Shown here piece by piece: positions 1 to 64,000 of a DNA stretch of 64,000 nt. The stretch covers positions 739,001 through 803,000 of the forward strand of contig JAKGBX010000002.1 in the NCBI GenBank assembly GCA_021555075.1, given 5' to 3'. The notes under the pieces are model-generated. The model did not search any database. It had not been told where the DNA came from and worked only from the letters and a program-made list of their open reading frames with translations. The stretch is from Rhodobacteraceae bacterium LMO-JJ12 (GTDB taxonomy: Bacteria; Pseudomonadota; Alphaproteobacteria; Rhodobacterales; Rhodobacteraceae). Within the stretch, counting starts at the first letter, position 1. Each line of letters starts with the position of its first letter. Both the position numbers and the translations under genes were made by a program.

Positions 1-24
1 GTCGGTTTTCGGGTGCAGGCATGA
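1..24 (+). CDS. 3' end of an upstream gene, possibly a NirD/L/G-type siroheme decarboxylase subunit (partial)
   Basis: Only the last seven codons lie in the window; they read VGFRVQA and then TGA. The stop shares bases with the ATG of the next gene (ATGA at 21-24), so the two are probably translationally coupled. The tail resembles the end of the nirH-like protein further down (TGLRLRKKG), which suggests another AsnC/Lrp-type siroheme decarboxylase subunit, as expected in a nir cluster. Seven residues are too few for a firm identification. Confidence 0.35.
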   Translation, partial: VGFRVQA

Positions 25-1535
25 AGCGGTTTGTTGCGCTGGCGGCGGCGCTTTTGACTTTTTCGTCAGTGGCTTGGGCCAATACAGATGCGCTTTACCA
101 AGAGTATTGCGCCGAGTGTCATGGTGCCGAGCGGTTGGGCGGGGTTGGCCCGGCGTTGATCCCGGAAGCTTTGGGGCGGATGCGCGGGCCAAAGATTGTT
201 GATGTGATTTTGAACGGGCGTCCATCGAGTGAAATGATGGGCTTTGGCGATCAGATCTCGCCTGCGCAGGCCGAGGAACTGGCCGAGTATTTGAAGGTAC
301 CGCTGGAGGTGGTGCCGGATTGGCCGGTGGCCGAGATTGACGCCACGCGGGTGGTGAATGAGGATTATACGGCGGTTGATGCACCGGTGTTTGAGGCGGA
401 CCCGCTGAACCTGATCCTGATTGAGGAAATGGCGGATCATTCGTTCAGCATTGTGGATGGCGACAGTTTTGAGGTGATCCATCGGTTTGAAGCACCCTTT
501 GCGGTGCATGGGGCGCCGAAGTTCAGCGCCGATGGGCGGTTTGTCTATGTTATGTCGCGCGATGGCTGGGTGCAGAAATACGATATCTGGGGGCTTCAGG
601 AGGTGGTGCGGGTGCGCGCGGGCCTTAACAGCCGCAACATCGCGCTGAGTCATGATGGCAAATGGTTGGCGGTGGCGAACTATCTGCCAAATACGCTGAG
701 CATCCTGTCGGCAGACGATCTGAGCGCGGCGATTGTGCATGAGATCAAGGGCAAGGACGGTAGCCCCAGTCGGGTCTCGGCGGTCTATGCTGCGGCGCCG
801 CGCGAGAGTTTTGTTCTGGCGTTGAAGGATGTGCCGGAGACCTGGGAAGTGTTCTACGGGGAGAACCCGCCGTTTCATGGCTTTGTGCATGACTACAGGA
901 TCGAAGGGCCGCCCGAGGAGCGTGTGCCGTTTCCGCGCCGACGTATGATGGTCGGCGGTGTTATCGACGATTTCATCTTTGATGAGAGTTTTGAGTATGC
1001 GCTGGGCGCCAAGGCGGGTGGCGATGGCGGGGCGGTTGTGGACCTTGTGATCGGGCACAAGATTGCCGATCTGGACCTGCCGGGGCTGCCGCGTTTGGGT
1101 TCTGCTGTGATGGTTGATTATCAGGGGCGGCGGGTGATGGTGACGCCCCATCTGAGGGCCGATACGTTTTCTGTGGTGGACATGAAAACCTGGGAAACGG
1201 TGAAGCGGATCGAGACCGGGGGGCCGGGGTTCTTCATGCGCGATCACGCGGGGTCGCCTTATCTCTGGGGGGATGTGTTTTTTGGGCCGAACAAGGACAA
1301 GATGCATGTGCTTGACCGCGAAACCCTTGAAATCGTGAAGACATTGCAGCCAGTGCCAGGGGCGGCGCTGGGCCATATCGAATTTACCCGCGATGGGAAA
1401 TTTGCGCTCGTTTCGGTCTGGGAAGAGGACGGTGCGGTGATTGTCTATGACGCGACCACGCTGGAAGAGGTGCGGCGGTTGGAGATGCGCAAGCCCTTGG
1501 GGAAATACAATATCGGCAACAAGATCGGCGGCTGA
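21..1535 (+). CDS. Cytochrome c - heme d1 domain protein, NirN-like (first copy)
   Basis: A periplasmic 504-residue protein with a Sec signal peptide (about residues 1-20), a single c-type heme site CAECH at 30-34, and then a long region of d1-type eight-bladed propeller repeats from about 115 to the end. The length and domain order fit NirN, which oxidises dihydro-heme d1 to heme d1 before insertion into cd1 nitrite reductase. NirS itself is longer, and NirF normally lacks a cytochrome c domain. The protein is clearly paralogous to the one at 3416-4924; the cytochrome domains match almost residue for residue. It sits between a probable decarboxylase gene and nirH, where nirN is not usually found, so a NirF-like role with an added cytochrome domain is an alternative. 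Confidence 0.8.
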   Translation: MKRFVALAAALLTFSSVAWANTDALYQEYCAECHGAERLGGVGPALIPEALGRMRGPKIVDVILNGRPSSEMMGFGDQISPAQAEELAEYLKVPLEVVPDWPVAEIDATRVVNEDYTAVDAPVFEADPLNLILIEEMADHSFSIVDGDSFEVIHRFEAPFAVHGAPKFSADGRFVYVMSRDGWVQKYDIWGLQEVVRVRAGLNSRNIALSHDGKWLAVANYLPNTLSILSADDLSAAIVHEIKGKDGSPSRVSAVYAAAPRESFVLALKDVPETWEVFYGENPPFHGFVHDYRIEGPPEERVPFPRRRMMVGGVIDDFIFDESFEYALGAKAGGDGGAVVDLVIGHKIADLDLPGLPRLGSAVMVDYQGRRVMVTPHLRADTFSVVDMKTWETVKRIETGGPGFFMRDHAGSPYLWGDVFFGPNKDKMHVLDRETLEIVKTLQPVPGAALGHIEFTRDGKFALVSVWEEDGAVIVYDATTLEEVRRLEMRKPLGKYNIGNKIGG

Positions 1536-1573
1536 AGGTCCCGGCGTTCGATAGGTATATTTCAACGGCATGA

Positions 1574-1587
1574 ATGATTTAGGTCAA
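1574..1587. promoter_or_regulatory. Candidate FNR/Dnr-type box ahead of nirH-nirJ-nirN
   Basis: The sequence ATGATTTAGGTCAA matches the FNR-family consensus TTGAT-N4-ATCAA at 8 of 10 positions. It lies in the roughly 200-bp gap between the first cytochrome c-d1 gene and nirH, about 150 bp before the nirH start. FNR, Dnr and Nnr regulators control denitrification genes in this group, so an internal anaerobic or NO-responsive promoter is plausible. I see no clear -10/-35 pair to pin it down. Confidence 0.45.
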
Positions 1588-1736
1588 GGCATAGCGGGGC
1601 CGGATAGGGGATTGTAGGCGCGCGAACTGGCCGAAGGCATGGCAGAGCACCTGCGCCAAGGTCGAAAAAGGCAAATAGGAAACCGGGTTCTGCACCCGCC
1701 CGATTGCAGACCTCTCTCAAGGTTGGAAGGCCGCTT

Positions 1737-2222
1737 ATGACGCTTGATGCAACTGACCGTTCGATCATTGAGACGCTTCAGGCGGGGTTGCCTCTGGTGG
1801 CTGAACCTTACGCTGAGGTGGCCGAGAGTCTGGGGCTGAGCGAGGCCGATCTTGTGGCGCGGCTTGAGGCGATGAAGGAAAGTGGCGTGATCCGCCGGAT
1901 TGCGGCGGCGCCGAACCATTACAAGTTGGGCATGACAGCGAATGGCATGACGGTTTGGGATGTGGAGGACGCGCGGATTGCCGAATTGGGGGCCATTGTC
2001 GGCGCTCTGCCGTTTGTGACGCATTGCTATGAGCGGCCACGCGCGTTGCCTGATTGGCCTTATAATCTGTTTGCCATGGTGCATGGATCGTCGCCCGAAG
2101 AGGTCGAGGAAAAGCGCGCCGAGATTGGCGAAATTCTCGCACCGGGGCTGCGCGGAAGCGATGTTCTGCTGTCGACGAAAATTCTAAAGAAAACGGGGCT
2201 TCGGCTTCGCAAGAAAGGATAG
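1737..2222 (+). CDS. nirH: NirH-like siroheme decarboxylase subunit (AsnC/Lrp family)
   Basis: A cytoplasmic protein of about 161 residues with an AsnC/Lrp-type winged helix at the N-terminus and the family's IRRIAA...HYKLG and WDVED segments. Proteins of this type (NirD, L, G, H) remove the acetate side chains of siroheme to give didecarboxysiroheme in heme d1 synthesis. I chose the ATG at 1737 because GGAAGG lies just upstream; an earlier in-frame ATG at 1704 lacks a good site. The name nirH rests on the position directly before nirJ; nirD, nirG or nirL is possible. The gene ends five bases before nirJ. Confidence 0.75.
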
Positions 2223-2226
2223 ACCC

Positions 2227-3444
2227 ATGTTTCGCATGTCCGAATATATGGAGCAATTGGTTCACCCGACACCGGTCAAGACCCGGCGGGGAAGCGGGCC
2301 GGTGAAACCGGTGGTGATCTGGAACCTGACGCGGCGCTGCAATCTGAAATGCCGCCATTGCTATACCGTGTCGGCGGATGTGAATTTCCCCGGTGAGCTG
2401 ACCCATGATCAGGCGATGGCCACCGTGAAGGACATGGAAGATTTCGGGATTTATGCGCTGATCCTGTCGGGCGGTGAGCCGCTGGACCGGTTTGATTTCT
2501 TTGATATTGCGCGGGCATCGCGCCCGTTTACCAAGATGTTGGCGCTGTCTACGAACGGCACGAAAATCCACGGTGAGAATGCCGATAAGGTCGAGGAAAT
2601 CGGCTTTGACTATGTCGGGATTTCGATCGACGGAATCGGCAAGACGAACGATTGGTTCCGCGGTGTTGACGGTGCGTTTGACGACGCGGTGCGGGGCGTG
2701 CGCGAGTGCAAGAAGCGCGGTATCCGTGTCGGTCTGCGCTTTACCCTGACGAAGGATAATGAAGCGCAACTGCCTGATCTTGTGAAGCTTTGCCACGATG
2801 AGGGGGTGGATAAATTCTATCTCTCCCATCTGGTTTATGCCGGGCGGGGTGACAAGAATCGCGGCGAGGATGCCGAGCATGATCATACGCGCCGCGCGCT
2901 CGATCTGTTGATTGAGACGGCGTGGGAGAGTGCCAATGGTGGCCAATCCTTGGACATTGTGACCGGCAACAATGATGCCGATGCGGTTTACATGATGAAT
3001 TGGGCGCGTGAGCGGTTTGACGATGAGAAGCTGGCCAATCTGCGCGACCATCTGAAGGCCTGGGGCGGCAATTCGTCGGGGCTGGGCGTGGCGAATATCG
3101 ACACGCAGGGCAATGTGCACCCCGATACCTATTGGTCGGATTACACCGTCGGCAGCGTCAAGGACACGCCGTTTTCCAAACTTTGGACGGGCGATGACAA
3201 GATGCTGGCGGCGCTGCGCACAAGGCCGCGCCCGCTTAAAGGGCGTTGTGGCGCTTGCGCGTATCAATCCATCTGCGGCGGCAACACAAGGATCCGTGCC
3301 TTGCAGTTGACCGGCGATCCGTGGGCCGAAGATCCGGCCTGTTATCTCAGCAACGGTGAAATTGGTGTGGACGAGGCCGCGCGCCTTGAGGTCGCACCGT
3401 TCCGAGGAAAAAGCCATGACCCGAAACATCAATTCTTCTCGTAA
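2227..3444 (+). CDS. nirJ: Heme d1 biosynthesis radical SAM protein NirJ
   Basis: A 405-residue radical SAM enzyme. The CxxxCxxC cluster motif is [11 protein letters not shown] (Cys38, Cys42, Cys45), followed by the SAM-binding SGGEP segment. A SPASM-like cysteine-rich C-terminus ([14 protein letters not shown] and a later Cys) would hold an auxiliary iron-sulfur cluster. NirJ replaces two propionate side chains of didecarboxysiroheme with keto oxygens, the step that defines heme d1. It follows nirH by a few bases and overlaps the signal-peptide end of the next gene, so the three genes form one transcription unit. Length and motifs are normal for the family. Confidence 0.9.
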
Positions 3445-4924
3445 TCGCACGCTCGCGGGTCTGATCGCTGCGCTGTTTATTGTACCGGGATTAGCCGGGG
3501 CCGATCCGGCGGCAGTGTATCAGGAACATTGCGCCGAATGTCATGGCGAGGGGCGTCTGGGCGGTATTGGCCCGGCGTTGATTCCCGAGACGCTAAAAAG
3601 GATGCGTGGCCCGAAGGTGACGGATGTGATCCTGAACGGGCGGGTTTCGACCCAGATGATCGGCTATGCCGACCAGATATCGGCAAGCGAAGCCGAGGAC
3701 CTGGCGGCGTGGTTGAAAACGCCGCTGGAGCGGATTCCCGACTGGGGTAAGCCGCAGATCGCCGAGACCCGCGAAATGAGCGACGATTATGTGGCGGTAG
3801 CGGCACCCGTTTGGGCGTCGGACCCGATGAATATCACGTTGGCGGTGGAAACCGCGGATCATCACGTGAGCGTTCTGGACGGCGACACGTTCGAGGTGCT
3901 GGACCGATTCGAGACGCCCTATGCCGTGCATGGCGGGCCGAAATTCAGCCCCGATGGGCGCTATGTCTTCATCATGTCGCGCGACGGCTGGGTGCAGAAG
4001 TATGACATCTGGGCGCTGCAAGAGGTGGGCCGGGTGCGCGCCGGTGTAAACAGCCGCAACATTGCGATGAGCCATGATGGCAAATGGCTGGCCGTGGCGA
4101 ATTACCTGCCGATGTCGCTGACTATTCTCTCAACCGAGGATTTGAGCGTTGTCGAAGTGATGCCGGTTTTGGCCAAGGACGGCACGGCGAGCCGGGTTTC
4201 GGCAGTCTATCAGGCGCCACAGCGCGAGAGCTTTATTCTGGCGCTGAAGGATGCGCCAGAAATTTGGGAAGTGACGGCCGATCCGGGCGCGGCAGAGCCG
4301 TTTGCCATGCGCCGCATCGAGATTGCCGAGCCGCTGGATGATTTCTTTTTCGATGACCAGTATCGCAACCTGATCGGGGCGGCGCGTGATGGTGTGCGCG
4401 GCGTGGTCGTGAACCTTGAAGAAGGGCGTGAGATTGCTGAGTTGCCGCTTGATGGTTTGCCGCATCTTGGGTCGGGGATCAGTTGGGAACGCAATGGTCA
4501 TCGAGTGATGGCGACGCCGCATCTCAAAGAGGGCAAGCTTTCGATCATCGACACTGTGACTTGGGAGCGGATCGCGGTCATCAAGACCGAGGGGCCGGGG
4601 TTCTTTCTGCGTAGCCACGAGAACACGCCGTATTTCTGGGCGGACGTGTTTTTTGGGCCGAACAAGGATTTGATGCATGTGATCGACAAACAGAGCCTTG
4701 AGATTGTCAAAACGCTGCGCCCGGCGCCGGGGGCGACGGTGGCGCATGTGGAATTTACCCGTGATGGCAAATATGCGCTGGTGTCGGTCTGGGAAGATGA
4801 CGGGGCGGTGATCGTCTATGACGCCGCGACGCTGGAGGAAGTGAAGCGCCTGCCGATGCGCAAGCCTTCGGGTAAGTACAACGTCTGGAACAAGATCACC
4901 TTTTCGGAGGGCACGAGCCACTGA
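3416..4924 (+). CDS. nirN: Dihydro-heme d1 dehydrogenase NirN (cytochrome c - d1 domain protein, second copy)
   Basis: A 502-residue secreted protein: signal peptide to about residue 29, CAECH heme c site at 39-43, and d1 propeller to the C-terminus. The ATG at 3416 is preceded by GAGGAAA and overlaps the last 29 bases of nirJ; a farther upstream start would put 20 charged residues before the signal peptide. Its position after nirJ is the usual place of nirN, so I give it the name in preference to its paralogue at 21-1535. Known NirN oxidises dihydro-heme d1 and passes heme d1 to NirS. No nirS is in the window. Confidence 0.85.
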
Positions 4925-5076
4925 AGCATGAACGGCGGCTTGAATGTGTCGCTGGGCGTGCGCGCCACGCGCGCGGGCCGGGGGGAATCGGTTTGCAGGG
5001 TAAACTTGGTTAATGCCGACCTGATTCAGCCCCGTGGTTCGGGCTGACTCTGTGAAATGGGCAGTCGACGTCAGGG

Positions 5077-5090
5077 TGGAGGCGAGTACC
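5077..5090 (-). repeat. Most distal tRNA-Cys 3'-end copy (left end of element E1)
   Basis: TGGAGGCGAGTACC is identical to the last 14 bases of the tRNA-Cys gene at 62421-62494, in the same orientation, and then diverges. It lies about 130 bp before a P4-type integrase gene, where the att site of such elements is expected. Fourteen bases is short, so this is a candidate att core and not a certainty. Confidence 0.5.
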
Positions 5091-5219
5091 ACAGCCATCC
5101 GCATTCCTCGTTGTTGATCTTAAAGCATTTTTTGAGATCCTCGACGATTTGCCTTTCCTCTTTTCCCCTCTTGAGTTATCTTTCGAACTACTCAATAGGG
5201 GGGTAAATAGGAGTGAGAT

Positions 5220-6494
5220 TTGCCGCGTCGAACACTTAAGGAACTGACCGCCTTTCAGGTCGATAAGCTGGAAAAGCTTGGCTACCACAGGGTTGGTGGC
5301 GTGAGTGGACTGTGCTTGCAGGTAAAGGCAACTGGTTCAAAATCTTGGGTGCTTCGGATGACGTTTGGTGGCAAGCGTCGTGATTTGGGGCTTGGTAGCT
5401 ACCCGTCAGTTACTTTGAGCATGGCTCGTGAAAGGGCGCGGATGTCACTAGACCGGGCTTGGGCCGGATATGACCCTGTTGAGGAGCGCCGAGCGATACG
5501 TGAAATTTCGAAACCAATTGTCGAGAGTGTGAATGCAAAGACCTTCAAGCAATGCGTTTTGGAGTTTTGCCAAGACAAAATCATGCACCAGAAGAACGCA
5601 CACCGCGCTCGCCAGCAGTTTGAGAATTCGTTGGAGGCGTATGCGTTCCCGATCTTAGGGGAATTGCCCGTTGATAAAATCGAGTTGGATCATATCCTTC
5701 AAACTCTACGACCCATTTGGAAAGAAAAACCAGACACCGCATCGCGGGTGCGTAGCCGAGTTGAGCGTGTCTTGAATTGGGCGACAGTTAGCGGTCACCG
5801 GGCCGGTGAAAATCCAGCGAGGTGGCGCGGCCACTTGGATCAAATCCTAGCTCCCCCAAGCAAGCTGCGGGTGCAGGGCCATCACCCTGCGTTGCCGGTG
5901 AATGACATGCCTGAGTTCGTGGGCTCTCTAAAAAAGCGGAAAGTTTCGAACTCAGCGTTAGCATTGGAGTTTCTCATACTAACAGCAAGCCGCTCAGGTG
6001 AGGTGCGCAACGCTGAATGGGGCGAAATCGATTTTGACCAGAAAGTATGGAATGTGCCTGCGGGGCGTACAAAAACCGGAAAGAGTCACCGTATACCGCT
6101 TTCTAAGCAAGCATTAAATGTTCTGGCCGCAACGCCTCGGTTAGCTGGTGCAGATAGGATTTGGAGCGGCACCTCTGGTAAACCTATGTCTGACATGACG
6201 ATTGCTGCGATTGTTAAGAAGATGAATGCAGCAGAAGAGACAGCCGGTGGGGACGGGTGGAAAGGCGCGCAATCCAATCGTGTAGCTACCCCACATGGGT
6301 TTCGTTCAACCTTCCGGGATTGGGCCGCAGAAGAGACTGAATGGCCAAGGGAAATGGCCGAAATAGCGCTTGCGCACAATATGGGGTCCGCTGTGGAGCG
6401 TGCTTATCGGCGTACTGACATGTTGGAACGTCGCCGAGCAATGATGCAAGATTGGGCCGAATTTGTTCATGGAGAGCTGACCTCGGCCACCTAA
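5220..6494 (+). CDS. Tyrosine recombinase/integrase with DUF4102 arm-binding domain (P4 type)
   Basis: A site-specific recombinase of 424 residues. The N-terminal 90 residues match the DUF4102 arm-binding type (GVSGLCLQV, then GKRRDLGLGSYPSVTL). The catalytic domain shows the first Arg in TASRSGEVRN, the HGFRSTFRDW box and a C-terminal YRRTD tyrosine. The start is a TTG at 5220, preceded by AGGAG. The gene reads away from the tRNA-like end at 5077, the usual layout for this class. TTGAGT/ACTCAA arms at 5171-5195 lie just ahead of the start and could be an operator. All catalytic residues appear present, so it may be active. Confidence 0.92.
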   Translation: MPRRTLKELTAFQVDKLEKLGYHRVGGVSGLCLQVKATGSKSWVLRMTFGGKRRDLGLGSYPSVTLSMARERARMSLDRAWAGYDPVEERRAIREISKPIVESVNAKTFKQCVLEFCQDKIMHQKNAHRARQQFENSLEAYAFPILGELPVDKIELDHILQTLRPIWKEKPDTASRVRSRVERVLNWATVSGHRAGENPARWRGHLDQILAPPSKLRVQGHHPALPVNDMPEFVGSLKKRKVSNSALALEFLILTASRSGEVRNAEWGEIDFDQKVWNVPAGRTKTGKSHRIPLSKQALNVLAATPRLAGADRIWSGTSGKPMSDMTIAAIVKKMNAAEETAGGDGWKGAQSNRVATPHGFRSTFRDWAAEETEWPREMAEIALAHNMGSAVERAYRRTDMLERRRAMMQDWAEFVHGELTSAT

Positions 6495-6772
6495 GAACCG
6501 CATCATGTTGACAGAAAATCATTGGCGATATAGGTCAGGTTTAGGCCGTCGCATCCGTTTGGGGATGTGATGGGGCACCTTGTGTCAATGATCGTTACCT
6601 ACATAGGCTTGATAAGCCACTGACCACCGGGCCCGTGACAGGGCCGCGACTGACCCAAAACTATGTCGCACACCGCGTAGATGTCCCAATCAGTTGAAAA
6701 ACTGCTGGGAAGCTGCGTGTAATTACCTCACTGCATTTCCCAGCACCTAACCTCAAAAACATAGGTGCTCTT

Positions 6773-7033
6773 ATGACATCCAACGCTCAAAATACCGGGG
6801 TTGGGTCGCGCACAAAGCAAATCGATTTTGCAATGCTGCCTGACCAAGCCCTACTAAATGCCGACCAAGTGAGAACATTGTGTTCAATGTCGCCTGCCGT
6901 CCTGGACCGCAGAATCGCCCAAGGGCGTTTCCCAATGCCGAGCTATCATGGCCGGAATCGAGTGTGGCCTTGGTCCAGAATAAGGGCTTGGTTGGAACTG
7001 GCTGCCCAGCAGGAAACACCACTAGCAAACTGA
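6773..7033 (+). CDS. AlpA-like helix-turn-helix regulator/excisionase
   Basis: An 86-residue protein with a MerR/AlpA-like winged-helix core: LLNADQVRTLCSMS, then RRIAQGRFPMP and WPWSRIRAWLE. Proteins of this type next to P4-family integrases regulate int or act as excisionases. It starts about 280 bp after the integrase on the same strand; that gap holds no gene I can recognise. Confidence 0.75.
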   Translation: MTSNAQNTGVGSRTKQIDFAMLPDQALLNADQVRTLCSMSPAVLDRRIAQGRFPMPSYHGRNRVWPWSRIRAWLELAAQQETPLAN

Positions 7034-7182
7034 AGTGTCGAGCGTTTGAGCTGCAAAAAAATGTAGACCAAGTGGCCGATGACTGACGTGAAAGCAGCGC
7101 TGCCCGCCGACGTAAATGCACATGAATAATTAGAGAATACTACCACCCTTAGTGGTCGTTTCTCAAAGAAAAGGTACGAGAA

Positions 7183-7857
7183 ATGACAACGCGAACCATG
7201 ATCACTTTGGCCGAATTCAACTTAATCAGCACCGCCATCCAAGGATTATTGAAGCAAACAGACTATGTTCAAAAGATAGAAACAAGTTGCACGCTTTTTG
7301 CTACTTTCGGAGCAGCAATCCTAACGTATCACCTCGGTATTCCTTGCCAGCCAGTTGCGGGTGGCTGGCACCTGCATCACCCGGATGGGGTAGGCGTTCT
7401 TGCATTTGGGCAAAAGGAGAACCGGCAAATCCGTACGACTGAAAATGGTTTTCATATGTGGGTTCAAACTGAGAGCCACATCATTGATTTCATGTCACCA
7501 CTGTATCCCGAAATTTTTGTGTCTGAGGCCGCGACTTCGCCGCTTCCAAGACAGATGCTGCAGTTGAACCGGAAACTGGACGCCGAAAGCCAAACCGCGT
7601 TCTTACAGGGGGCACCATTGATGACTATGTATGATGACGTATTAGCCAAATCGTTAATTGAGCGGGTTGCTGGTAACGTCGTAAATGACGCACTTGTTCG
7701 AGCTCTGTTAACTTGGTGGCCGCTTCTTGAAAAGACTCCGGACGCGGAACTTGCCCTTGGTGTACACAGCGGGAAAAGGTTAAAAATTTCTCGGTCGGGC
7801 CATGGGGGAGAGGGGTTGTGGCGAGGTCCAAGTGATGTTGCACCGCCCATTCAGTGA
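7183..7857 (+). CDS. Uncharacterised protein resembling DUF2026
   Basis: 224 residues, no signal peptide or membrane segment. Its Cys/His pattern (a Cys near ETSCTLFATFGAA, then VAGGWHLHH, FHMWVQ and HIIDFMSP) recalls DUF2026 proteins, for which a papain-like fold has been discussed; that link is from memory and uncertain. A Cys, a later His and a following Asp could form a transglutaminase-like triad. The ATG follows AAAGG. It lies between the AlpA-like gene and the primase and has no clear operon partner. Confidence 0.55.
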   Translation: MTTRTMITLAEFNLISTAIQGLLKQTDYVQKIETSCTLFATFGAAILTYHLGIPCQPVAGGWHLHHPDGVGVLAFGQKENRQIRTTENGFHMWVQTESHIIDFMSPLYPEIFVSEAATSPLPRQMLQLNRKLDAESQTAFLQGAPLMTMYDDVLAKSLIERVAGNVVNDALVRALLTWWPLLEKTPDAELALGVHSGKRLKISRSGHGGEGLWRGPSDVAPPIQ

Positions 7858-8333
7858 ATTGAGGTGGGGTCTCTGTCTCTCCAATTTAGAGGCTGGTCGG
7901 TTCAGCGCGCCAGACTATCTGCAAGCTGGGCTACCAAAAGTTTGGATCAAAGACCCCGCCCTATCACCGGCTCATAGAAAAACTGACGAGCCGCCCTATC
8001 CCGCTTTGACGGAATCCAGGAGCAACTTTGAGCGCAGCCTGAAACAATATTCATGTGTTTAAGGGGTGATCATCTGGACGGCCCTACGCACGCGCGCGCA
8101 AATCTACCATCGGTTGACTTGCCTTTTGCCGTGAAAAAACAATAGCTTGCGTCCACACAGCATTTATGTATTGTCGCTCTAACCTACAAGAAATATGCCC
8201 CAAGCGCGTTTGACAATCGCAGGGCCGGTGAGAGGCCGGTAGTAGGTCGGTTGGATCAGTTTACGTTGGTGATCCTTAAAGGAACGGAAACCCCGCGCCG
8301 TAGTCATTTCCCTTAGATTTCATGGAGATGATT

Positions 8334-8537
8334 ATGGCTGATTCCCATATACAAAACTTCCACTCGTCTGTTCAGGTTGCATCGTTTGTCACCGAGCACA
8401 CTTTCCTCTTAGAAACTTTGCGCTGCAAGGTAGCGCTGGACCAATTTCATCGAGGTTACAGTTTCCCCTGCCGTTACTCGCCTTCAGATGCGTCGCTGAG
8501 CAAGCGTGTTTGTTCGGAGGTTCGTATCAATGGCTAG
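8334..8537 (+). CDS. Small hypothetical protein overlapping the primase start
   Basis: A 67-residue reading frame whose ATG follows GGAG, ending eight bases inside the next gene. I recognise no domain. The overlap and ribosome site suggest it may be translated with the primase, but the composition is not strongly protein-like. The 475 bases before it (7858-8333) contain no gene I can support. Confidence 0.3.
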   Translation: MADSHIQNFHSSVQVASFVTEHTFLLETLRCKVALDQFHRGYSFPCRYSPSDASLSKRVCSEVRING

Positions 8538-10821
8538 AAACATCGAACCAAACCCACAAAAAGCAATTGAATGGTATATTTGGTTGAATGGCGGCAAGCA
8601 GATGTACCTAGAACACATCAGCAGTCAAGGCCCGGCACGACCTAAGGGTAAATTCTACCAAGCAAGCGAGCTCGCATCCGCTGCACGCTTTGTCTCAAGT
8701 AATAATGGGGATGATTACCAAAGAAATCTGCATTTCATCCCAAATGCTGAGTTTCTTTTAGGTCAACGGGTCAAAGCAAATCTGAAAGCGGTGCGTTTTC
8801 TTCATGTTGATTTGGATTGCAAAGACTACCCCGGCACCGAGAAAGAGCAATTTGAGAGGATTACAGAGCTATTACTCGACGACAAGAAACGCCCCAAGGG
8901 AATACCGCCCCCAACAACAGCATGGTTCACAGGGGGCGGGGTTCAGTCAATCTGGTCGCTTGAAGAACCCATTGGTGTTGATGAAGCAGAAGACCTGAAC
9001 CGCGCTTTATTGGTCGCCCTACAAGGCGGGCTGGGAACGCATGATGCTGGCCGTCTTCTTCGCCTTCCTTGGACAACAAATTGGTTGAATGATAATAAAC
9101 GCGCGGCGGGACGCGAACCGATGGTCGCGTTTCCGCTGGAGCCGTTAAACACAAATTCGCCCCCCGTCTCGTATTCTCTGGCTGACTTCCAAGTTAAACG
9201 CGTCAAACATGACGCCAAATCTCCTTCTGGAACCGTACCTTCGACGATAACGATACCCGAGTTCGAGGCGCTACCTTTACCCGAGAACCTCAATGAGATT
9301 GTGCCGGATGACCCCATCTGGTTTGAGGCTATCCTGACAGGCAAGCATCCGCAGGGCAAAGCCTATGGATCACGTTCCGAGTTTGTCATTGCGGCGGTTG
9401 TCTGGCTGTTGAGCAAAGACGTTGAGCCCGGTCATGTTTTGTCGATCATTACACATCCTGATCTTGGGATTAGCGGTCACGTTCTGGATAACCCGAGCCC
9501 TCTCAAATATGGCAGACGTCAGGTGGAGCGTGGGTTTGTTATGTTGGAAACAAGTCGCGGGGACTGGCCGCTCGTTAACGATGAGGGTTTCCCCATCGCA
9601 AATCTGCCTGAGAACATTCGTTATGCCCTTTGCCAAATTGGCGTAGATGCTCAACGAAACTTGTTCACACAAGCCGACGAAGTGACCGGGTACAACCTTG
9701 ATGACCGCGACTTGAACGAGATTGCGGATATTCTGTGCAGTGCGTTTAGCCGTGAACTGAAATACGGTGCCAGCCCTGCCGCCATTAAGCGGGAGTTGTT
9801 GGCAATCGCCCATGAGCACCCTTATCACCCCGTCATTGATTATCTCGATGGCTTGGTGTGGGATGGCACGCCCCGTATTGATCGCTGGCTGGCTGATTAT
9901 TGCGGGGCCGAAGCCACCGAATTAAATAGCGAGTTCGGTAGCAAGTTCCTCATCGCTGGTGTGCGTCGGATCAAACAGCCGGGTGTCAAATTCGATACCA
10001 TGCTTGTGCTGGAAGGCGCGCAGGGTGCAGGTAAATCCCAAATGGCGGCAATGCTTGCCATTCAAGATGAGTGGTTCTGTGGCAGCTTGGACTTAAAGAG
10101 CGACGACAAAACCAAATCCGAACTGTTGGCGCGTGCATGGATCGTTGAATGCCCTGAACTTGATGGCTTAAGCAAAACCAACAGCCAGAGCCTTAAGAAA
10201 TTCCTGAGCACGCCGATTGATAGCTACCGCCGCCCCTATGCTCGCGATCCCAGCGATTTTCGGAGGCATTGCATAATTCTTGGTACGACAAATGAGAGCA
10301 ACTATCTGCGCGATCTGACAGGCAACCGGCGTATCTGGCCGGTAGTAGTTGGCCGGTTCGATCTGAAGCGCTTCGCGGCAGAAGCCGGCCAACTTTGGGC
10401 GGAAGCGGTGGTTCGTGAGAAAGAAGGTGCATTTATTGTTTTGTCCGAAAACCTTTGGCCAGACGCAACTCGGGTACAGGGTCATCGTATGGTCGAAGAT
10501 GATTTCGCGGACATGTTGGCAGATAATTTCGCTGATCGTACTGGCAGGGTCTCCATGGAAAGCGTCAAACTCCTATTACGTTTAGACACACAGCGACTAT
10601 TCCCCAACGATGCGAGGCGTATCAAGAGTGCCATGCAGAATCTTGGCTGGGAATATGGCACCCATCGTTTGCATGATTTGGCACAGACAAATCAGCGGCC
10701 TAGAAGGGGCTTCACTCGCGGATCGGGCGATGTGTGTCGCGAGGAACTCATTGCCATCCAAAAACAGAGTGGCGTTGTTGCCCTCGAAACCCTGAAAGGT
10801 CAGAGGGACGTGCCATTTTAG
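8530..10821 (+). CDS. Primase-helicase of the virulence-associated E (VapE) type
   Basis: 763 residues. The N-terminal half has a primase-like core (FLHVDLDCKD near 91 and TAWFTGGGVQSIW), followed by GRLLRLPWTTNW. The C-terminal half is a VapE-type P-loop ATPase with Walker A LEGAQGAGKSQ near residue 494, then ECPELDGL and ILGTTNESNYLRD. Such proteins replicate phage satellites and integrative islands. The start at 8530 follows GGAGG, better than an in-frame codon at 8506. It is the main replication gene of E1. A hairpin terminator follows at 10888. Confidence 0.85.
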   Translation: MARNIEPNPQKAIEWYIWLNGGKQMYLEHISSQGPARPKGKFYQASELASAARFVSSNNGDDYQRNLHFIPNAEFLLGQRVKANLKAVRFLHVDLDCKDYPGTEKEQFERITELLLDDKKRPKGIPPPTTAWFTGGGVQSIWSLEEPIGVDEAEDLNRALLVALQGGLGTHDAGRLLRLPWTTNWLNDNKRAAGREPMVAFPLEPLNTNSPPVSYSLADFQVKRVKHDAKSPSGTVPSTITIPEFEALPLPENLNEIVPDDPIWFEAILTGKHPQGKAYGSRSEFVIAAVVWLLSKDVEPGHVLSIITHPDLGISGHVLDNPSPLKYGRRQVERGFVMLETSRGDWPLVNDEGFPIANLPENIRYALCQIGVDAQRNLFTQADEVTGYNLDDRDLNEIADILCSAFSRELKYGASPAAIKRELLAIAHEHPYHPVIDYLDGLVWDGTPRIDRWLADYCGAEATELNSEFGSKFLIAGVRRIKQPGVKFDTMLVLEGAQGAGKSQMAAMLAIQDEWFCGSLDLKSDDKTKSELLARAWIVECPELDGLSKTNSQSLKKFLSTPIDSYRRPYARDPSDFRRHCIILGTTNESNYLRDLTGNRRIWPVVVGRFDLKRFAAEAGQLWAEAVVREKEGAFIVLSENLWPDATRVQGHRMVEDDFADMLADNFADRTGRVSMESVKLLLRLDTQRLFPNDARRIKSAMQNLGWEYGTHRLHDLAQTNQRPRRGFTRGSGDVCREELIAIQKQSGVVALETLKGQRDVPF

Positions 10822-10887
10822 AACCAAACGCACGGGTAGCGTTACCTGTTACCCGTGCCAAACAGCGCAAACATACTGCCTGTGCAA

Positions 10888-10914
10888 GGGGGTGGTTTAC
10901 TACCCCCTATTTTT
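10888..10914 (+). terminator. Rho-independent terminator after the primase gene
   Basis: A near-perfect hairpin (GGGGGTGGT, loop TT, ACTACCCCC, with one G-U pair) is followed by a T-rich run. It lies 67 bp after the primase stop. The rest of the gap to 11085 has several GTTAC repeats but no gene. Confidence 0.65.
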
Positions 10915-11085
10915 ATTGCTGCTGTTCAACTTAGGTTACAGTTACAAGTAACAATTTTCTGCTTAGCACCTTTGCAGTTTCTAAGCCGCGCTGGGTGTTG
11001 TGGGCACTTCGGCGGGCCTTACCCACATGCATTACAGTGGGGGCTCCAGCGGACGTCTGCGGACGTGTGGTAGCGCTTTTTTAGG

Positions 11086-11811
11086 CTACCCCTGTACATC
11101 CAGCGTCAGTGTCCGCCAGCTACCGCGTTCTGGAAAATATTCGACCGTGCCGGTGAATGTGCCGCGTATCATCGCGCCAAATCCATTTTGGGCATCGAAC
11201 TGGCCGGACACCTGATAAACGCAATTTCCCATGTTCCGCGTTCCTGCGCTAAAACGGCTCGGAAACTCAGCGGTCGATGGTGCTCGTAATGACCGGCGAA
11301 CGTCCGCTTGGATCATGACGTAGGCAAGAGTGGTCTTCTTGTCTGTGCATTCGGCAAGTCGTTCAGATTCTTCCAATGCGGCACGTCGCGCTACCTCTGC
11401 TGCATGGGCTTCCAAGTCGAGTTCGCTCAGTTCGGCGAACCATCTTTCTTCGTCGGCGTCGTGTAACTCAGCGAGATACGCGGCGGGATCACTTTCGCGA
11501 AGCTCGGCCCAGTGCACTTCACGTTGCTCGCCAAACAAAACTGCACCTTGCATGGAGAAGAACCCGGCGACGACAAGAAACAGCAGTGCTTTGCCGCGAT
11601 GACGAAAATGCGGAAAGCCCTTGCCCGTGATCAAGGTGAATGTGAACACGCAAAATAGTAGCATGGCGACGGCGGTCTGGGCGCTGGCATTCTCCTGTTG
11701 CAGAAACTGTAAGGCGTAGCCAAAGGCGAAAAGTTCCAAAATCACAATCTGTGAACGCACGAATGCTCTGACGACAGTTGTTCCCTGCTTCTTCAAATCA
11801 CTGTTGCTCAT
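11086..11811 (-). CDS. Membrane-anchored hypothetical protein with a periplasmic-type C-terminal domain
   Basis: 241 residues. Three hydrophobic segments occupy roughly residues 15-110, followed by an acidic, alanine-rich helical stretch. The C-terminal domain (RRSLRAPSTAEFP, then NCVYQVSGQFDAQNGFGA) resembles a small domain common in phage and island proteins, often with the same 'SPSTAEFP...QNGFGA' wording. The start at 11811 is set by AAGGAGT; an upstream in-frame start is weaker. Function unknown. It lies opposite to the replication genes and may be cargo. Confidence 0.6.
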   Translation of the reverse strand: MSNSDLKKQGTTVVRAFVRSQIVILELFAFGYALQFLQQENASAQTAVAMLLFCVFTFTLITGKGFPHFRHRGKALLFLVVAGFFSMQGAVLFGEQREVHWAELRESDPAAYLAELHDADEERWFAELSELDLEAHAAEVARRAALEESERLAECTDKKTTLAYVMIQADVRRSLRAPSTAEFPSRFSAGTRNMGNCVYQVSGQFDAQNGFGAMIRGTFTGTVEYFPERGSWRTLTLDVQG

Positions 11812-11881
11812 AAGAACTCCTTTACTAACGAAATCGGCCACCAGAGTTTCCTCTGGCAGCCGGGGAGTTCGTAAGCCGCCG

Positions 11882-12109
11882 CTAGACGACTGCGCTGGCC
11901 TTTAGGCCGGAGCCCTGGACATACGCCAGTGCCTCCCCGACCATAAGGTTCGAGGAGGTGTCATTACGGTCGACACCGACCGCTAGCGGAGGGGTTACGA
12001 CACCCCGGGACTGGCCATTTTGCCAATCCTGAGCGCAGCTTAGCTTGGATGTCTGAAAATCGAAAGTGTAATCGTCACCTTTAGGAGTTGCCGAGAATGT
12101 TGATTTCAT
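11882..12109 (-). CDS. Small hypothetical protein
   Basis: 75 residues, hydrophilic, no recognised domain or signal peptide. The only ribosome-site candidate, GGCGGGA upstream of the ATG, is weak. It reads the same way as the membrane protein gene that follows. Confidence 0.4.
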   Translation of the reverse strand: MKSTFSATPKGDDYTFDFQTSKLSCAQDWQNGQSRGVVTPPLAVGVDRNDTSSNLMVGEALAYVQGSGLKASAVV

Positions 12110-12140
12110 TGTTTAAATCCCGCCGGAAGTGAAGAAAGGT

Positions 12141-12186
12141 TGGTGGGGATAAAGGGAGTCGAACCCCCGACCCATCTCTTACGAAT
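12141..12186 (-). repeat. 3' end of a tRNA or tmRNA-like gene (not tRNA-Cys)
   Basis: On the minus strand this reads TTCGTAA, then a T arm (GGGGGTTCGACTCCC) and an acceptor strand ending in ATCCCCACCA. The anticodon-loop-like TTCGTAA would fit tRNA-Thr(CGT), while the acceptor fits neither that tRNA nor tRNA-Cys well; a tmRNA 3' end is another option. No 5' half is present. Such fragments usually mark an att site, so it may be the junction between the replication and defence halves of E1. Confidence 0.5.
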
Positions 12187-12349
12187 AGTGACATTCAACT
12201 GTTGGAGGTGATTGGACGAAGTATACGGTTGTTGAATAACTCACTACGAACGCTTGTCTAATTATCAGCTGGATCTTGGACCATGCTGGACGGTACAGGA
12301 GAATGAATGCTGTTTAGAGTGGCCAACATTTGCGCAAAAATATTCCAGA

Positions 12350-13852
12350 CTATACCAGCAGTTTCGAAAGCGCCTGAGCAATTTGGTATGCAAGGTATGG
12401 CGGAACGGCATTACCCACTTGGTGATACTGCGCGGTCCTGCCACCCTCGAAGAAGTAGTTGTCTGGAAATGTTTGCAACCTCGCTGCTTCCCTTACAGTT
12501 AGAGAGCGACACTGTATCGGATCCGGGTGGATGAAATAATGCCCATCTTTTGAGATGTGGCTAGTGACCGTGGTTGATGGGCGCCCAGCAACTTGGGTTC
12601 GGAACCTGTCAGCGAAATAACCGCTCATTCGGTTTTTGTGCTTTGGTTGCAGAAATTCTGGAAACTCCGAGAGCTTGGGAGTTCGCCTCTGATCCCCCAT
12701 AGAGAAGGCGGATGAGAAAAGGTAGCGACCAAGATCATCAGAGATGTGGCCTCTGGATTCATGTTGCAAGACGACCTTCAGGTCTGTGTCTAGCAGCCAG
12801 TCGCCTAGATCAGTGGGCAACCCGCACTTTCCAACGGAAAAACTTCGCCCAACTCGCTTTGAAGGTAGGTCGTTCGTTTGGGCAATCCTTTTAACAACCT
12901 TCCTGACGTGTTCGGGCACCTCGTCAGAATTTGCGATTCGCTCGGCTTGGTATCGAACAGCTTGCGTCCAGGCTTCCACGTCGTCACCGCGGCTCAACCC
13001 GCTCCTAATATTGGGAAACCCAGAAAGAACATCCCACGTGGACACCCGGTCGCTGCGAGGTGGTAGCAGAGGGGAGTCGATTTGGACCCGCTCCGCGATA
13101 TCGCTTCTTATCCCAACAATGATCACTCGATGTCGCGCTTGCGGTACACCATGTTCTTCCGCACGTAGTATGAAATCGCTGGCGAGCGCATGCTCTCCGC
13201 TGTCAGGGAGCGGTGCAGACAACGGCAACAGTTTGTATCCGTCCCCGGAAGAGCGGAGATCATCCAGCACCTTGTGGAAAATGCCTCCCCCATCAACTTT
13301 GCTAGACAGCATACCCTTCACGTTCTCCATCACGAAAGCGGCGGGATTTAGTCGATCTAGGATTCTCGTGTATTCCTTGTAGAGGTAGTGGCGCTGATCC
13401 TGCTCAAGGACGTAGTTCTTCTTTCCTTTGTTCCGCGATCGGCCCGCTAGTGAGTAGGCTTGGCAAGGCGGACCTCCAATCAGGATTGTGTTACCATCAA
13501 ATTCTTTTCGCGTTCGGTCACAAATTTCGGCGATTTCTTCAAATACTCCCTCCTTGCCAAGTTCTAGTTGCCGGACTTCCAGTTCTGCTTTCTCCCACCT
13601 ACTGGGATAAACTTTCGACCAGTCCGGTAATGGTTTCTCCGCGTTCAACGCTTCATAAAATTCGGGCGGGAAACCATCATCAAACATCCTCAAGAACGAC
13701 CGAAGGCGCAAAGTTCGGATGGCATTACTTTCCATCTCTACCGACAAGCGGATCTTCATGCTGACGGCGCCTTCGCTTCCCGCCACTGAAAATCCTTCCC
13801 CCAAGCCGCCTGGCCCGGCAAACAAGTCGATAATCCCGTACTCTCCGCTCAT
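12350..13852 (-). CDS. DNA (cytosine-5) methyltransferase
   Basis: 500 residues with the C5-methyltransferase motifs in order: I (DLFAGPGGLGEGF, 9-21), IV with the catalytic cysteine (GGPPCQAYS, 126-134), VI (ENVKG, 176-180), VIII (QARHRVIIVG, 238-247) and X (QVGNAVPPYL near the end). The variable region between VIII and IX/X would set sequence specificity, which cannot be read here. It is divergent from a vsr gene 87 bp away, the usual pairing. No classical restriction endonuclease is adjacent; the GHKL operon at 14799 may supply the restriction function. Confidence 0.93.
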   Translation of the reverse strand: MSGEYGIIDLFAGPGGLGEGFSVAGSEGAVSMKIRLSVEMESNAIRTLRLRSFLRMFDDGFPPEFYEALNAEKPLPDWSKVYPSRWEKAELEVRQLELGKEGVFEEIAEICDRTRKEFDGNTILIGGPPCQAYSLAGRSRNKGKKNYVLEQDQRHYLYKEYTRILDRLNPAAFVMENVKGMLSSKVDGGGIFHKVLDDLRSSGDGYKLLPLSAPLPDSGEHALASDFILRAEEHGVPQARHRVIIVGIRSDIAERVQIDSPLLPPRSDRVSTWDVLSGFPNIRSGLSRGDDVEAWTQAVRYQAERIANSDEVPEHVRKVVKRIAQTNDLPSKRVGRSFSVGKCGLPTDLGDWLLDTDLKVVLQHESRGHISDDLGRYLFSSAFSMGDQRRTPKLSEFPEFLQPKHKNRMSGYFADRFRTQVAGRPSTTVTSHISKDGHYFIHPDPIQCRSLTVREAARLQTFPDNYFFEGGRTAQYHQVGNAVPPYLAYQIAQALSKLLV

Positions 13853-13939
13853 ACTGTTTCCTTCCTATTTTTCTTCTATACTCAGCGGCATGAGCAGCAC
13901 CAGGCTAAAAGGTTTGGGTTGGAAATAAGGGGCGCTCTT

Positions 13940-14383
13940 TTGACGGACACCGTTGAGCCACATGTCAGATCCCGAATGATGTCCCGCATTCGAGGAAAGA
14001 ACACAAAACCCGAAGTAGCGCTCCGCAAGGCGCTTCATCGCTGCGGCTACAGGTTTAGGGTCAATGTGAACGGGCTAACCGGGAGCCCAGACATTGTTCT
14101 TCCAAAATGGAGAACGGTACTCTTTGTTAATGGATGCTATTGGCACAGGCACCCCAATTGTTCTAAGGCGACAACTCCCTCCAGCAATACCGAATTCTGG
14201 ACCAGCAAGTTCCGGGAGAACGTCGAACGTGACAAAAGGAATGTGGTCGATTTGCTTGGGCAAGGCTGGAGAGTCGGGGTTGTATGGGAGTGTGCCATCG
14301 GCAAGCAACCGTCAGACGATCTACTCAATAGTCTCGAATCCTTTTTATCTGGCGAGGATCCCGCTCTTAAGCACTTTGAATAG
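13940..14383 (+). CDS. vsr: Very short patch repair endonuclease Vsr
   Basis: About 147 residues in the PD-(D/E)XK-like Vsr family: RIRGKNTKPEVALRKALH, GSPDIVLPKWRTV and the NGCYWHRHPNC zinc/active-site region. Vsr nicks at T:G mismatches left by deamination of 5-methylcytosine and works with a C5 methyltransferase. I prefer the TTG at 13940, nine bases after AAGGGG; a second TTG at 13919 would add seven residues. It is divergent from the methyltransferase. Confidence 0.92.
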   Translation: MTDTVEPHVRSRMMSRIRGKNTKPEVALRKALHRCGYRFRVNVNGLTGSPDIVLPKWRTVLFVNGCYWHRHPNCSKATTPSSNTEFWTSKFRENVERDKRNVVDLLGQGWRVGVVWECAIGKQPSDDLLNSLESFLSGEDPALKHFE

Positions 14384-14647
14384 GTGAGACAAAGAACTTA
14401 CGCTGCCCTGTGCCCTGTGCATTTTGATTGACGCAGTTCCTGGCGAGCTAAACATACCCCTCAACGGTCCTCTTAGACTGACGTGTGCTGTATGGAATCG
14501 GCGAACGGCTTTCGAAAAGTCCAGTGGCCTTTCTTTTGAGAGGATGGCGGTTGTGTTTCAATCATTGTCTGGCGGCCATCATTTAGGCAGGCCAAGAACC
14601 TTGCGACACCAACAAGCGCGAAGGCTATATAGCAGGGATATTGTATA

Positions 14648-14754
14648 ACATTTTGTCTATATTAATGAAACTTGACAAAATTCCATCAAAGAATTTCAAA
14701 TTGGGTAAATGTACACAACATTATGTATATATTGCATCAATATTGACACCATTT
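14648..14754. promoter_or_regulatory. AT-rich control region with two similar promoter-like repeats
   Basis: The 415-bp gap between vsr and the next operon is strongly AT-rich in its second half. Two stretches 70 bp apart (from 14648 and 14718) both begin ACATTWTGTMTATATT and both contain TTGACA (14672 and 14743). Either TTGACA could serve as a -35 box, and the repeat could be an operator. A -10 at a proper distance is only approximate (TAAAGA 17 bp after the second). The first part of the gap, 14384-14640, holds nothing I recognise. Confidence 0.4.
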
Positions 14755-14798
14755 TAGAAATATAATAAAGATGCAATCACAATAGGAGCGGAGGATAC

Positions 14799-15020
14799 AT
14801 GCGGGACAAGAGGAGGAAATTTGTAGAACTAGCTGAGGCGAGGGTAACGAAGTCGTTGAAAGACCTTCAGTTAATTGGAAACCTCTCAAATAAATCTGCG
14901 TATGAATACTCAGATGATGATGTTCGAAAGGTTTTTTTGGCACTCCAAAAAAGACTCGACGAAGCAAAAGGACGTTTCAAAACTACGAGCAATAAGGCTG
15001 GGGGAGAGTTCAAGTTATGA
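14799..15020 (+). CDS. Small helical protein, first gene of the GHKL-ATPase operon
   Basis: 73 residues, very rich in Lys/Arg and Glu, probably mostly helical, with no recognised domain. The ATG follows GGAGCGGAGGA. The end overlaps the GHKL ATPase gene by four bases (ATGA), so it belongs to the operon 14799-18602. A role as a small regulator or DNA-binding subunit is only a guess. Confidence 0.65.
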   Translation: MRDKRRKFVELAEARVTKSLKDLQLIGNLSNKSAYEYSDDDVRKVFLALQKRLDEAKGRFKTTSNKAGGEFKL

Positions 15021-16894
15021 GCGCAAAATCTACTATTTCAGACGTTGTACATTGGCAGTGGCCAAGTGTAGGTGCTGCAGCATCACATGAAGGTCTGGAC
15101 AGCGAAATATTTGATACGGAAAAATTTCCGCATGCACATACATTTGTGCGTGAAACCATCCAAAACATACTAGACGCAAAGAAACCTGGCAAACAGACGG
15201 TAACTGCCAGATTTGAATTTTTTGAAGATACGTTGGGAAGCCGGGGTGGACATCTCGCGGACCTTATTGCCAAACGCAAACATTGCAACCTTCCGTGGCC
15301 CTCAGAGTGGGACAGCAATTTGGTACGTTGGTTGGTTATTGAAGATGAAAATACCACCGGGTTACTTGGCGATCTGGAACAACGCAAAAGCGACTTTTGG
15401 GGGTACTGGCTCAACTTTGGGCGTTCTAACAAGTCGGGTGAAGGGAGAGGTGGTCGCGGGATAGGGCGAGTAACCTTTCTGCTTGCATCGGAGATTCACA
15501 CAGTACTTGGCGTCACAAGACGGCAGCACGAACTCGACACAATCTGTTGCGGTATGAGTGTACTGAAAGCTGACGAGTGGGAGGGGAAGTTCCGCGGCAG
15601 CTTTGCATTCTATGCTGACGGTGAAAACGAAAACATACTGAAGCTCCATCAAGCGACTAACGCTCAACAAGTTGCACAAGCATTCGCCACGGATAGCTAC
15701 GACAAAGACGATTCTTCTGGATTGTCATTAGTAATTCCTTACCCGCGCAAAGAGCTCGACGAAAAAACAATTTGCGCCGCTGCGATTGAGAATTTTGCGC
15801 CTGCGATCGCTGCTGGGATTTTGAATGTTGTAGTAGGTGAAAAAACTATCGACTCCACGTCCCTCGGTAGTATCGCTGTGGAAGTGCGGGGAAAATTCAC
15901 TAATTCATCATTTCAACAGGACCCCAAAGGCATAATCTCAATCGTGTCTAGTACAAAAGACGATCCCGACTTTGAAATAGAAATTGGAGAAGAACAATTC
16001 ACGGGAAATCTAAAAGAAACGCTTGAAAACGAAATTCTGGAAAATATTACCGAGAAATTTGAAGAAAACGAATTTGTATCTTTTCTCTTAAAGATCCCGG
16101 TAAGCCGCAATAATACGACAAAATATGGCGAATTATATATTTGTATGAGGCGTACGCCGGTAGGCAATACACCAACAGATATGTTCTATAGAGGCGGAAT
16201 GTACCTTCCGCACGTGCAAGCAGTTAACAAAGCCGACATAGATGTTTTTCTGTTTTGCCGGGATGACGCCCTAAGCGTGTACTTGAACTTTTGTGAAGGA
16301 AAAGCTCATCTTGGGCTTTTGGAGAATACCGAAGTTCTCGAGAAACTGCGTGAAAAAGGGTATGAAGGGCGAATTTCTCTAAAAAGGTTTGTGAACACGC
16401 TACCGCGCAAAGCACGCAGCTTAGTTCAATCAGACAACAATGAGCCTGACGCATCTGTCTTTGCTAAATGGTTTGCCGCTCCAGGTGCTCCAAAGGCGTC
16501 GAAGAAGAAGCGTAAGAAAAAGATCGTAATTGTTCCTCCGCCCAAGCCCAAAGTAAGTTACTTTTCTGTTAAGGAATTGGCTAATGGCTTCGAAATCAAG
16601 GCAAATCCGACAGCAGGCGGATGGCCACTAAACTTAAATGTTCGTTTTGCATACGCAGATGGGAGGGCCACGCCAAAATGGAGCAAGTTTGATTTTAGAA
16701 TCAAGGACTTACAAAAGACGGTCTCCGGTTGCGAACATACCAAAGTCATCGAGACCGAGAAAGACAGCAAGGCTGGACTGTATTTCCAAGGTTGCGATCA
16801 AAGTTTTTCCGCAAAGATCATCGGCTTTGATGCCAACAGAGAGCTGATTGTTCATCATACGCCACTTCGCCCGAAGGTATCTACAAATGACTAA
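15017..16894 (+). CDS. GHKL-family (MutL/MORC/Hsp90-like) ATPase of a putative defence operon
   Basis: 625 residues. The ATP-binding motifs of the GHKL fold are visible: N box RETIQNILDA (about 45-54), G1 DENTTGL (about 110-116) and G2 GRGGRGIGR (about 143-151). The middle third is alpha/beta, and a lysine-rich linker (KKKRKKK near 495) separates a C-terminal beta-rich domain. MutL/MORC-like ATPases in prokaryotic restriction-type operons with C5 methyltransferase and Vsr are described by Iyer and colleagues, so a DNA-sensing or loading role is likely. It overlaps both neighbours. Base composition is much more AT-rich than the flanking chromosome. Confidence 0.8.
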   Translation: MSAKSTISDVVHWQWPSVGAAASHEGLDSEIFDTEKFPHAHTFVRETIQNILDAKKPGKQTVTARFEFFEDTLGSRGGHLADLIAKRKHCNLPWPSEWDSNLVRWLVIEDENTTGLLGDLEQRKSDFWGYWLNFGRSNKSGEGRGGRGIGRVTFLLASEIHTVLGVTRRQHELDTICCGMSVLKADEWEGKFRGSFAFYADGENENILKLHQATNAQQVAQAFATDSYDKDDSSGLSLVIPYPRKELDEKTICAAAIENFAPAIAAGILNVVVGEKTIDSTSLGSIAVEVRGKFTNSSFQQDPKGIISIVSSTKDDPDFEIEIGEEQFTGNLKETLENEILENITEKFEENEFVSFLLKIPVSRNNTTKYGELYICMRRTPVGNTPTDMFYRGGMYLPHVQAVNKADIDVFLFCRDDALSVYLNFCEGKAHLGLLENTEVLEKLREKGYEGRISLKRFVNTLPRKARSLVQSDNNEPDASVFAKWFAAPGAPKASKKKRKKKIVIVPPPKPKVSYFSVKELANGFEIKANPTAGGWPLNLNVRFAYADGRATPKWSKFDFRIKDLQKTVSGCEHTKVIETEKDSKAGLYFQGCDQSFSAKIIGFDANRELIVHHTPLRPKVSTND

Positions 16895-17648
16895 AACCGC
16901 GATCAAGTTTACCGGACGTAAATCGCTGCCACAAAGTGCCTTCAATTTCGACTGGAAAGAGGGTTCGGACGGTGTAGTGTGTATTTTCGAGCTGCTGGAT
17001 AAAAGTAAGGTCGAAGGTTTCCCGCCTGAATCAAGAGTTCGGGTAATGCTCAGTGAAAATAAAAGTGTCCACTTTGCTGATTTTGGAACTTTGGGTGACT
17101 TAAAAACGAGTGCCACTCTCGATAAGGCAAGTCTCATCTCACCCTCAGTTGAGCTAAGAATCGTTAATCATGGCTCAGGAAAAGAGCATTTACTTTTGGG
17201 GTCAGCAAAACTTCCGAAAAGCAATAATAGTGGCGATGCGGAGGGTATTTTGCATTTCCAAAAGAAGGATACAACGCCCTTTCTTTGGGAGCTTTCGGTT
17301 GAGGAAGACAGTTTTCCAATATTGTACCTAAACGAGAAGATGGAAAGCAAAGTAGATCCCATTCTTTGGGTCAAATCAAATCCGGTATTTCTAGTTTCAG
17401 TATTTCCAGTCGTTATAGAGAAAGTCTTTTCCAAAATCTTTGAATCAGGCGGCAAACTTGATGAGGGATGGATGTTCGCTTGGGTAAATTGGGTGGAGAA
17501 AACAATGGGTTGTGATAAGTTCCCCTCTACTTCCAACGTCGAAGATTTCGGAACTTGGCTAGAAGCTGCAAAGTCTGTGATCTTGACTAAAATGAACCTC
17601 TTTTCTGAAGCCCTAAATAGTTTAGTAGGTGAGGAGAATTTGAAATGA
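16887..17648 (+). CDS. Uncharacterised protein of the GHKL-ATPase operon
   Basis: 253 residues from the ATG at 16887, which follows GAAGG and overlaps the ATPase stop by eight bases. The N-terminal half looks beta-rich (FNFDWKEGSDGVVCIFELL...) and the C-terminal half helical with several Trp (WMFAWVNWVEKTMG). I see no nuclease motif. It would be a partner subunit of the ATPase; no family recognised. Confidence 0.7.
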   Translation: MTKTAIKFTGRKSLPQSAFNFDWKEGSDGVVCIFELLDKSKVEGFPPESRVRVMLSENKSVHFADFGTLGDLKTSATLDKASLISPSVELRIVNHGSGKEHLLLGSAKLPKSNNSGDAEGILHFQKKDTTPFLWELSVEEDSFPILYLNEKMESKVDPILWVKSNPVFLVSVFPVVIEKVFSKIFESGGKLDEGWMFAWVNWVEKTMGCDKFPSTSNVEDFGTWLEAAKSVILTKMNLFSEALNSLVGEENLK

Positions 17649-18358
17649 AGTTTCCTAATCTGTATCAATTTACCGCGCTGGGAATGCAAAAATTCGAAGC
17701 CGTTTTCAGGGGAGAAATTTCTTCAGGAAGCTTGGATCCTATCGACTCGGCAATTGCGATATCCATTGCCGGTTCAAAGGGATTTGAAGCCAAGGAGTTC
17801 CAAACCACTAAAGAGATGGCTTCTGCAGTTTTGGCTTCGCTAGGAAGCAACAGCGTGCAAGATGTCTTGCACAATAGGGCGCTCTGGGCTTGGCTGACAT
17901 TTGTCTTGCGTGACAACCTTTTCAAAAAGAATCCTGACGGCTCACTAAAGCACGGCGCATATGAGGTTTGGATGCCATCCGACCCGAATAACTATCAAAA
18001 AGCTCAGCGCCACAAGGTGAGAATGCCGGTACAGCTTATTGATCAGTTTGGTGACGACGCAGATCATGCATTGTGCGGTAGGCCAGATACACCTGGAGAA
18101 GTCCGGGAGCAATGTACAAGCCAGCAAAGCATGTTCACCCGCGATTTTCAAAAGCTATGCAGGCACTTATACTACGATTCCGCGAAGAAAAAGATTACAT
18201 CCGGGGCGGGAGGCAAAGGGGCGGGCGCGTCGCGTCGTTTGCCACAGGTTTCAAATCAATTTCAAGTTACATGGGATATCCACAGTTTCAGTGTTGATGA
18301 TTGGATCGATAAGCTTCCCCAAGAATTTGACAAATTTAAGGGCATTAGCGATGCATGA
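17645..18358 (+). CDS. DUF6339-like protein of the GHKL-ATPase operon
   Basis: 237 residues, starting inside the previous stop (ATGA). ALWAWLTFVL in the middle, QRHKVRMP, and the terminal DDWIDKLPQEFDKF resemble DUF6339 proteins found with restriction-type operons; this is from memory and moderate at best. A Gly/Lys/Arg-rich loop near residue 190 could contact DNA. It overlaps the next gene by eight bases. Confidence 0.65.
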   Translation: MKFPNLYQFTALGMQKFEAVFRGEISSGSLDPIDSAIAISIAGSKGFEAKEFQTTKEMASAVLASLGSNSVQDVLHNRALWAWLTFVLRDNLFKKNPDGSLKHGAYEVWMPSDPNNYQKAQRHKVRMPVQLIDQFGDDADHALCGRPDTPGEVREQCTSQQSMFTRDFQKLCRHLYYDSAKKKITSGAGGKGAGASRRLPQVSNQFQVTWDIHSFSVDDWIDKLPQEFDKFKGISDA

Positions 18359-18602
18359 AACATACCAAAGGGCCCAACGTGCGATCGCCGACCTAAAGAC
18401 TTCAATTTTGGAAATTCTGCTAGTCGCATCGACCGATGGACTTACCAACGCAGAAATTGGACGTACGCTTGGCATTTACGAAGGCCATAAGGGTCACGAA
18501 GGCCATATTCCTCGCACTCTTTTAGGAATAATGGAGGCGGAAGGTGTAGTTTTGCAAGATAGTGAAAGCAAAAGGTGGACAGCGAAGTTCAGATGCAAAT
18601 GA
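18351..18602 (+). CDS. Small winged-helix protein, last gene of the GHKL-ATPase operon
   Basis: 83 residues. The core (LKTSILEILLVASTDGL, TNAEIGRTLGI, then LLGIMEAEGVVLQD) reads as a winged helix-turn-helix. Start at 18351, overlapping the preceding stop; a longer reading frame in this register is out of phase with real coding upstream. It may regulate the operon or act as its DNA-binding subunit. The E1 boundary lies 79 bp further on. Confidence 0.65.
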   Translation: MHETYQRAQRAIADLKTSILEILLVASTDGLTNAEIGRTLGIYEGHKGHEGHIPRTLLGIMEAEGVVLQDSESKRWTAKFRCK

Positions 18603-18680
18603 ATCCAACTGCTGCGCGTTGGGGGCCATAGGGGGTCGGACGGCGTAAATACCTGTAACAGCCTGTTATATAATCATAAA

Positions 18681-18733
18681 TGGAGGCGAGTACCGGCATC
18701 GAACCGGTGTACACGGATTTTCAATCCGTGTAC
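18681..18733 (-). repeat. Diverged tRNA-Cys 3'-end copy with a Phe-like anticodon (E1/E2 junction)
   Basis: The first 48 bases match the tail of tRNA-Cys (62421 onward) with three differences. One difference changes the anticodon from GCA to GAA (Phe). Bases 18709-18733 also form a perfect 11-bp inverted repeat around TTC (GTACACGGATT / AATCCGTGTAC). No 5' half of a tRNA follows, so it is not a tRNA gene. I read it as the att core left by E1 and/or E2. Confidence 0.75.
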
Positions 18734-18756
18734 GAAATTGATTTCATTGGCGTTTT

Positions 18757-19194
18757 TTGCAAACTGCACCGTGGAGTGGCCGTGCGTTTTCAATAGGTTA
18801 CCCGGAGGCCTGTAAACCAGGCAAGGTATGGCAGATCCTTCTGCGGCCAAACGGTATATGGTTTTATTTCGGCTGCGATGCAAAGCCTTCTGCGGAAGGT
18901 TACGACAGCCCTCAATCTTGTGACTTCAGAATGATCGTTCCGGTGGAGTGCCGAATGTTTATGGAGGAAAACCGCCGTTTGCCGACCCTCGATGCGGACT
19001 GGCATTGTCATGTCGAAGTCGTGGTTCAAGCCAAGACCAACGAGGCGGGCCATTTGTCGCGCGGAATCTGTCTCGATTTCGATCTTGATGAAACGGGCCG
19101 GAAACGATTTCGCGTGCGCAAAGCACTCGCGCACTACTTGGTTGATGACATCATGGACGGTTTTTCTCAACCAGTGGAAGTCACGGAGGCTTGA
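18757..19194 (+). CDS. Hypothetical protein at the left end of E2
   Basis: Up to 145 residues with a TTG as the first possible start (no good ribosome site); the true start is unclear. The body is well-formed coding sequence rich in acidic residues (DFDLDETGRKRFRVRKAL), without membrane segments or a recognised domain. The putative integrase arm repeats at 18758 and 18811 lie inside its N-terminal part, so the true protein may be shorter. Confidence 0.5.
   Translation: MQTAPWSGRAFSIGYPEACKPGKVWQILLRPNGIWFYFGCDAKPSAEGYDSPQSCDFRMIVPVECRMFMEENRRLPTLDADWHCHVEVVVQAKTNEAGHLSRGICLDFDLDETGRKRFRVRKALAHYLVDDIMDGFSQPVEVTEA
18758..18818. other. Putative E2 integrase arm-type sites, distal end
   Basis: TGCAAACTG at 18758 and TGTAAACC at 18811 are 77 and 130 bp inside the att core at 18681. 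The pair TGTAAACCGA occurs at the other end of E2. The first copy is degenerate. Confidence 0.45.
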
Positions 19195-19245
19195 TCTCGC
19201 CGGTGGCATTACACGGACATTATCCGGCGGCCTTCGATATCCACT

Positions 19246-19647
19246 TCACGAATACTTCACTGCTGTGCGCCACAGCAATGCACTCGTTCGCGGCACCCGC
19301 GACAACAGATCGCTCATCTCGCGCCGGGCGCGGCCTTCGGCGAAGCTCTCAAGGAAAGTACCGCCGGAATACATCAGGGTGACCACTGCCGCGGCCAGTG
19401 TTTCACCAAAGAGCAATGCCGCCGTCATCAAAAGCACGGCGACAATATCGAGGCCGATGTCACCTTTGGACAGGCTCCGAATGATCTCGATGACCAGAGT
19501 GGAGAGAATCGGGATGACGCCAAGAAGCCAAGCGTAATTCGCCAGTTCCGGTTTTCCGACCGCCCAGAGACCCAAACCGGAAACAAGCCCGACCAGTGCA
19601 ATCGTCACCAAAACGACATTCAGTCGATCCACAAACTCTGGCTTCAT
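19246..19647 (-). pseudogene. N-terminal fragment of a heavy-metal translocating P-type ATPase
   Basis: The 130 or so residues match the first membrane segments of P1B-type ATPases (LVEIIRSLSKGDIGLDIVA, GETLAAAVVTLMYSGG, ESFAEGRARREMS). A full protein would be 600 or more residues; the actuator, phosphorylation (DKTG) and nucleotide-binding domains are missing, and the reading frame ends in unrelated sequence after about 19282. The break lies about 600 bp from the element boundary, as expected from a deletion during integration. It is downstream of apbE on the same strand. Confidence 0.75.
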
Positions 19648-19693
19648 GTCGTTTGCTGCCCCTAAACTGTCACTCGCAAAACCGGCTTGGGCC

Positions 19694-20650
19694 CTAAGCC
19701 TCGGCCCCAAAAAGTGACCCCACCGCCGTCTGGCGAAACTTGTCCCCGTCGCGCTCGATAAAGAGGGCGTTCAGGTTCAGTCTATCGGCGGTCTTTGTCC
19801 CCTCCAAACCCCTTTGCACCATCAGCGCGGTCGCCCAGGCATCCGCCTCCATGCAGGTTTTGGCCAGAACCGTGACCGAGGCGGGCGAACTCGTTAAAGG
19901 CCCGCCACGTGCGGGATCCATCGTATGTGACAGACGCTGCGCGCCAAGTTCGACCCAGTGTCGATAGTCGCCCGAAGTCGCGACGGCACAATCCGACAAC
20001 TCCAAAATCGACAGCGGTGCGCGAAGTTCAAAATCGGGTCGTTCAACCGCAATCGTCCACGGGCGGCCATCCGGTTGCCGACCGAGCGCGCACATTTCTC
20101 CGTCTATCCCGACCAGGGCGCCCTTGATTTCAAAGCGCTTGAGCACAGCCATCATCCGATCCACGCCATAGCCTTTGGCGATGCCGGACAGATCCAGTGA
20201 AATCGGATCATGTTTGCGAAGCCTCAGCGCATCGGGATCAAGCTCCAGTATTTCATGTGTCGGGATGCGTGCCATGCCCAAGCCGATGCGCATCGCCTTT
20301 GTATCGGCATCCTTTGCGCCGAAGCCCCAGGCGGTGACGACATCGCCCATGCCGATATCGAACGCGCCGTCCGAGAGGCGACCGATTTCCAGCCCTTTCG
20401 TCAGCACCTCCATCAATTCGACCGGAACGGTGAGCCATTGCCCAACGGGCGCGCGGTTAATCTGCATGAGATCACTGTCGGGCTTCCATGTGGACATCTG
20501 TCGGTCCACCTGATCGACGGCACCCTGAAGGGCTACGCGGATCGGGGCGGGATCGACTGCGGCGGATGTGTGAAACAGTGCCGACCAGCTTGTGCCCATG
20601 GTTGGACCATGGAGGGCGTGGCGGACAAGATCAGTAGGTGTCTTCGACAT
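19694..20650 (-). CDS. apbE: FAD:protein FMN transferase (ApbE family)
   Basis: 318 residues with the ApbE signatures MSTWKPDSDL, DLSGIAKGYGVD, SHTMDPARGGP and CMEADAWATALMV. ApbE enzymes attach FMN covalently to Thr/Ser in DGxTGA(S/T)-type motifs of exported redox proteins, using FAD. No signal peptide or lipobox is visible, which is unusual because most ApbE proteins are periplasmic. It overlaps the flavoreductase gene by 20 bp. The DUF2271 protein two genes upstream carries NGITGAS, a likely substrate site. Confidence 0.9.
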   Translation of the reverse strand: MSKTPTDLVRHALHGPTMGTSWSALFHTSAAVDPAPIRVALQGAVDQVDRQMSTWKPDSDLMQINRAPVGQWLTVPVELMEVLTKGLEIGRLSDGAFDIGMGDVVTAWGFGAKDADTKAMRIGLGMARIPTHEILELDPDALRLRKHDPISLDLSGIAKGYGVDRMMAVLKRFEIKGALVGIDGEMCALGRQPDGRPWTIAVERPDFELRAPLSILELSDCAVATSGDYRHWVELGAQRLSHTMDPARGGPLTSSPASVTVLAKTCMEADAWATALMVQRGLEGTKTADRLNLNALFIERDGDKFRQTAVGSLFGAEA

Positions 20651-22838
20651 ATCGTCCCTCTGCTTTCAAGAGTGCGGGCGTCAGACCGGCCGGCATCAGA
20701 ACGTCGCTCATCGCCTCGGCGACCCCTGCCGCCATGTCGCGCCCGCCGCAGACAAGCACCTGCGCGCCGTCTTCGATCAGTCGCGCGATCCGTGTCGCAT
20801 CGGCGCGAAGAGCGTCCTGCACCCAGGACCGCGTTGGAGTGCGCGAAAACGCAGTTGTAACCGATGTCAGCCGGTTGTCCGCCTGCCAATCCAGCAATTC
20901 CTGCTCATAAAATAGATCGCTGTCGGGATGGCGTGCGCCGAAATAGAGATGCATCGGGCGTTTGGCGCGGTTGGCGCGGGCAAAGCCTGCCAGTGGCCCG
21001 ATCCCGGTGCCTGCGCCGATCAGGATCACCGGTTTGCGGTTTTTGGTAGGGCGGAATTCCGGGTTATGACGGATGAACCCCTGAACCGTGTCGCCAGGTT
21101 CCAGATCGAGAAGCTGCCCCGAACAGAGCCCGCCTGGATGGCGGCTGACACAGATTTCGACGAAACCGTCGCGCCGACCCGAGGCCAGCGAGTAGAAGCG
21201 CGGCACGGGCGAGCCTTTGGGCAGGATGCCCAAAAGATCACCAGGCGAAAAGCGCCCGAAGCCGCGCCCGGTGAGCCGCGAGAGTAACCCAGTGTCTGGA
21301 AGGGCAAAGCGCAGGATCGCAGCGGGCGCCTGCATGTCGACGCCATAATCGCGCCGCGAGATCAGGGTCAGTGCATGGCTGCGCGCAATGGCAGGACTAT
21401 GCGAGAGGTCCAGCGGATGGCCGATGGCCTCGCCAAGGGCATGACCCCAGCGGGCAAACTCCTGTGGTGATTGGCGGTCAACGGTTGCCATCGCCAGAAG
21501 CTCGGGCCAGCCTTTCTCTTTCGCGGCGCGGGTCACATCGTTGGCATAGCCGCAGAATTTGGGGAATTGCCGATCGCCGAAGCCCAGAACCGCGAGAGGC
21601 AATCGCGGTGCTTGGGGAAGGGCGCTCAGCCGCGCGAGAAACCCCTTGGCGGAGGCCGGGGCGATGCCGTCGCCATAGGTCGCTGCCAGCACGATCACCC
21701 GCTCGGCGCTTTTATAACGCTCGGGCGCAAACCGCGACATCGCGCCGGTGTGAACCTTGTGCCCCGCCTCTGTCAGCGACGCGTTCAGCGTTGCGGCAAA
21801 GCCCCAGGTGCTGCCGCCTTCGCTGCCCACCAGCAGGATCGTATCGGCTTTGCCTGGCGCGACATTGCCCTTGATCGCTGGGCGCGCACGGCGGATCTGA
21901 AGCCAGAGGAGGGCGCCAGTGCCCGCCATGAAGGGCGCGCCAAGCGCCATCAACCCAAGGATCAGGCCGAGCCACGCCGCACCCTGTCCGGTATGCAGCA
22001 TGTAGATGGTTTCGGTGAGGTGCTGCCATGTCCCGGCATCGCTCCAGATCAGTATCGCGCCGTTGCCCTGGTCAAGATAACCTGCGCCGCTATCGGTCTT
22101 GAGGGTGAACACGTCCGTCGGATCGCCGGGGTAGGGGAAGGTCAACTCGCGCAAGGCAGTCACCGGCGTGTCGCGCAGCAGCGCTATGGTGCCGGGGGCT
22201 GCGCCAGTCTTACCGCTGACCTCGGACGGGAACATAAGGGCGCTGCCCTGCGGGATCAGATCAAAGGTGCTGGCGGTCATGAACAGCGCGGTGGTGGAGG
22301 ACAAGAGCAAACCTGCGACTGTCCATCTCGCCACCTCGACATGCAGTCGCCCCATGAGCGGCCCGCGCAGGCGCGTGAAGATGCGCCGCCAACCGCCCAT
22401 GCGCCGCGCGGTCAGCATCAGGCCTGAAAGCGACAGCGCGAGAAGTGCTGCTGCACCGGCGGCTGCCGTCAACCGTCCGGCATCATCCAGAAACAGCGAG
22501 CGGTGCAGGCTAGTCATCCAGCGTTGAAAGGCGGAAGGCTCGTAAGTGGCTACACCTGTACCGGTTGCGGGGTCGATCACCACTGATCCGGGGCGGCCGT
22601 CGTCGAAATAGAAGGCGGTGATCTGACCGGAGGGCGCGCGGCGGATCTGCTCGATGCCCGGATAGGTCGCACTCACGCGCTCGGCCAGTGTAGACACGCT
22701 CAGGGTGGCCTCGGACTGAGCCGGGGCCTGCACGGTCTCAAGTGCGGGAAAAACTGACAGGATGGCACCGCTGAGTGTCATGACGACAATCATCAGCGCC
22801 GCGATCAGTCCGGGGAATTTATGCAAGGAACGCAGCAT
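20631..22838 (-). CDS. PepSY-type membrane protein fused to flavodoxin and FAD/NAD(P)H reductase domains
   Basis: 735 residues. The N-terminal half has PepSY_TM-type membrane helices (about 1-30, 120-150, 170-200 and 310-340). Next comes a flavodoxin-like domain (ILLVGSEGGSTWGFA, then VLAATYGDGIAPASA) and a ferredoxin-reductase-like domain (RFYSLASG for FAD, GAGTGIGPLAGF and VCGGRDMA for NAD(P)H). It would pass electrons from cytosolic NAD(P)H across the membrane. The start at 22838 is set by GGAGG. In operon with DUF2271 and apbE. Confidence 0.88.
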   Translation of the reverse strand: MLRSLHKFPGLIAALMIVVMTLSGAILSVFPALETVQAPAQSEATLSVSTLAERVSATYPGIEQIRRAPSGQITAFYFDDGRPGSVVIDPATGTGVATYEPSAFQRWMTSLHRSLFLDDAGRLTAAAGAAALLALSLSGLMLTARRMGGWRRIFTRLRGPLMGRLHVEVARWTVAGLLLSSTTALFMTASTFDLIPQGSALMFPSEVSGKTGAAPGTIALLRDTPVTALRELTFPYPGDPTDVFTLKTDSGAGYLDQGNGAILIWSDAGTWQHLTETIYMLHTGQGAAWLGLILGLMALGAPFMAGTGALLWLQIRRARPAIKGNVAPGKADTILLVGSEGGSTWGFAATLNASLTEAGHKVHTGAMSRFAPERYKSAERVIVLAATYGDGIAPASAKGFLARLSALPQAPRLPLAVLGFGDRQFPKFCGYANDVTRAAKEKGWPELLAMATVDRQSPQEFARWGHALGEAIGHPLDLSHSPAIARSHALTLISRRDYGVDMQAPAAILRFALPDTGLLSRLTGRGFGRFSPGDLLGILPKGSPVPRFYSLASGRRDGFVEICVSRHPGGLCSGQLLDLEPGDTVQGFIRHNPEFRPTKNRKPVILIGAGTGIGPLAGFARANRAKRPMHLYFGARHPDSDLFYEQELLDWQADNRLTSVTTAFSRTPTRSWVQDALRADATRIARLIEDGAQVLVCGGRDMAAGVAEAMSDVLMPAGLTPALLKAEGRYVEDTY

Positions 22839-22857
22839 ATGAAGGGCCTCCGCCGAA

Positions 22858-23328
22858 TTACATGTTGTAGGTGAAATCACGGATATAGCGACGGCCCGGC
22901 ACCGACTTGCCCGCACCCGCGCTGGTCAGCGGCACAACCACTTCGGAGGGGCTGTCGCGCATGTCCTCGACCGAGGCATCAATGTGCAACTTGTAGCCGG
23001 CATCAAACAGCGCATCGGCCAGATCGAGCGTTATCTTCAGCTGCCGTCCGGCACCGACACTTGCGCCCGTAATGCCGTTGATCTCGGCCGGGTTGCCAGC
23101 GGTGGCACGATACCAATCGCGCAGATGTTCGTAATATTTCGCCTTGCTCCCGGCCATCCACAAGCTGCCCATGTAGGCGCCCTGTGCATCGGTGACGTAG
23201 AGCGCCAGATAGGCGCCGTCGCCGCCATAGTTGTTCAGGGTGGTGGTCAGGGTGACCGGCTTGGCCAGCGCCAGCGCCGGTACGGTCAGGGCGGTGGTCA
23301 GGGCAAGGGCGGAGAGTAGGGTTTTCAT
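22858..23328 (-). CDS. Exported DUF2271 protein, probable covalently flavinylated electron carrier
   Basis: 156 residues with a clear signal peptide (about 1-22). The sequence fits DUF2271 (LTTTLNNYGGDGAYLALYVTD, MAGSKAKYYEHLRDWYR). NGITGASVGAG near residue 90 resembles the ApbE flavinylation motif. DUF2271/PepSY/ApbE neighbourhoods are described among extracytosolic flavin-transfer systems (Meheust and colleagues). It lies 19 bp before the flavoreductase gene. Confidence 0.85.
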   Translation of the reverse strand: MKTLLSALALTTALTVPALALAKPVTLTTTLNNYGGDGAYLALYVTDAQGAYMGSLWMAGSKAKYYEHLRDWYRATAGNPAEINGITGASVGAGRQLKITLDLADALFDAGYKLHIDASVEDMRDSPSEVVVPLTSAGAGKSVPGRRYIRDFTYNM

Positions 23329-23586
23329 GGGGTCTGTCCTTATGTTCTTGGTGGTTTCGAGAACCGGAATGAGGGGTTGGGCTGATGCCAGCCTGACGGG
23401 AAACGAAAAACTGCTTCAGCCTGCCGTCAGGTTCCGTTCGGCAAAAAAGAAGCCCCGCCGCTCTGGAGGGGCGACGGGGTTGGAGCGCAGGCCGAGGTTG
23501 TCCGAAGTGTTGCGCAGCAGAAGGATGTTCAGATCAGGTGATGCAGCCATGACCGGCCGCGCCGACCAGTGGGACTTTCTCGGTGA

Positions 23587-24138
23587 TCAGCGTCGTGCCG
23601 GCAGTATGCGCCGCAAGGTATTATCCCCCATCACATAATGATGAAACAGGGCGGCGGCGGCATGCAGGCCGATCAGGTAATACCCTGCGGTCCCGATGAC
23701 CTCGTGTGTTTCCTTCAGCCAATCATAGAGTTCCTTGTCTTGGCCGATCAGTATTGGCAGGTGTAGGCCGAAGAATGTGATCGGCGCGCCCTTCGCACTC
23801 ACCGCGAGCCAACCGATTAGCGGCATGGCGAGCATGAAGGCGTAAAGCGCGACATGCAGGGCCTGTGCCGATAGGGACTGCCAGCGAGAAATCGGTGGTG
23901 TGATTTCTGGTGTAGCCCCCGATGTCAGACGTAGCACAATGCGCGCGAGCACCAGCGCAAGCACCCCGAGGCCGAGGATGAAGTGCCAGAGTTTCAGCTC
24001 AGCGCGCAGGTCGCTTCCCTTGGGGGCGATGTCATGCAGGTTGATGGCCGCGTAAACCGCGATCAGCAGCAGCACCATTAGCCAGTGCATGCTGATCGAC
24101 AGCGATCCGTAACGGTCGGCGGTGCTTTTCAGAGTCAT
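23587..24138 (-). CDS. Cytochrome b561 family protein
   Basis: 183 residues with four membrane helices and histidines in the usual places (ISMHWLM, KLWHFILGL, HEVIGTAGYYLIGLHAAAALFHH). These diheme b-type cytochromes shuttle electrons between quinol and periplasmic partners. The gene sits between the PepSY protein and DUF2271 genes on the same strand. The 258-bp gap to DUF2271 shows no gene. Confidence 0.9.
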   Translation of the reverse strand: MTLKSTADRYGSLSISMHWLMVLLLIAVYAAINLHDIAPKGSDLRAELKLWHFILGLGVLALVLARIVLRLTSGATPEITPPISRWQSLSAQALHVALYAFMLAMPLIGWLAVSAKGAPITFFGLHLPILIGQDKELYDWLKETHEVIGTAGYYLIGLHAAAALFHHYVMGDNTLRRILPARR

Positions 24139-24218
24139 AATCGTGGGTCCTTCACGGATATGAGCGTTTGACTTATGCTGGGAGCGGCGCCTTCATGCGC
24201 CCGCCCCGGCGCGAACCA

Positions 24219-24797
24219 TCACTCGATCACGGGTTTGCTGCCCGGTGTGAAAAGCCCGTTGGCGGGCGGCTGGACCGTTCCGGCCGTGGCAGGGGCCATG
24301 ACACGCCCACGGTCGTCATCATCATCATCGTCATACTCGGTCTCGACCACCGCCAGTGTGGCGGGGTCAAGCTTGACCTCGAACTTGCGGCCCTTGGCGT
24401 CCCGGCCCTTGATTTCATAACAGCCATCATCGGTCTTGATCCGGCGCACGGCCCAGCCTTGCTCTTGTGCCATCGCCTGAACCGCCTCGCGCGGCTGCCA
24501 GTCGACCATCGGCACGCGGCATTCGCCATCGCCATATTTCAGCTTGACGATCGCCAGCGTGGCGGGATCAAGCTTGGCTTCTATTTCGCGACCCTCGGCA
24601 TCGTTGCCCTCGATCTCGTAACAGCCGTCATCGGTTTCGAGCTTGCGCAGGGTCCAGCCTTGGCTCTCGGCCATCGCCTGCACCGCTTCGCGCGGTTGCC
24701 AGTCGGCCTTGGGCACGCGGCAGTCATCGTCGGCGAGGGCCATGCCGGTCGCGCCAAAGCTTGCAATCAGGGATGCCGTCATCAGGTATTTTCTCAT
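24219..24797 (-). CDS. Periplasmic protein with two PepSY-type repeats
   Basis: 192 residues, signal peptide to about 22. Two near-identical repeats follow (CRVP-DWQPREAVQAMA, then DDGCYEI-G-DA-GR and KLDPATLA), a tandem duplication of a PepSY_2-like unit, and then an Asp-rich run of nine acidic residues. The start at 24797 has GGAG upstream; a much longer open frame upstream is an artefact. Proteins like this, beside cytochrome b561 and an OmpR-type two-component system, often modulate the sensor or bind metal. Divergent from the response regulator. Confidence 0.85.
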   Translation of the reverse strand: MRKYLMTASLIASFGATGMALADDDCRVPKADWQPREAVQAMAESQGWTLRKLETDDGCYEIEGNDAEGREIEAKLDPATLAIVKLKYGDGECRVPMVDWQPREAVQAMAQEQGWAVRRIKTDDGCYEIKGRDAKGRKFEVKLDPATLAVVETEYDDDDDDDRGRVMAPATAGTVQPPANGLFTPGSKPVIE

Positions 24798-24855
24798 CTT
24801 CCCGTCTCCTGTAGCCAGTGGGTATGAGACCATATTGCGTCTAATCCTGACACGG

Positions 24856-24886
24856 ACCTGAAGCGCGCGCGGTTTTGGCTTCAGGT
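24856..24886. promoter_or_regulatory. Inverted repeat between the PepSY gene and the response regulator
   Basis: ACCTGAAGC (24856-24864) and GCTTCAGGT (24878-24886) are a perfect 9-bp inverted repeat around 13 bp, in the 144-bp divergent promoter region. It may be the operator of the adjacent OmpR-type regulator or a leader hairpin. Confidence 0.4.
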
Positions 24887-24941
24887 GCGCGTCAGCTTTG
24901 TCGGTGATAGAGAGGGCGTAACGACAACAGGACAGAATATC

Positions 24942-25601
24942 ATGCGCGTGCTGCTGATCGAAGATGATACGGTGCTGGGGGCTGCGGTGCACGACCAGAT
25001 CGCGGCCGACGGCCATTCGGTCGACTGGGCGGTGCGGCTCGATGCGGCGGGCGAATATCTGGATGTGGCGGGCTATGACTTGATTCTGCTCGACCTGATG
25101 CTGCCCGATGGGCGCGGTCAGAACTTTCTGCGCATGCTCAGGGCACGCGGCGACGTAACCCCGGTGATCATCCTGACCGCGATGGATCAGATCAGCGACC
25201 GGATCGAAGGGCTGAACGCCGGGGCTGACGACTATATCGTCAAACCTTTCGACCTTTCCGAACTTTCGGCGCGTCTTGGCGCGGTGGTGCGGCGCTATAG
25301 CGGCAATCCCAATCCGCTGGTCACACTGGGCGACCTCGAGATCGACCTTGCCGCACGCTCGGTGCAGCGTGGCGGCAAGCTGGTGGCTTTGACAGCGCGC
25401 GAATGGGTGCTGTTTGAGGCCCTCATCCAACGACCCGGCCAGCTATTGTCCAAGGCGCAACTGGAAGAGCGGCTTTATTCGTTTGAGTCCGAGATCGAAA
25501 GCAACACGATCGAGGTGCATGTCAGCCGGTTGCGCAAGAAGCTGGGGCGCGAGCGGATTGAGACCGTGCGCGGCATGGGCTATCGGTTGGGTGCGCCGTG
25601 A
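24942..25601 (+). CDS. OmpR/PhoB-type response regulator (QseB-like)
   Basis: 219 residues: receiver domain with the acidic pair EDD near the N-terminus, phospho-acceptor Asp in LILLDLMLPDG, Thr in ILTAMD and Lys in VKPFDL; then an OmpR-type winged helix (VALTAREWVLFEALIQRPGQ, RRLRKKLG-like end). Start at 24942 follows AGGA. Overlaps the kinase gene by four bases. Probable targets are its own operon and the divergent redox operon. Confidence 0.92.
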   Translation: MRVLLIEDDTVLGAAVHDQIAADGHSVDWAVRLDAAGEYLDVAGYDLILLDLMLPDGRGQNFLRMLRARGDVTPVIILTAMDQISDRIEGLNAGADDYIVKPFDLSELSARLGAVVRRYSGNPNPLVTLGDLEIDLAARSVQRGGKLVALTAREWVLFEALIQRPGQLLSKAQLEERLYSFESEIESNTIEVHVSRLRKKLGRERIETVRGMGYRLGAP

Positions 25602-26941
25602 GGGGACCGCGCTCTCTTCAAGGGCGGCTGGCGTTGGCGTTGGGGATCGGCCTGACGCTGCTATGGCTGGCGGCAGCATTGGCCACTGCCACGCTTTTGC
25701 GCGGCGAGATGGACGAGGTGTTTGATTCAACGCTGGAGGAAACCGCCCAGCGTATCCTGCCATTGGCGGTCCTCGACATTCTTGATCGCGAGGACGAGGG
25801 CGTCAGCGAACGCATTGCTACCTTGCGCCAGCACGAGGAGTTTTTCACCTATCTGGTGCGCGACAGCCAAGGCCGCATTCTGATGCGTTCGCACGCGGCC
25901 GAAGAGGTGGATTTCCCGCCTTTTGACGGCATGGGATTCCGCCAGACAAAAACCCACCGACTCTACTATGACGCAGCCCTTCAGGGAACCGTCACCATCG
26001 CCGTAGCCGAGCCGCTGAGCCATCGCGCCGACGTCGCGCGCGAGGCGCTGATGGGGCTGGCGCTGCCGCTGTTTCTAATCATTCCACTAAGCCTGATCGG
26101 TATCGTGGCTATTGTCCGCCTAAGCTTGCGGCCGGTTCGTCGCTTTAGCGGGGCTTTGGCCAGTCGTGGGGTGCGCGATCTGTCGGCTGTGGATGAGACC
26201 CGTTTGCCGAGTGAAATCTCGCCAGTAGTGCAGGCGGTCAACCAACTTCTTGAACGGCTACGGCGCGCATTGGACGCCGAGCGCAGTTTCACCGCCAATG
26301 CTGCGCATGAGCTGCGCACGCCGGTTGCCGCCGCGCTGGCCCAGACTCAGCGGTTGCTGGCTGAAACCACCGATCCGCAGGCAGGACAAAGGGCAGCCGA
26401 GATTGAAATAGCGCTCAAACGGCTCACCCGGTTGTCGGAAAAACTGATGCAACTGGCCCGCGCCGAGGGCGGGCGGCTTCGCCAGAGCCATATGTCAGAC
26501 CTGCGCCCGGTGCTGGAGATGGTGCTGTCGGATCTGAAGCGGAGCGTCGGGGCGGGGCGAATTGATGCCACCCTTGCCGACGATCCGGTGCCTTCGGATA
26601 TCGACCCTGACGCCTTTGCAATTCTTGCCCGCAACCTGGTCGAGAACGCATTGCGTCATGGTAGCGAACAGGGCCCCGTGCAGGTGATCCTGACGGGCGA
26701 TGGTATCCTTCGGGTCATCAATGGCGGCCCGACGGTGCCAGCAGAAACGTTGGCCCGACTGACTGCAAGGTTTGAGCGGGGGCAGGCGCTGATGCAGGGC
26801 AGCGGGCTTGGCTTGTCGATTGTCAGGGCCATCGCAGAGGGCGCCGAGGGCGAGTTGATTCTGTATTCTCCCGTGCGGGGAAAAACAGGCGGGTTCGAAG
26901 CGGTGTTTCGCGCACCGCGCGGGTGTCACAACACTGAGTGA
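25598..26941 (+). CDS. Sensor histidine kinase (QseC-like)
   Basis: 447 residues, GTG start inside the regulator's stop. Two membrane helices (about 10-35 and 150-175) flank a periplasmic sensor region; HAMP-like linker; H box ANAAHELRTPVAAALAQ; N box LVENALRHG; G2 GSGLGLSIV. The F/G1 region is short and reads VINGGP in place of the usual DNG pattern, as in some QseC-type kinases. Partner of the response regulator upstream. Confidence 0.9.
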   Translation: MRGPRSLQGRLALALGIGLTLLWLAAALATATLLRGEMDEVFDSTLEETAQRILPLAVLDILDREDEGVSERIATLRQHEEFFTYLVRDSQGRILMRSHAAEEVDFPPFDGMGFRQTKTHRLYYDAALQGTVTIAVAEPLSHRADVAREALMGLALPLFLIIPLSLIGIVAIVRLSLRPVRRFSGALASRGVRDLSAVDETRLPSEISPVVQAVNQLLERLRRALDAERSFTANAAHELRTPVAAALAQTQRLLAETTDPQAGQRAAEIEIALKRLTRLSEKLMQLARAEGGRLRQSHMSDLRPVLEMVLSDLKRSVGAGRIDATLADDPVPSDIDPDAFAILARNLVENALRHGSEQGPVQVILTGDGILRVINGGPTVPAETLARLTARFERGQALMQGSGLGLSIVRAIAEGAEGELILYSPVRGKTGGFEAVFRAPRGCHNTE

Positions 26942-26994
26942 TCGCGCGGTCCGGGCATTCGCACAAGATTGGTGTTGCAATTTGCACTTGAGGT

Positions 26995-27014
26995 GATAGT
27001 AATTGGTCACTATC
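26995..27014. promoter_or_regulatory. Palindromic operator, copy 1 (shared with 31379)
   Basis: GATAGTAATTGGTCACTATC is an inverted repeat (GATAGT/ACTATC) and matches the site at 31379-31398 at 17 of 20 positions. It precedes the secreted-protein gene at 27149. Likely bound by the TetR regulator at 31886. Confidence 0.6.
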
Positions 27015-27148
27015 TTTTGCGGATCGCCAGATGAACACCAAAGACGGCAGGGGTAGCGCGCAGAAGGGGAATACCCCCGTGTGGCCTTTCCCAACGGACC
27101 TGTTTGCGCGCTTTGCTGGCATTGCTACACCTCAGGAGGAAGAGCTGT

Positions 27149-27643
27149 ATGGCGTGTGAAATGATTATTACCCGGCGCGGATTTCCCGCGCGATATGATC
27201 AGCCAGCGAACACGGACAGGTCTCCTGAAGGTTCGGTGCAAGTTCGGTTATGCAAACACAAGAAACCACCGGGCTGCAGGTCAAATGCTTTTCAGGGGCT
27301 GAAGCTGGCGATACTTGTCGTCGCGATGCTGATCGCGTTCTGCACGGACGCCCGAGCGGAGCAATTGCTCTCGGCTGAGGACATCCAGCGCGAAATTGTC
27401 GGGCATAGCTTTCAGGGGCGCAAGGGGATCATGTCGGTGACGTTGCATTATGGTCGGGATGGCTCGGTAAAGATGAAATCTCCTCTCGGCATCGGAGAAG
27501 GTCATTGGGCGCTATCGGGCAACCGGCTTTGTGTGACGCTCGTGACCGGGCCGCGCAAAGCCGACGAATGCTTGACCCTGATCAGCCTGTCGGAGGGGAA
27601 GTACCGCGCATCAAACGGGTTGCGGTTGACATTGAAACAGTGA
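27149..27643 (+). CDS. Exported hypothetical protein
   Basis: 164 residues. The ATG at 27149 follows AGGAGG. A hydrophobic segment (LKLAILVVAMLIAFC) lies unusually far in, near residues 51-65, after a basic stretch; a GTG at 27236 would give a normal-looking signal peptide. The mature part (ADDIQREIVGH-like start, then VTLHYGRDGSVKM and GEGHWALSGNRLCVTL) is a small beta-rich periplasmic domain. No family recognised. A palindromic operator lies 134 bp upstream. Confidence 0.65.
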   Translation: MACEMIITRRGFPARYDQPANTDRSPEGSVQVRLCKHKKPPGCRSNAFQGLKLAILVVAMLIAFCTDARAEQLLSAEDIQREIVGHSFQGRKGIMSVTLHYGRDGSVKMKSPLGIGEGHWALSGNRLCVTLVTGPRKADECLTLISLSEGKYRASNGLRLTLKQ

Positions 27644-27745
27644 GGGCTACGCCGCTAACCTGCAAGCGGTTGGGTGGCGCATGTTTTGTCAGACTTTGGT
27701 AACGCGCGGCTCGGGGCACACTGTTTCACACCGAGTATGTCGGAG

Positions 27746-28234
27746 CTACGATCTTTTATCCGTGATTACCTTCTCGTGCAGAACCGAAATATCATCGGCC
27801 TTACGCTCGAATACCGCCTTCTCCAGACCGTGCGCGACACGTGTCGCCCTGGCCATGAGATAGTTTGCGGCTTCGGGCGTCGGGGCTGTTTCATCGAGTG
27901 TTTCACGAAACAACTCAAGCCAGCGCGCGAAATCTTGCCGCCGGATATCAGGCAGGTCTCGATGCACTTGCACGAGGTTGCCGGAATACCCTTCCTCGTA
28001 GAGTGCGATCATCCGCCAAAAGACCGTCATCCGTTCCATTTGCCTTGCCTTGTCACAGCCGGTTTCTTCGGTACAGAACCGACCGAGTTGCCTGTCAAAG
28101 CAGACACGCGCGCCAAAGAAATTGAGCATCCGGTCCAGATAGGTTTTGTCGATACCGATGATCTCTGCCACCTGCCTGAACTGGGCGCGTTTTCGTTCCG
28201 AACAGTCATACGCGCCGATAATCATATCATTCAT
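27746..28234 (-). CDS. Group III truncated haemoglobin-like protein
   Basis: 162 residues, all-helical, resembling group III 2/2 haemoglobins: YLDRMLNFFGARVCFD, MERMTVFWRMIALYEEGYSG, and DFARWLELFRETLDETAP. The distal/proximal pattern is not fully typical, so heme binding is inferred. Start at 28234 with GGGGAGG upstream; a GTG six codons earlier is weaker. Such proteins handle oxygen or NO, which would suit the neighbouring cytochrome c'-like gene. Confidence 0.65.
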   Translation of the reverse strand: MNDMIIGAYDCSERKRAQFRQVAEIIGIDKTYLDRMLNFFGARVCFDRQLGRFCTEETGCDKARQMERMTVFWRMIALYEEGYSGNLVQVHRDLPDIRRQDFARWLELFRETLDETAPTPEAANYLMARATRVAHGLEKAVFERKADDISVLHEKVITDKRS

Positions 28235-28375
28235 TTCTTCGCGCCTCCCCACGAACCGAAAGATGCCAGCTAAGCGAGCCAGACGGCGCTGATGATCTCG
28301 TCCTCCCTGTCATCAGCGCCGCGGCTCCCGCCAGCCCGGAAAGCCGGAGACTCCCCCTCCAGAGTGGCGGTGTCT

Positions 28376-28864
28376 TTATTCAGCGAGCTTTGGAAATCGG
28401 TCTGTCGCATAGAGCGCATGGCAGGCGGAGCATGCCTCGATCATCCGATTGAACTCGGCGTGTTGTCGCGTCTGGTCGCCTGCGCGCGCAGTCTCGGCCA
28501 GGCTGGCCGAAATTTCGTGAAACGCGCGGTCGCGCCTCACGAAACCCTCTGGGACCGCAGCCATCAGGTCTTGCTTGTCCTTTGGCGTCATGGATTGTTG
28601 CAAGATAAAGCTGTCGTGAATTTGCTGCGCCAGTTCGGCGACACGCGCGTCATCTCCGGCGATCAGGGCCGACAGGATTTGTTTGCTGGCATCCTCGATC
28701 GACAGCATCTCCTTGCGCAACAGGTCTTGAAGTGTCGGCGTCAAATTGGGTGAAACGGGCATCACCTCTTGCCCCGCCGCAGAACCGGCGGCAAAGGCAA
28801 GGGTTACGGCCAACACAGGTGCGCCTATCCGGTTTCGTCTCGTTGTTGCGGTGTTTGCTGTCAC
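28376..28864 (-). CDS. Cytochrome c'/c556-like monoheme protein
   Basis: 162 residues from a GTG preceded by AGGAGAGAGGAA. Signal peptide (LAVTLAFAAGSAAGQ), then a helical domain and a C-terminal heme site CSACH, the position typical of class II cytochromes c. Class II cytochromes bind NO or act in electron transfer. The reading frame runs upstream of the GTG without support. Confidence 0.8.
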   Translation of the reverse strand: MTANTATTRRNRIGAPVLAVTLAFAAGSAAGQEVMPVSPNLTPTLQDLLRKEMLSIEDASKQILSALIAGDDARVAELAQQIHDSFILQQSMTPKDKQDLMAAVPEGFVRRDRAFHEISASLAETARAGDQTRQHAEFNRMIEACSACHALYATDRFPKLAE

Positions 28865-28919
28865 TTCCTCTCTCCTTTTTTCCGGTGTCTCCCGGTGCGC
28901 GAACCGCGTGTGACGGCCT

Positions 28920-29336
28920 TCAGTGTTGCGCGGTTGAAACCGTATGCGTGCTGCGCACCGCAACTGCGGCGATGATACCCCACACGATGGTGCGCAGGCT
29001 CATTGCGCCGACCGTGCGCATCTCGTAGGCGCCGCCAAGAGCCAAGTGGGCTGCGAAAGCGAGCGTCACCAAAATTGTTGCGGCAAAGATCGCAATCGCG
29101 AGGGGTACGGCCCAGCGCCTGCACAGAAATAGCCCGACCCCCGCCGCGACATAGGCGAATCCGGCGAGAAAGTTGAACCACAAGACGAAAGGCACGGCAT
29201 CGCCTACCGAGGCGCGTGCCTCGGCGCTTCCAAACAATGCGCGCCCGCCAGCACTTATGGTCAGCAGTCCGAACAGGACGGCCACACTCGCCGCAACCAA
29301 GAGGCCCCATTGCCGGTTTTTCAGCCGGTTTGTCAT
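28920..29336 (-). CDS. Small integral membrane protein
   Basis: 138 residues, four hydrophobic helices (WGLLVAASVAVLFGLLT; LWFNFLAGFAYVAAGV; WAVPLAIAIFAATILV; LRTIVWGIIAAVAV). ATG at 29336 with GGAAG upstream. No known family. It lies between PHA synthase and the cytochrome c'-like gene on the same strand, with short gaps, so they may be cotranscribed. Confidence 0.7.
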   Translation of the reverse strand: MTNRLKNRQWGLLVAASVAVLFGLLTISAGGRALFGSAEARASVGDAVPFVLWFNFLAGFAYVAAGVGLFLCRRWAVPLAIAIFAATILVTLAFAAHLALGGAYEMRTVGAMSLRTIVWGIIAAVAVRSTHTVSTAQH

Positions 29337-29384
29337 GTGCAATCTTCCTTTTCTCTCTCGCGACTGGCGCCGCCAGCCAATTGC

Positions 29385-31304
29385 CTATTTCTGAAACACA
29401 TATGTGCCTGGCGCATCGGCGACAGGGGCCTTACCTTTGAGGCCCATGCGCGGCGGCGCAACCATGGCGCCCGCGTGCCCATCAAGCCATTCGGCCCATG
29501 GCTCCCACCACGACCCCTGGTGCACCGGCGTTTGCTCAATCCATGTGTCGGGGCCGACGTGAAGATCGGCCTCTGTCCGGGTGCTGATCCGATAGGTTCG
29601 GCGGGGATGATCCGGCGGTGTCACGATCCCGGTATTATGCCCGCCACTGGTCAGCGCAAATGTCACATCCGTGTCGCTCAGCATGTCGATTTTGAACACA
29701 GATTTCCACGGCGCAACATGATCCTTGAGCGTTCCCACTGCAAAGATCGGCACCCGGATGTCGGAAACATGCACCGGCTGTTCTGCGACGCGAAACCGCC
29801 CTTCGGTGAAATCATTGCCGAGATAGAGTTTGCGCAGATACTCCGAATGCATCCGGTAGGGCATACGCGTCGCATCTGCGTTCCACGCCATGAGATCGAA
29901 CATCTCAAAGCGTTCGCCCATTAGATATTCACGCACCATCCGTGACCAGATCAGGTCATTGGAGCGCAGCATCTGGAACGCACCCGCCATCTGGGTTGTA
30001 TCAAGATACCCCTGTTTCCACATCACGCTGTCCAGAAACGCCAACTGGCTTTCGTTGATGAATAACCCCAGCTCGCCCGGCTCGGAAAAATCGACCTGGC
30101 TGGCCAGAAGCGACAGCGAGGCCAGCCGCGTGTCTCCATCGCGCTGCATTGCCGCCGCCGCGACCGACAAGAGCGTGCCGCCCAGACAATATCCGACACC
30201 CTGGATCTTGCGGTCGGGAACAATGTCGCCGATCACATCCAGCGCGTCCATTACCCCGAGACGGCGATAATCCTCCATCGTCAGGTCGCGGTCCTCTGCG
30301 TCGGGGTTCTTCCACGAGATCATGAAGACGGTATGGCCCTGTTCGACCAGATAGCGGACCATCGAGTTCTGTCGCGACAGGTCGAGAATGTAATACTTCA
30401 TGATCCAGGCCGGGACGATCAGGATCGGTTCGACATGCACCTTGTCGGTCTTCGGGGTGTATTGAATCAACTCGATCAACCGGTTGCGATAGACAACCTT
30501 GCCCTCGGTTGTCGCCACGTCGCGCCCCGGCAGAAATTCCCCGGTGCTCACGGGGTCGGCCCCGGGCATCGCCGCGCGCATATCCTCCAGAAGGTTCTGC
30601 ATCCCCTCAACCAGGTTCCGACCCGCCGTGTTGCGGGTCTTGCGCAGCACCTCGGGGTTGGTGAGCAGGAAATTTGACGGCGAAAACATGTCGAGCATCT
30701 GGCGCGTCATGAATTGCAACTCGCGCTCGTGATCGGCGCTGACGCCGGGAACGTCACTGACGGCATTGTGCCACCATTGCTGTTGCAACAGGAAGCCCTG
30801 ATAGATCATGTTGAACGGCTTCATCTGCCACGCCTCGTCGCGAAAGCGGCGGTCTTGCGGCAGCGGCTCGATACAGGGTGTGGCATCGCCGGTGGTCGAA
30901 GCGCATTTGATCATGAAACGGGCCTGCCGGGCGGCCTTGTCTGCGGCCTTTTCGGCCAGTTCCAGGCGCTTGCCCGGCGCTGCCAGGATATGCGTGCCCC
31001 AGTCGAACCAGGCGCCCATCAGCGCGGCGGGCGACAATCCATGCGTAAAGCGCGAGATCCAGACCTGCGTGGCATGATCGAGGGTTTCGTGGATGGGTCG
31101 GGTATCGGCTCCGTCTTCGGGACCATCAATCCGCGCGTTCCCGAGGTCTTCGCTGGTTCTGGCCATTTTATTATTCCCATCGGCGTGTTTGACAGCCATG
31201 ACCATCGCCTTCTCCAAGTTGTCTCCGGACCCTGTCCTGACCAGGCCGGACTCATCGGAGTCGTCGCGCATCTGCACAACAGTTCCCTTTTTCCTGTGCG
31301 CCAT
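29385..31304 (-). CDS. phaC: Polyhydroxyalkanoate synthase (PhaC-like)
   Basis: 639 residues with an alpha/beta-hydrolase core. The lipase-like box is GYCLGG with the catalytic Cys near 372; the Asp is in DHVAPW (near 530) and the His in GGHNTG (near 554). PhaC polymerises hydroxyacyl-CoA to polyester granules. The N-terminal 90 residues are longer and more charged than in typical class I enzymes. The divergent start region carries the palindrome at 31379, so a TetR-type regulator probably controls it. Confidence 0.9.
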   Translation of the reverse strand: MAHRKKGTVVQMRDDSDESGLVRTGSGDNLEKAMVMAVKHADGNNKMARTSEDLGNARIDGPEDGADTRPIHETLDHATQVWISRFTHGLSPAALMGAWFDWGTHILAAPGKRLELAEKAADKAARQARFMIKCASTTGDATPCIEPLPQDRRFRDEAWQMKPFNMIYQGFLLQQQWWHNAVSDVPGVSADHERELQFMTRQMLDMFSPSNFLLTNPEVLRKTRNTAGRNLVEGMQNLLEDMRAAMPGADPVSTGEFLPGRDVATTEGKVVYRNRLIELIQYTPKTDKVHVEPILIVPAWIMKYYILDLSRQNSMVRYLVEQGHTVFMISWKNPDAEDRDLTMEDYRRLGVMDALDVIGDIVPDRKIQGVGYCLGGTLLSVAAAAMQRDGDTRLASLSLLASQVDFSEPGELGLFINESQLAFLDSVMWKQGYLDTTQMAGAFQMLRSNDLIWSRMVREYLMGERFEMFDLMAWNADATRMPYRMHSEYLRKLYLGNDFTEGRFRVAEQPVHVSDIRVPIFAVGTLKDHVAPWKSVFKIDMLSDTDVTFALTSGGHNTGIVTPPDHPRRTYRISTRTEADLHVGPDTWIEQTPVHQGSWWEPWAEWLDGHAGAMVAPPRMGLKGKAPVADAPGTYVFQK

Positions 31305-31378
31305 GTTCCCCCCCGAGGGTTGTGGATGCGGTTGCGTACATTCTCCGTCCTTCGGGATTGTCGGGGCATCCGAATCAA

Positions 31379-31398
31379 GATAGTAATTGATTACTATT
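31379..31398. promoter_or_regulatory. Palindromic operator, copy 2, between phaC and the TetR operon
   Basis: GATAGTAATTGATTACTATT holds a perfect palindrome, ATAGTAAT-TG-ATTACTAT (31380-31397). It lies 75 bp before phaC and 81 bp before the gene at 31479, so one site could control both. A close match is at 26995. Confidence 0.65.
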
Positions 31399-31478
31399 TG
31401 AAATCAAGTCATCATATGATGCGGTCTGGATGGTCGGCAACACACTGCCGGAAACGGTTATGACGAAGGAGAGATCAC

Positions 31479-31889
31479 ATGTTCAACGGCAGGATCAACA
31501 TCGCAGTAGGTTTTCTGTTTCTTGCTCTCTTCATGCTCTATGGATTCTTGCTGATCTTCCTGCGCGATTTTGCGCCGGGCAAGGAACAATGGATCACGGA
31601 TTACGCGATCGGCAAGCATTTCGAATCACGTCTGGCTCATGTCCATGGCAATCTGTTCGCGCTCATCAATATTGCGGTCGGACTCGTCCTTTTGCGCCTG
31701 CCGCTCGCGGCCGCGACGCGACGCTGGACATCGGGCCTTGCACTTGCCGGGATGTTGATGCCGATTGGCATCCTCACCGAAGTTCTGTTTGGTGTGCCGC
31801 CGCTTTTCGTTATTGTCGGCGGGATATCCATGGTTGCCGCCATGACCTGGCTTGGCGTCGCGGCATGGCGAACGGAGACAGCTGAATGA
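31479..31889 (+). CDS. Small integral membrane protein upstream of TetR
   Basis: 136 residues, four membrane helices, the loop HVHGNLFALINIAVGL between helices 1 and 2. No family recognised. The stop overlaps the ATG of the TetR gene, so the two are coexpressed. AGGAGAG lies about 10 bases before the ATG. A quinol- or heme-related role is possible from the His pair but unsupported. Confidence 0.7.
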   Translation: MFNGRINIAVGFLFLALFMLYGFLLIFLRDFAPGKEQWITDYAIGKHFESRLAHVHGNLFALINIAVGLVLLRLPLAAATRRWTSGLALAGMLMPIGILTEVLFGVPPLFVIVGGISMVAAMTWLGVAAWRTETAE

Positions 31890-32515
31890 GTGCTTACAAA
31901 CACAAGAATCTTCCGGCGCAAGAGCGCCGTGACGTTACCGTTCAGGCGGTGCTCGATCTGGCCGGCTCGACCAATCCCAGCGACATCACGACCTCCGCCA
32001 TTGCCAAGAAAATGAACCTGACCCAGGGCGCGATCTTTCGGCATTTTCCCAACAAGGATGCGATCTGGCAGGCGGTGATGAAATGGGTGGCCGAACGTCT
32101 CATGGCGCGCGTCGAAAAAGCCGGCGAAGGGATCGAGTCGCCGCTTGAGCGGATGCAGGCGATGTTTCTGGCCCATGTCGATTTCGTGGCCGAACATCCC
32201 GGCGCACCGAGGATGCTGTTTGGCGAGTTGCAGGGGTCGAAGGCGACACCTGCAAAACGGCTCGCGCGCGCAATCCTGAAACAATACGCAGCCCGCCTCA
32301 ACGAGTTGATCGAGGACGGAAAGGCGCGCGGCGAATTGCGCGCCGATCTGGATACCTCCGCGGCGGCAACGCTGTTCATCGGCACCATTCAGGGCCTCGT
32401 CATGCAGGCCCTGATCTCGGGCGACATGAGCAACATGACCGAAGATGCCCCGCGCGTCTTTGCCATCTATCGACGTGGCATCGCTAAAACGCAGGGTATC
32501 GGAGAGCAGCAATGA
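31886..32515 (+). CDS. TetR-family transcriptional regulator
   Basis: 209 residues. The N-terminal HTH is typical (TTSAIAKKMNLTQGAIFRHFPNKDAIW); the C-terminal ligand domain is helical (TLFIGTIQGLVMQALI). In operon with the membrane protein upstream and probably the exporter genes downstream. The palindrome at 31379 is the likely binding site, giving autoregulation and control of phaC and 27149. Confidence 0.9.
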   Translation: MSAYKHKNLPAQERRDVTVQAVLDLAGSTNPSDITTSAIAKKMNLTQGAIFRHFPNKDAIWQAVMKWVAERLMARVEKAGEGIESPLERMQAMFLAHVDFVAEHPGAPRMLFGELQGSKATPAKRLARAILKQYAARLNELIEDGKARGELRADLDTSAAATLFIGTIQGLVMQALISGDMSNMTEDAPRVFAIYRRGIAKTQGIGEQQ

Positions 32516-32622
32516 GGTCGCCATGGACATGAGCTCTCCGCGCGCGGCCCGCGCCTCGCACGTCCCGGTCAAAGCACGCGATGCGCTGAGGGAACGCGCA
32601 TCAATCTCGCCCGGTGGCCACA

Positions 32623-33498
32623 ATGATTGACGCGGATGAGCGCAAGGCACTGAGCGAGACAATCCGGCATGGCCCGGCGCATCGTCTGGCCTATGAGGAT
32701 GCGGATCTTCTGGCCGAGGACGACCTGCGGTCGGTGCGGTTGCAACTCGAACTGATCAAGCCCGAGCGCGCGCTGCGCCAATGCGCAATCCGCTCGACCG
32801 TGATCGTGTTCGGCAGCGCCCGGATCATGTCCCCCGAAATGGCGCAAGACCGGCTGGTCAAGACCCGGGCCGAAAATCGCACCGATCCCCAAGGCCAACG
32901 GGGTCTGGTCCGTGCGCAACGCGACGTGCGCCTGTCATGCTACTATGGAGAGGCCCGACGGTTCGCAAGACTGGTTTCGGCGCGTTTCCAACAGAAAGGG
33001 CGTCGCGATTTCGTCGTCATGAGCGGAGGCGGCCCGGGCATCATGGAGGCCGCGAATCTTGGCGCCTACGACATCGGCGCGCGTTCGGTCGGACTCAATA
33101 TCACCCTGCCGCACGAGCAGGTGCCAAATCCGTTCATAACCCCCGATCTGGCGTTCCGGTTTCACTATTTCGCCGTGCGAAAGATGCACTTCTTGATGCG
33201 GGCCAAGGCGCTTGTGGCGTTTCCCGGCGGTTATGGCACGTTTGACGAGCTGTTCGAGGTGCTGACGCTGGTGCAGACAGGCAAGATGGCGAAGCTCCCG
33301 ATCGTGTTGTTCGGGCCGGAATTTTGGAACCGGGCCGTCGATTTCGATTTTCTCGTGGCTGAGGGCATGATCGCCCCCGAGGATCGCAAGCTGTTCACCA
33401 TGGTCGAGACCGCAGACGAGGCGATTGCGGCGCTCGTTGAATTTTATCACGGCAAGCCGCCACCCACGCTTCACGATGATCCAGAAGGAGTTGCCTGA
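32623..33498 (+). CDS. LOG-family (TIGR00730-like) nucleotide 5'-monophosphate phosphoribohydrolase
   Basis: 291 residues. The Rossmann-type core has VIVFGSAR, VVMSGGGPGIMEAAN and the family motif PGGYGTFDE. LOG proteins hydrolyse nucleotide or cytokinin monophosphates to free base and ribose phosphate. The N-terminal 70 residues and the insertion around residue 85 make it longer than the minimal family. The ATG at 32623 is chosen over a GTG three codons upstream; neither has a strong ribosome site. A membrane fusion gene follows four bases later. Confidence 0.85.
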   Translation: MIDADERKALSETIRHGPAHRLAYEDADLLAEDDLRSVRLQLELIKPERALRQCAIRSTVIVFGSARIMSPEMAQDRLVKTRAENRTDPQGQRGLVRAQRDVRLSCYYGEARRFARLVSARFQQKGRRDFVVMSGGGPGIMEAANLGAYDIGARSVGLNITLPHEQVPNPFITPDLAFRFHYFAVRKMHFLMRAKALVAFPGGYGTFDELFEVLTLVQTGKMAKLPIVLFGPEFWNRAVDFDFLVAEGMIAPEDRKLFTMVETADEAIAALVEFYHGKPPPTLHDDPEGVA

Positions 33499-33501
33499 GC
33501 C

Positions 33502-34554
33502 ATGTCCCGCAAGGTTTCCATCACACTCGTCCTGGCCGTTCTGGCTGTGTTTCTGGGTTACGCGGCCTGGAAGGTTCTGCTTGCTCCGAGCGACCTGCCG
33601 CCCGACGGATTCGCTCGTGGCAACGGGCGAATCGAGGCCGACCTCGTCGATGTCTCAACCCGCCTGTCTGGCCGGGTGTCCAATATTGCGGTGCAGGAAG
33701 GAGATCTTGTCGCGCAGGGTGACGTTCTGGCCGCTATGGACACAACCGAACTGGAAGCGCAGAAGATGCGTGCGCAGGCCGCTGCGGCCAGTGCCGAGGC
33801 GGCCGTGGCGGTGGCTGAGGCCAACGTGAACAAGGCGGAGGCGAACCTTGCCCTTGCCAACAGCGAGCTGGCGCGCGCCGAGACGCTGAGCGGGCGCGAT
33901 ATCATTTCCCAGGCGAATTACGATATTCAGCGCACTCAGGCCCAGGTGGCCGAAGCCGGGCTCGCCGCGGTACAGGCCGAGGCCCATGCCAAGGAGCGTG
34001 CCGTCGATGCCGAGAAGGCGGCCCTGCGCGAGATCGAGGCGCGCATTGCCGATAGCACGCTTTATGCGCCGCTGCCGGGACGCATCCTCTATCGATTGGC
34101 GCAGCCTGGCGAGGTGCTGGGAAGTGGTGGCAAACTGCTCACCTTGGTAAGCCTGAGTGATGTCTATATGGAGTTCTTCCTGCCTGCCGGGGCCGCCACG
34201 CGGGTGCGACTCGGGGATGAGGCGCGTATCGTCGTCGATGCGATGCCCGATGCCGCCATTCCCGCCACCATCAGTTTTGTCGCCCCGCAGGCGCAGTTTA
34301 CACCCAAACAGGTCGAAACCATCGCCGAGCGCGAAAGCCTGATGTTCCGCATCCGGGTGCGGATACCCCAGAAGATGATCGAGGCCCGCCTGGCACAGGT
34401 CAAGACCGGTGTGCGCGGCGTTGCCTGGGTGCGACTAGCCGGACCGGACGGCAGCATGCCCGACTGGCCCGAGGGGTTGACGCCAAAGGTTGTTGACACC
34501 CTGCCTGCACCGATGGCGGGCGGCGAGGGAGCCGGTGGCGAGACGGATCAATGA
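33502..34554 (+). CDS. HlyD-type membrane fusion protein of an ABC exporter (YhiI-like)
   Basis: 350 residues: one N-terminal membrane anchor (about 6-24), a beta-barrel/lipoyl domain (IEADLVDVSTRLSGRVS), a long alanine- and glutamate-rich coiled coil (about 85-180), and a second lipoyl half (LYAPLPGRILYRLAQPGE). Periplasmic adaptor linking the inner membrane pump to an outer membrane channel. AAGGAG precedes the ATG. Overlaps rbbA by four bases. Confidence 0.88.
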   Translation: MSRKVSITLVLAVLAVFLGYAAWKVLLAPSDLPPDGFARGNGRIEADLVDVSTRLSGRVSNIAVQEGDLVAQGDVLAAMDTTELEAQKMRAQAAAASAEAAVAVAEANVNKAEANLALANSELARAETLSGRDIISQANYDIQRTQAQVAEAGLAAVQAEAHAKERAVDAEKAALREIEARIADSTLYAPLPGRILYRLAQPGEVLGSGGKLLTLVSLSDVYMEFFLPAGAATRVRLGDEARIVVDAMPDAAIPATISFVAPQAQFTPKQVETIAERESLMFRIRVRIPQKMIEARLAQVKTGVRGVAWVRLAGPDGSMPDWPEGLTPKVVDTLPAPMAGGEGAGGETDQ

Positions 34555-37319
34555 AAACCGATGGCGAGGCCATCAACCCGGTGGCAAAGCTTGCGGCGGT
34601 CAATCACCGCTACGGCAAGGTGACGGCGCTCAACGAGTTGACGCTTGCCATCCCTGCCGGGCGTATGGTCGGGCTGATCGGGCCGGATGGGGTCGGAAAA
34701 TCGACTCTCATGGGGCTGATTTCCGGGGCCAAGAAGTTGCAGACCGGCCATGTCGACACACTGGGCGGCGACATGTCCAGTTCCCGCCACCGAACCGAAA
34801 TCGGGCGCCGGATCGCTTTCATGCCGCAGGGGCTGGGAAAGAACCTCTATCACGACCTCAGTATCCGTGAGAATCTCGAGTTCTTCGGCAAGCTGTTCGG
34901 CCAAGGCCGCGCCGAGCGCGCCGCGCGTATTGAACGCCTGACCCGCGCCACCGGTCTTTCTGCGTTTCTCGACCGCCCGGCAGGCAAGCTCTCGGGCGGA
35001 ATGAAACAGAAGCTGGGGCTGTGCGCGGCGCTGATCCATGACCCGGATTTTCTGCTACTGGACGAACCCACCACCGGCGTCGATCCGCTGTCGCGCCGCC
35101 AGTTCTGGGATCTGATCGACACAATCCGCAAGGACCGCCCCGAAATGTCCGTTCTGGTTTCAACCGCCTATATGGAGGAGGCCGAACGGTTCGACCACCT
35201 GATCGCCATGAACGAAGGGCGCGTGCTGGCCGAGGCGAGCCCGGCCGACCTGAGGGCGCAAACCGGGACCAAAAACATTGGCGCCGCCTATGTCGCGCTG
35301 CTGGGCGGTGAAACCGCCGCACCTTCGGAGGCGTCAACCGCCTCCGGACCGACCGTTGCCTCTGACGGGCCACCGGCAATCAAGGCCCGCAATCTGACCA
35401 AACGCTTTGGCGACTTCACGGCGGTGGATTCGGTCAGCTTCGAGATCGCGCGCGGCGAGATATTCGGCTTTCTTGGCTCTAACGGCTGCGGCAAGACCAC
35501 GACCATGAAGATGCTGACCGGTCTGACCCCCGCGACCGAGGGCGAGGCCTCGATCTTCGGTCAGCCCGTTGATGCGCAGGATATCGACGCGCGTCGCCGC
35601 GTCGGTTTCATGTCGCAATCCTTCTCGCTTTATGGCGAATTGACGGTGCGCGAGAACCTTCTGCTGCACGCCCGGCTGTTTCAGCTGGGCGCCGCCCTGA
35701 CCGCCGAGCGGATGGCCGATCTGGTGCCGCGTTTCGGGCTGGACCCCTATCTCGAACAGGTCGCAGCCGCTTTGCCGCTCGGCGTGCGCCAACGTTTGTC
35801 GCTGGCGGTTGCGGTGATCCACGCGCCCGACATTCTGATCCTCGACGAACCGACCTCCGGCGTCGATCCGCAGGCGCGTGATGCGTTCTGGGAGATGTTG
35901 CTGGAACTTGCGCATCGCGACGGTGTGACGATCTTCATCTCAACCCATTTCATGGATGAGGGCATGCGGTGTGACCGCATTTCGCTGATGCACGCGGGCA
36001 AGGTTCTTGTGACGGGTGCGCCGCAGGAGATTATCGCCACGCGCGGTATGGAGACGCTCGAAGACGCCTTCATCGCCTATATGCTTGATGCTCACCCGCC
36101 AGAGATGCGCGCTGATGAAGGGGCGCTGAGCGTGGATGCAGCGCAGAGCCATGGCAAAGCGTCGTCGCTATTCAGCCTTGGGCGGCTCCTGGCCTATACC
36201 ACGCGCGAGGCGATGCAGGTGCGCCGCGATCCGGTGCGGCTGGTGTTCTCCTTTGTTGGTTCTGCGCTCTTGTTGCTGATCATGTCCTTTGGCATTTCGC
36301 AGGAGGTGCGCGACATCCCCTTTGCCGCCTTCGATCTGGACCAGAGCCCCGAAAGCCGCGCCTACCTCTCGGGGTTCGAGGAATCCAGCTGGTTTTCCGA
36401 GCTTGCCTCAATCACCAGTGCCAACGAGCAGGAACGCCGCATGGCCAGCGGTGAGCTCGCCCTGGCGCTGCAAATTCCGCCGGGGTTCGGCCGCGCGGTG
36501 CGCCGTGGCGAGGTGGCCGAGATCGCCGGGCTGATCGACGGTTCCGACACCAACCGCGCCGGCACCGTTGAAAGTTATGTCAAGAGCGCCCATGCCCATG
36601 TGCTGGGCGCGGGCGCGCAATCGGCGCTTGCGCTGGCCGATCTGGCGATACCGCGCAGCCCTGATGCGGCTCCGCCCGCCGGGCTGATCCCGCGCTTTCA
36701 ATACAACCCGGCGATGGAAAGCCTGCCTGCCATCGGCCCGTCGATCCCGCCGCTGCTGCTGTTGCTGTTTCCCGCGATCCTGATGGCGGTCAGCGTGGCG
36801 CGTGAAAAGGAGATCGGCACCATCACCAACTTCTACGTCACGCCCACCAGCCGCGCCGAATTTCTGATCGGAAAGCAGTTGGTCTATATCGCCATCACGC
36901 TGTTGAATTTCGTGATCCTGACGGCGCTGGTGGTCGTAGTTCTGGGTGTCCCGCTAAAGGGCGATCCGGTGACTTTGGTGCTGGGGGCGATGCTCTATGC
37001 GGTGGCGGCGACGGGGTATGGGCTGCTGGTGTCGATGCTGACAAAAACCCAGGTGACGGCGGTGTTCGCCGCCGCCATCCTGTCGGTGATGCCGACGTTG
37101 CAGTTTTCCGGCATGACCACGCCGGTGTCCTCGCTGGAAGGGGCGGCGCGCCTCATGGGCACGTTCTGGCCGACCACCTGGTATATGGGCATCAGTGTCG
37201 GCACCTTCACCAAGGGATTGGGTCTCAGCGAACTCTCGGGCCATTTGCTGCGCCTCGCCGCCTTCGGCCCGCTCCTCACAGCATTGGCCGTGCTGGCCCT
37301 GCGCAAACAGGAGAAGTGA
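34551..37319 (+). CDS. rbbA: RbbA-like ABC transporter: two ATPase domains fused to an ABC-2 permease
   Basis: 922 residues. First ATPase: Walker A GPDGVGKST (about 44-52), signature LSGGMKQKLGL, Walker B FLLLDEPTTGVD. Second ATPase: Walker A GSNGCGKTT (about 308-316), a degenerate signature LPLGVRQRLSL, Walker B LILDEPTSGVD. Six membrane helices follow from about 560. Length and order match E. coli RbbA (YhiH), encoded with yhiI and yhhJ. The substrate is unknown; drug or lipid export is likely, and a ribosome-associated role is reported for the E. coli protein. Confidence 0.88.
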   Translation: MKTDGEAINPVAKLAAVNHRYGKVTALNELTLAIPAGRMVGLIGPDGVGKSTLMGLISGAKKLQTGHVDTLGGDMSSSRHRTEIGRRIAFMPQGLGKNLYHDLSIRENLEFFGKLFGQGRAERAARIERLTRATGLSAFLDRPAGKLSGGMKQKLGLCAALIHDPDFLLLDEPTTGVDPLSRRQFWDLIDTIRKDRPEMSVLVSTAYMEEAERFDHLIAMNEGRVLAEASPADLRAQTGTKNIGAAYVALLGGETAAPSEASTASGPTVASDGPPAIKARNLTKRFGDFTAVDSVSFEIARGEIFGFLGSNGCGKTTTMKMLTGLTPATEGEASIFGQPVDAQDIDARRRVGFMSQSFSLYGELTVRENLLLHARLFQLGAALTAERMADLVPRFGLDPYLEQVAAALPLGVRQRLSLAVAVIHAPDILILDEPTSGVDPQARDAFWEMLLELAHRDGVTIFISTHFMDEGMRCDRISLMHAGKVLVTGAPQEIIATRGMETLEDAFIAYMLDAHPPEMRADEGALSVDAAQSHGKASSLFSLGRLLAYTTREAMQVRRDPVRLVFSFVGSALLLLIMSFGISQEVRDIPFAAFDLDQSPESRAYLSGFEESSWFSELASITSANEQERRMASGELALALQIPPGFGRAVRRGEVAEIAGLIDGSDTNRAGTVESYVKSAHAHVLGAGAQSALALADLAIPRSPDAAPPAGLIPRFQYNPAMESLPAIGPSIPPLLLLLFPAILMAVSVAREKEIGTITNFYVTPTSRAEFLIGKQLVYIAITLLNFVILTALVVVVLGVPLKGDPVTLVLGAMLYAVAATGYGLLVSMLTKTQVTAVFAAAILSVMPTLQFSGMTTPVSSLEGAARLMGTFWPTTWYMGISVGTFTKGLGLSELSGHLLRLAAFGPLLTALAVLALRKQEK

Positions 37320-37322
37320 CGC

Positions 37323-38447
37323 ATGCGGCGGCTGACAAACATCTTCTGGCTGGCCGGCAAGGAGCTGAAAAGCGTGCTCGGCGATCCAGTGATGGTGATC
37401 CTGATCCTGTGGTCCTTTGTCATCGCCGTCATTCTCGAGGCGAGCGGCGCCGGAGATACGGTGCGCAACGCCGCCATCGCCATCCTTGACGAGGACAATT
37501 CCGGTCTCACCCGGCAATTGGCTGACGCGCTCGGCCCGCCGTGGTTCCAGCCGCCGGTGATGATCACGCCCGATCAAGTGGCGCCGGAAATGGACGCGGG
37601 CCGCATCATGTTTGTGCTGAGCTTCCCGCCTGGTTTCGAGGCAGATGTGATCGCGGGCCTCGCGCCCGCCGCCCAACTCGAGGTGGATGCCACCGCAGTT
37701 AGCCAGGCCCAGCTTGGCACCGATTACATTGCCAGCATCCTGGCCTCCGAAACCCGCGCCTTCCTGTTTGGCAGCCCCGACGCACCCGAACCTGCGCTGC
37801 GGCTGGAACTGCGCCGCGCCTTCAACGCCAACGGCAATCCTGTCTGGTTCAAGGCGGTGTCCTCACTGCTGAACCAATTGTCGCTGCTGACCATCGCGCT
37901 GACCGGCGCGGCGATGCTGCGCGAGCGCGAGCAAGGCACCATCGAACATCTGATGGTGATGCCGCTGACGCCGCTCGAAATCGCGCTGTCCAAGGTGCTG
38001 GCCAACGTAGTCGTGGTGCTGGCTGCCTTCACGCTGTCGCTGCTGTTTGTGGTGCAAGGGGTGCTGGATGTGCCTGTCGCGGGATCGGTGCCGCTGCTGC
38101 TGGCTGGCACCGCAGTCTATCTCGCCGCCGCCGCCGCTATCGGAATGTTTCTTGGCACAATGGCGCGCAGCATGGCGCAGTTCGCGCTGCTGGTGATCAT
38201 GGTGATCATCCCGATCATTATGTTGTCGGGCGGGCAGGGTGCGATCGAGAGCCAGCCCGACATCGTGCAGCGCCTGACCATGGCGCTGCCATCGCGCCAT
38301 TTCCTGGCCTTCGCCAAGGCGGTGGTGTTTCGCGGCGCAGGACTCGAAGCCGTCTGGATCCAACTCGCGCTGATGGGCGGGCTTGGGCTGGTCTTCTTCG
38401 CGGCCAGTCTGGCGCTGTTCCGACGTTCGATGAACCTGTCGGGATGA
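37323..38447 (+). CDS. yhhJ: ABC-2 type permease (YhhJ-like)
   Basis: 374 residues, one N-terminal helix, a large periplasmic domain (about 50-180), then five or six membrane helices with the ABC-2 motif LREREQGTIEHLMVMPLTP. It starts three bases after rbbA and would pair with the permease half of that protein. Last gene of the LOG/YhiI/RbbA/YhhJ unit. Confidence 0.88.
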   Translation: MRRLTNIFWLAGKELKSVLGDPVMVILILWSFVIAVILEASGAGDTVRNAAIAILDEDNSGLTRQLADALGPPWFQPPVMITPDQVAPEMDAGRIMFVLSFPPGFEADVIAGLAPAAQLEVDATAVSQAQLGTDYIASILASETRAFLFGSPDAPEPALRLELRRAFNANGNPVWFKAVSSLLNQLSLLTIALTGAAMLREREQGTIEHLMVMPLTPLEIALSKVLANVVVVLAAFTLSLLFVVQGVLDVPVAGSVPLLLAGTAVYLAAAAAIGMFLGTMARSMAQFALLVIMVIIPIIMLSGGQGAIESQPDIVQRLTMALPSRHFLAFAKAVVFRGAGLEAVWIQLALMGGLGLVFFAASLALFRRSMNLSG

Positions 38448-38504
38448 CTATCGCCATCGTCATGCGACGGGTAACTTGACCATTCCCTCTGGAAACAACG
38501 CGCC

Positions 38505-38919
38505 GTAAAGAGGTAGTGACGGCACGACACAGACCGGGCAAGCACCGTTCGGCGAAATTGCCGCCGCATTGGCGGCCCTTCCGGTTATTCTTGCTGACCA
38601 TGGGATCACCCAACTGGACGCGGTTGGCCATCGCATTGTCCATGGGGGCGAAGCCTTCCGAACCACGACGGTCCTTGACGAGCCGACAGTTAAGGCGATT
38701 GTGGCGCTGACACCGCTGGCGCCGCTCCACAATCCTGCAAATCTGCTGGCTGTGCGCATTGCAACAGAAGTCTGGCCGCACCTGCCTCAGGTCGCAGTTT
38801 TTGACACCGCGTTTCATGGCACGTCGCACAAGTATGTGGCGATGCGTGCCGCCGAGGAGATTGGCGTTCCGCTGCGTGATCTCAAGATAGTCAGCCTGAA
38901 ACTGTCGACGATCCGCTGA
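38505..38919 (+). pseudogene. ackA: Acetate kinase remnant with both ends lost and an internal deletion
   Basis: The translated strip TGQAPFGEIAAAL, AVGHRIVHGGEAFR, PLAPLHNPANL and VAVFDTAFH, then GTSHKYVAMRAAEEIGVPL is the acetate kinase core. Residues normally between FDTAFH and the later GFHGTSH (about 30) are missing, and the join falls in the shared TTYCA bases, suggesting recombination at microhomology. The N-terminus and the C-terminal half are absent, and the frame ends at 38919. The exact 5' edge is uncertain. Nothing recognised follows to 39288. Confidence 0.8.
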
Positions 38920-39288
38920 CCGAGATTCTTTACTATTGCGCCCATTCAGCGGTGGTCTTGTTGCGGTTCAGTCCCATGCATCTGCGGCCAGAAACGTCCT
39001 ATTTGACCGAAATATGTTTAGAGGATTAGGGACTGGCTGAGGACCGCTGAGAACCACCGGGAACGCGCTGTTCAACATGGCAATTAAGAGCGATTTGCCG
39101 GGCTGTGATCTTGTCCGGCGAAAGCGTCAAGACCTGTTTGGTTGGAGAATTTCGAAGGGTTCGGTATTAAGACTAGTCGCCAGTTTCCGGTGGGCTTCGA
39201 ATAGCTCTGGCCTGATCGAGGTTATGAGCAACTGCATATCCGGACTCGCCAGAACGCCCGCATGGTTGGAAGCCAGGGGGGCAGTTTC

Positions 39289-40677
39289 TCAACTGAGCTT
39301 TCGGCTGGTCGGAAATGCGACGCTCATCCGCAACCCGGGCCGGTTGTCCGAGATCAGGATCGACGCATCGTGCAGATCGGCGACGGCCTTGACCATGGCA
39401 AGCCCGAGGCCATGCCCCTGTGAAGTTCGGCTTTTTTCCCCGCGATAGAACCGGCGGAACACCTTTTTCGCATCGGCCGGAGCGATCCCGGTGCCATTGT
39501 CGGATACCCATAACGAAGGTCTGTCTCCAGAGGTGGTCACGCCGATTTCGATTGCCGATCCGACGGAGCAATGACGCAGCCCATTCTCCACCAGATTTGC
39601 GGCCATCTGCATCAGCAGGTCGCGATCCCCCGAGACGGATACCGGTTCAGGCGACGGTTTTAGCTGCAAGGTTTGGCCCGCTTCGTCGGCAGTTGGCTCA
39701 AAGGCTTCGAAAACGGTTTCTGCGATCTGATTGAGATCGACATCGCTAAACCTTTCACGCCGGTCGCCCGCCTCGATCTGGGCTATGCGCAACAGGGCGT
39801 TGAAGGTGGATATGATGTCTTCCGTTTCGTGCAGAGCCGCGGCGGCGTCGGCGGGATCGGGCAGGTGCTGGGCTTCCATTCTTTCCAGCCGTTGGCGCAA
39901 GCGCTGCAATGGCGTGCGCATGTCATGGGCAATATCAGTGGAAATCTGTTGCTGGCTTTCCAACAGGGCCTGAAGCTGGCCAAGGGTGGCGTTAATGCTG
40001 GCAGACACTCTGCCGAGGTCATCCTTGGACCCAGGCGAAACCGGAACACGGGCGCCGAGGTCGCCCTCGGCAACGCGATCGAGCGCGCTGGAAATCCCGG
40101 TGATCCTGGTTTCGGTAATTCGCCCGACCCGGACGCCTACCAGCAGGCCGAGGCCGATAACTACGATAAAGCCGCCAACCAGGGCGGCGCTCAAAACTTC
40201 CAGAACTTCGGCTACAACATTGTCGCCCGTGCCCTGCAAAAGCAGATAGGGGCCGATCGGCTGCTGCGTCATCCAATAGCCTGAAACCTCGTTGTTTGGC
40301 GATCCACTCAAGGACAGTTCTGCGAGCCTGACAAAGCCGTCGGGTCGATCCGACGCCATCGCAAGGATATTCCCCGCCAACATGTCGCCCTGCGCATCCG
40401 TCAGCCGAAATATCCTGGAGTTTTCAAAATTGACCTCGGTCAAAGCATTGATCCGCTCCGTCAGTTCGAACAAACCCTTCTGCTCATAAATCTCTGACAG
40501 CGTCGCCACGTCCGATTCCATCCGATCGTAAACCCAGTCGCCCACCTCGCGGTCGGTCATCCAGTAGGCGCCGATAAATATGACAGCCATCAACAACGAA
40601 TAGAGAAACGAGAATTGTAGCGACAACCGAAACGAGGTCCGCCCGATACGATTTGACTGCATTGCGGCTCTACGCAT
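39289..40677 (-). CDS. Sensor histidine kinase with HAMP domain
   Basis: 462 residues: membrane helices near 20-40 and 165-190, a periplasmic domain of about 120 residues, HAMP (GISSALDRVAEGDLGARVP), H box DIAHDMRTPLQRLRQRLE, N box LVENGLRH, and G boxes VSDNGTGI and GHGLGLAMV. Overlaps the regulator by eight bases. The pair is divergent from the glycosyltransferase operon at 41487 and may regulate envelope modification. Confidence 0.92.
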   Translation of the reverse strand: MRRAAMQSNRIGRTSFRLSLQFSFLYSLLMAVIFIGAYWMTDREVGDWVYDRMESDVATLSEIYEQKGLFELTERINALTEVNFENSRIFRLTDAQGDMLAGNILAMASDRPDGFVRLAELSLSGSPNNEVSGYWMTQQPIGPYLLLQGTGDNVVAEVLEVLSAALVGGFIVVIGLGLLVGVRVGRITETRITGISSALDRVAEGDLGARVPVSPGSKDDLGRVSASINATLGQLQALLESQQQISTDIAHDMRTPLQRLRQRLERMEAQHLPDPADAAAALHETEDIISTFNALLRIAQIEAGDRRERFSDVDLNQIAETVFEAFEPTADEAGQTLQLKPSPEPVSVSGDRDLLMQMAANLVENGLRHCSVGSAIEIGVTTSGDRPSLWVSDNGTGIAPADAKKVFRRFYRGEKSRTSQGHGLGLAMVKAVADLHDASILISDNRPGLRMSVAFPTSRKLS

Positions 40678-41341
40678 GGCAGGAATATCCGGACCCGCGC
40701 ACGGTATGAATCAGATCGCGATCAAACGGTTTGTCGATCTTGCTGCGCAACCGGCTGATATGGGTTTCCACGACATTGGTCCTGGGATCGAAATGAAAAT
40801 CCCAAACCGCTTCCAGCAACATTGTGCGCGTGACGACACGTTCAGCATTCTGCATCAAATAGACCAGCAACCGATACTCCCGGGGTTGCAATGCTATCGC
40901 CACATCTGCGCGTTTGACCGAGTGTCTTATCAAATCCACCTCAAGATCCGCGAGATGAAGCCGTGTCACTTCAGCCTGGATCGGTGGACGACGGGCCAGA
41001 GCCGTCAATCGAGCCGACAATTCCGAAAATGCAAAGGGTTTCACCAGATAATCGTCTGCGCCGGCTTCAAGCCCATCGACGCGGTCATTGATGCCCCCCA
41101 TCGCGCTCAGGAACAGGATCGGTGTTTCAATTTTTGCGCTTCGGATCGATTGGACCAACGACAGGCCATCCAGCCCCGGAAGCATCCGATCCACCACCAT
41201 CACATCGAATTCGCTGTCCAGGGCGCTCAGGAAGCCCTGCTTCCCGTCCGATGCATGTTCATAGGCGTGTCCCAAAGCCTGAAGGCTGGAACAGATGTAG
41301 TTCGCCGTTTCGACGTCGTCTTCAATAACCAGAACGCGCAT
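40670..41341 (-). CDS. OmpR-family response regulator
   Basis: 223 residues. Receiver with acidic EDD at the N-terminus, Asp in VMVVDRMLPGLDG, Lys in LVKPFAFSEL; C-terminal winged helix with LQPREYRLLVYLMQNAERVV and VETHISRLRSK. The 145-bp divergent region to 41487 contains a GCGGCGCCGCGCCGC palindrome but no clear operator. Confidence 0.92.
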   Translation of the reverse strand: MRVLVIEDDVETANYICSSLQALGHAYEHASDGKQGFLSALDSEFDVMVVDRMLPGLDGLSLVQSIRSAKIETPILFLSAMGGINDRVDGLEAGADDYLVKPFAFSELSARLTALARRPPIQAEVTRLHLADLEVDLIRHSVKRADVAIALQPREYRLLVYLMQNAERVVTRTMLLEAVWDFHFDPRTNVVETHISRLRSKIDKPFDRDLIHTVRGSGYSCHA

Positions 41342-41486
41342 GATCCAACCCTCCGTGCGCCGCGATGATAGCGTGTGCGGCGCCGCGCCGCTATCGCGGC
41401 AAGATTACCGATTGGTATAGAAACGACCATCCTGCGGCGATGCTGAAGTAATTATCCATCCGGCAACACTGGGACTGGATATTGAT

Positions 41487-43016
41487 ATGGTTGCGCTTGA
41501 GCGAAATTCCGAGATCGCGAGGAAGCGGAGACAGAAAGCTGCGGCCGGCACGTTTGCCCTATCGGACAAAGACCGCAGATTTCTTATCGGAGCGTTGGTC
41601 GCCCTGATCGCCATTCGTTTGCTGATGATATTCTGGCTGCCGGTGATCGATTCCACTGAGGCCCGCTATATCGAAATCGCCAGAAAGATGCTGGTCTCGG
41701 GCGATTGGATCACGCCACAATTCGACTATGGCGTACCCTTCTGGGGCAAGCCGCCGCTGCATACCTGGCTGTCAGCTCTCGGCATGAAAATCTTCGGTGT
41801 GGGGAATTTCGGTGCGCGGATCTTCATCTTTTTGGCGTCGGTCATCACCGTGATCATTGTCTTTGACTGGGTGCGTCGGAACAGAGGCCGGGATCAGGCG
41901 CTTATCGCGATTGCCGTTACAGTGTCCTCGCTCTTGTTCTTCGGCGCATCGGCTTTTGTCATGACTGATATGGTCATGGTTCTCGGCACCACCCTGAGCA
42001 TGGTTGCCTTTTACAATTGCGCATGCGGGAGTAGATCGCATCGGATCTGGGGCAATATGTTCTTTGTCGGTCTTGCCATCGGCTTGATGGCCAAAGGGCC
42101 GGTGGCCGTTGTTCTGACGGCGATCCCGCTGGTCCTATGGATACTGGTCGGAAGGCGATGGCATCTGCTGGGCCGTCTGCCCTGGGCAACCGGACTGATC
42201 CTTCTGACTGCATTGACGTTGCCCTGGTATCTGGTCGCTGAAATCAGGACCCCAGGTTTTCTCCGGTATTTCCTCATCGGCGAGCACTATGAACGGTTCG
42301 TAGTACCGGGATGGAGCGGCGATCTTTACGGCAGCGGCCATATGCAGCCCAAAGGAATGATCTGGATCTATGCCTTGGCGGTCTTCCTGCCCTGGTCACT
42401 GTTTGCCTCAGCCCTCGTGGTCAAGAGACGCGAGATAATTGACCTGATGCGCGATGAAGATGAGGGCTGGCTATCCTATCTGGCATTCTGGGTACTGTCG
42501 CCCCTCATCCTGTTCACACCAGCGGCCAACATCCTGCCCGCCTATGCGCTGCCAGCGGTTCCGGCCGCCGCAATCCTGCTGACTTCGATCCGGTGCGACT
42601 TATGGGTCGGCCCCGCAACAGCCACCCGCATTGCGTTCGGGGTGGCTATTGCGACCACTGCCGGTTTGTATCTGGCTGTTTCGCTTGTCGCCCATCTGGC
42701 ACCTTCGCGCCTGACAAACATGACCGACCTGATGCTGGTCGAACAGGCCCATCAAATCGATCCCGAGATGCCTCTGACCTATTGGGGCGGGCGCAGTTTT
42801 TCCGGCGAGTTCTACACGCGGGGGGCCTTGCGATATGCCACGGAACCCGAACACCTGCGCGCGCTTGTCACCAACGCCCGGCGCGACGCGATCGCTCTCC
42901 CGCCACAGGCGCTCGCCGAAGTGATTGGCATTGTCGGATCGCAGTTCCGCAATGCAGGACAATTCGGGCGCCGGATCCTTCTGGTTGAAAATCCGATGGA
43001 CGGAGAAAAGTCATGA
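41487..43016 (+). CDS. ArnT/PMT-type (GT39/GT83-like) membrane glycosyltransferase
   Basis: 509 residues, about 11 membrane helices. The first periplasmic loop has the catalytic DSTEARYIEIARKMLVSGDW and the substrate-related FDYGVPFWGKPPLHTW region, as in lipid A aminoarabinose transferases and related enzymes using polyprenyl-linked sugars. With the GtrB- and GtrA-like genes that follow (four-base overlaps), it forms a lipid-linked sugar transfer unit. The sugar and target cannot be read from sequence. Confidence 0.85.
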   Translation: MVALERNSEIARKRRQKAAAGTFALSDKDRRFLIGALVALIAIRLLMIFWLPVIDSTEARYIEIARKMLVSGDWITPQFDYGVPFWGKPPLHTWLSALGMKIFGVGNFGARIFIFLASVITVIIVFDWVRRNRGRDQALIAIAVTVSSLLFFGASAFVMTDMVMVLGTTLSMVAFYNCACGSRSHRIWGNMFFVGLAIGLMAKGPVAVVLTAIPLVLWILVGRRWHLLGRLPWATGLILLTALTLPWYLVAEIRTPGFLRYFLIGEHYERFVVPGWSGDLYGSGHMQPKGMIWIYALAVFLPWSLFASALVVKRREIIDLMRDEDEGWLSYLAFWVLSPLILFTPAANILPAYALPAVPAAAILLTSIRCDLWVGPATATRIAFGVAIATTAGLYLAVSLVAHLAPSRLTNMTDLMLVEQAHQIDPEMPLTYWGGRSFSGEFYTRGALRYATEPEHLRALVTNARRDAIALPPQALAEVIGIVGSQFRNAGQFGRRILLVENPMDGEKS

Positions 43017-44020
43017 ACGAGATATCCTTGCCATCCGGGAAGGCGCGACTGTTGCCGTCCATCATACCAGGCTCTGCACCGGTCCCGGACCTGTCGTTCC
43101 TCGTCCCGGCTTTCAATGAAGAAGACAATATCGCCGAGACTGTGCGCCGGATCAGCAAAGAGGCGCAGCGTCTGGTGTCAAGTCACGAAATCATCGTGAT
43201 CGACGACGGCAGTTCAGATGCGACATCCGATGCCGCCAAAACCATCGGCAGGAGCATCCCGGTCCGGGTCATCCGGTTGTCGCGCAACTTTGGTAAGGAG
43301 CAGGCCATCATGGCCGGGCTTCAGGCCGCAAAAGGGGCAGCGGTGGTGATCTTGGACGCGGACCTGCAAGAGCCATTGTGCCATCTGGAAACCATGCTGG
43401 CCTATCGCGCCAAAGGGTTCGAGATGATCTATGCGATCCGCGCCCACCGGGCGGATGAATCTTGCGCCAAGCGTCTGTTCACCCGTCTATTCTACCGACT
43501 TCTGAATCTCGGCGCCGAAACCCCCATTCCGTCGGATGCACGGGATTTCCGCCTAATGGACCGCAAGGTCGTGGATGCACTCTGCGCCCTGCCGGAGCGC
43601 AACCGCTTCATGAAGGGACTCTATGGTTGGGTCGGGTTTCGCACCAAGGCCATTCCTATCGAGCTGAATCTGCGTCAAAGTGGCCGGTCGAAATTCGGGT
43701 TCAGGGGCCTGCTGCGGCTGGGCCTGACCGGTCTGACCTCGTTCACCGATTGGCCGCTGCGGATGTGGACGAGCATCGGCTTTGGAATCGCGGTTGTGTC
43801 CATTCTCTACGGCCTCTGGATTGCGATCCGCACACTGATCTTCGGCGTGGACATTCCCGGTTGGTCGACCCTGACCGTCGCGATCTTTCTTCTTGGTGGC
43901 GTGCAGCTGATTTCGATCGGGGTTCTCGGCGAATATCTGGCGCGGATCTTTACCGAGGTGAAAGGCCGGCCCGGTTTTATCGTGGCCGAGGACACTGGCG
44001 CAAAGGACACGCCGCTTTGA
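43013..44020 (+). CDS. GtrB/ArnC/DPM1-like GT2 polyprenyl-phosphate glycosyltransferase
   Basis: 335 residues. GT2 core with LVPAFNEEDNIAETV, IDDGSSDATSD and the metal-binding ILDADLQEP; two C-terminal membrane helices (about 245-300). It would charge undecaprenyl phosphate with the sugar later used by the ArnT-like enzyme. Overlaps both neighbours. Confidence 0.9.
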   Translation: MNEISLPSGKARLLPSIIPGSAPVPDLSFLVPAFNEEDNIAETVRRISKEAQRLVSSHEIIVIDDGSSDATSDAAKTIGRSIPVRVIRLSRNFGKEQAIMAGLQAAKGAAVVILDADLQEPLCHLETMLAYRAKGFEMIYAIRAHRADESCAKRLFTRLFYRLLNLGAETPIPSDARDFRLMDRKVVDALCALPERNRFMKGLYGWVGFRTKAIPIELNLRQSGRSKFGFRGLLRLGLTGLTSFTDWPLRMWTSIGFGIAVVSILYGLWIAIRTLIFGVDIPGWSTLTVAIFLLGGVQLISIGVLGEYLARIFTEVKGRPGFIVAEDTGAKDTPL

Positions 44021-44412
44021 TGTTGGGCCAGGTTTTTCGTTTTGCCCTGGTGGGCGGTATGGCGACGCTGCTGCACATGCTTGTCGGTGTGACGCTTATT
44101 GATGCCGGTTGGCCCGCATTGTGGGCCAATGCAATATCGTTTCTGATCGCATTTCTGGTCAGCTTCACCGGACATTACGGGTTTTCCTTTCCCGAGCAAC
44201 CAGCGTCTCTGATGACATCGTTCATGCGTTATGTGCTGGTTGCCTGCGGTGGGTTTGCGGCTAATGAAACGCTGCTCGGCCTGTTTATCTGGTTCGATAT
44301 GGGCTCGGATATCTCGGGGCTGATCTTGTCCACGGGTCTCGCCGCCGTGCTGACCTTTTTCCTCAGCAGAAGCTGGGCTTTCCGCGGCGCATCTTCCGTC
44401 ACGATCGATTAA
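44020..44412 (+). CDS. GtrA-family flippase-like membrane protein
   Basis: 130 residues, four membrane helices with the GtrA signature FALVGGMATLLHM and a C-terminal FLSRSWAFRG. GtrA proteins are thought to flip polyprenyl-linked sugars. The ATG shares bases with the preceding TGA; a longer open frame upstream is overlap with the GT2 gene. A hairpin terminator follows. Confidence 0.9.
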   Translation: MLGQVFRFALVGGMATLLHMLVGVTLIDAGWPALWANAISFLIAFLVSFTGHYGFSFPEQPASLMTSFMRYVLVACGGFAANETLLGLFIWFDMGSDISGLILSTGLAAVLTFFLSRSWAFRGASSVTID

Positions 44413-44435
44413 GGGAAACGATTCGTCGGATCACC

Positions 44436-44462
44436 GGCCTCATTATTGAGGACCTTTTTTTT
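44436..44462 (+). terminator. Rho-independent terminator after the glycosylation operon
   Basis: CCTCA-TTAT-TGAGG stem, ACC, then eight Ts, 24 bp after the gtrA-like stop. The gap from here to 44664 shows nothing else. Confidence 0.7.
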
Positions 44463-44664
44463 GGGCGGTGGCGGCCAGTAGAAAATTGGTCATTTGCACC
44501 GCATGAGTTGGGCCGTGATTGGCGCCTGGCTTCAGCCCGGCGTCCTTCGGTGGTGTCACGCCCATCCAGCCACGGAAAGTTCTTCTGGTTTTCGCGCTAT
44601 AGCCAATATTAGGACTCAATAGTGTCACCAGACACATTTGCCCATCAACAGGGAAGGATTTAAC

Positions 44665-44886
44665 ATGCGCATTATGTGTTTCGCCGCCCTATGCGCCATG
44701 CTCTCGATGACTGCCTCTGCCGATCCGCACACACCTGAGGCCGAGGCAACCCTTGGTGCCTGCCGTCACGCGCTGGCAAGCAACACCACGGAAGATCTTG
44801 CTGGCATCATCGAAACCATCAATGGCTGGGGCGAGATATCCGATGCCGCCCTGCGCAACAGGATCGAGATTTGCACTGAAATTTGA
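44665..44886 (+). CDS. Small exported hypothetical protein
   Basis: 73 residues, signal peptide ending near ASA-DP (about 19). The mature part is about 55 residues with two Cys (GACRHAL and IEICTEI) that could form a disulfide. ATG at 44665 follows GGAAGGA. No family recognised. Confidence 0.65.
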   Translation: MRIMCFAALCAMLSMTASADPHTPEAEATLGACRHALASNTTEDLAGIIETINGWGEISDAALRNRIEICTEI

Positions 44887-44952
44887 ATCGGGCCCCTCCA
44901 CTCCACCTAAGGACACGATCCGGGCGGAGGCTGCCGTAAGAGCAGCCTCGCT

Positions 44953-45390
44953 TCACGACTCATCTCTCGCAAAATATCTCAGAAAAACCTCTGCCAGGAA
45001 GGCAGATGTCGGCGCCATTGCTGCAACCATCGCCGAAGACAAGGGTTTTTCACCAAGGCCAAGCGCAAGAACGCGCTCCTCCGTCTTGACACTCCCATCC
45101 ATGGCCCTTCGGATTGCAGCAGGGCTAACCCGCTCTTTCTGATTGCCCGGCGGGGAGGCGGAGAAAATGTTGGGATATGCCGCAACTTGACCAACTTCGG
45201 ATACAAGGCGGCGACGGTCAGCGAGAGATGCGGCGCGCCACATCGCCGACAACACCCCCATGCTCTCGCTGCGCGACTGATAATATTCGAGCGGGAATGA
45301 GATCCACTCGCTACCACCTTCGACGCTGTAGTCGAGGCATCCGGGATCAACGCACGCGGCACATGTCGCGGGCCGAATCCCAGGAGACAA
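44953..45390 (-). CDS. Hypothetical protein with uncertain start
   Basis: Up to 145 residues. The codon pattern from about 45340 down to the stop looks protein-coding (SLADRRRLVSEVGQVAAYPN, then VLALGLGEKPLSSAMVAAMA). The only ATG with sensible context is at 45261; coding quality extends further up, so the N-terminus may have been lost. No domain recognised. It lies near the damaged right end of E2. Confidence 0.4.
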   Translation of the reverse strand: MSPGIRPATCAACVDPGCLDYSVEGGSEWISFPLEYYQSRSESMGVLSAMWRAASLADRRRLVSEVGQVAAYPNIFSASPPGNQKERVSPAAIRRAMDGSVKTEERVLALGLGEKPLSSAMVAAMAPTSAFLAEVFLRYFARDES

Positions 45391-45511
45391 AAATGAAACA
45401 ACACATCGAAATCTGTATGCTTCCCCTGCGCGGAAAATATCTGCCTCCCCGGACCTTTATTGTTGAGCGCCGCCGCTTTCGTTCTGTCGTAAACCAGACA
45501 GGAGGCGCACG

Positions 45512-45936
45512 ATGACCCATCAACTTTCACATCAGGAGTTTCTAATCGGGCTGGCGGTAGCAGCGCTGGGACAGGCTCGCATCACGTATGATCAGCTGTT
45601 CAATGCCGTCATCCCATCCTTGCCGCCTCAGCGCAGGCTGTTTACCGAAGAAATCATGCATCGATTGACCACAGGTAATCTTTTCGACGAGGCCTTCATT
45701 CACGACCTTGCAGCACTTGCCGCAACCCTCGAGCATGAGATTTCAGATGGCACTGAGGTCGCCTGGATTGCGGACGAGTGCGACACAGGGGCGCGCATCA
45801 CATCCGGCATCTCGATCATCGCGCACAGGCGCTGGACTGCGCAGCCGATGCTTTTTCCATCCTGCACGGCATGATCGGGGATGTCCTCGATGCGATCAAG
45901 GCCGCGCGTCTCATCGACGACCTGATGCAACATTGA
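45512..45936 (+). pseudogene. Small helical protein gene with a frameshift
   Basis: AGGAGG precedes the ATG. The first 100 codons are good helical coding sequence (EFLIGLAVAALGQARITYDQL). Near 45827-45832 the frame shifts: the other frame continues as ALDCAADAFSILHG and DVLDAIKAARLIDDLMQH to a stop at 45936. A one-base change would restore about 141 residues. Function unknown. A strong hairpin follows at 45942. Confidence 0.6.
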
Positions 45937-45941
45937 TGCAA

Positions 45942-45965
45942 GACGGCGCCGCCCGCGGCGCCGTC
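45942..45965. terminator. GC-rich perfect hairpin, possible terminator
   Basis: GACGGCGCCGC, loop CC, GCGGCGCCGTC, followed only by CTCTT. It directly follows the frameshifted gene. The rest of 45966-46219 holds no gene I can support. Confidence 0.45.
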
Positions 45966-46219
45966 CTCTTGAGGACCAATCGGTCCAGACGCCCCCGGCT
46001 TGATCGTGGGCGACATGCGTGTCGGCTCCAACTTCCTGCTGCTCCTGCCGGTACGCATCTTGAACCCAGCCAATGATCGACGTGGTGCCATCTACCGGCG
46101 CGCTGCGTGTCCGCAGATCGATATCTGCGGTCGAAGATATCGAACCTTGATCAAAGATCCGATCGCCGCCCCGCAGGCGGATGCACGTCATATGGGTAAG
46201 GCAACACGGAAGAAGTAGA

Positions 46220-46493
46220 ATGAAAAATATCCACACCCCGCCATCCTGTCGCCGCTGATGACAGGCGAAGAACTTGCAGTGTTCATGGGCTATGACGGCG
46301 TGACCTCCCGTTTCCGTAACTGGTGCAAGTTAATGGGAATCCAGAGGGTCCCGGGCCGGGTCAATATCTACGACCCCAAACACGTCGTGAACGGCTCGAT
46401 ATCGCGCAGAACATTCTGTCGCCTATGAATACCGAATTGCCAGCGGTCGAAATGTCTCTGACTGAAAAAAGGAGGGCGCGCGGTGGTGCGTAA
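46220..46493 (+). pseudogene. Small HTH protein gene upstream of the E2 integrase, two frameshifts
   Basis: GGAAGAAG precedes the ATG. Read across frames it gives ILSPLMTGEELAVFMGY, FRNWCKLMGIQRVPGRVN, RRERLDIAQNILSP and EMSLTEKRRARGGA, an excisionase-like HTH protein. One frame change is needed between 46220 and 46258 and another near 46383. The end overlaps the integrase GTG. Confidence 0.6.
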
Positions 46494-47602
46494 AGACAAC
46501 AAGAACCGCATCGTAGGCGTGCATCGCGTGACAAAGAAGCTCAGTAACGGAACAAAAAGGTTCTACCATTATGTGTTTCGGGGCGGCCCGAAATTCTGGT
46601 CGAGCGATATGGAGTTCGATGTAAGTGATGAGCGCTATGTTTCGGCGTTCGAATGCGCCAGACAGGGTAAGCGTGCCACACCACCGATCGGTGCAAAGAC
46701 CACCCGCACTATTCTGAAGAAGTATCGCGAATCCGTTGTATTTACGAAGCTCGCAAAACGCACCCAAAGCGACTACAACGGCTTCCTTGATGATCTCGAA
46801 GGAGAATTCGGCGATGATCGGATCGCGTTGTTTGAAGAGCTCGATTCAGTTTCCGAGATCCGCGAATGGCGCAACAAATGGAAGCACTCACTCAAGCGTT
46901 ACGATTATGCCGGAACAGTGGTGACAACATTTCTGAACTGGGCCTGCAATGTCGATACCGCATTGCGGACGCATCATCACAAAAGGGCAGAAGAAGCTAT
47001 ATAGATCTGACCGCTCAAATCTGATCTGGGTGCCGGAAGAGCTTCAAGCCCTATTGGATGAGCCGCGACCCGAGGAGGAGCGCGTGATTATCGCTGCATC
47101 CGAAGGCGGCCTTGCCCCGCAAGATATTGGCATTCTGGAGCGCGCGCATGTGCAAAGAACGCAGATGGGACGCCGCCTCTTTCTTCGCCGCACAAAAACG
47201 GGCAAGGCTATCAGCCTTCCGGTGACCCCGGCACTCGGCCGCCTGATCGACACTATGCCGAAAGGCCAGAATTTAATCGTGACGTCGTTCACCGGGCAGC
47301 CACTGACCGCATTACGCGCGAGCCAGATTATCCGGGAAGTCAAGATTCGCCACAATATCAAGGCAAGAGATGATCAAACGCTTGTGCCGATTCGTGACGA
47401 GCTTCGTCCCTATGATTTACGCGGCACGGCGGCGACAGAGCTACTTCGCGCCGGATGCTCTCTCAACGAGATTGCGGTGACGATGGGCTGGGGGCAGCGC
47501 CATGCTGCAAATGTCATCGAGCGCTATGTGGCTCTTGTGCCGGAAGTCTCGGATGAGGTTTGGGCCGAGCCCAAGATCGCGCGGGATTTGGTCGAAAAGT
47601 AA
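46483..47602 (+). pseudogene. Frameshifted, degenerate tyrosine integrase of E2
   Basis: Frame 1 (46483-47004, GTG start after GGAGGG) holds the arm and core-binding domains; frame 2 (from about 46960 to 47602) holds the catalytic domain starting KKLYRSDRSNLIWVPEEL. The switch lies around 46960-46985. The first catalytic Arg region reads GGLAPQDIG where family members have an Arg, and the HxLR box reads YDLRGTAAT with Tyr for His; a terminal Tyr is present in VIERYVAL. It is probably inactive by two independent criteria. Confidence 0.85.
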
Positions 47603-47821
47603 AAGGGATGATTGGCCGGCAAATTCAACACAACCTAATTCTTGAGGACTGACTCCCAACTGGCGCAGTTTCATTGATTCTTTTGATCGGATTGCCCGTC
47701 GTCGTTCTGACATCCAGTCAGTTCTCGAAATTCTGAATGTCGCGGGGAGATATTCTCGCGGCTTTTTCCTGTCAGAAACGCGTATTGTGTTGGGTTTGGC
47801 GGTCCTGAATTGGCCGCCCAG

Positions 47822-47843
47822 TGTAAACCGACCTGTAAACCGA
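47822..47843. other. E2 integrase arm-type repeat pair, tRNA-proximal end
   Basis: TGTAAACCGA at 47822 and again at 47834, 12 bp apart, ending 45 bp before the att core at 47888. Between the integrase stop and here is also a hairpin followed by five Ts (47741-47766), a possible terminator. Confidence 0.6.
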
Positions 47844-47877
47844 TGATCGGCACTGAGCGTGAAAACCTGATAAGCCG

Positions 47878-47931
47878 TTGAAAAGATTGGAGGCGAGTAC
47901 CGGAATCGAACCGGTGTTCACGGATTTGCAA
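47878..47931 (-). repeat. tRNA-Cys 3'-end copy with flank (E2/E3 junction)
   Basis: 54 bp identical to 62411-62464: ten bases of tRNA downstream flank plus 44 bases of the tRNA tail up to the anticodon. It diverges after that, so it is an att core and not a tRNA gene. Confidence 0.92.
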
Positions 47932-47965
47932 GACTAGGTATGTGATTGTATTTGTTAAAGTACGC

Positions 47966-48014
47966 GTTTAGAGACTACCCCGATATCGGAAGAACAATGC
48001 GTGAAAGTTTAGAC
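47966..48014. other. E3 integrase arm-type sites, distal end
   Basis: GTTTAGAG at 47966 and GTTTAGAC at 48007, 78 and 119 bp inside the core at 47888; the pair GTTTAGAC is repeated at the other end (52871, 52883). The remainder of 47932-48360 has no supportable gene. Confidence 0.6.
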
Positions 48015-48360
48015 TAAAGCATTGTCTTCTTCCGGCCGATTGAGTTGAAAAACTCCGATTGTGGCTAAAACTGCTAGAAACGTGACCCGTGAAGAGTTTG
48101 TCGGAAAATTCGGCGATGGGGTTGGCCGAAGCGCTGACTTGGCAATGTGAGAGGTCGTCATGACCTCCACTGATCGTTCGCCGACTTGGATGAATCAATG
48201 GATTTCGGCGGGAAAAAGTATCGGCCGGATTTTCGAGTTTTCAACAGAATCGGCCCATAGCGGACCTTGGCGGATCATCGCCTCGCCGCAGCATACCACG
48301 GATTAGTGGGTGATCCGCACCCGTTATCCTATCACATACCCCACCTAACTAAGGAGGATT

Positions 48361-48723
48361 ATGAAGATGCACGCAGTCTCTCACCCACACCTAAAGCCTG
48401 GAATAGCCTTGCTACAGAGGTTCGCTCAGTTCGACATGAAGATGCAACTTAGCATCGCGTTGGCCCTGTTGTATATCGCTCAACACCAAGACCGAGACGA
48501 AGGTGTTACCACCAACGATTTGACTAAGTGGTTGGGTATGGCCCCCGCTGCTGCCAGCCGTAATAGCTACTATTGGGCTGATGGAACGCCTGACATGCCT
48601 CACGCTGGCTACGGTCTGATTAAGATCATCGTCAGTCCTACGGATCGTCGTCGTCGCTCTATGCGTCTCACACCTAAGGGAGAGGCGTTTGTGAACCAAC
48701 TTGAGGAGATACTCAATGCCTAG
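48361..48723 (+). CDS. MarR-like winged-helix protein
   Basis: 120 residues with a wHTH layout: MQLSIALALLYIAQH, TTNDLTKWLGMAPAAASRN, and IKIIVSPTDRRRRSMRLTPKGEAF, the last being a MarR-like beta wing. AAGGAGG precedes the ATG. MarR-like proteins on small islands usually regulate the island. It is followed by an inverted-repeat structure. Confidence 0.75.
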   Translation: MKMHAVSHPHLKPGIALLQRFAQFDMKMQLSIALALLYIAQHQDRDEGVTTNDLTKWLGMAPAAASRNSYYWADGTPDMPHAGYGLIKIIVSPTDRRRRSMRLTPKGEAFVNQLEEILNA

Positions 48724-48728
48724 ACCCA

Positions 48729-48815
48729 GTGAGGTGCCCCTAGTTTCTTAGACACCTGCCCCGTTCAGTTCAAAAATTACCAAGCAAAGCGTCTACAAAT
48801 CTAGGGGCACCTCAC
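48729..48815. repeat. 87-bp MITE-like structure with perfect 15-bp terminal inverted repeats
   Basis: GTGAGGTGCCCCTAG (48729-48743) and CTAGGGGCACCTCAC (48801-48815) are exact inverse copies; the similarity continues imperfectly inward (TTTCTTAGAC / GTCTACAAAT). No target duplication is obvious. A strong hairpin terminator between convergent genes is the alternative. The bases after it to 48978 hold nothing recognised. Confidence 0.6.
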
Positions 48816-48978
48816 ATCCGTGCAAAACGCAGCATCGGTCGATTGGGTTCTTAGCGGAATTACGGCGGTGCACCTCGTGGATCTTGGCCTAGTAGGCCGT
48901 TGTGTTGGCAACCGGATGACCGCCGTCAGCCCAAAGCGGTCACGTAGATGACGCGCAAGCTCTCTGGGTCTATCCTCC

Positions 48979-50733
48979 TCAACCGTCGAGATGCTTCTGA
49001 ATGTCCTTCAGAATCTCAAAGATCTTTGGATTCACGTCGCCTGCAGTCATCTCATCAATAACTCGGGATGAAGTCATTGTAACCTTGAAGTCCTGCTGGA
49101 TCTTCTTGGCGACAGATGAAAATACCAGCTTTCCGGGAACAACACGATGCCGGAATTCTGCGTCCTTCCATTTTTCTGTAAAGCTCGATTCTTCTTGGGC
49201 GGAAATGGTCGCAATATCCTTCTTTGACCCCTTTCCAACTTCAAAGCTGATTCTAGACCCAATACGAGCGGACAAGGTTTTGGATTTCATTTCTTCGACG
49301 CTAGCTGCGATTGCGCTGATAACCAAGTCCTCCCAACCCTGCGTTAGATCAGCACCATATTTTCTGACAACTGCCACAATTGCGTCAGGAACTAGAAGCA
49401 GATTTTCAATCTCCTTTTGCGGGAGGACCCGACAAAGAGTGTCCCCAACGTTCACATCATCCAAAAAACTAGATATTTCTTCATCACAGCGATAGTCGCG
49501 ATCAAAAATGGCAGAAACTGGTATTTTAAACCCGAAAAAGTTTTCAAACACCCAAGAGGATGTTGTGACGCGGGACCAATTGGAGAACCCATCTGTCTTC
49601 ATGAGAGTGACTGAAGAGTTTGAAACGAAATCCATCCCCCCAAGTTTTTTTGCAATTTTCGATAGAATTCTTGCATCGTTACCCTCAAAATACAGAACCT
49701 TTTTTGTTTTCGCGAGGCGAGCGAATTGAGCATTTTCTGAGCTTCCGATTGCTGAGTACACGTCAGAGTAACCGGATTCCCCCTGGATTCGTTTTGCGCT
49801 CCTAGACTCTGGTCGGATAATCAATACCTCTCCCGGTTCGACATCATTAATGATTTCAGTTGAATGAGTGGCTATAAAGTACTGTCCAACGCGTTGACTG
49901 ACCAATCTTAGCAATCGGTGCTGCAGATCGGGATGCAAGTATATGTCAGGCTCGTCGAGAATGAGAGTTGAGCCATGATTTGAGGCAGTAAGGTGCATCA
50001 TGGTCTGCATCCATACCTGGAAGCCAAAACCGGCCCACTGCACTTCTCTCACATGAGGACCATCACGGAAGTACATGCGCACTACTGGTCGTTTTCCGCC
50101 GCGCTCAATTTCTGGACGACTTACCCTTATTCCCGGCCACCCCAACTCGACTAAGTCAGCAAAAACCTCAAACTCTGCCTTATTTTTATGCAACCAGAAA
50201 TTCCTGAAGTTCCGGCTTGCCAGCCTCCCGTATCGATTTTTCTCGACGGTTTCCTGTAAGACTAGTTCTTCATTTTGCTCTAACGGGCTGAGCGTAGGAA
50301 CTATGATCAAATTTAATGGAAACTGATCTCGCAAAAACTGTGTATTCAGTCGAGGTTGAAGTTCAGTTTTCAGATAGCATTCGAGTGGGCCGTCATTGGG
50401 AATCGATATCGAAAATGTATTGCCGTTTTCTAGCTTAATATATATCTTTGCGTTTCCGTCGCCGAAATTGTGAATACAGTACCGGAGGTCTGTCTGAAAC
50501 GCGGAAATGGGTATCTCCCATGTGGGGCAGGCTCCGTCTTGCCCCTGAGATTTGAACTTGGCATTTCTGCGGCTTGCATATCTAAGAGCGTCAAAGGTAA
50601 TTCTAAAAGCATCCAAGGCTGTAGATTTACCTGCGTTGTTTGGACCGACCAGTACATTCTTGTCCCTCGCCGACAGCGTGAACTTTGAAAACGTCTTGTA
50701 GTCATGGAACTCGATAGATTTGACTTTGCTCAT
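48979..50733 (-). CDS. OLD-family ATPase-TOPRIM nuclease (class 1-like), probable defence protein
   Basis: 584 residues. N-terminal RecF/SMC-type ATPase: Walker A VGPNNAGKST (about 29-38), Walker B STLILDEPDIYLHPD (about 255-270), FIATHST His switch. C-terminal TOPRIM-like part: VLYFEGNDARIL and the acidic FDRDYR. OLD proteins cut DNA during phage attack or lysogeny-related conflicts. No reverse transcriptase, methyltransferase or GajB-like helicase is adjacent, so it likely acts alone. It is the main cargo of E3, AT-richer than the integrase. Confidence 0.85.
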   Translation of the reverse strand: MSKVKSIEFHDYKTFSKFTLSARDKNVLVGPNNAGKSTALDAFRITFDALRYASRRNAKFKSQGQDGACPTWEIPISAFQTDLRYCIHNFGDGNAKIYIKLENGNTFSISIPNDGPLECYLKTELQPRLNTQFLRDQFPLNLIIVPTLSPLEQNEELVLQETVEKNRYGRLASRNFRNFWLHKNKAEFEVFADLVELGWPGIRVSRPEIERGGKRPVVRMYFRDGPHVREVQWAGFGFQVWMQTMMHLTASNHGSTLILDEPDIYLHPDLQHRLLRLVSQRVGQYFIATHSTEIINDVEPGEVLIIRPESRSAKRIQGESGYSDVYSAIGSSENAQFARLAKTKKVLYFEGNDARILSKIAKKLGGMDFVSNSSVTLMKTDGFSNWSRVTTSSWVFENFFGFKIPVSAIFDRDYRCDEEISSFLDDVNVGDTLCRVLPQKEIENLLLVPDAIVAVVRKYGADLTQGWEDLVISAIAASVEEMKSKTLSARIGSRISFEVGKGSKKDIATISAQEESSFTEKWKDAEFRHRVVPGKLVFSSVAKKIQQDFKVTMTSSRVIDEMTAGDVNPKIFEILKDIQKHLDG

Positions 50734-51312
50734 TTATTGTAAGGACCTAGCTTTGCAGAATAAGTGGGTGCAACTTACTATACCGAACAATTTATCAACT
50801 AAAGTCGGATCACCCCAATCTAGGGTGATCTGTCTGGCATCGAATGGCAAGACTAGTTGCTTCTAGGTTGACTTTGCAAAGCCCGCTTTCTGCGCATACC
50901 CGACCTTGGTGGACAGCGCAGCATATGGGCTTCGGTCTTCTAGGGCTTGAATGGCCGCTTATGCCAGTCTGGCAGAAAACATTCGCAGACGCAGCTAAGA
51001 TCCGGTTTCCGCCCATCTACTATTTGCACGGAGAGGCGTTTAGAGCGCACCTGGGAGCGGCGACAATGCTTGTCGGCACCCAAGCACCTGCAAACGTAAC
51101 GCTTAGCTTCCTGACGAGCGCCACGGCGCGTCTTGCGGCGTTTCGAAAACATCACTTTGCTTGAACTTGAATCGCAACCTAAGCTCCGCTCCTCCGTAGA
51201 CTTCAAATATCGGAGGAGGAGCGGGGCGGTCCGCGAAACGGCTTCGTAGAATTCGGTAACGGACGAAGCCTCGCGCGCGCCCGCGCGCGCGTACCCGCAT
51301 ACGCTCTTGTTC

Positions 51313-51544
51313 CTGTATGCATCTACTGACACCGGCGCAGGCAATATTAGGCCGGATTGACGTCGATTGATGTAGTTGAATCTTGCAGAGCGAAACGGTT
51401 TGGTTGTCATGCTCCGGATCAGGTCGGTGACTTTAGAGGCGTTTACGAGTCAAGTAGAAATTTCGAATTACGCTAGATTCGGTGGCGCTTTCTGCTCAAG
51501 TGTGCGGAACAAGTCACGAATGCCTGTATGCGTTTACTGACACC
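51313..51544. repeat. Imperfect 21-bp direct repeat in the long non-coding gap of E3
   Basis: CTGTATGCATCTACTGACACC (51313) and CTGTATGCGTTTACTGACACC (51524), 19 of 21 identical, 211 bp apart. The gap 50734-51705 also has a CG-dinucleotide run at 51270-51290 and no convincing gene; open frames there have poor start context. The repeats may be protein-binding sites or the trace of a duplication. Confidence 0.5.
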
Positions 51545-51705
51545 AAAGAGGGTTTCAAAAAACAAAAAAAATCGCAGTTCTTGCTGCCGAATCAGTGCTC
51601 ACCTAGAATCCTACCCAGAACAGTTTGCATGGGCGACACAAGCACATTCACCCAAATGGGTGCGCGAACTCTAACTTATGGTAAGGTCAACAGGTTGGAT
51701 TTGAA

Positions 51706-51879
51706 ATGGCGGCGACAACGATTGTGAAGAAGGCTCTTGCCATGCTCAATACGTTTGAGCGGGCTGGGAAGTCTGTGTCGCGTGTCATTGTAGAGGGACG
51801 CAAGATTGAAATCGTTCTCTTGGAAACGAAGGAAAACGACGAATTTGACGGGATAGATATGCATCATGGCAAAACGTGA
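51706..51879 (+). CDS. Small protein overlapping the E3 integrase, candidate recombination directionality factor
   Basis: 57 residues (KKALAMLNTFERAGKSVS, then VEGRKIEIVLLE, and the end FDGIDMHHGKT). Its last 14 bases overlap the integrase start. The E4 integrase is preceded, also overlapping, by a protein of similar size and layout with an FLNSDLRMGK end (61142-61327). The shared place and tail suggest a conserved partner of this integrase family. Confidence 0.65.
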   Translation: MAATTIVKKALAMLNTFERAGKSVSRVIVEGRKIEIVLLETKENDEFDGIDMHHGKT

Positions 51880-52876
51880 GCTTCCAAAACACGTCTATAG
51901 ACAGCGCAATGGCCTGTATTTTCAGCGGCGAGGGTGGCGTTCGCAGAAATTCGAAAATGAATTCGGGACGCCGGAATTTTGGGCCGAGTATGCTGATATT
52001 CTGTCTGGCAAAGAAAAGCCCAGGCGCGTCGTAACACGCAATTTTGCGGCCCTAATTGAAAACTATCGCAGGTCTCCGAGGTATCGACGGCTTAAGCCGC
52101 GAACTGCGCTTGATTATGACAAGTATTTGGATTTCTTCCTGTCGATTATGGGAAAAGCCAACCCGGTTAACTTGAAGCGCAAGGATGTAATCCGGCTGCG
52201 TGATGCGAATGCCGAAAAGGCTTACTTCGCTAATTATTCTCTGCGTGTTTTGCGCGTTCTCATGGAGCATTGCGTTGATCTGGGGTGGCGAGAGACAAAC
52301 CCCGCCAAAGGCGTTCCGGAGCTGAAAACCCAAAAGACCGAGCGAGAGCCTTGGCCGAGAGAGTTGCTTGAGGCGTATCGTTGTCATTGTCCGATTGGGA
52401 CGAGAGAGCGCCTTGTAATGGAGCTTTGCGTGGGCACGGGCCAACGGATCGGCGATGTTCTGGAAATGCGCTGGTCTGACATTCAGGACGGTGCAATTGT
52501 TGTCAAACAGAACAAAACCAACAAAGAGCTATGGGTTCCGATCCTTCCCGAGTTGCAAACCGCGCTCGATGCGGCCAGCCGCCATTCGGTGTTCATCCTG
52601 ACCAATGAGAGAGGGACGAACCGTTGGTCATATCGCGGCGCGTCACAAGCTGTGCGCAATGTTCGCGAGAAGATTGGTGCGCTGAGCTATGACATTCACA
52701 GTTGGCGTTACAACGCGGCCTGTGAATTGCTTGAAGCTGGCTGCGAAGATGACCTGATTGCAGCCGTGACGGGGCAAAGCCCGGCGATGGTCTTGCACTA
52801 TACCAAGAAGGTTCGCCAGAAGATCAGGGCGATTCAGGCGCAGCAAATGCGAACAGAACAAAAACAGAATGTTTAG
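51866..52876 (+). CDS. Tyrosine integrase of E3
   Basis: 336 residues, homologous along its length to the E4 integrase. Catalytic region: Arg in GTGQRIGDVLEMRW, HSWRYNAACELLEAG box, and HYTKKVRQ with the probable nucleophile Tyr. The usual GH motif before it reads VTGQ, so one accessory His is Gln. The N-terminal part (LPKHVYRQRNGLYF, EFGTPEFWAEY) would bind the arm repeats. The 3' end runs into the first GTTTAGAC repeat: the stop codon is part of it. Confidence 0.92.
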   Translation: MAKRELPKHVYRQRNGLYFQRRGWRSQKFENEFGTPEFWAEYADILSGKEKPRRVVTRNFAALIENYRRSPRYRRLKPRTALDYDKYLDFFLSIMGKANPVNLKRKDVIRLRDANAEKAYFANYSLRVLRVLMEHCVDLGWRETNPAKGVPELKTQKTEREPWPRELLEAYRCHCPIGTRERLVMELCVGTGQRIGDVLEMRWSDIQDGAIVVKQNKTNKELWVPILPELQTALDAASRHSVFILTNERGTNRWSYRGASQAVRNVREKIGALSYDIHSWRYNAACELLEAGCEDDLIAAVTGQSPAMVLHYTKKVRQKIRAIQAQQMRTEQKQNV

Positions 52877-52890
52877 ACGTTTGTTTAGAC
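52870..52890. other. E3 integrase arm-type repeat pair, tRNA-proximal end
   Basis: TGTTTAGAC at 52870 and 52882, 12 bp apart, 56 bp before the core at 52938. Confidence 0.65.
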
Positions 52891-52937
52891 TTTGATACGC
52901 CGGTTTGCCGGATGGGCTCTAAGTCATTGATTTTAAA

Positions 52938-52986
52938 TGGAGGCGAGTACCGGAATCGAACCGGTGTTCACGGATTTGCAATCCGC
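52938..52986 (-). repeat. tRNA-Cys 3'-end copy (E3/E4 junction)
   Basis: 49 bp identical to 62421-62469 (tail of tRNA-Cys through the anticodon stem); the 5' half is absent. Att core for E4 and E3. Confidence 0.93.
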
Positions 52987-53015
52987 CCGCTTATCCAAGA
53001 AAATCAAGGGGGTTC

Positions 53016-53067
53016 TGTTTCAAAACACCCCCCGACAAACAGTGAACTAACCAAGAATGTTTCAAAC
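53016..53067. other. E4 integrase arm-type sites, distal end
   Basis: TGTTTCAAAA at 53016 and TGTTTCAAAC at 53058, 78 and 120 bp inside the core at 52938. Matches the pair at 62354/62366. Confidence 0.65.
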
Positions 53068-53207
53068 GCCGAATTGAACGGCGCAAAAGAAAACGCCGCG
53101 ACCTCGGCAAAGGTCTACGGCGTCAAGGACGTTATGGAAGGCGTCTATTCTTGCGGCGAGTATACCGCGCTTTTCCCCATCTTAGCAATACACTGGGGGG
53201 CGCTGGT

Positions 53208-53396
53208 ATGACTTTCATTCCCGTTTCCCGCGACATTGAAGGCTCAATGATTGAAGCGCCAGGCGGCTTCATTGTTAGTGTCTTTCACATTCCGACCAAC
53301 CGGGCGCTCTATGGCTTCGAGCATTCTTCTGAGGGTGCGCTTGGCTGGATTTACGCCTCTCGCCTGATCTTAGACAAGGCGGAGGGCAGCGCATGA
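53208..53396 (+). CDS. Small hypothetical protein, first of the E4 replication operon
   Basis: 62 residues (FIPVSRDIEGSMIEAPGGFI). The ATG at 53208 follows GGGGGCGC; an earlier in-frame start would enter non-coding sequence. Overlaps the next gene by four bases. No family recognised. Confidence 0.6.
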   Translation: MTFIPVSRDIEGSMIEAPGGFIVSVFHIPTNRALYGFEHSSEGALGWIYASRLILDKAEGSA

Positions 53397-53611
53397 GCAA
53401 CGTCACCAAATTGCCCACAGCGGCAACCAGCTATTACACGGTGAACAAGGCGGGCCGCTACTTCGATGTGGTGTTGGTCACACCTTGCCCCAGCAAGAAC
53501 CTCAAGACACGCCTCTATCGCGTCCCTGAGGAACAATACGCGCATGATATCGCGCGCAACTTGGCGGAGGATATGAAGCGTCCCTTCAAGATCGGGGGGA
53601 AAGCGGTATGA
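53393..53611 (+). CDS. Small hypothetical protein
   Basis: 72 residues with mixed charge (YYTVNKAGRYFDVVLVTP, VPEEQYAHDIARNLAEDM). ATGA overlaps on both sides place it in the operon. Function unknown. Confidence 0.65.
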   Translation: MSNVTKLPTAATSYYTVNKAGRYFDVVLVTPCPSKNLKTRLYRVPEEQYAHDIARNLAEDMKRPFKIGGKAV

Positions 53612-54009
53612 GCAAACACACATCTTTTTCGGCGCTCATGCACAAGCCGCACCTTCGCGTAGTGCAGTCTCTTGGCTACGTTCTGACGCTGGGAACGCAA
53701 CATGCCTGGTGGGGGTTTGTGCAGATCCTCTGCGAACTCCTAACGCCCCAGGAGCGCGCGTCACTGGCGTTTATGGCGCTCAAGTCTCTGGATCATGAAG
53801 ACGCGGTGTTGACGGCGGAAACGGCGCTTGCAGAGGGCGCAGGCCAACCCATTGCGCCCCTATACAGCGATATGGATGAGGCAGCGTTCTGGGCTGATAT
53901 GGCGAGTGAAGGCGAGTTGAAAGCCTATGCCTTAGCCAGCTTCACGCGCCTGTCACAAGGCAATCAAGCGGCCTTCCTTGACTATGTGCAGGGGAGGGCA
54001 GCGGCATGA
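53608..54009 (+). CDS. Hypothetical helical protein of the E4 operon
   Basis: 133 residues, mainly helical (FVQILCELLTPQERASLAFMAL, FWADMASEGELKAYALASF). No membrane segment. Four-base overlaps with both neighbours. No family recognised. Confidence 0.65.
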   Translation: MSKHTSFSALMHKPHLRVVQSLGYVLTLGTQHAWWGFVQILCELLTPQERASLAFMALKSLDHEDAVLTAETALAEGAGQPIAPLYSDMDEAAFWADMASEGELKAYALASFTRLSQGNQAAFLDYVQGRAAA

Positions 54010-55145
54010 CTGTATTCAACGCAATCGGCGCGCATGACGCCGCGCACCGCGCCAATCATCCCAAATCACCCGACGAACGCGCCGAACCCGGCAAGGCTTC
54101 ACGGTTTTACTCGGCGGCATCGCTCAAGGGCAAGGCCGTCAAGCCGCGCGAGTGGCTGGTGCAGGAGTTGGTCCCGAAAAAGACAGTCACCCTGTTCAGC
54201 GGCGACGGAGGCACCGGTAAGAGCCTATTGGCGTTGCAATTGGCCGTCGCTGTTGCGGCGCAAACTGCTTGGGTCGGGAAAACCGTCAATTCTGGCGGTG
54301 TCATCTATCTTTCGGCAGAGGATGACGACGACGAATTGCACCGTCGCCTTGACGACATATTGCGGGCCGAGGGGCGCAGCTATGACGATCTGCCTGCCCT
54401 GACCCTGCGGTCACTGGCGGGCGAAGATGCTTTGCTGGCGATAGAATCCGGCGTGGCTCTGATGCAAACGGAGTTGTTCAAGGAACTGGACGCGCGGGCG
54501 ATAGATGAAGCCCCGGCGCTGATCGTGGTGGATACCCTGGCCGATGTTTACCCGGCCAATGAGAACGACCGCGCCAAGGTGCGGCAATTCGTTGGTATCC
54601 TGCGCGGGCTGGCGCTCAAGCGGAATTGCTCTGTGCTCTTGCTGGGCCACCCGTCTCTTACCGGCTTGAACAGCGGCACCGGCACGAGTGGCAGCACGGC
54701 TTGGAACAACTCAGTGCGCTCGCGTCTCTATCTCTCACGGATCGATGACAACGGGTTCGAGGCAGATCCCGACCGGCGCGTCATGACGACCATGAAGGCG
54801 AACTATGGGCGCGTAGGCGGCGAAACCTACATGAAGTGGACCGATGGCGTATTCGTGGCCGAGACGCAGCCGAGCGGGCTGGATGCTCTGGCGGCGGGCG
54901 CTAAGGCGCAACGCGTCTTCATGAAGCTTCTGACAATGTTCACAGAGCAGGGACGACAAGTGAACCACGTCAGCGGGGCCAGTTATGCGCCCAAGCTGTT
55001 CGCAGAGCATCAAGACAATGAGGGCATGACCAAGCGAGCGTTAAAGGCGGCGATGGAAGGGCTTTTGGCAGCCGGAAAGATCAAGATTGAGACCGAGGGG
55101 CCACCATCCCGCGCGCGCTCCTTTATCGTGGAAGCGGGCCAATGA
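54006..55145 (+). CDS. RepA/RecA-like ATPase (AAA_25 type), probable replicative helicase
   Basis: 379 residues. Walker A GDGGTGKSLLALQLA (about 64-78), Walker B ALIVVDTLADVY (about 170-181), LLLGHPS sensor-like segment and a winged-helix-like C-terminus. Such hexameric RepA/DnaB-like ATPases replicate plasmids and satellites. It would drive E4 replication after excision. Confidence 0.85.
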   Translation: MTVFNAIGAHDAAHRANHPKSPDERAEPGKASRFYSAASLKGKAVKPREWLVQELVPKKTVTLFSGDGGTGKSLLALQLAVAVAAQTAWVGKTVNSGGVIYLSAEDDDDELHRRLDDILRAEGRSYDDLPALTLRSLAGEDALLAIESGVALMQTELFKELDARAIDEAPALIVVDTLADVYPANENDRAKVRQFVGILRGLALKRNCSVLLLGHPSLTGLNSGTGTSGSTAWNNSVRSRLYLSRIDDNGFEADPDRRVMTTMKANYGRVGGETYMKWTDGVFVAETQPSGLDALAAGAKAQRVFMKLLTMFTEQGRQVNHVSGASYAPKLFAEHQDNEGMTKRALKAAMEGLLAAGKIKIETEGPPSRARSFIVEAGQ

Positions 55146-55339
55146 TGACCATGCAAACCCCCTGCAATCCCCCTAGCAATTGGGGTTCAGTTCCCCCTAG
55201 CAAACCCCCCGAAAACCCCCTTCAAACCCCTAGCCAACCATCCCCCCATACCCCCAAGGGCTATGCGCACGCCCTGAGAGGCGATGCGCGCCCTAATCAC
55301 GTGGCTTTTCAGAGCAGCAAACCAAGGACAAACCCATGA
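55142..55339 (+). CDS. Small proline-rich protein
   Basis: 65 residues, about a quarter proline in the first 40 (PPSNWGSVPPSKPPENP). ATGA overlap with the ATPase and with the next gene supports translation. The DNA has CCCCCTAGCAA repeated, so a DNA-level role such as origin repeats is a second possibility. Confidence 0.45.
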   Translation: MMTMQTPCNPPSNWGSVPPSKPPENPLQTPSQPSPHTPKGYAHALRGDARPNHVAFQSSKPRTNP

Positions 55340-55524
55340 CCGAAGATGAGAAGCTGGCTTTGTCAGTCGAAGCCGAGAATTTTGTAAACAACGCAATTTC
55401 TGAGACGATTGCGAAGTCGGGCGACCCGGTAATGGCATTGGAGTGCTTGTTCCACTGGATCACGGAGGCAAGCCGTTTCGCACAAGACGCGTGCGCGCAC
55501 TTCGAGAAGGAGTTGCGCAAATGA
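55336..55524 (+). CDS. Small acidic helical protein
   Basis: 62 residues (EAENFVNNAISETIAKSGDP, FHWITEASRFAQDACAHF). Four-base overlaps with both neighbours. Function unknown. Confidence 0.6.
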   Translation: MTEDEKLALSVEAENFVNNAISETIAKSGDPVMALECLFHWITEASRFAQDACAHFEKELRK

Positions 55525-55781
55525 GCAGCCACAACACAAAGCCGACCATTTCCGACTTCAGAAAAATGCAGGCAGAGCGAGAGCGAGTCAAAGACTTGCT
55601 GGGCGAAGCTATCCAAGACCTTGTTTGCGAGGGCGGCGACATTCGCTTTTTCAACGCAGCTTTTCTTGTCGCTGCGATCCAGCTTCATGCCGAAGTTGAG
55701 GGGCCGGAAACGATAAGCCGCGCCTTGTCCAAATTGGCAGTGCGAGAACTTACCGCACGGGGCGAGGTTGGCGCATGTTGA
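55521..55781 (+). CDS. Hypothetical helical protein
   Basis: 86 residues, amphipathic helices (ISDFRKMQAERERVKDLL, FFNAAFLVAAIQLHAEVE). ATGA start within the preceding stop. Last gene of the left operon; a new promoter begins at its end. Confidence 0.6.
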   Translation: MSSHNTKPTISDFRKMQAERERVKDLLGEAIQDLVCEGGDIRFFNAAFLVAAIQLHAEVEGPETISRALSKLAVRELTARGEVGAC

Positions 55782-55806
55782 CAATCACCCTAATGGGGTA
55801 TTATAT
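55778..55806 (+). promoter_or_regulatory. Sigma-70-type promoter with a palindrome over the -10 box, ahead of the capsid gene
   Basis: TTGACA (55778-55783), 17-bp spacer, TTATAT as -10. The -10 is the centre of a perfect palindrome, GGGGTA-TTATAT-TACCCC, so a repressor could sit directly on it. It would drive the capsid and small terminase genes. Confidence 0.65.
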
Positions 55807-55828
55807 TACCCCTAACGGTTCTGCGCTG

Positions 55829-55957
55829 ATGGCGCGTCCTGACAAACCTTTTCCCGCAATGCTGATGGCTGCGCGCGAAAGAAACGAACCTCTAGCCGGG
55901 GCCGTTCTTTTGCGCGTTCTGGCATTCCACAAGGGAAAACCAAATGTATATCACTGA
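55829..55957 (+). CDS. Possible short leader-type protein before the capsid gene
   Basis: 42 residues (MARPDKPFPAMLMAARE...), overlapping the capsid ATG. No strong ribosome site, no family. It lies between the promoter and the capsid gene. Confidence 0.3.
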   Translation: MARPDKPFPAMLMAARERNEPLAGAVLLRVLAFHKGKPNVYH

Positions 55958-57314
55958 TCAACAGGACTTCGCCGCACGCAAGCATTGCATCGCTCTGCAC
56001 CGTGACCTTGGCGTTAAATCCCTGACTGAACTTCGCGCCCACAAAATGACCTGGGCCGAATTGAACGCCGCAGAAAGCCGGATCAAGGCAACCACTAAGA
56101 ACACTCTCGACAAGATGGAAACGGGGGACGACGAAACGTCTGAAAGCGTTGGGTTGGCCGTTGATGGTCTGCTGGGCGCATTCGATGCGATCAGGTTCGA
56201 GAAGGACACTCGCACTGAAATAGGCAGCAGAGAGCCGCGCGCCCAAGAAGCCACACAACGGCAACTGGATCGACGCCCCGGCTTGCCGGTTGGTGAAGCG
56301 CGCATGGATGGGATGGAGACTACCAGCGGCCACGCCAAGGCGTTTAGCAACTTCCTGCGGCAACCTCACAGCCGTTCCGTTCAAGGTGAGTTGCAAGAGG
56401 CTGAGCAAAGGGCAGGCACTACACTAACCGGTTCGGCGGGCGGCTATGTCGTGCCGCAGATCATCGCCGGTCCCTTGTTGGCACGGGCGCAAGACACAAA
56501 CCCGTTTCGCAACGTGGTTCGTGTCGTCAATGTATCTTCTGGTGATGTGAAGTTCCCCCTCTCCAATGCCGACGCAACGTCTGGATGGGTAGGCGAAACT
56601 GACACCCGCACTGAAACGACAGAACCAACCTTAGCCTCTAAGGTGCCAACCTTTGGGGTAGCATACAGCTATGTAAAGCTGACTGAGGAACTGTCTCAGG
56701 ACGCCATGATTGACGTTGCCGGGTGGTTTGAAACCGAGGCAGGCACGGCGCTTGGCGAAGCTGAGATGAGTTCCATTGTCTCGGGGAATGGCTCTGACAA
56801 ACCAAGCGGCCTGTTGAACGTGCCGCCCGAGTCTGACCCGGATGGAAGCCGAACGGCAGACGCCTTCCGCTATCTTGCCAGCGGGACTGCGTCCACTCTC
56901 GGCAGCGCCCCCGGCGATAATCTGGCCGATATGGTTTATGATCTGAAAGCAGGATACCGGGCGAACGGCAAGTGGCTGATGAACAGCGCCACGGCAGGCG
57001 CGGTTCGCAAGCTGAAGAACGGGGCGGGCGATTATATCTGGTCGGATGGTCTGGCGATGGGACAACCCAGCTCTCTGCTTGGCTATCCTGTCGTGATTGT
57101 CGAGGGCATGGAAGATATTGGGACCAACAAGCACCCCATTGCCTTTGGTGATTGGGACAGGGCCTATATCTTAGCTATCCGCTCCGGCCTGTCTGTGACT
57201 GTGGACGATAACATCACAACGCCGGGATACGTGAAACTCTACATTCGGCATCGGATCGGCGGTTGCGTCTATGACGAGAACGCAGCCCGGTTCCTGAAAT
57301 GTGCGGCCACGTAA
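55944..57314 (+). CDS. HK97-type phage major capsid protein
   Basis: 456 residues. The N-terminal 150 residues form a charged delta/scaffold-like region with helices; the capsid fold begins near TLTGSAGGYVVPQII and continues with RVVNVSSGDVKFPLS, SYVKLTEELSQDAMIDV, GNGSDKPSGLL and the LLGYPVVIVE loop before FGDWDRAYIL. AAGGGAAAA precedes the ATG. No protease, portal or tail genes follow; the next gene is a terminase small subunit. Confidence 0.9.
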   Translation: MYITDQQDFAARKHCIALHRDLGVKSLTELRAHKMTWAELNAAESRIKATTKNTLDKMETGDDETSESVGLAVDGLLGAFDAIRFEKDTRTEIGSREPRAQEATQRQLDRRPGLPVGEARMDGMETTSGHAKAFSNFLRQPHSRSVQGELQEAEQRAGTTLTGSAGGYVVPQIIAGPLLARAQDTNPFRNVVRVVNVSSGDVKFPLSNADATSGWVGETDTRTETTEPTLASKVPTFGVAYSYVKLTEELSQDAMIDVAGWFETEAGTALGEAEMSSIVSGNGSDKPSGLLNVPPESDPDGSRTADAFRYLASGTASTLGSAPGDNLADMVYDLKAGYRANGKWLMNSATAGAVRKLKNGAGDYIWSDGLAMGQPSSLLGYPVVIVEGMEDIGTNKHPIAFGDWDRAYILAIRSGLSVTVDDNITTPGYVKLYIRHRIGGCVYDENAARFLKCAAT

Positions 57315-57338
57315 CAGCACAAGAACACGGGCCTCTTT

Positions 57339-57542
57339 ATGAGGGCGATGATCCAGCCCGACAACGGAAAGCCGAATGCGTGGCCCATGTATCTCGCAGG
57401 CGTTCAATTCGGCAAGGTGCCAACCCCCTCCCAACCTACATCAGGCGCGGAGGGGGCACCCCAAAGTCTGGGGAAAATTCCTTGGGGACCGGCGCGGGGA
57501 GCCGTTTGCACACGTCCACAGTTGAAACATTCGGAAAGATAA
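57339..57542 (+). CDS. Possible small hypothetical protein between capsid and small terminase
   Basis: 67 residues, Pro/Gly-rich, ending just before the next ATG. Ribosome site poor. May be spurious. Confidence 0.25.
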   Translation: MRAMIQPDNGKPNAWPMYLAGVQFGKVPTPSQPTSGAEGAPQSLGKIPWGPARGAVCTRPQLKHSER

Positions 57543-57543
57543 G

Positions 57544-57894
57544 ATGGCAAATCCGCAACTTCCTAAGGCGAAAGCAAAGATACTTGGGGCCGACAGGAAG
57601 AACCCGAAGCGGTATCGCGGGCAGGGCGAGACGCCAGATGGCTTGTCGGATATGGCAAAAGAACAATGGCGCGAGTTTGCGGACCTCATGCCCTGGCTGG
57701 CGCAATCTGATCGTCAGCTTGTTTATTTGGCGAGCCTTCTGAGCATCAGAACGACTGAGCCGGATTGCCCGCTTGGCGTGTTTACCCAGCTACGCCTTTG
57801 CCTTTCATCTATGGGCGGCACTCCGGTCGATCGGTCGCGGGTGCAATGGAACGACGATGACGAACCCGACCCCGCAAACGAATTTCTGAATTAA
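57544..57894 (+). CDS. P27-like phage terminase small subunit
   Basis: 116 residues. GLSDMAKEQWREFADLM, a middle helix (SDRQLVYLASLLS), and LRLCLSSMGGTPVDRSRV near the end, the last being the P27-family DNA-recognition tail. TerS picks the packaging site; in satellites it redirects a helper's large terminase. GGAAAG precedes the ATG. Confidence 0.75.
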   Translation: MANPQLPKAKAKILGADRKNPKRYRGQGETPDGLSDMAKEQWREFADLMPWLAQSDRQLVYLASLLSIRTTEPDCPLGVFTQLRLCLSSMGGTPVDRSRVQWNDDDEPDPANEFLN

Positions 57895-57924
57895 GAATAG
57901 AAGGATTTGAGATAGTGCCAGTTT

Positions 57925-58164
57925 CTATTTCTTCCTGATGTATGGAGGGTCAGCATAATAGTCACATGCGTCCATGTGCTTATTGAGCCGGATAGTGGTG
58001 GGCCTTAGATATGTTTCCAGTGCTAACTTCGCCATTTTGTAATCACCCGCTTTCATGGCGACTTCATAGAAACCCATAATGTCAGCTTCCATTTCATCGG
58101 CGCATTCCTGCTCTGATTTGCACCCAGTTAGTGCTAGGGCAGCAACGAGTAGTGCAAACCTCAT
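57925..58164 (-). CDS. Small lipoprotein
   Basis: 79 residues with a lipobox ALALTGC (Cys about 15). The mature part is helical and charged, with three more Cys. AAAGGAAA precedes the ATG. Opposite to the capsid genes. Superinfection exclusion is a possible role; no evidence beyond location. Confidence 0.6.
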   Translation of the reverse strand: MRFALLVAALALTGCKSEQECADEMEADIMGFYEVAMKAGDYKMAKLALETYLRPTTIRLNKHMDACDYYADPPYIRKK

Positions 58165-58421
58165 ACTGGTTTCCTTTAACCAAGTTTAGCGCGCCCGTGT
58201 CTCAGAGATTACCTAAGCCCCGAGGATGTGCAAAGTCCGATAGGGGCAGGGGGAGGGTAAAAGTATGGGGTTGGGAGGCCGTAGACCGCGCGTGGGGTGA
58301 CTTTTATGCACGGTCAGAATGAAACTGGTTTCAACTGGAATTTTTGTAGCCGCATTCTCACTAGACGCCGCTTGTTTCACTCGCATAGGCTGCGATTAGT
58401 TGTGTTATGTTTCGGAGATTG

Positions 58422-58757
58422 ATGATGAAGGCGTTTCTTCTAGTTGCAAGCGTTAGTCTTGTTCCGTTTGGCGCTGCTGCTAACACAACGGGAAAGTTCC
58501 TCAACTCCGGATGCATAGCATTTTTTACTTTCATGGACACACGCGAACTCTTTCAACCCGATATTCAAATCTACATGGAAGGCTTGATTGAGGGCCTCAC
58601 CCTAGCCTCAGGTGCGAACACAGATGCGGCTAATTTCAAATTCTGGGATAGTTTTTACGAGGCGTATCAGGAAGTCTGCTTCAAGGAATTTGACCGTCCA
58701 GTGCGCTACGTGCTGCCGAAGGCATTTCAGAAAGCAGTCACGGATAGCGAACAATAG
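58422..58757 (+). CDS. Exported hypothetical protein
   Basis: 111 residues, signal peptide to about 19 (FLLVASVSLVPFGAAA). Mature part has two Cys (SGCIAFFTF, EVCFKEF) and resembles small Rap1a/Tai-like periplasmic proteins in layout only. ATG at 58422 with CGGAG upstream. The 221 bases that follow hold no gene. Confidence 0.55.
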   Translation: MMKAFLLVASVSLVPFGAAANTTGKFLNSGCIAFFTFMDTRELFQPDIQIYMEGLIEGLTLASGANTDAANFKFWDSFYEAYQEVCFKEFDRPVRYVLPKAFQKAVTDSEQ

Positions 58758-58968
58758 ATTCATTTTAGCCGAGGTTTTAGTGGCGCTTGTTCAAAATGCG
58801 CGCTGTTCGCCGCTCTGGTGAGCTGCTGCAACAGATTGAGCCGCAGCACGGTGCAAACCAAAACATTAGTGTGGGCGACCATACTAGGTCCAGCGCAGCC
58901 CGCGAAGCTGGGATGTCAAAGCATCGGAGCATCGGCAAATTCGCCGATCTAAATGACCTATCGGCGCG

Positions 58969-59439
58969 TTAGTCTGAAAACGATCTGTTCATTTCTTTAC
59001 GGCGCTCATCAACGAGTTTTTTGTGCTCCGATTCTCTCGCATCAAGCCAACCTGTGATGCCGGTAATTTTGCGTTCCAAAGCCTCTAAATCAACAAGGCA
59101 TTTCTCTAGCTCTTTGTCGGACAAGGAATCTACGCTCTTGGTGGCATCCTCAAGGTCGTTCCGAAGTGTTTCTACGGCCAATTTATTTTCGCAAATTTTA
59201 CGGTCGTCGCTTTCTCTGGCGCCACTTTGATACATACCTCTACTCGCGAAACTATCATGCGCGGACTTCTTGGTGCGCTCAATCCTCTCAGGCAAACCTT
59301 CGACTACAAGGCGCAGCCTAGTTGCACTGCGTTTTGCTTCCAGCCTCCAAGTTCTTTGCTGTGTTGTTTTGGACTGATGTAAAGATAAAACGGATATCAG
59401 AAGAGCGAGTGCGGAAATTACTATAGGGATCCAGTCCAT
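58969..59439 (-). CDS. Membrane-anchored coiled-coil protein
   Basis: 156 residues: one N-terminal membrane helix (IPIVISALALLISVLSL) and a long charged helical part (about 30-150). No enzymatic motif. GAGAGA precedes the ATG. Its role is unknown; such anchored coiled coils occur in phage exclusion cargo. Confidence 0.6.
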   Translation of the reverse strand: MDWIPIVISALALLISVLSLHQSKTTQQRTWRLEAKRSATRLRLVVEGLPERIERTKKSAHDSFASRGMYQSGARESDDRKICENKLAVETLRNDLEDATKSVDSLSDKELEKCLVDLEALERKITGITGWLDARESEHKKLVDERRKEMNRSFSD

Positions 59440-59517
59440 TTTTCGTCTCTCTCAACCTCATACTTGAACTGTCCTACCCGCATAGAAAACAGTCGCAATC
59501 CGGCAAATTGTGGGGGG

Positions 59518-59841
59518 TTATTGCGAACTGGCTTTTGCGTTAATCGCCTTCTCGAATGCGAGCAAAATCCGCTCAATATCGCCTTTAGTTGCGGGCAGTT
59601 CTGGGTTCGTTAGCTCGGGATAGTCCTGCGGGGCAAAATCTGGATCACTGAGCCATTGCTCGCGCGCTTTATCAAGTTCAGTCGCATATTCTTCACTAGA
59701 TAGGTGAAACTCTAACGCCTGCACAATTTCAGCATTCATGCTTCGTTTATTTTGGGCCGCGATATCCTTGAGACGCTCACGCATACCGTCTGGAAGGCGC
59801 AGCACAAATTTATCCTGCTTTTGAGATGGAAAATCCGACAT
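59518..59841 (-). CDS. Arc-type ribbon-helix-helix repressor
   Basis: 107 residues. KFVLRLPDGMRERLKDIAAQ followed by RSMNAEIVQALEFHL is the Arc-family RHH domain; the C-terminal 50 residues are acidic and helical. Divergent from a second RHH gene at 59924, which suggests a paired switch. Confidence 0.8.
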   Translation of the reverse strand: MSDFPSQKQDKFVLRLPDGMRERLKDIAAQNKRSMNAEIVQALEFHLSSEEYATELDKAREQWLSDPDFAPQDYPELTNPELPATKGDIERILLAFEKAINAKASSQ

Positions 59842-59923
59842 GATGGCGAGTTGCCACTCTTTTAGGGTTTGCGCAATGGTGGCAAGTTGCTATATATGGC
59901 AAATAGCTACCATGGAGGACCAA
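59842..59923. promoter_or_regulatory. Operator region between the two divergent RHH genes
   Basis: Three TGGCAA motifs: inverted at 59851-59856 and direct at 59880 and 59897. TTGC-TATATATG-GCAA (59887-59902) is a palindrome over an AT-rich, promoter-like core, and GAGT-TGCC-ACTC lies next to the left gene. These fit RHH operators controlling both directions. Confidence 0.55.
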
Positions 59924-60076
59924 ATGAAACCAATGCAGCTACGCCTGCCACCTGACCTGAAAGACTGGATCAAGGCGCAGGCAGCACAGAACCATTCTTC
60001 GCAAAACAGCGAAGTTATCCGCGCAATCCGCGAACGGATGCAGCGCACAACCCCAGGAGACAGAGACAATGGATAA
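59924..60076 (+). CDS. Small Arc-type ribbon-helix-helix protein
   Basis: 50 residues: MQLRLPPDLKDWIKAQAAQN, then SSQNSEVIRAIRERM, nearly a bare RHH domain. Start at 59924 with GGAGGA upstream; earlier in-frame ATGs (59840, 59912) would enter the operator. Overlaps the next gene by eight bases. Probably the Cro-like counterpart to the 59518 repressor. Confidence 0.75.
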   Translation: MKPMQLRLPPDLKDWIKAQAAQNHSSQNSEVIRAIRERMQRTTPGDRDNG

Positions 60077-60266
60077 GACGCTTTCAAACTGCCAACACAG
60101 CGCGCTCCTTCTCAAAGGTATGCTGGAGGGTATCGGGCATCTGGACAACGAGGGCCACGAGAACGCCATGACTGCGGTAATTGAGGTTGCCTCGCAACTC
60201 GCTGAGAGACTTTCCAATGATCTGGACGCGGTGAACATGAGAATCATGAACGGAGAAGCGGCATGA
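60069..60266 (+). CDS. Small hypothetical protein
   Basis: 65 residues, helical (SALLLKGMLEGIGHLDNEG, SQLAERLSNDLDAVNMRI). Overlaps the RHH gene and the next gene. Resembles small accessory proteins common after prophage repressors; no family name. Confidence 0.6.
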   Translation: MDKTLSNCQHSALLLKGMLEGIGHLDNEGHENAMTAVIEVASQLAERLSNDLDAVNMRIMNGEAA

Positions 60267-60460
60267 CCCGTCCGGCGCATATCGAGGCTGCGATATCTCG
60301 TGCCTATCAGATCGAAAGCCTTCTTCGCATCGCGTCCGAAGCGGCGGTGGAGGACAACGGCGACTTTGGTCGCTTGGGCGGTTCAACCGTTCTTTCGCTG
60401 GCCGCTGACATGGCGGGCGATATCGTGATGGGCTTGGAGGGAGATGGGAAGGGAGGCTAA
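60263..60460 (+). CDS. Small hypothetical protein
   Basis: 65 residues, helical with acidic bias (AISRAYQIESLLRIASEAA). Overlaps the preceding stop; the stop abuts the next ATG. Function unknown. Confidence 0.6.
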   Translation: MTRPAHIEAAISRAYQIESLLRIASEAAVEDNGDFGRLGGSTVLSLAADMAGDIVMGLEGDGKGG

Positions 60461-61087
60461 ATGTCGCTTGACCTTTTGGCCTGCATGGGCGATAAATGGT
60501 CAACTGACCACTTAATAAGCTGTAAGGGCGAGTCGATGCAGACCATTCTTGGCAAAACTATCAACAACACATTCAGCGCGTCGGAACTGTCCGAACTGAC
60601 CGGCGCGAAGCCAGATTCGATTCAGAACTGGCTAAAGCGCGATTTGATCATCGGTCACAAGAAAATCACCGGCGGTGGCGGTCAAGGCAAGCACCGCCGT
60701 TTCACTTTTCACAACATGATCGAAGTCGCGATGGCGCAAACGCTCATTAATCTGCACATGGGTTCGAAAGAGGCATTCGCAGCTTCTGCCAATTTCGCCC
60801 ATGCAGGCGGCGGCGGGACAACCTTCAACATGCCGAAGCGTGACCCCGGACTCCCATTCCACTTTAACCACGGCGAAACGATTTTTGGAGTGGCGGGGGG
60901 GTGGACGTTTGAGGAGTTGTGGAAACCTGGATCTAGCCGAGACACTTACGGCAACCTGCGGCAACACCTTCACGCCGATCATTTTCTGACGGTCAACGCC
61001 TCTGAGGTCTTTAATCTGGTTTGTGCGCGCATGGACGTTCACCCTTACAAGGTTCTGGACGCAGCTTACCCCGAGGACGCCAGCTAA
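60461..61087 (+). CDS. MerR-like HTH protein of E4
   Basis: 208 residues; HTH segment FSASELSELTGAKPDSIQNW followed by GKHRRFTFHNMIEVAMAQTL as in MerR-type N-terminal domains. The C-terminal part is unassigned and Gly/Phe-rich. GGGAGG precedes the ATG at 60461; an in-frame ATG at 60536 is the alternative and matches the start of the HTH better. It may regulate the int module. Confidence 0.65.
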   Translation: MSLDLLACMGDKWSTDHLISCKGESMQTILGKTINNTFSASELSELTGAKPDSIQNWLKRDLIIGHKKITGGGGQGKHRRFTFHNMIEVAMAQTLINLHMGSKEAFAASANFAHAGGGGTTFNMPKRDPGLPFHFNHGETIFGVAGGWTFEELWKPGSSRDTYGNLRQHLHADHFLTVNASEVFNLVCARMDVHPYKVLDAAYPEDAS

Positions 61088-61141
61088 GAATGAATCAGGC
61101 CATCGTCATATCCGCGAGCAAGCCAAGTGGGGGGCGCACTA

Positions 61142-61327
61142 ATGGCTAACCCTGAAACCGTTGCCCGCAAGACTATGGCCGCGCTCCTTCGTGAGGCGCG
61201 GGCAGCGGGTTGGGCGCGTGTTAAGGGCGAGATCAAGCCAGACATGTCAGTCACTATCGACGCCTCTATGGGTGATCCTGACGGCGGTGACGACTTCCTG
61301 AACAGCGACTTGAGGATGGGCAAGTGA
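61142..61327 (+). CDS. Small protein overlapping the E4 integrase, candidate recombination directionality factor
   Basis: 61 residues. KTMAALLREARAAGWARVK, then KPDMSVTIDASM and FLNSDLRMGK at the end. GGGG lies before the ATG. The stop overlaps the integrase GTG. Layout and tail resemble the 57-residue protein before the E3 integrase, so the pair appears conserved. Confidence 0.65.
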   Translation: MANPETVARKTMAALLREARAAGWARVKGEIKPDMSVTIDASMGDPDGGDDFLNSDLRMGK

Positions 61328-62352
61328 CCAAGAAGGGTTTACCCAAATACGTTTATCCGGATCGGGGCTATATTCGTTTTATTCGTCGTTCCCGTGGGCA
61401 ATCCGTGATGATGAAAGAGGAACCCGGAACAACGGAATTTTGGGATCATTACAATCTGTTGCTCAAGGGCCGTGAGCCGATTCCATCGAAGCGCAATTTT
61501 GAGGCTCTGATTCTCAGCTACTTTGAAAGCGATGCGTTCAAGAAATTGAAACCGCGCACTAAGTCCGACTACCGCAAATACATCGGCCATATTCGCACGA
61601 TCTGGGGCGCGAAAGACCCTCAGCGGATCGAGACGCAGCACATCTATGAACTCCACCGCGCTAATGCAGACCATTGGAGACAGGCGAATTACCTGGTGCA
61701 GGTCATGGTGATATTGATGAACCACGCCCGCCTGATTGGCTTTCTCAAGAAGGAACATGGCAACCCGGCCAAGGGCATTCCGCTTTTCAAACAGGAAAGC
61801 GAAGGCTGGGAACCGTGGCCCGATGATGTGCGGGCTGAGTTTGAGGCGGTCGCAACGCCGCGCGCACGCTTGGTCTATGAACTGTGCATCGGCACAGGGC
61901 AGCGGATCGGTGATGTGGTGCAGATCGGTTGGGGCCATATCAAAGGCGGGGCTTATGACTTCACTCAAGGCAAAACCGACAAGCCTTTGTGGATCCCCCT
62001 GACTGACAGGCTCAAGGTTTTCCTAGCGTCTGTCGAGAAAAATGGCCTGACCGTTATTACGGACAAAAACGGACGCCCTGTTCGCTATCGCACCGTGGCC
62101 GACGAAATGCGCAAGGTGAAAGCAGCAATGCAGCACCCTGACGCGGCCAACTACAAAACTCACGGGCTGCGTAAGAACGCGACAATCGAACTTTACCAGT
62201 CAGGGTGCGACGACGAGATGGTGAAAGCCGTCACAGGTCACTCTGGCGTAGAAATGCTGAAAAAATACGGAGGACTGATCCGCCAACGCGAATTGGCAAC
62301 CCGTGCGCAGGACGCCCGGAACCGCTTTGAACAGAACAAGAAGGAAACGTGA
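61324..62352 (+). CDS. Tyrosine integrase of E4
   Basis: 342 residues, GTG start. Catalytic residues: Arg in GTGQRIGDVVQIGW, THGLRKNATIELYQSG box, VTGHSGVEML His and KKYGGLI Tyr. The fold-defining stretch LKPRTKSDYRKY matches the E3 integrase. Complete and probably active; the stop is 2 bp before the first TGTTTCAA arm repeat, and the tRNA core follows at 62421. Confidence 0.93.
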   Translation: MTKKGLPKYVYPDRGYIRFIRRSRGQSVMMKEEPGTTEFWDHYNLLLKGREPIPSKRNFEALILSYFESDAFKKLKPRTKSDYRKYIGHIRTIWGAKDPQRIETQHIYELHRANADHWRQANYLVQVMVILMNHARLIGFLKKEHGNPAKGIPLFKQESEGWEPWPDDVRAEFEAVATPRARLVYELCIGTGQRIGDVVQIGWGHIKGGAYDFTQGKTDKPLWIPLTDRLKVFLASVEKNGLTVITDKNGRPVRYRTVADEMRKVKAAMQHPDAANYKTHGLRKNATIELYQSGCDDEMVKAVTGHSGVEMLKKYGGLIRQRELATRAQDARNRFEQNKKET

Positions 62353-62353
62353 A

Positions 62354-62375
62354 TGTTTCAACACCTGTTTCAAAA
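62354..62375. other. E4 integrase arm-type repeat pair, tRNA-proximal end
   Basis: TGTTTCAACA at 62354 and TGTTTCAAAA at 62366, 12 bp apart, 55 bp before the tRNA end. Confidence 0.65.
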
Positions 62376-62420
62376 ATCGAGCACAAGGAATGAAAACATG
62401 ACGCAAGTCATTGAAAAGAT

Positions 62421-62494
62421 TGGAGGCGAGTACCGGAATCGAACCGGTGTTCACGGATTTGCAATCCGCTGCGTCACCACTCCGCCAACTCGCC
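62421..62494 (-). tRNA. tRNA-Cys (anticodon GCA)
   Basis: Complete 74-nt cloverleaf on the minus strand. GGCGAGT pairs with ACTCGCC in the acceptor; anticodon loop TTGCAAA; T arm ACCGG-TTCGATT-CCGGT; U discriminator; CCA encoded. It is the integration target of E2-E4 and probably E1; each insertion rebuilt its 3' end, so the gene is intact. The 267 bp after it hold no gene before pcm. Confidence 0.97.
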
Positions 62495-62761
62495 ATCCGT
62501 GGTGTTAGGGGCGTCTTATTGCCGGAATCACTGGGCTTGTCCAGACGTCAAAACGCGCCCGTGTGTGGATGCCAAAACAGCCAGGCGGCGCAGGGTGGCA
62601 CTTGGTCAGGACAAGTGATGCGGGGCAGGGTGCTTATAAATATGCCGAAATTAGAATGCGACGCGATTACGCGGGCAGCGCGGTCCGCCAGACATTGCCG
62701 CGCCCGGGCATATATGCCAGAACAGGCCACAGGATTCTGCTAACCCGACAGGCCAGAGATC

Positions 62762-63415
62762 ATGACAAACTATTCCGCGCGCCGGACAACTATGGTGGAT
62801 ACTCAGATCCGCCCTTCGGATGTAACCAAATTTCCCATCATTGAAGCGATGCTAGCAGTGCCGCGTGAGGCCTTTGTTCCGGCCGAAAAACGCGAAGCTG
62901 CCTATATCGGTGAAGATATTGAACTGGGCGGCGGTCGCGTCGTTCTGGAGCCGCGCACCCTGGCCAAGATGCTGGATGCGCTGGATGTCCAGGGCGATGA
63001 CCTGGTGCTCGATATTGGATCGGGGCTGGGCTATTCGGCGGCGGTAATTGCGCGGATGGCCGAAGCCGTTGTGGCAGTCGAAGAGAACGAAAGCTGGACC
63101 GAAGAAGCGCAGGGCATTCTGACTGAGCAGGGGGCGGACAACGTGATCGTGCACACCGGGCCGCTGAGCGCGGGTGCGCCGCTGCATGGTCCTTATGACG
63201 CGATCTGTATCGAGGGTGCGGTGGAACACCTGCCCGATGGTCTTGCGGATCAGCTCAAGGATGGCGGTCGCATGGCCGTGCTTTTTGCCGAAGGTGCGCT
63301 GGGCGTGGTTCGGATTGGCTATAAAATTGACGGCAAGATGAATTGGCGATTCGCCTTCAACGCGGGTGCGCCAGTGTTGCCCGGGTTTGAGCGCCAGGCG
63401 GCGTTTACACTGTAA
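62762..63415 (+). CDS. pcm: Protein-L-isoaspartate O-methyltransferase family protein
   Basis: 217 residues. SAM-binding motif I is VLDIGSGLGYSAAVIA, followed by VVAVEE and the ICIEGAVEHLPD segment; the N-terminal TQIRP and VPREAFVP are typical. The enzyme repairs isoaspartyl residues using SAM. Its gene next to tolC and tRNA-Cys is a common alphaproteobacterial arrangement, marking this as chromosomal flank. Confidence 0.9.
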   Translation: MTNYSARRTTMVDTQIRPSDVTKFPIIEAMLAVPREAFVPAEKREAAYIGEDIELGGGRVVLEPRTLAKMLDALDVQGDDLVLDIGSGLGYSAAVIARMAEAVVAVEENESWTEEAQGILTEQGADNVIVHTGPLSAGAPLHGPYDAICIEGAVEHLPDGLADQLKDGGRMAVLFAEGALGVVRIGYKIDGKMNWRFAFNAGAPVLPGFERQAAFTL

Positions 63416-63513
63416 TCATTGCACGCCAGGCAATGATCGCGACAGACAAATGGCGCGGAGTTTGGGTCAGACGGACCGCCGCGCGCACGAGTGAGTGGAC
63501 AGGAGCAGTGCAT

Positions 63514-64000
63514 ATGAGTGTTAAGCGATGGAAAGCCAGGTTGGCTTTGACGGGCGTGGCTCTTGCTATGGTCTTTTCTCCAATGACGGCGACGGCGGAA
63601 ACGCTGGCTGATGCAATGGCCTCGGCTTATGAACATAACGGTTTGATCGATCAGAACCGTGCTCTGCTGCGCGCCGCCGATGAAGACACTGCGCAGGCCT
63701 ATGCGGCGCTCAAACCGATTCTCAACTGGTCAAGCGATGTGACCCGAAGCTTTGGGCGCACTTACAGCAGTACCTTTGGAGCGTCTGTCGGAAGCGGCAG
63801 CACCGTTGCATCCATTGGGATCGCCGCCGAAGTGCTGCTTTATGATTTCGGTACCAGCAATCTGCGCATCGATGTCACCAAGGAAGCGGTCTTGTCGACG
63901 CGCGAGGCGCTTATTTCGGCAGAGCAGCAGGTGTTGTTGCGCGCAGCTGTTGCCTATCTGGAAGTGCTGCGCAACAAGGCCTTTGTCGGATTGCGGGAAA
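63514..64000 (+). CDS. tolC: TolC-family outer membrane protein (partial, runs off the window)
   Basis: 162 residues visible. Signal peptide (about 1-28), then the TolC start TLADAMASAYEHNGLIDQNR and AYAALKPILNWSSD, with later LLYDFGTSN and AEQQVLLRAAVAYLEVLR. AGGAG precedes the ATG. Outer membrane channel for tripartite exporters. The C-terminus is beyond the window. Confidence 0.9.
   Translation, partial: MSVKRWKARLALTGVALAMVFSPMTATAETLADAMASAYEHNGLIDQNRALLRAADEDTAQAYAALKPILNWSSDVTRSFGRTYSSTFGASVGSGSTVASIGIAAEVLLYDFGTSNLRIDVTKEAVLSTREALISAEQQVLLRAAVAYLEVLRNKAFVGLRE

Follow-up and report, generated by a model that had tools for sequence, protein, structure and literature searches.

Location and gene content of E4

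The 64-kb window (the whole stretch of DNA that was analysed) holds a row of integrated elements whose end point is a tRNA-Cys gene, and E4 is the last unit of this row. It measures 9.48 kb (~9.5 kb) between tRNA-Cys repeats (52938-62464) and is flanked by copies of the tRNA-Cys end at 52922 and 62405. The 29-nt core of the repeat was found by a window search in exact copies at 47895, 52945, and 62428 and, with two mismatches, at 18688; none turned up in shuffled window sequence. In the one congener that was searched, the same tRNA-Cys gene is occupied by a different insert of 7.6 kb, whose integrase looks broken. No record in the plasmid collection covered 80% of E4, the longest matches amounting to 8%. 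The element next to E4 carries a defence-like nuclease.

The features of E4 are listed in Table 1. Its own set comprises an integrase, a replication ATPase, regulators, cos-like sites, a capsid protein, and a small terminase (TerS); further virion genes were not recognized. The RepA-like ATPase, the ribbon-helix-helix (RHH) switch, and the integrase named in a preliminary description of this DNA were all recovered as profile matches (AAA_25, Arc/RHH, and tyrosine integrase). The ATPase also matches primase/helicase PHROGs over its ATPase part, and its family profile matches revealed no primase domain. An AlpA gene was not seen among the Pfam and PHROG matches of E4. MerR-like helix-turn-helix (HTH) proteins akin to the one in E4 precede the integrase in the related element L048 and, as judged by eye, in L056.

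Table 1. Features of E4 and their positions in the 64-kb window
Feature	Position	Strand	Basis or remark
Left attachment repeat, copy of tRNA-Cys 3' end	52938..52982	none	exact core copy at 52945
133-aa protein, function unassigned, overlaps ATPase gene	53608..54009	+	no family match
RepA-like AAA_25 ATPase, probable replication protein	54006..55145	+	PF13481 E 8.5e-35; phrog_906 E 3.8e-31
60-aa ORF, 14-nt overlap with capsid gene start	55775..55957	+	no PHROG match
HK97-fold major capsid protein, 456 aa, helical N-terminal (delta-like) region	55944..57314	+	PF05065, phrog_10
cos-like site A, ends just before TerS start	57444..57535	+	G-tract/ACCG rule
Small terminase TerS, 116 aa	57544..57894	+	phrog_83 E 1.2e-9; Shpa TerS 49.5%
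cos-like site B	58243..58325	+	84% over 49 nt to L036 site; 20/20 nt to L079
Putative exported 116-aa protein	58407..58757	+	no family match; signal peptide by eye
156-aa protein, N-terminal hydrophobic stretch by eye	58969..59439	-	27% relative in satellite L037
Arc-type ribbon-helix-helix regulator	59518..59841	-	PF03869 E 1.1e-14
Second Arc-like RHH protein, divergent	59840..60076	+	phrog_795 E 1.7e-8
MerR-like HTH protein	60461..61087	+	PF13411 E 0.0019, below cut-off; L048 protein E 1e-5
Tyrosine integrase	61324..62352	+	PF00589 E 4e-15
tRNA-Cys (GCA), integration target; 3' end is right attachment repeat	62421..62494	-	

Capsid protein and small terminase

The gene for the HK97 major capsid protein (MCP) proposed earlier is intact, and its product matches PF05065 (E 3e-64) and phrog_10 (E 1.3e-71). 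A structure search with its AlphaFold model (13 sequences; mean pLDDT 70.6, low N-terminally; pTM 0.61) placed RcGTA capsids at the top, the capsid of the cf-PICI EcCI2 at rank 4, HK97 from rank 12, and the SaPIbov5 procapsid entry at rank 41. The sequence profile of the protein agrees on RcGTA and EcCI2, the EcCI2 capsid 9gyi being matched with E 3.5e-72. Up to the conserved GG..P motif, the N-terminal region of the E4 protein comprises 165 residues, while the same span covers 87-165 residues (median 104.5) in the 14 of 18 satellite-labelled proteins where it was measurable and has a median of 124.5 in 66 phage relatives, start codons being uncertain throughout. The capsid genes of E4 and L045 encode proteins with 62% amino-acid identity and show a pN/pS of 0.38, with synonymous sites near saturation; capsid genes of this group are evidently diverging under constraint.

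TerS was previously described as P27-like. Its identification as a small terminase stands on the phrog_83 match and on 49.5% identity over 86% of its length to TerS of Paracoccus phage Shpa (E 1e-17). The label P27-like is justified only through phrog_83 and through the relative L036, whose TerS matches PF05119, the Pfam match of the E4 protein itself being a weak one to Terminase_7 (E 0.073).

Search for missing virion genes and a resident helper

According to the preliminary description, E4 has no portal, protease, large terminase (TerL), or tail. E4 was searched in six frames with portal, TerL, S78 protease, and tape-measure profiles (fragments of at least 20 aa, E ≤ 10, no filters). The best matches were noise, at E 1.4 for the portal, E 2.2 for the S78 protease, and E 9.5 for the tape measure, and TerL had none. 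This agrees with the stated absence of the first three genes; for the tail, the statement holds for the tape measure, which was the tail gene searched. Degraded portal or TerL sequence in the gaps between genes, which would have spoken against a satellite, was not found in any of the six frames. In the same run, the intact portal of the strain's gene-transfer agent (GTA) was detected with E 5e-117. The GTA TerL reached E 0.0065, which shows that the TerL profile has a low sensitivity for proteins of this type.

A search of helper prophages in the same strain for a matching portal and TerL had been suggested as a check. The strain genome contains one portal (PF04860, phrog_12) and one phrog_2 TerL hit, both of which adjoin the GTA capsid gene. 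The capsid protein encoded beside them scores 593 bits to the Rhodobacter capsulatus GTA protein and is 35% identical to that of E4 over the matched part. As the genome searches for portal and TerL returned the GTA cluster alone, no resident helper prophage of this type was found, and a helper would have to come from outside.

Elements related to E4

Five aligned capsid proteins were used to scan 84,980 species genomes. The scan, which required a short peptide pattern to be matched exactly, yielded 15 loci. Thirteen of them have neither portal nor TerL in the flanks searched, which were mostly 10 kb (about 4 kb on one side for L055 and L057). The two remaining loci are L058 from Pantoea, which resembles a cf-PICI in having MCP, protease, portal, TerS, and TerL together with an HNH-like ORF recognized by eye, and L051, a fragment of 3.4 kb. 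Whole-genome searches of the window genome and the 14 scan-locus genomes found a portal in 9 of the 15 and a TerL-like match, many of them weak, in 14; by coordinates, only the portal of L058 lies within a locus. The absence of portal and TerL near the other loci rests on locus and six-frame profiles.

In a survey of the order (390 genomes), the seven top loci (522-602 bits, six genomes) all were without a portal: E4, two loci in genome G144, one in G235, L049 in G380, L045 in G449, and the new locus L187. The next three (364-380 bits) have one. Among these, L039 is a full prophage, and L188 and L189 contain MCP, protease, and portal, with TerS in L188 also and TerL found in neither; the latter two look like intermediate stages. 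Apart from E4, nothing above 340 bits was obtained in a survey of the class (385 genomes). For nearly all genomes, both surveys scored at most four first-look candidates per genome, and weaker copies may be missed. At 33 lower-scoring survey loci of about 4 kb each, a protease was always found beside the capsid gene (33/33) and a portal mostly (26/33). Most matches from a search of the family (295 genomes) were at about 35%, and those inspected had a portal next to them; a few were closer.

The 13 scan loci, E4, and L187 make up 15 portal-less elements in 14 genomes, all with a capsid gene and none with a portal or TerL. TerS occurs in eight (E4, L036, L045, L047, L049, L050, L059, and L187), an S78 protease in five (L037, L038, L048, L054, and L056), and a tape measure matching PHROG tape-measure families in six (L040, L045, L048, L056, L057, and L059). 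TerS and protease never occur together in the same element (0/15). The lack of a protease in E4, unlike in five of its relatives, counts against the satellite reading. Capsid protein and TerS without any other of the searched head and tail genes are seen in E4, L036/L046, L047, L049, L050, and L187; the reduced set is thus intact in five others, which speaks for the earlier interpretation. Such pick-and-mix gene sets in the E4 family were less expected, as were the two cos-like sites in E4.

Direct repeats reaching into a tRNA gene border 11 of the 15 elements, one of them weakly, and delimit units of 8.5-11.6 kb: L036 (Thr, 8.96 kb), L037 (Asn, 10.55 kb), L038 (Leu, 10.08 kb), L045 (His, 9.27 kb), L047 (Ser, 9.57 kb), L054 (Gln, 8.49 kb), L056 (Leu, 10.40 kb), L059 (Pro, 11.64 kb), L187 (Ala, 9.52 kb), E4 (Cys), and, as the weak case with 80% identity over 25 nt, L057 (Ser, 9.75 kb). 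L040, L048, and L050 each adjoin a tRNA gene, with no second repeat copy found, and for L049 neither an adjacent tRNA gene nor a repeat was found.

As a control, viral contigs whose capsid genes are related were inspected; 71 of the 84 contain a portal. Where at least 3.5 kb precede the capsid gene, the portal is present in 51 of 53, the exceptions being L060, a satellite-like contig with capsid protein and tape measure, and L081, which is 8.2 kb long. The other 11 portal-less contigs have less than 3.5 kb before the capsid gene.

Evolution of the capsid and TerS genes

A capsid tree built by a quick method contains a satellite set of 13 members, the L051 fragment included, with an SH-aLRT of 94, which is below the 95 mark. 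The tree leaves out L187, and its label 'gta' was checked against RcGTA for L041 only. L045, L036, and L047 are nearest to E4. L056/L090, L057, L060, and L061 fall outside the satellite set, some on long branches; L051 and L061 are short contigs, and their portal could lie outside. Since L056, L057, and L060 are placed elsewhere, the reduction may have taken place more than once, and several origins are likely.

TerS is discordant with this tree. The E4 protein is close to those of L049 and phage Shpa (about 50%) and L036 TerS is close to that of L047 (62%), whereas the capsid proteins of E4 and Shpa do not match at E 1e-3. TerS was apparently exchanged between close capsid relatives, which fits exchange of an address gene to suit the helper.

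cos-like sites

A non-genic comparison revealed a 49-nt stretch of E4 (58273-58320) which is 84% identical to sequence located just before TerS in L036. In phages D3 and HK97, TerS starts 36 nt and 49 nt, respectively, from the start of the phage record, which we take to be the cut cos end. The joined ends of both phages show a G-rich tract followed by ACCG and, in D3, a T-rich stretch. The same layout is found in E4 at 57444, before TerS, and at 58243, as well as in L036, L045, and L187, and less clearly in L049.

A rule made after the D3, HK97, and satellite sites had been seen (10 G in 13 nt, followed 15-50 nt later by ACCG) applied before TerS in 4 of 8 TerS-bearing elements (0.07 expected, p 6e-7). 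These eight were seven portal-less elements and L188, L059 being left out, and L187 was searched at 8600-15100. Among 22 phage contigs that had no part in making the rule, a search within 200 nt before the TerS domain was positive in 8 (0.14 expected, p 1e-12). Two of these, L112 and L113, are near-copies and look like one phage. The rule did not apply in the other four elements and 14 contigs. L079 is one of the latter, and its stretch before TerS shares 20/20 nt with site B of E4, as noticed before the rule was made. Phage SOVA965 did not fit the rule either, and no cos-like appearance was seen by eye at the ends of the Shpa record. In the whole window the rule applied at three places, namely at 7804 and twice in E4.

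Direct alignment to E4 did not rise above shuffled sequence for the D3 cos (26 vs at most 38) or the HK97 cos (32 vs at most 34), whereas D3 cos aligned to L045 with a score of 46 vs at most 36 in 20 shuffles. Scores at least 3 above the best of 20 shuffles were seen only for L045 (to D3) and for L036, E4, and L187 (to the E4 or L036 motif). The identification is therefore based on architecture and the phage-contig test, and sites A and B of E4 are read as predicted cos sites.

E4 as a putative phage satellite

Taken together, E4 is probably a phage satellite of the cos type, PICI-like in nature, that redirects helper packaging, a reading to which we assign a probability of about 0.75. The preliminary description, in which E4 supplies its own shell and packaging specificity and borrows the rest, is supported by the absence of portal and TerL traces and by the intact sets elsewhere.

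Upon infection by a helper siphophage with packaging of the HK97/D3 type, E4 would excise and replicate. Its capsid protein, alone or mixed with that of the helper, would assemble around the helper portal into a small shell, which the helper protease would mature. E4 TerS would then guide the helper large terminase to the E4 cos, and helper tails would complete the particle. Diversion of helper capsids would harm the helper and may thereby protect the host population.

PICIs are about 8-15 kb in size, a range which includes the 9.48 kb of E4 with its tRNA-Cys copies and integrase. Packaging redirection is indicated, by sequence alone, by TerS and the two cos-like sites. As to the integrase on the left and an AlpA/MerR or Stl regulator, the integrase of E4 lies on the right, and its regulators are a MerR-like protein (PF13411, E 0.0019) and an RHH pair. 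Where PICIs have a pri-rep replication module, E4 has the RepA-like ATPase. The integrase at the far end, unlike in the usual PICI order, counts against the satellite reading, as do the AlpA gene that was not seen and the resident helper prophage that was not found. Of the full capsid module of cf-PICIs, the MCP is present and portal and protease are absent, and of the two terminases, TerS is present and TerL unmatched at E ≤ 10. Thus, E4 falls outside the definition of a cf-PICI and shares PICI features in part, and it is therefore called PICI-like.

Satellites of this kind have precedents in SaPIbov5 Ccm, PmCI172, Vibrio PISP, and the cf-PICIs. The earlier view of E4 as a minimal variation on capsid-forming satellites is right in part, the nearer functional precedents being PICIs with a capsid-protein homologue. 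SaPIbov5 is, like E4, a small integrated satellite with an HK97-fold capsid homologue (Ccm) and cos packaging (PMC5052747, PMC8569155), but cos SaPIs are described as using the helper terminase directly (PMC10690885), whereas E4 encodes a TerS of its own next to a cos-like site. A major capsid homologue is likewise carried by PmCI172 and other Gram-negative PICIs, and PmCI172 makes small heads of 38-39 nm, the responsible gene not being identified there (PMC6092414). The likeness is one of description, and E4 differs in the opposite position of its integrase, in that no AlpA was seen, and in its AAA_25 ATPase.

The 11.1-kb Vibrio PISP TG93 resembles E4 in having a capsid protein, a small terminase, and a MerR-like regulator, with no portal named (PMC13230959). 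According to the same source, it is a plasmid without an integrase and has a capsid protein E (PF03864) and its own head protease, whereas E4 is integrated, has a PF05065 capsid protein, and lacks a protease. With the cf-PICI EcCI2, E4 shares the capsid lineage, 9gyi being among the nearest solved structures. cf-PICIs carry capsid, protease, portal, connectors, both terminases, and HNH (PMC10690885), and E4 only capsid protein and TerS. PLEs of Vibrio cholerae are comparable in their tape measures: PLE11 uses a tape measure for chimeric tails and its virions contain helper capsid proteins, and satellite tape measures are known from PLEs and some cf-PICIs (PMC12987554). Six relatives of E4 have a tape measure, and E4 has none.

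Alternative explanations

If E4 is a satellite, its capsid protein may still be a size switch only, filling some capsomers of the helper shell and forming no shell alone. Such a role is possible, though we do not favor it. An HK97-fold capsid homologue is present in E4 as in SaPIbov5, where Ccm sits in pentamers of a T=4 shell and no protease was identified (PMC8569155); E4, too, lacks portal and protease. However, Ccm is described there as being without a long N-arm, while the E4 protein has a long N-terminal region, and 5 of the 14 other elements have their own protease. The nearest relatives of the E4 protein, moreover, are the RcGTA and EcCI2 capsids. Both of these make whole shells.

It is unlikely that E4 is a domesticated anti-phage element which poisons helper assembly with its capsid protein and TerS and is not itself transferred. 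Satellite capsid homologues such as Ccm do block helpers (PMC5052747), and the nuclease of the neighboring element would be in keeping with defence, but E4 has retained integrase, attachment repeats, replication ATPase, and cos-like sites, and the apparent swaps of TerS suggest use in packaging.

The main alternative in the preliminary description was a remnant prophage. On this view, portal, TerL, and tail have been lost, and two head genes happen to survive. Decay of this sort exists, as in a second Marimonas element where TerS is the sole survivor among the genes searched. For E4 it is very unlikely and close to refuted, given that related capsid genes lie in 14 more loci without a portal, from 13 other genomes: similar reduced sets recur in many like-sized elements at different tRNA genes, six frames bear no trace of portal or TerL, ORFs are intact and repeats exact, and the capsid gene is under constraint. 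We rejected it on the lack of decayed head and tail traces, the recurring sets, and the constrained capsid gene.

Least probable is packaging of E4 by the host's own GTA, for which speak the GTA cluster as the only portal/TerL locus found in the strain and the 35% capsid identity. Against it, TerS and the cos-like sites of E4 are similar to those of phages of the HK97/D3/Shpa type, and a GTA particle holds only about 4 kb of DNA.

Implications

In the literature searched, leaving aside tycheposons, VEIMEs, and the original cf-PICI paper, we found neither an integrated set of HK97-type capsid protein and TerS with its own cos-like sites nor a combination of capsid protein and tape measure without portal and TerL. 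As a satellite, E4 fills a gap: on one side are satellites which only resize the helper capsid, on the other capsid-forming ones with a complete head module. It also suggests that portal and terminase need not share the origin of the satellite capsid protein they work with. SatelliteFinder did not flag the Vibrio PISP, whose gene set is reduced in a similar way (PMC13230959), and elements like E4 may be passed over as incomplete prophages.

We tentatively suggest, at somewhat less than even odds, that a modular class of satellites keeps only the genes for size and specificity, namely those for head size (the capsid protein, with or without protease), tail length (the tape measure), and address (TerS with cos), while machines such as portal, large terminase, connectors, and tail tube are left to the helper; that this class arose more than once; and that E4, whose two cos-like sites differ in type, may be packaged by two kinds of helper. 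The mixed gene sets, the exchange of TerS, and the tape measure in 6 of the 15 elements make this family a testable case for the idea that a satellite must own the genes for size and address.

Reduced and tandem elements

In L040, a portal-less element related by its capsid gene to E4, the probable 9.5-kb satellite of the window, an 80-aa ORF (9653-9892) lies immediately ahead of the capsid gene. It matches the S78 prohead protease profile (E 2.3e-5) and, judged by eye, corresponds to the C-terminal tail of that protease, the pattern expected if only this tail had survived loss of the catalytic portion. Marimonas carries a second, decayed element in tandem (L036 15562-18001 / L141), in which the small terminase gene is the sole survivor among the genes searched.

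L060, a metagenomic viral contig, carries a portal-less satellite with capsid and tape measure. Beyond it, on inspection by eye, come a D5-like gene and another integrase, apparently making two satellites in succession. Downstream of the tape measure of the E4-related L056, a G-rich 28-nt repeat occurs in five copies (13880-14516).

Neighboring elements and nucleases

A 5-kb element (47895-52945) adjoins E4 in the window. Its ATPase nuclease, whose top PADLOC match is AriAB (E 5.2e-22), is probably anti-phage cargo. An OLD-like nuclease (PADLOC match Old, E 2.4e-29) is found at L050 10856-12991, directly after the capsid gene of the Pseudomarimonas satellite. Another tRNA-Cys-bounded stretch of the window, of about 29 kb (18688-47895), has a left tRNA-Cys copy with two mismatches.

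Genes of the two stretches to the left of E4 in the window
Feature	Position	Remark
Integrase, 5-kb element	51866-52876	Own copy
ATPase nuclease (OLD/GajA/AriA kind), 5-kb element	48979-50733	PADLOC
Integrase, end of 18688-47895 stretch	46483-47004 + 46949-47602	Split, two frames

Portal-bearing elements

L188 and L189 are tRNA-Asn elements of 9.8 and 10.1 kb, respectively. Capsid, protease and portal genes are present in both, L188 additionally has a small terminase, and a search of the two for a large terminase found none. Possibly, they represent intermediates between cf-PICIs, the capsid-forming satellites with a full head and packaging set, and E4-like satellites.
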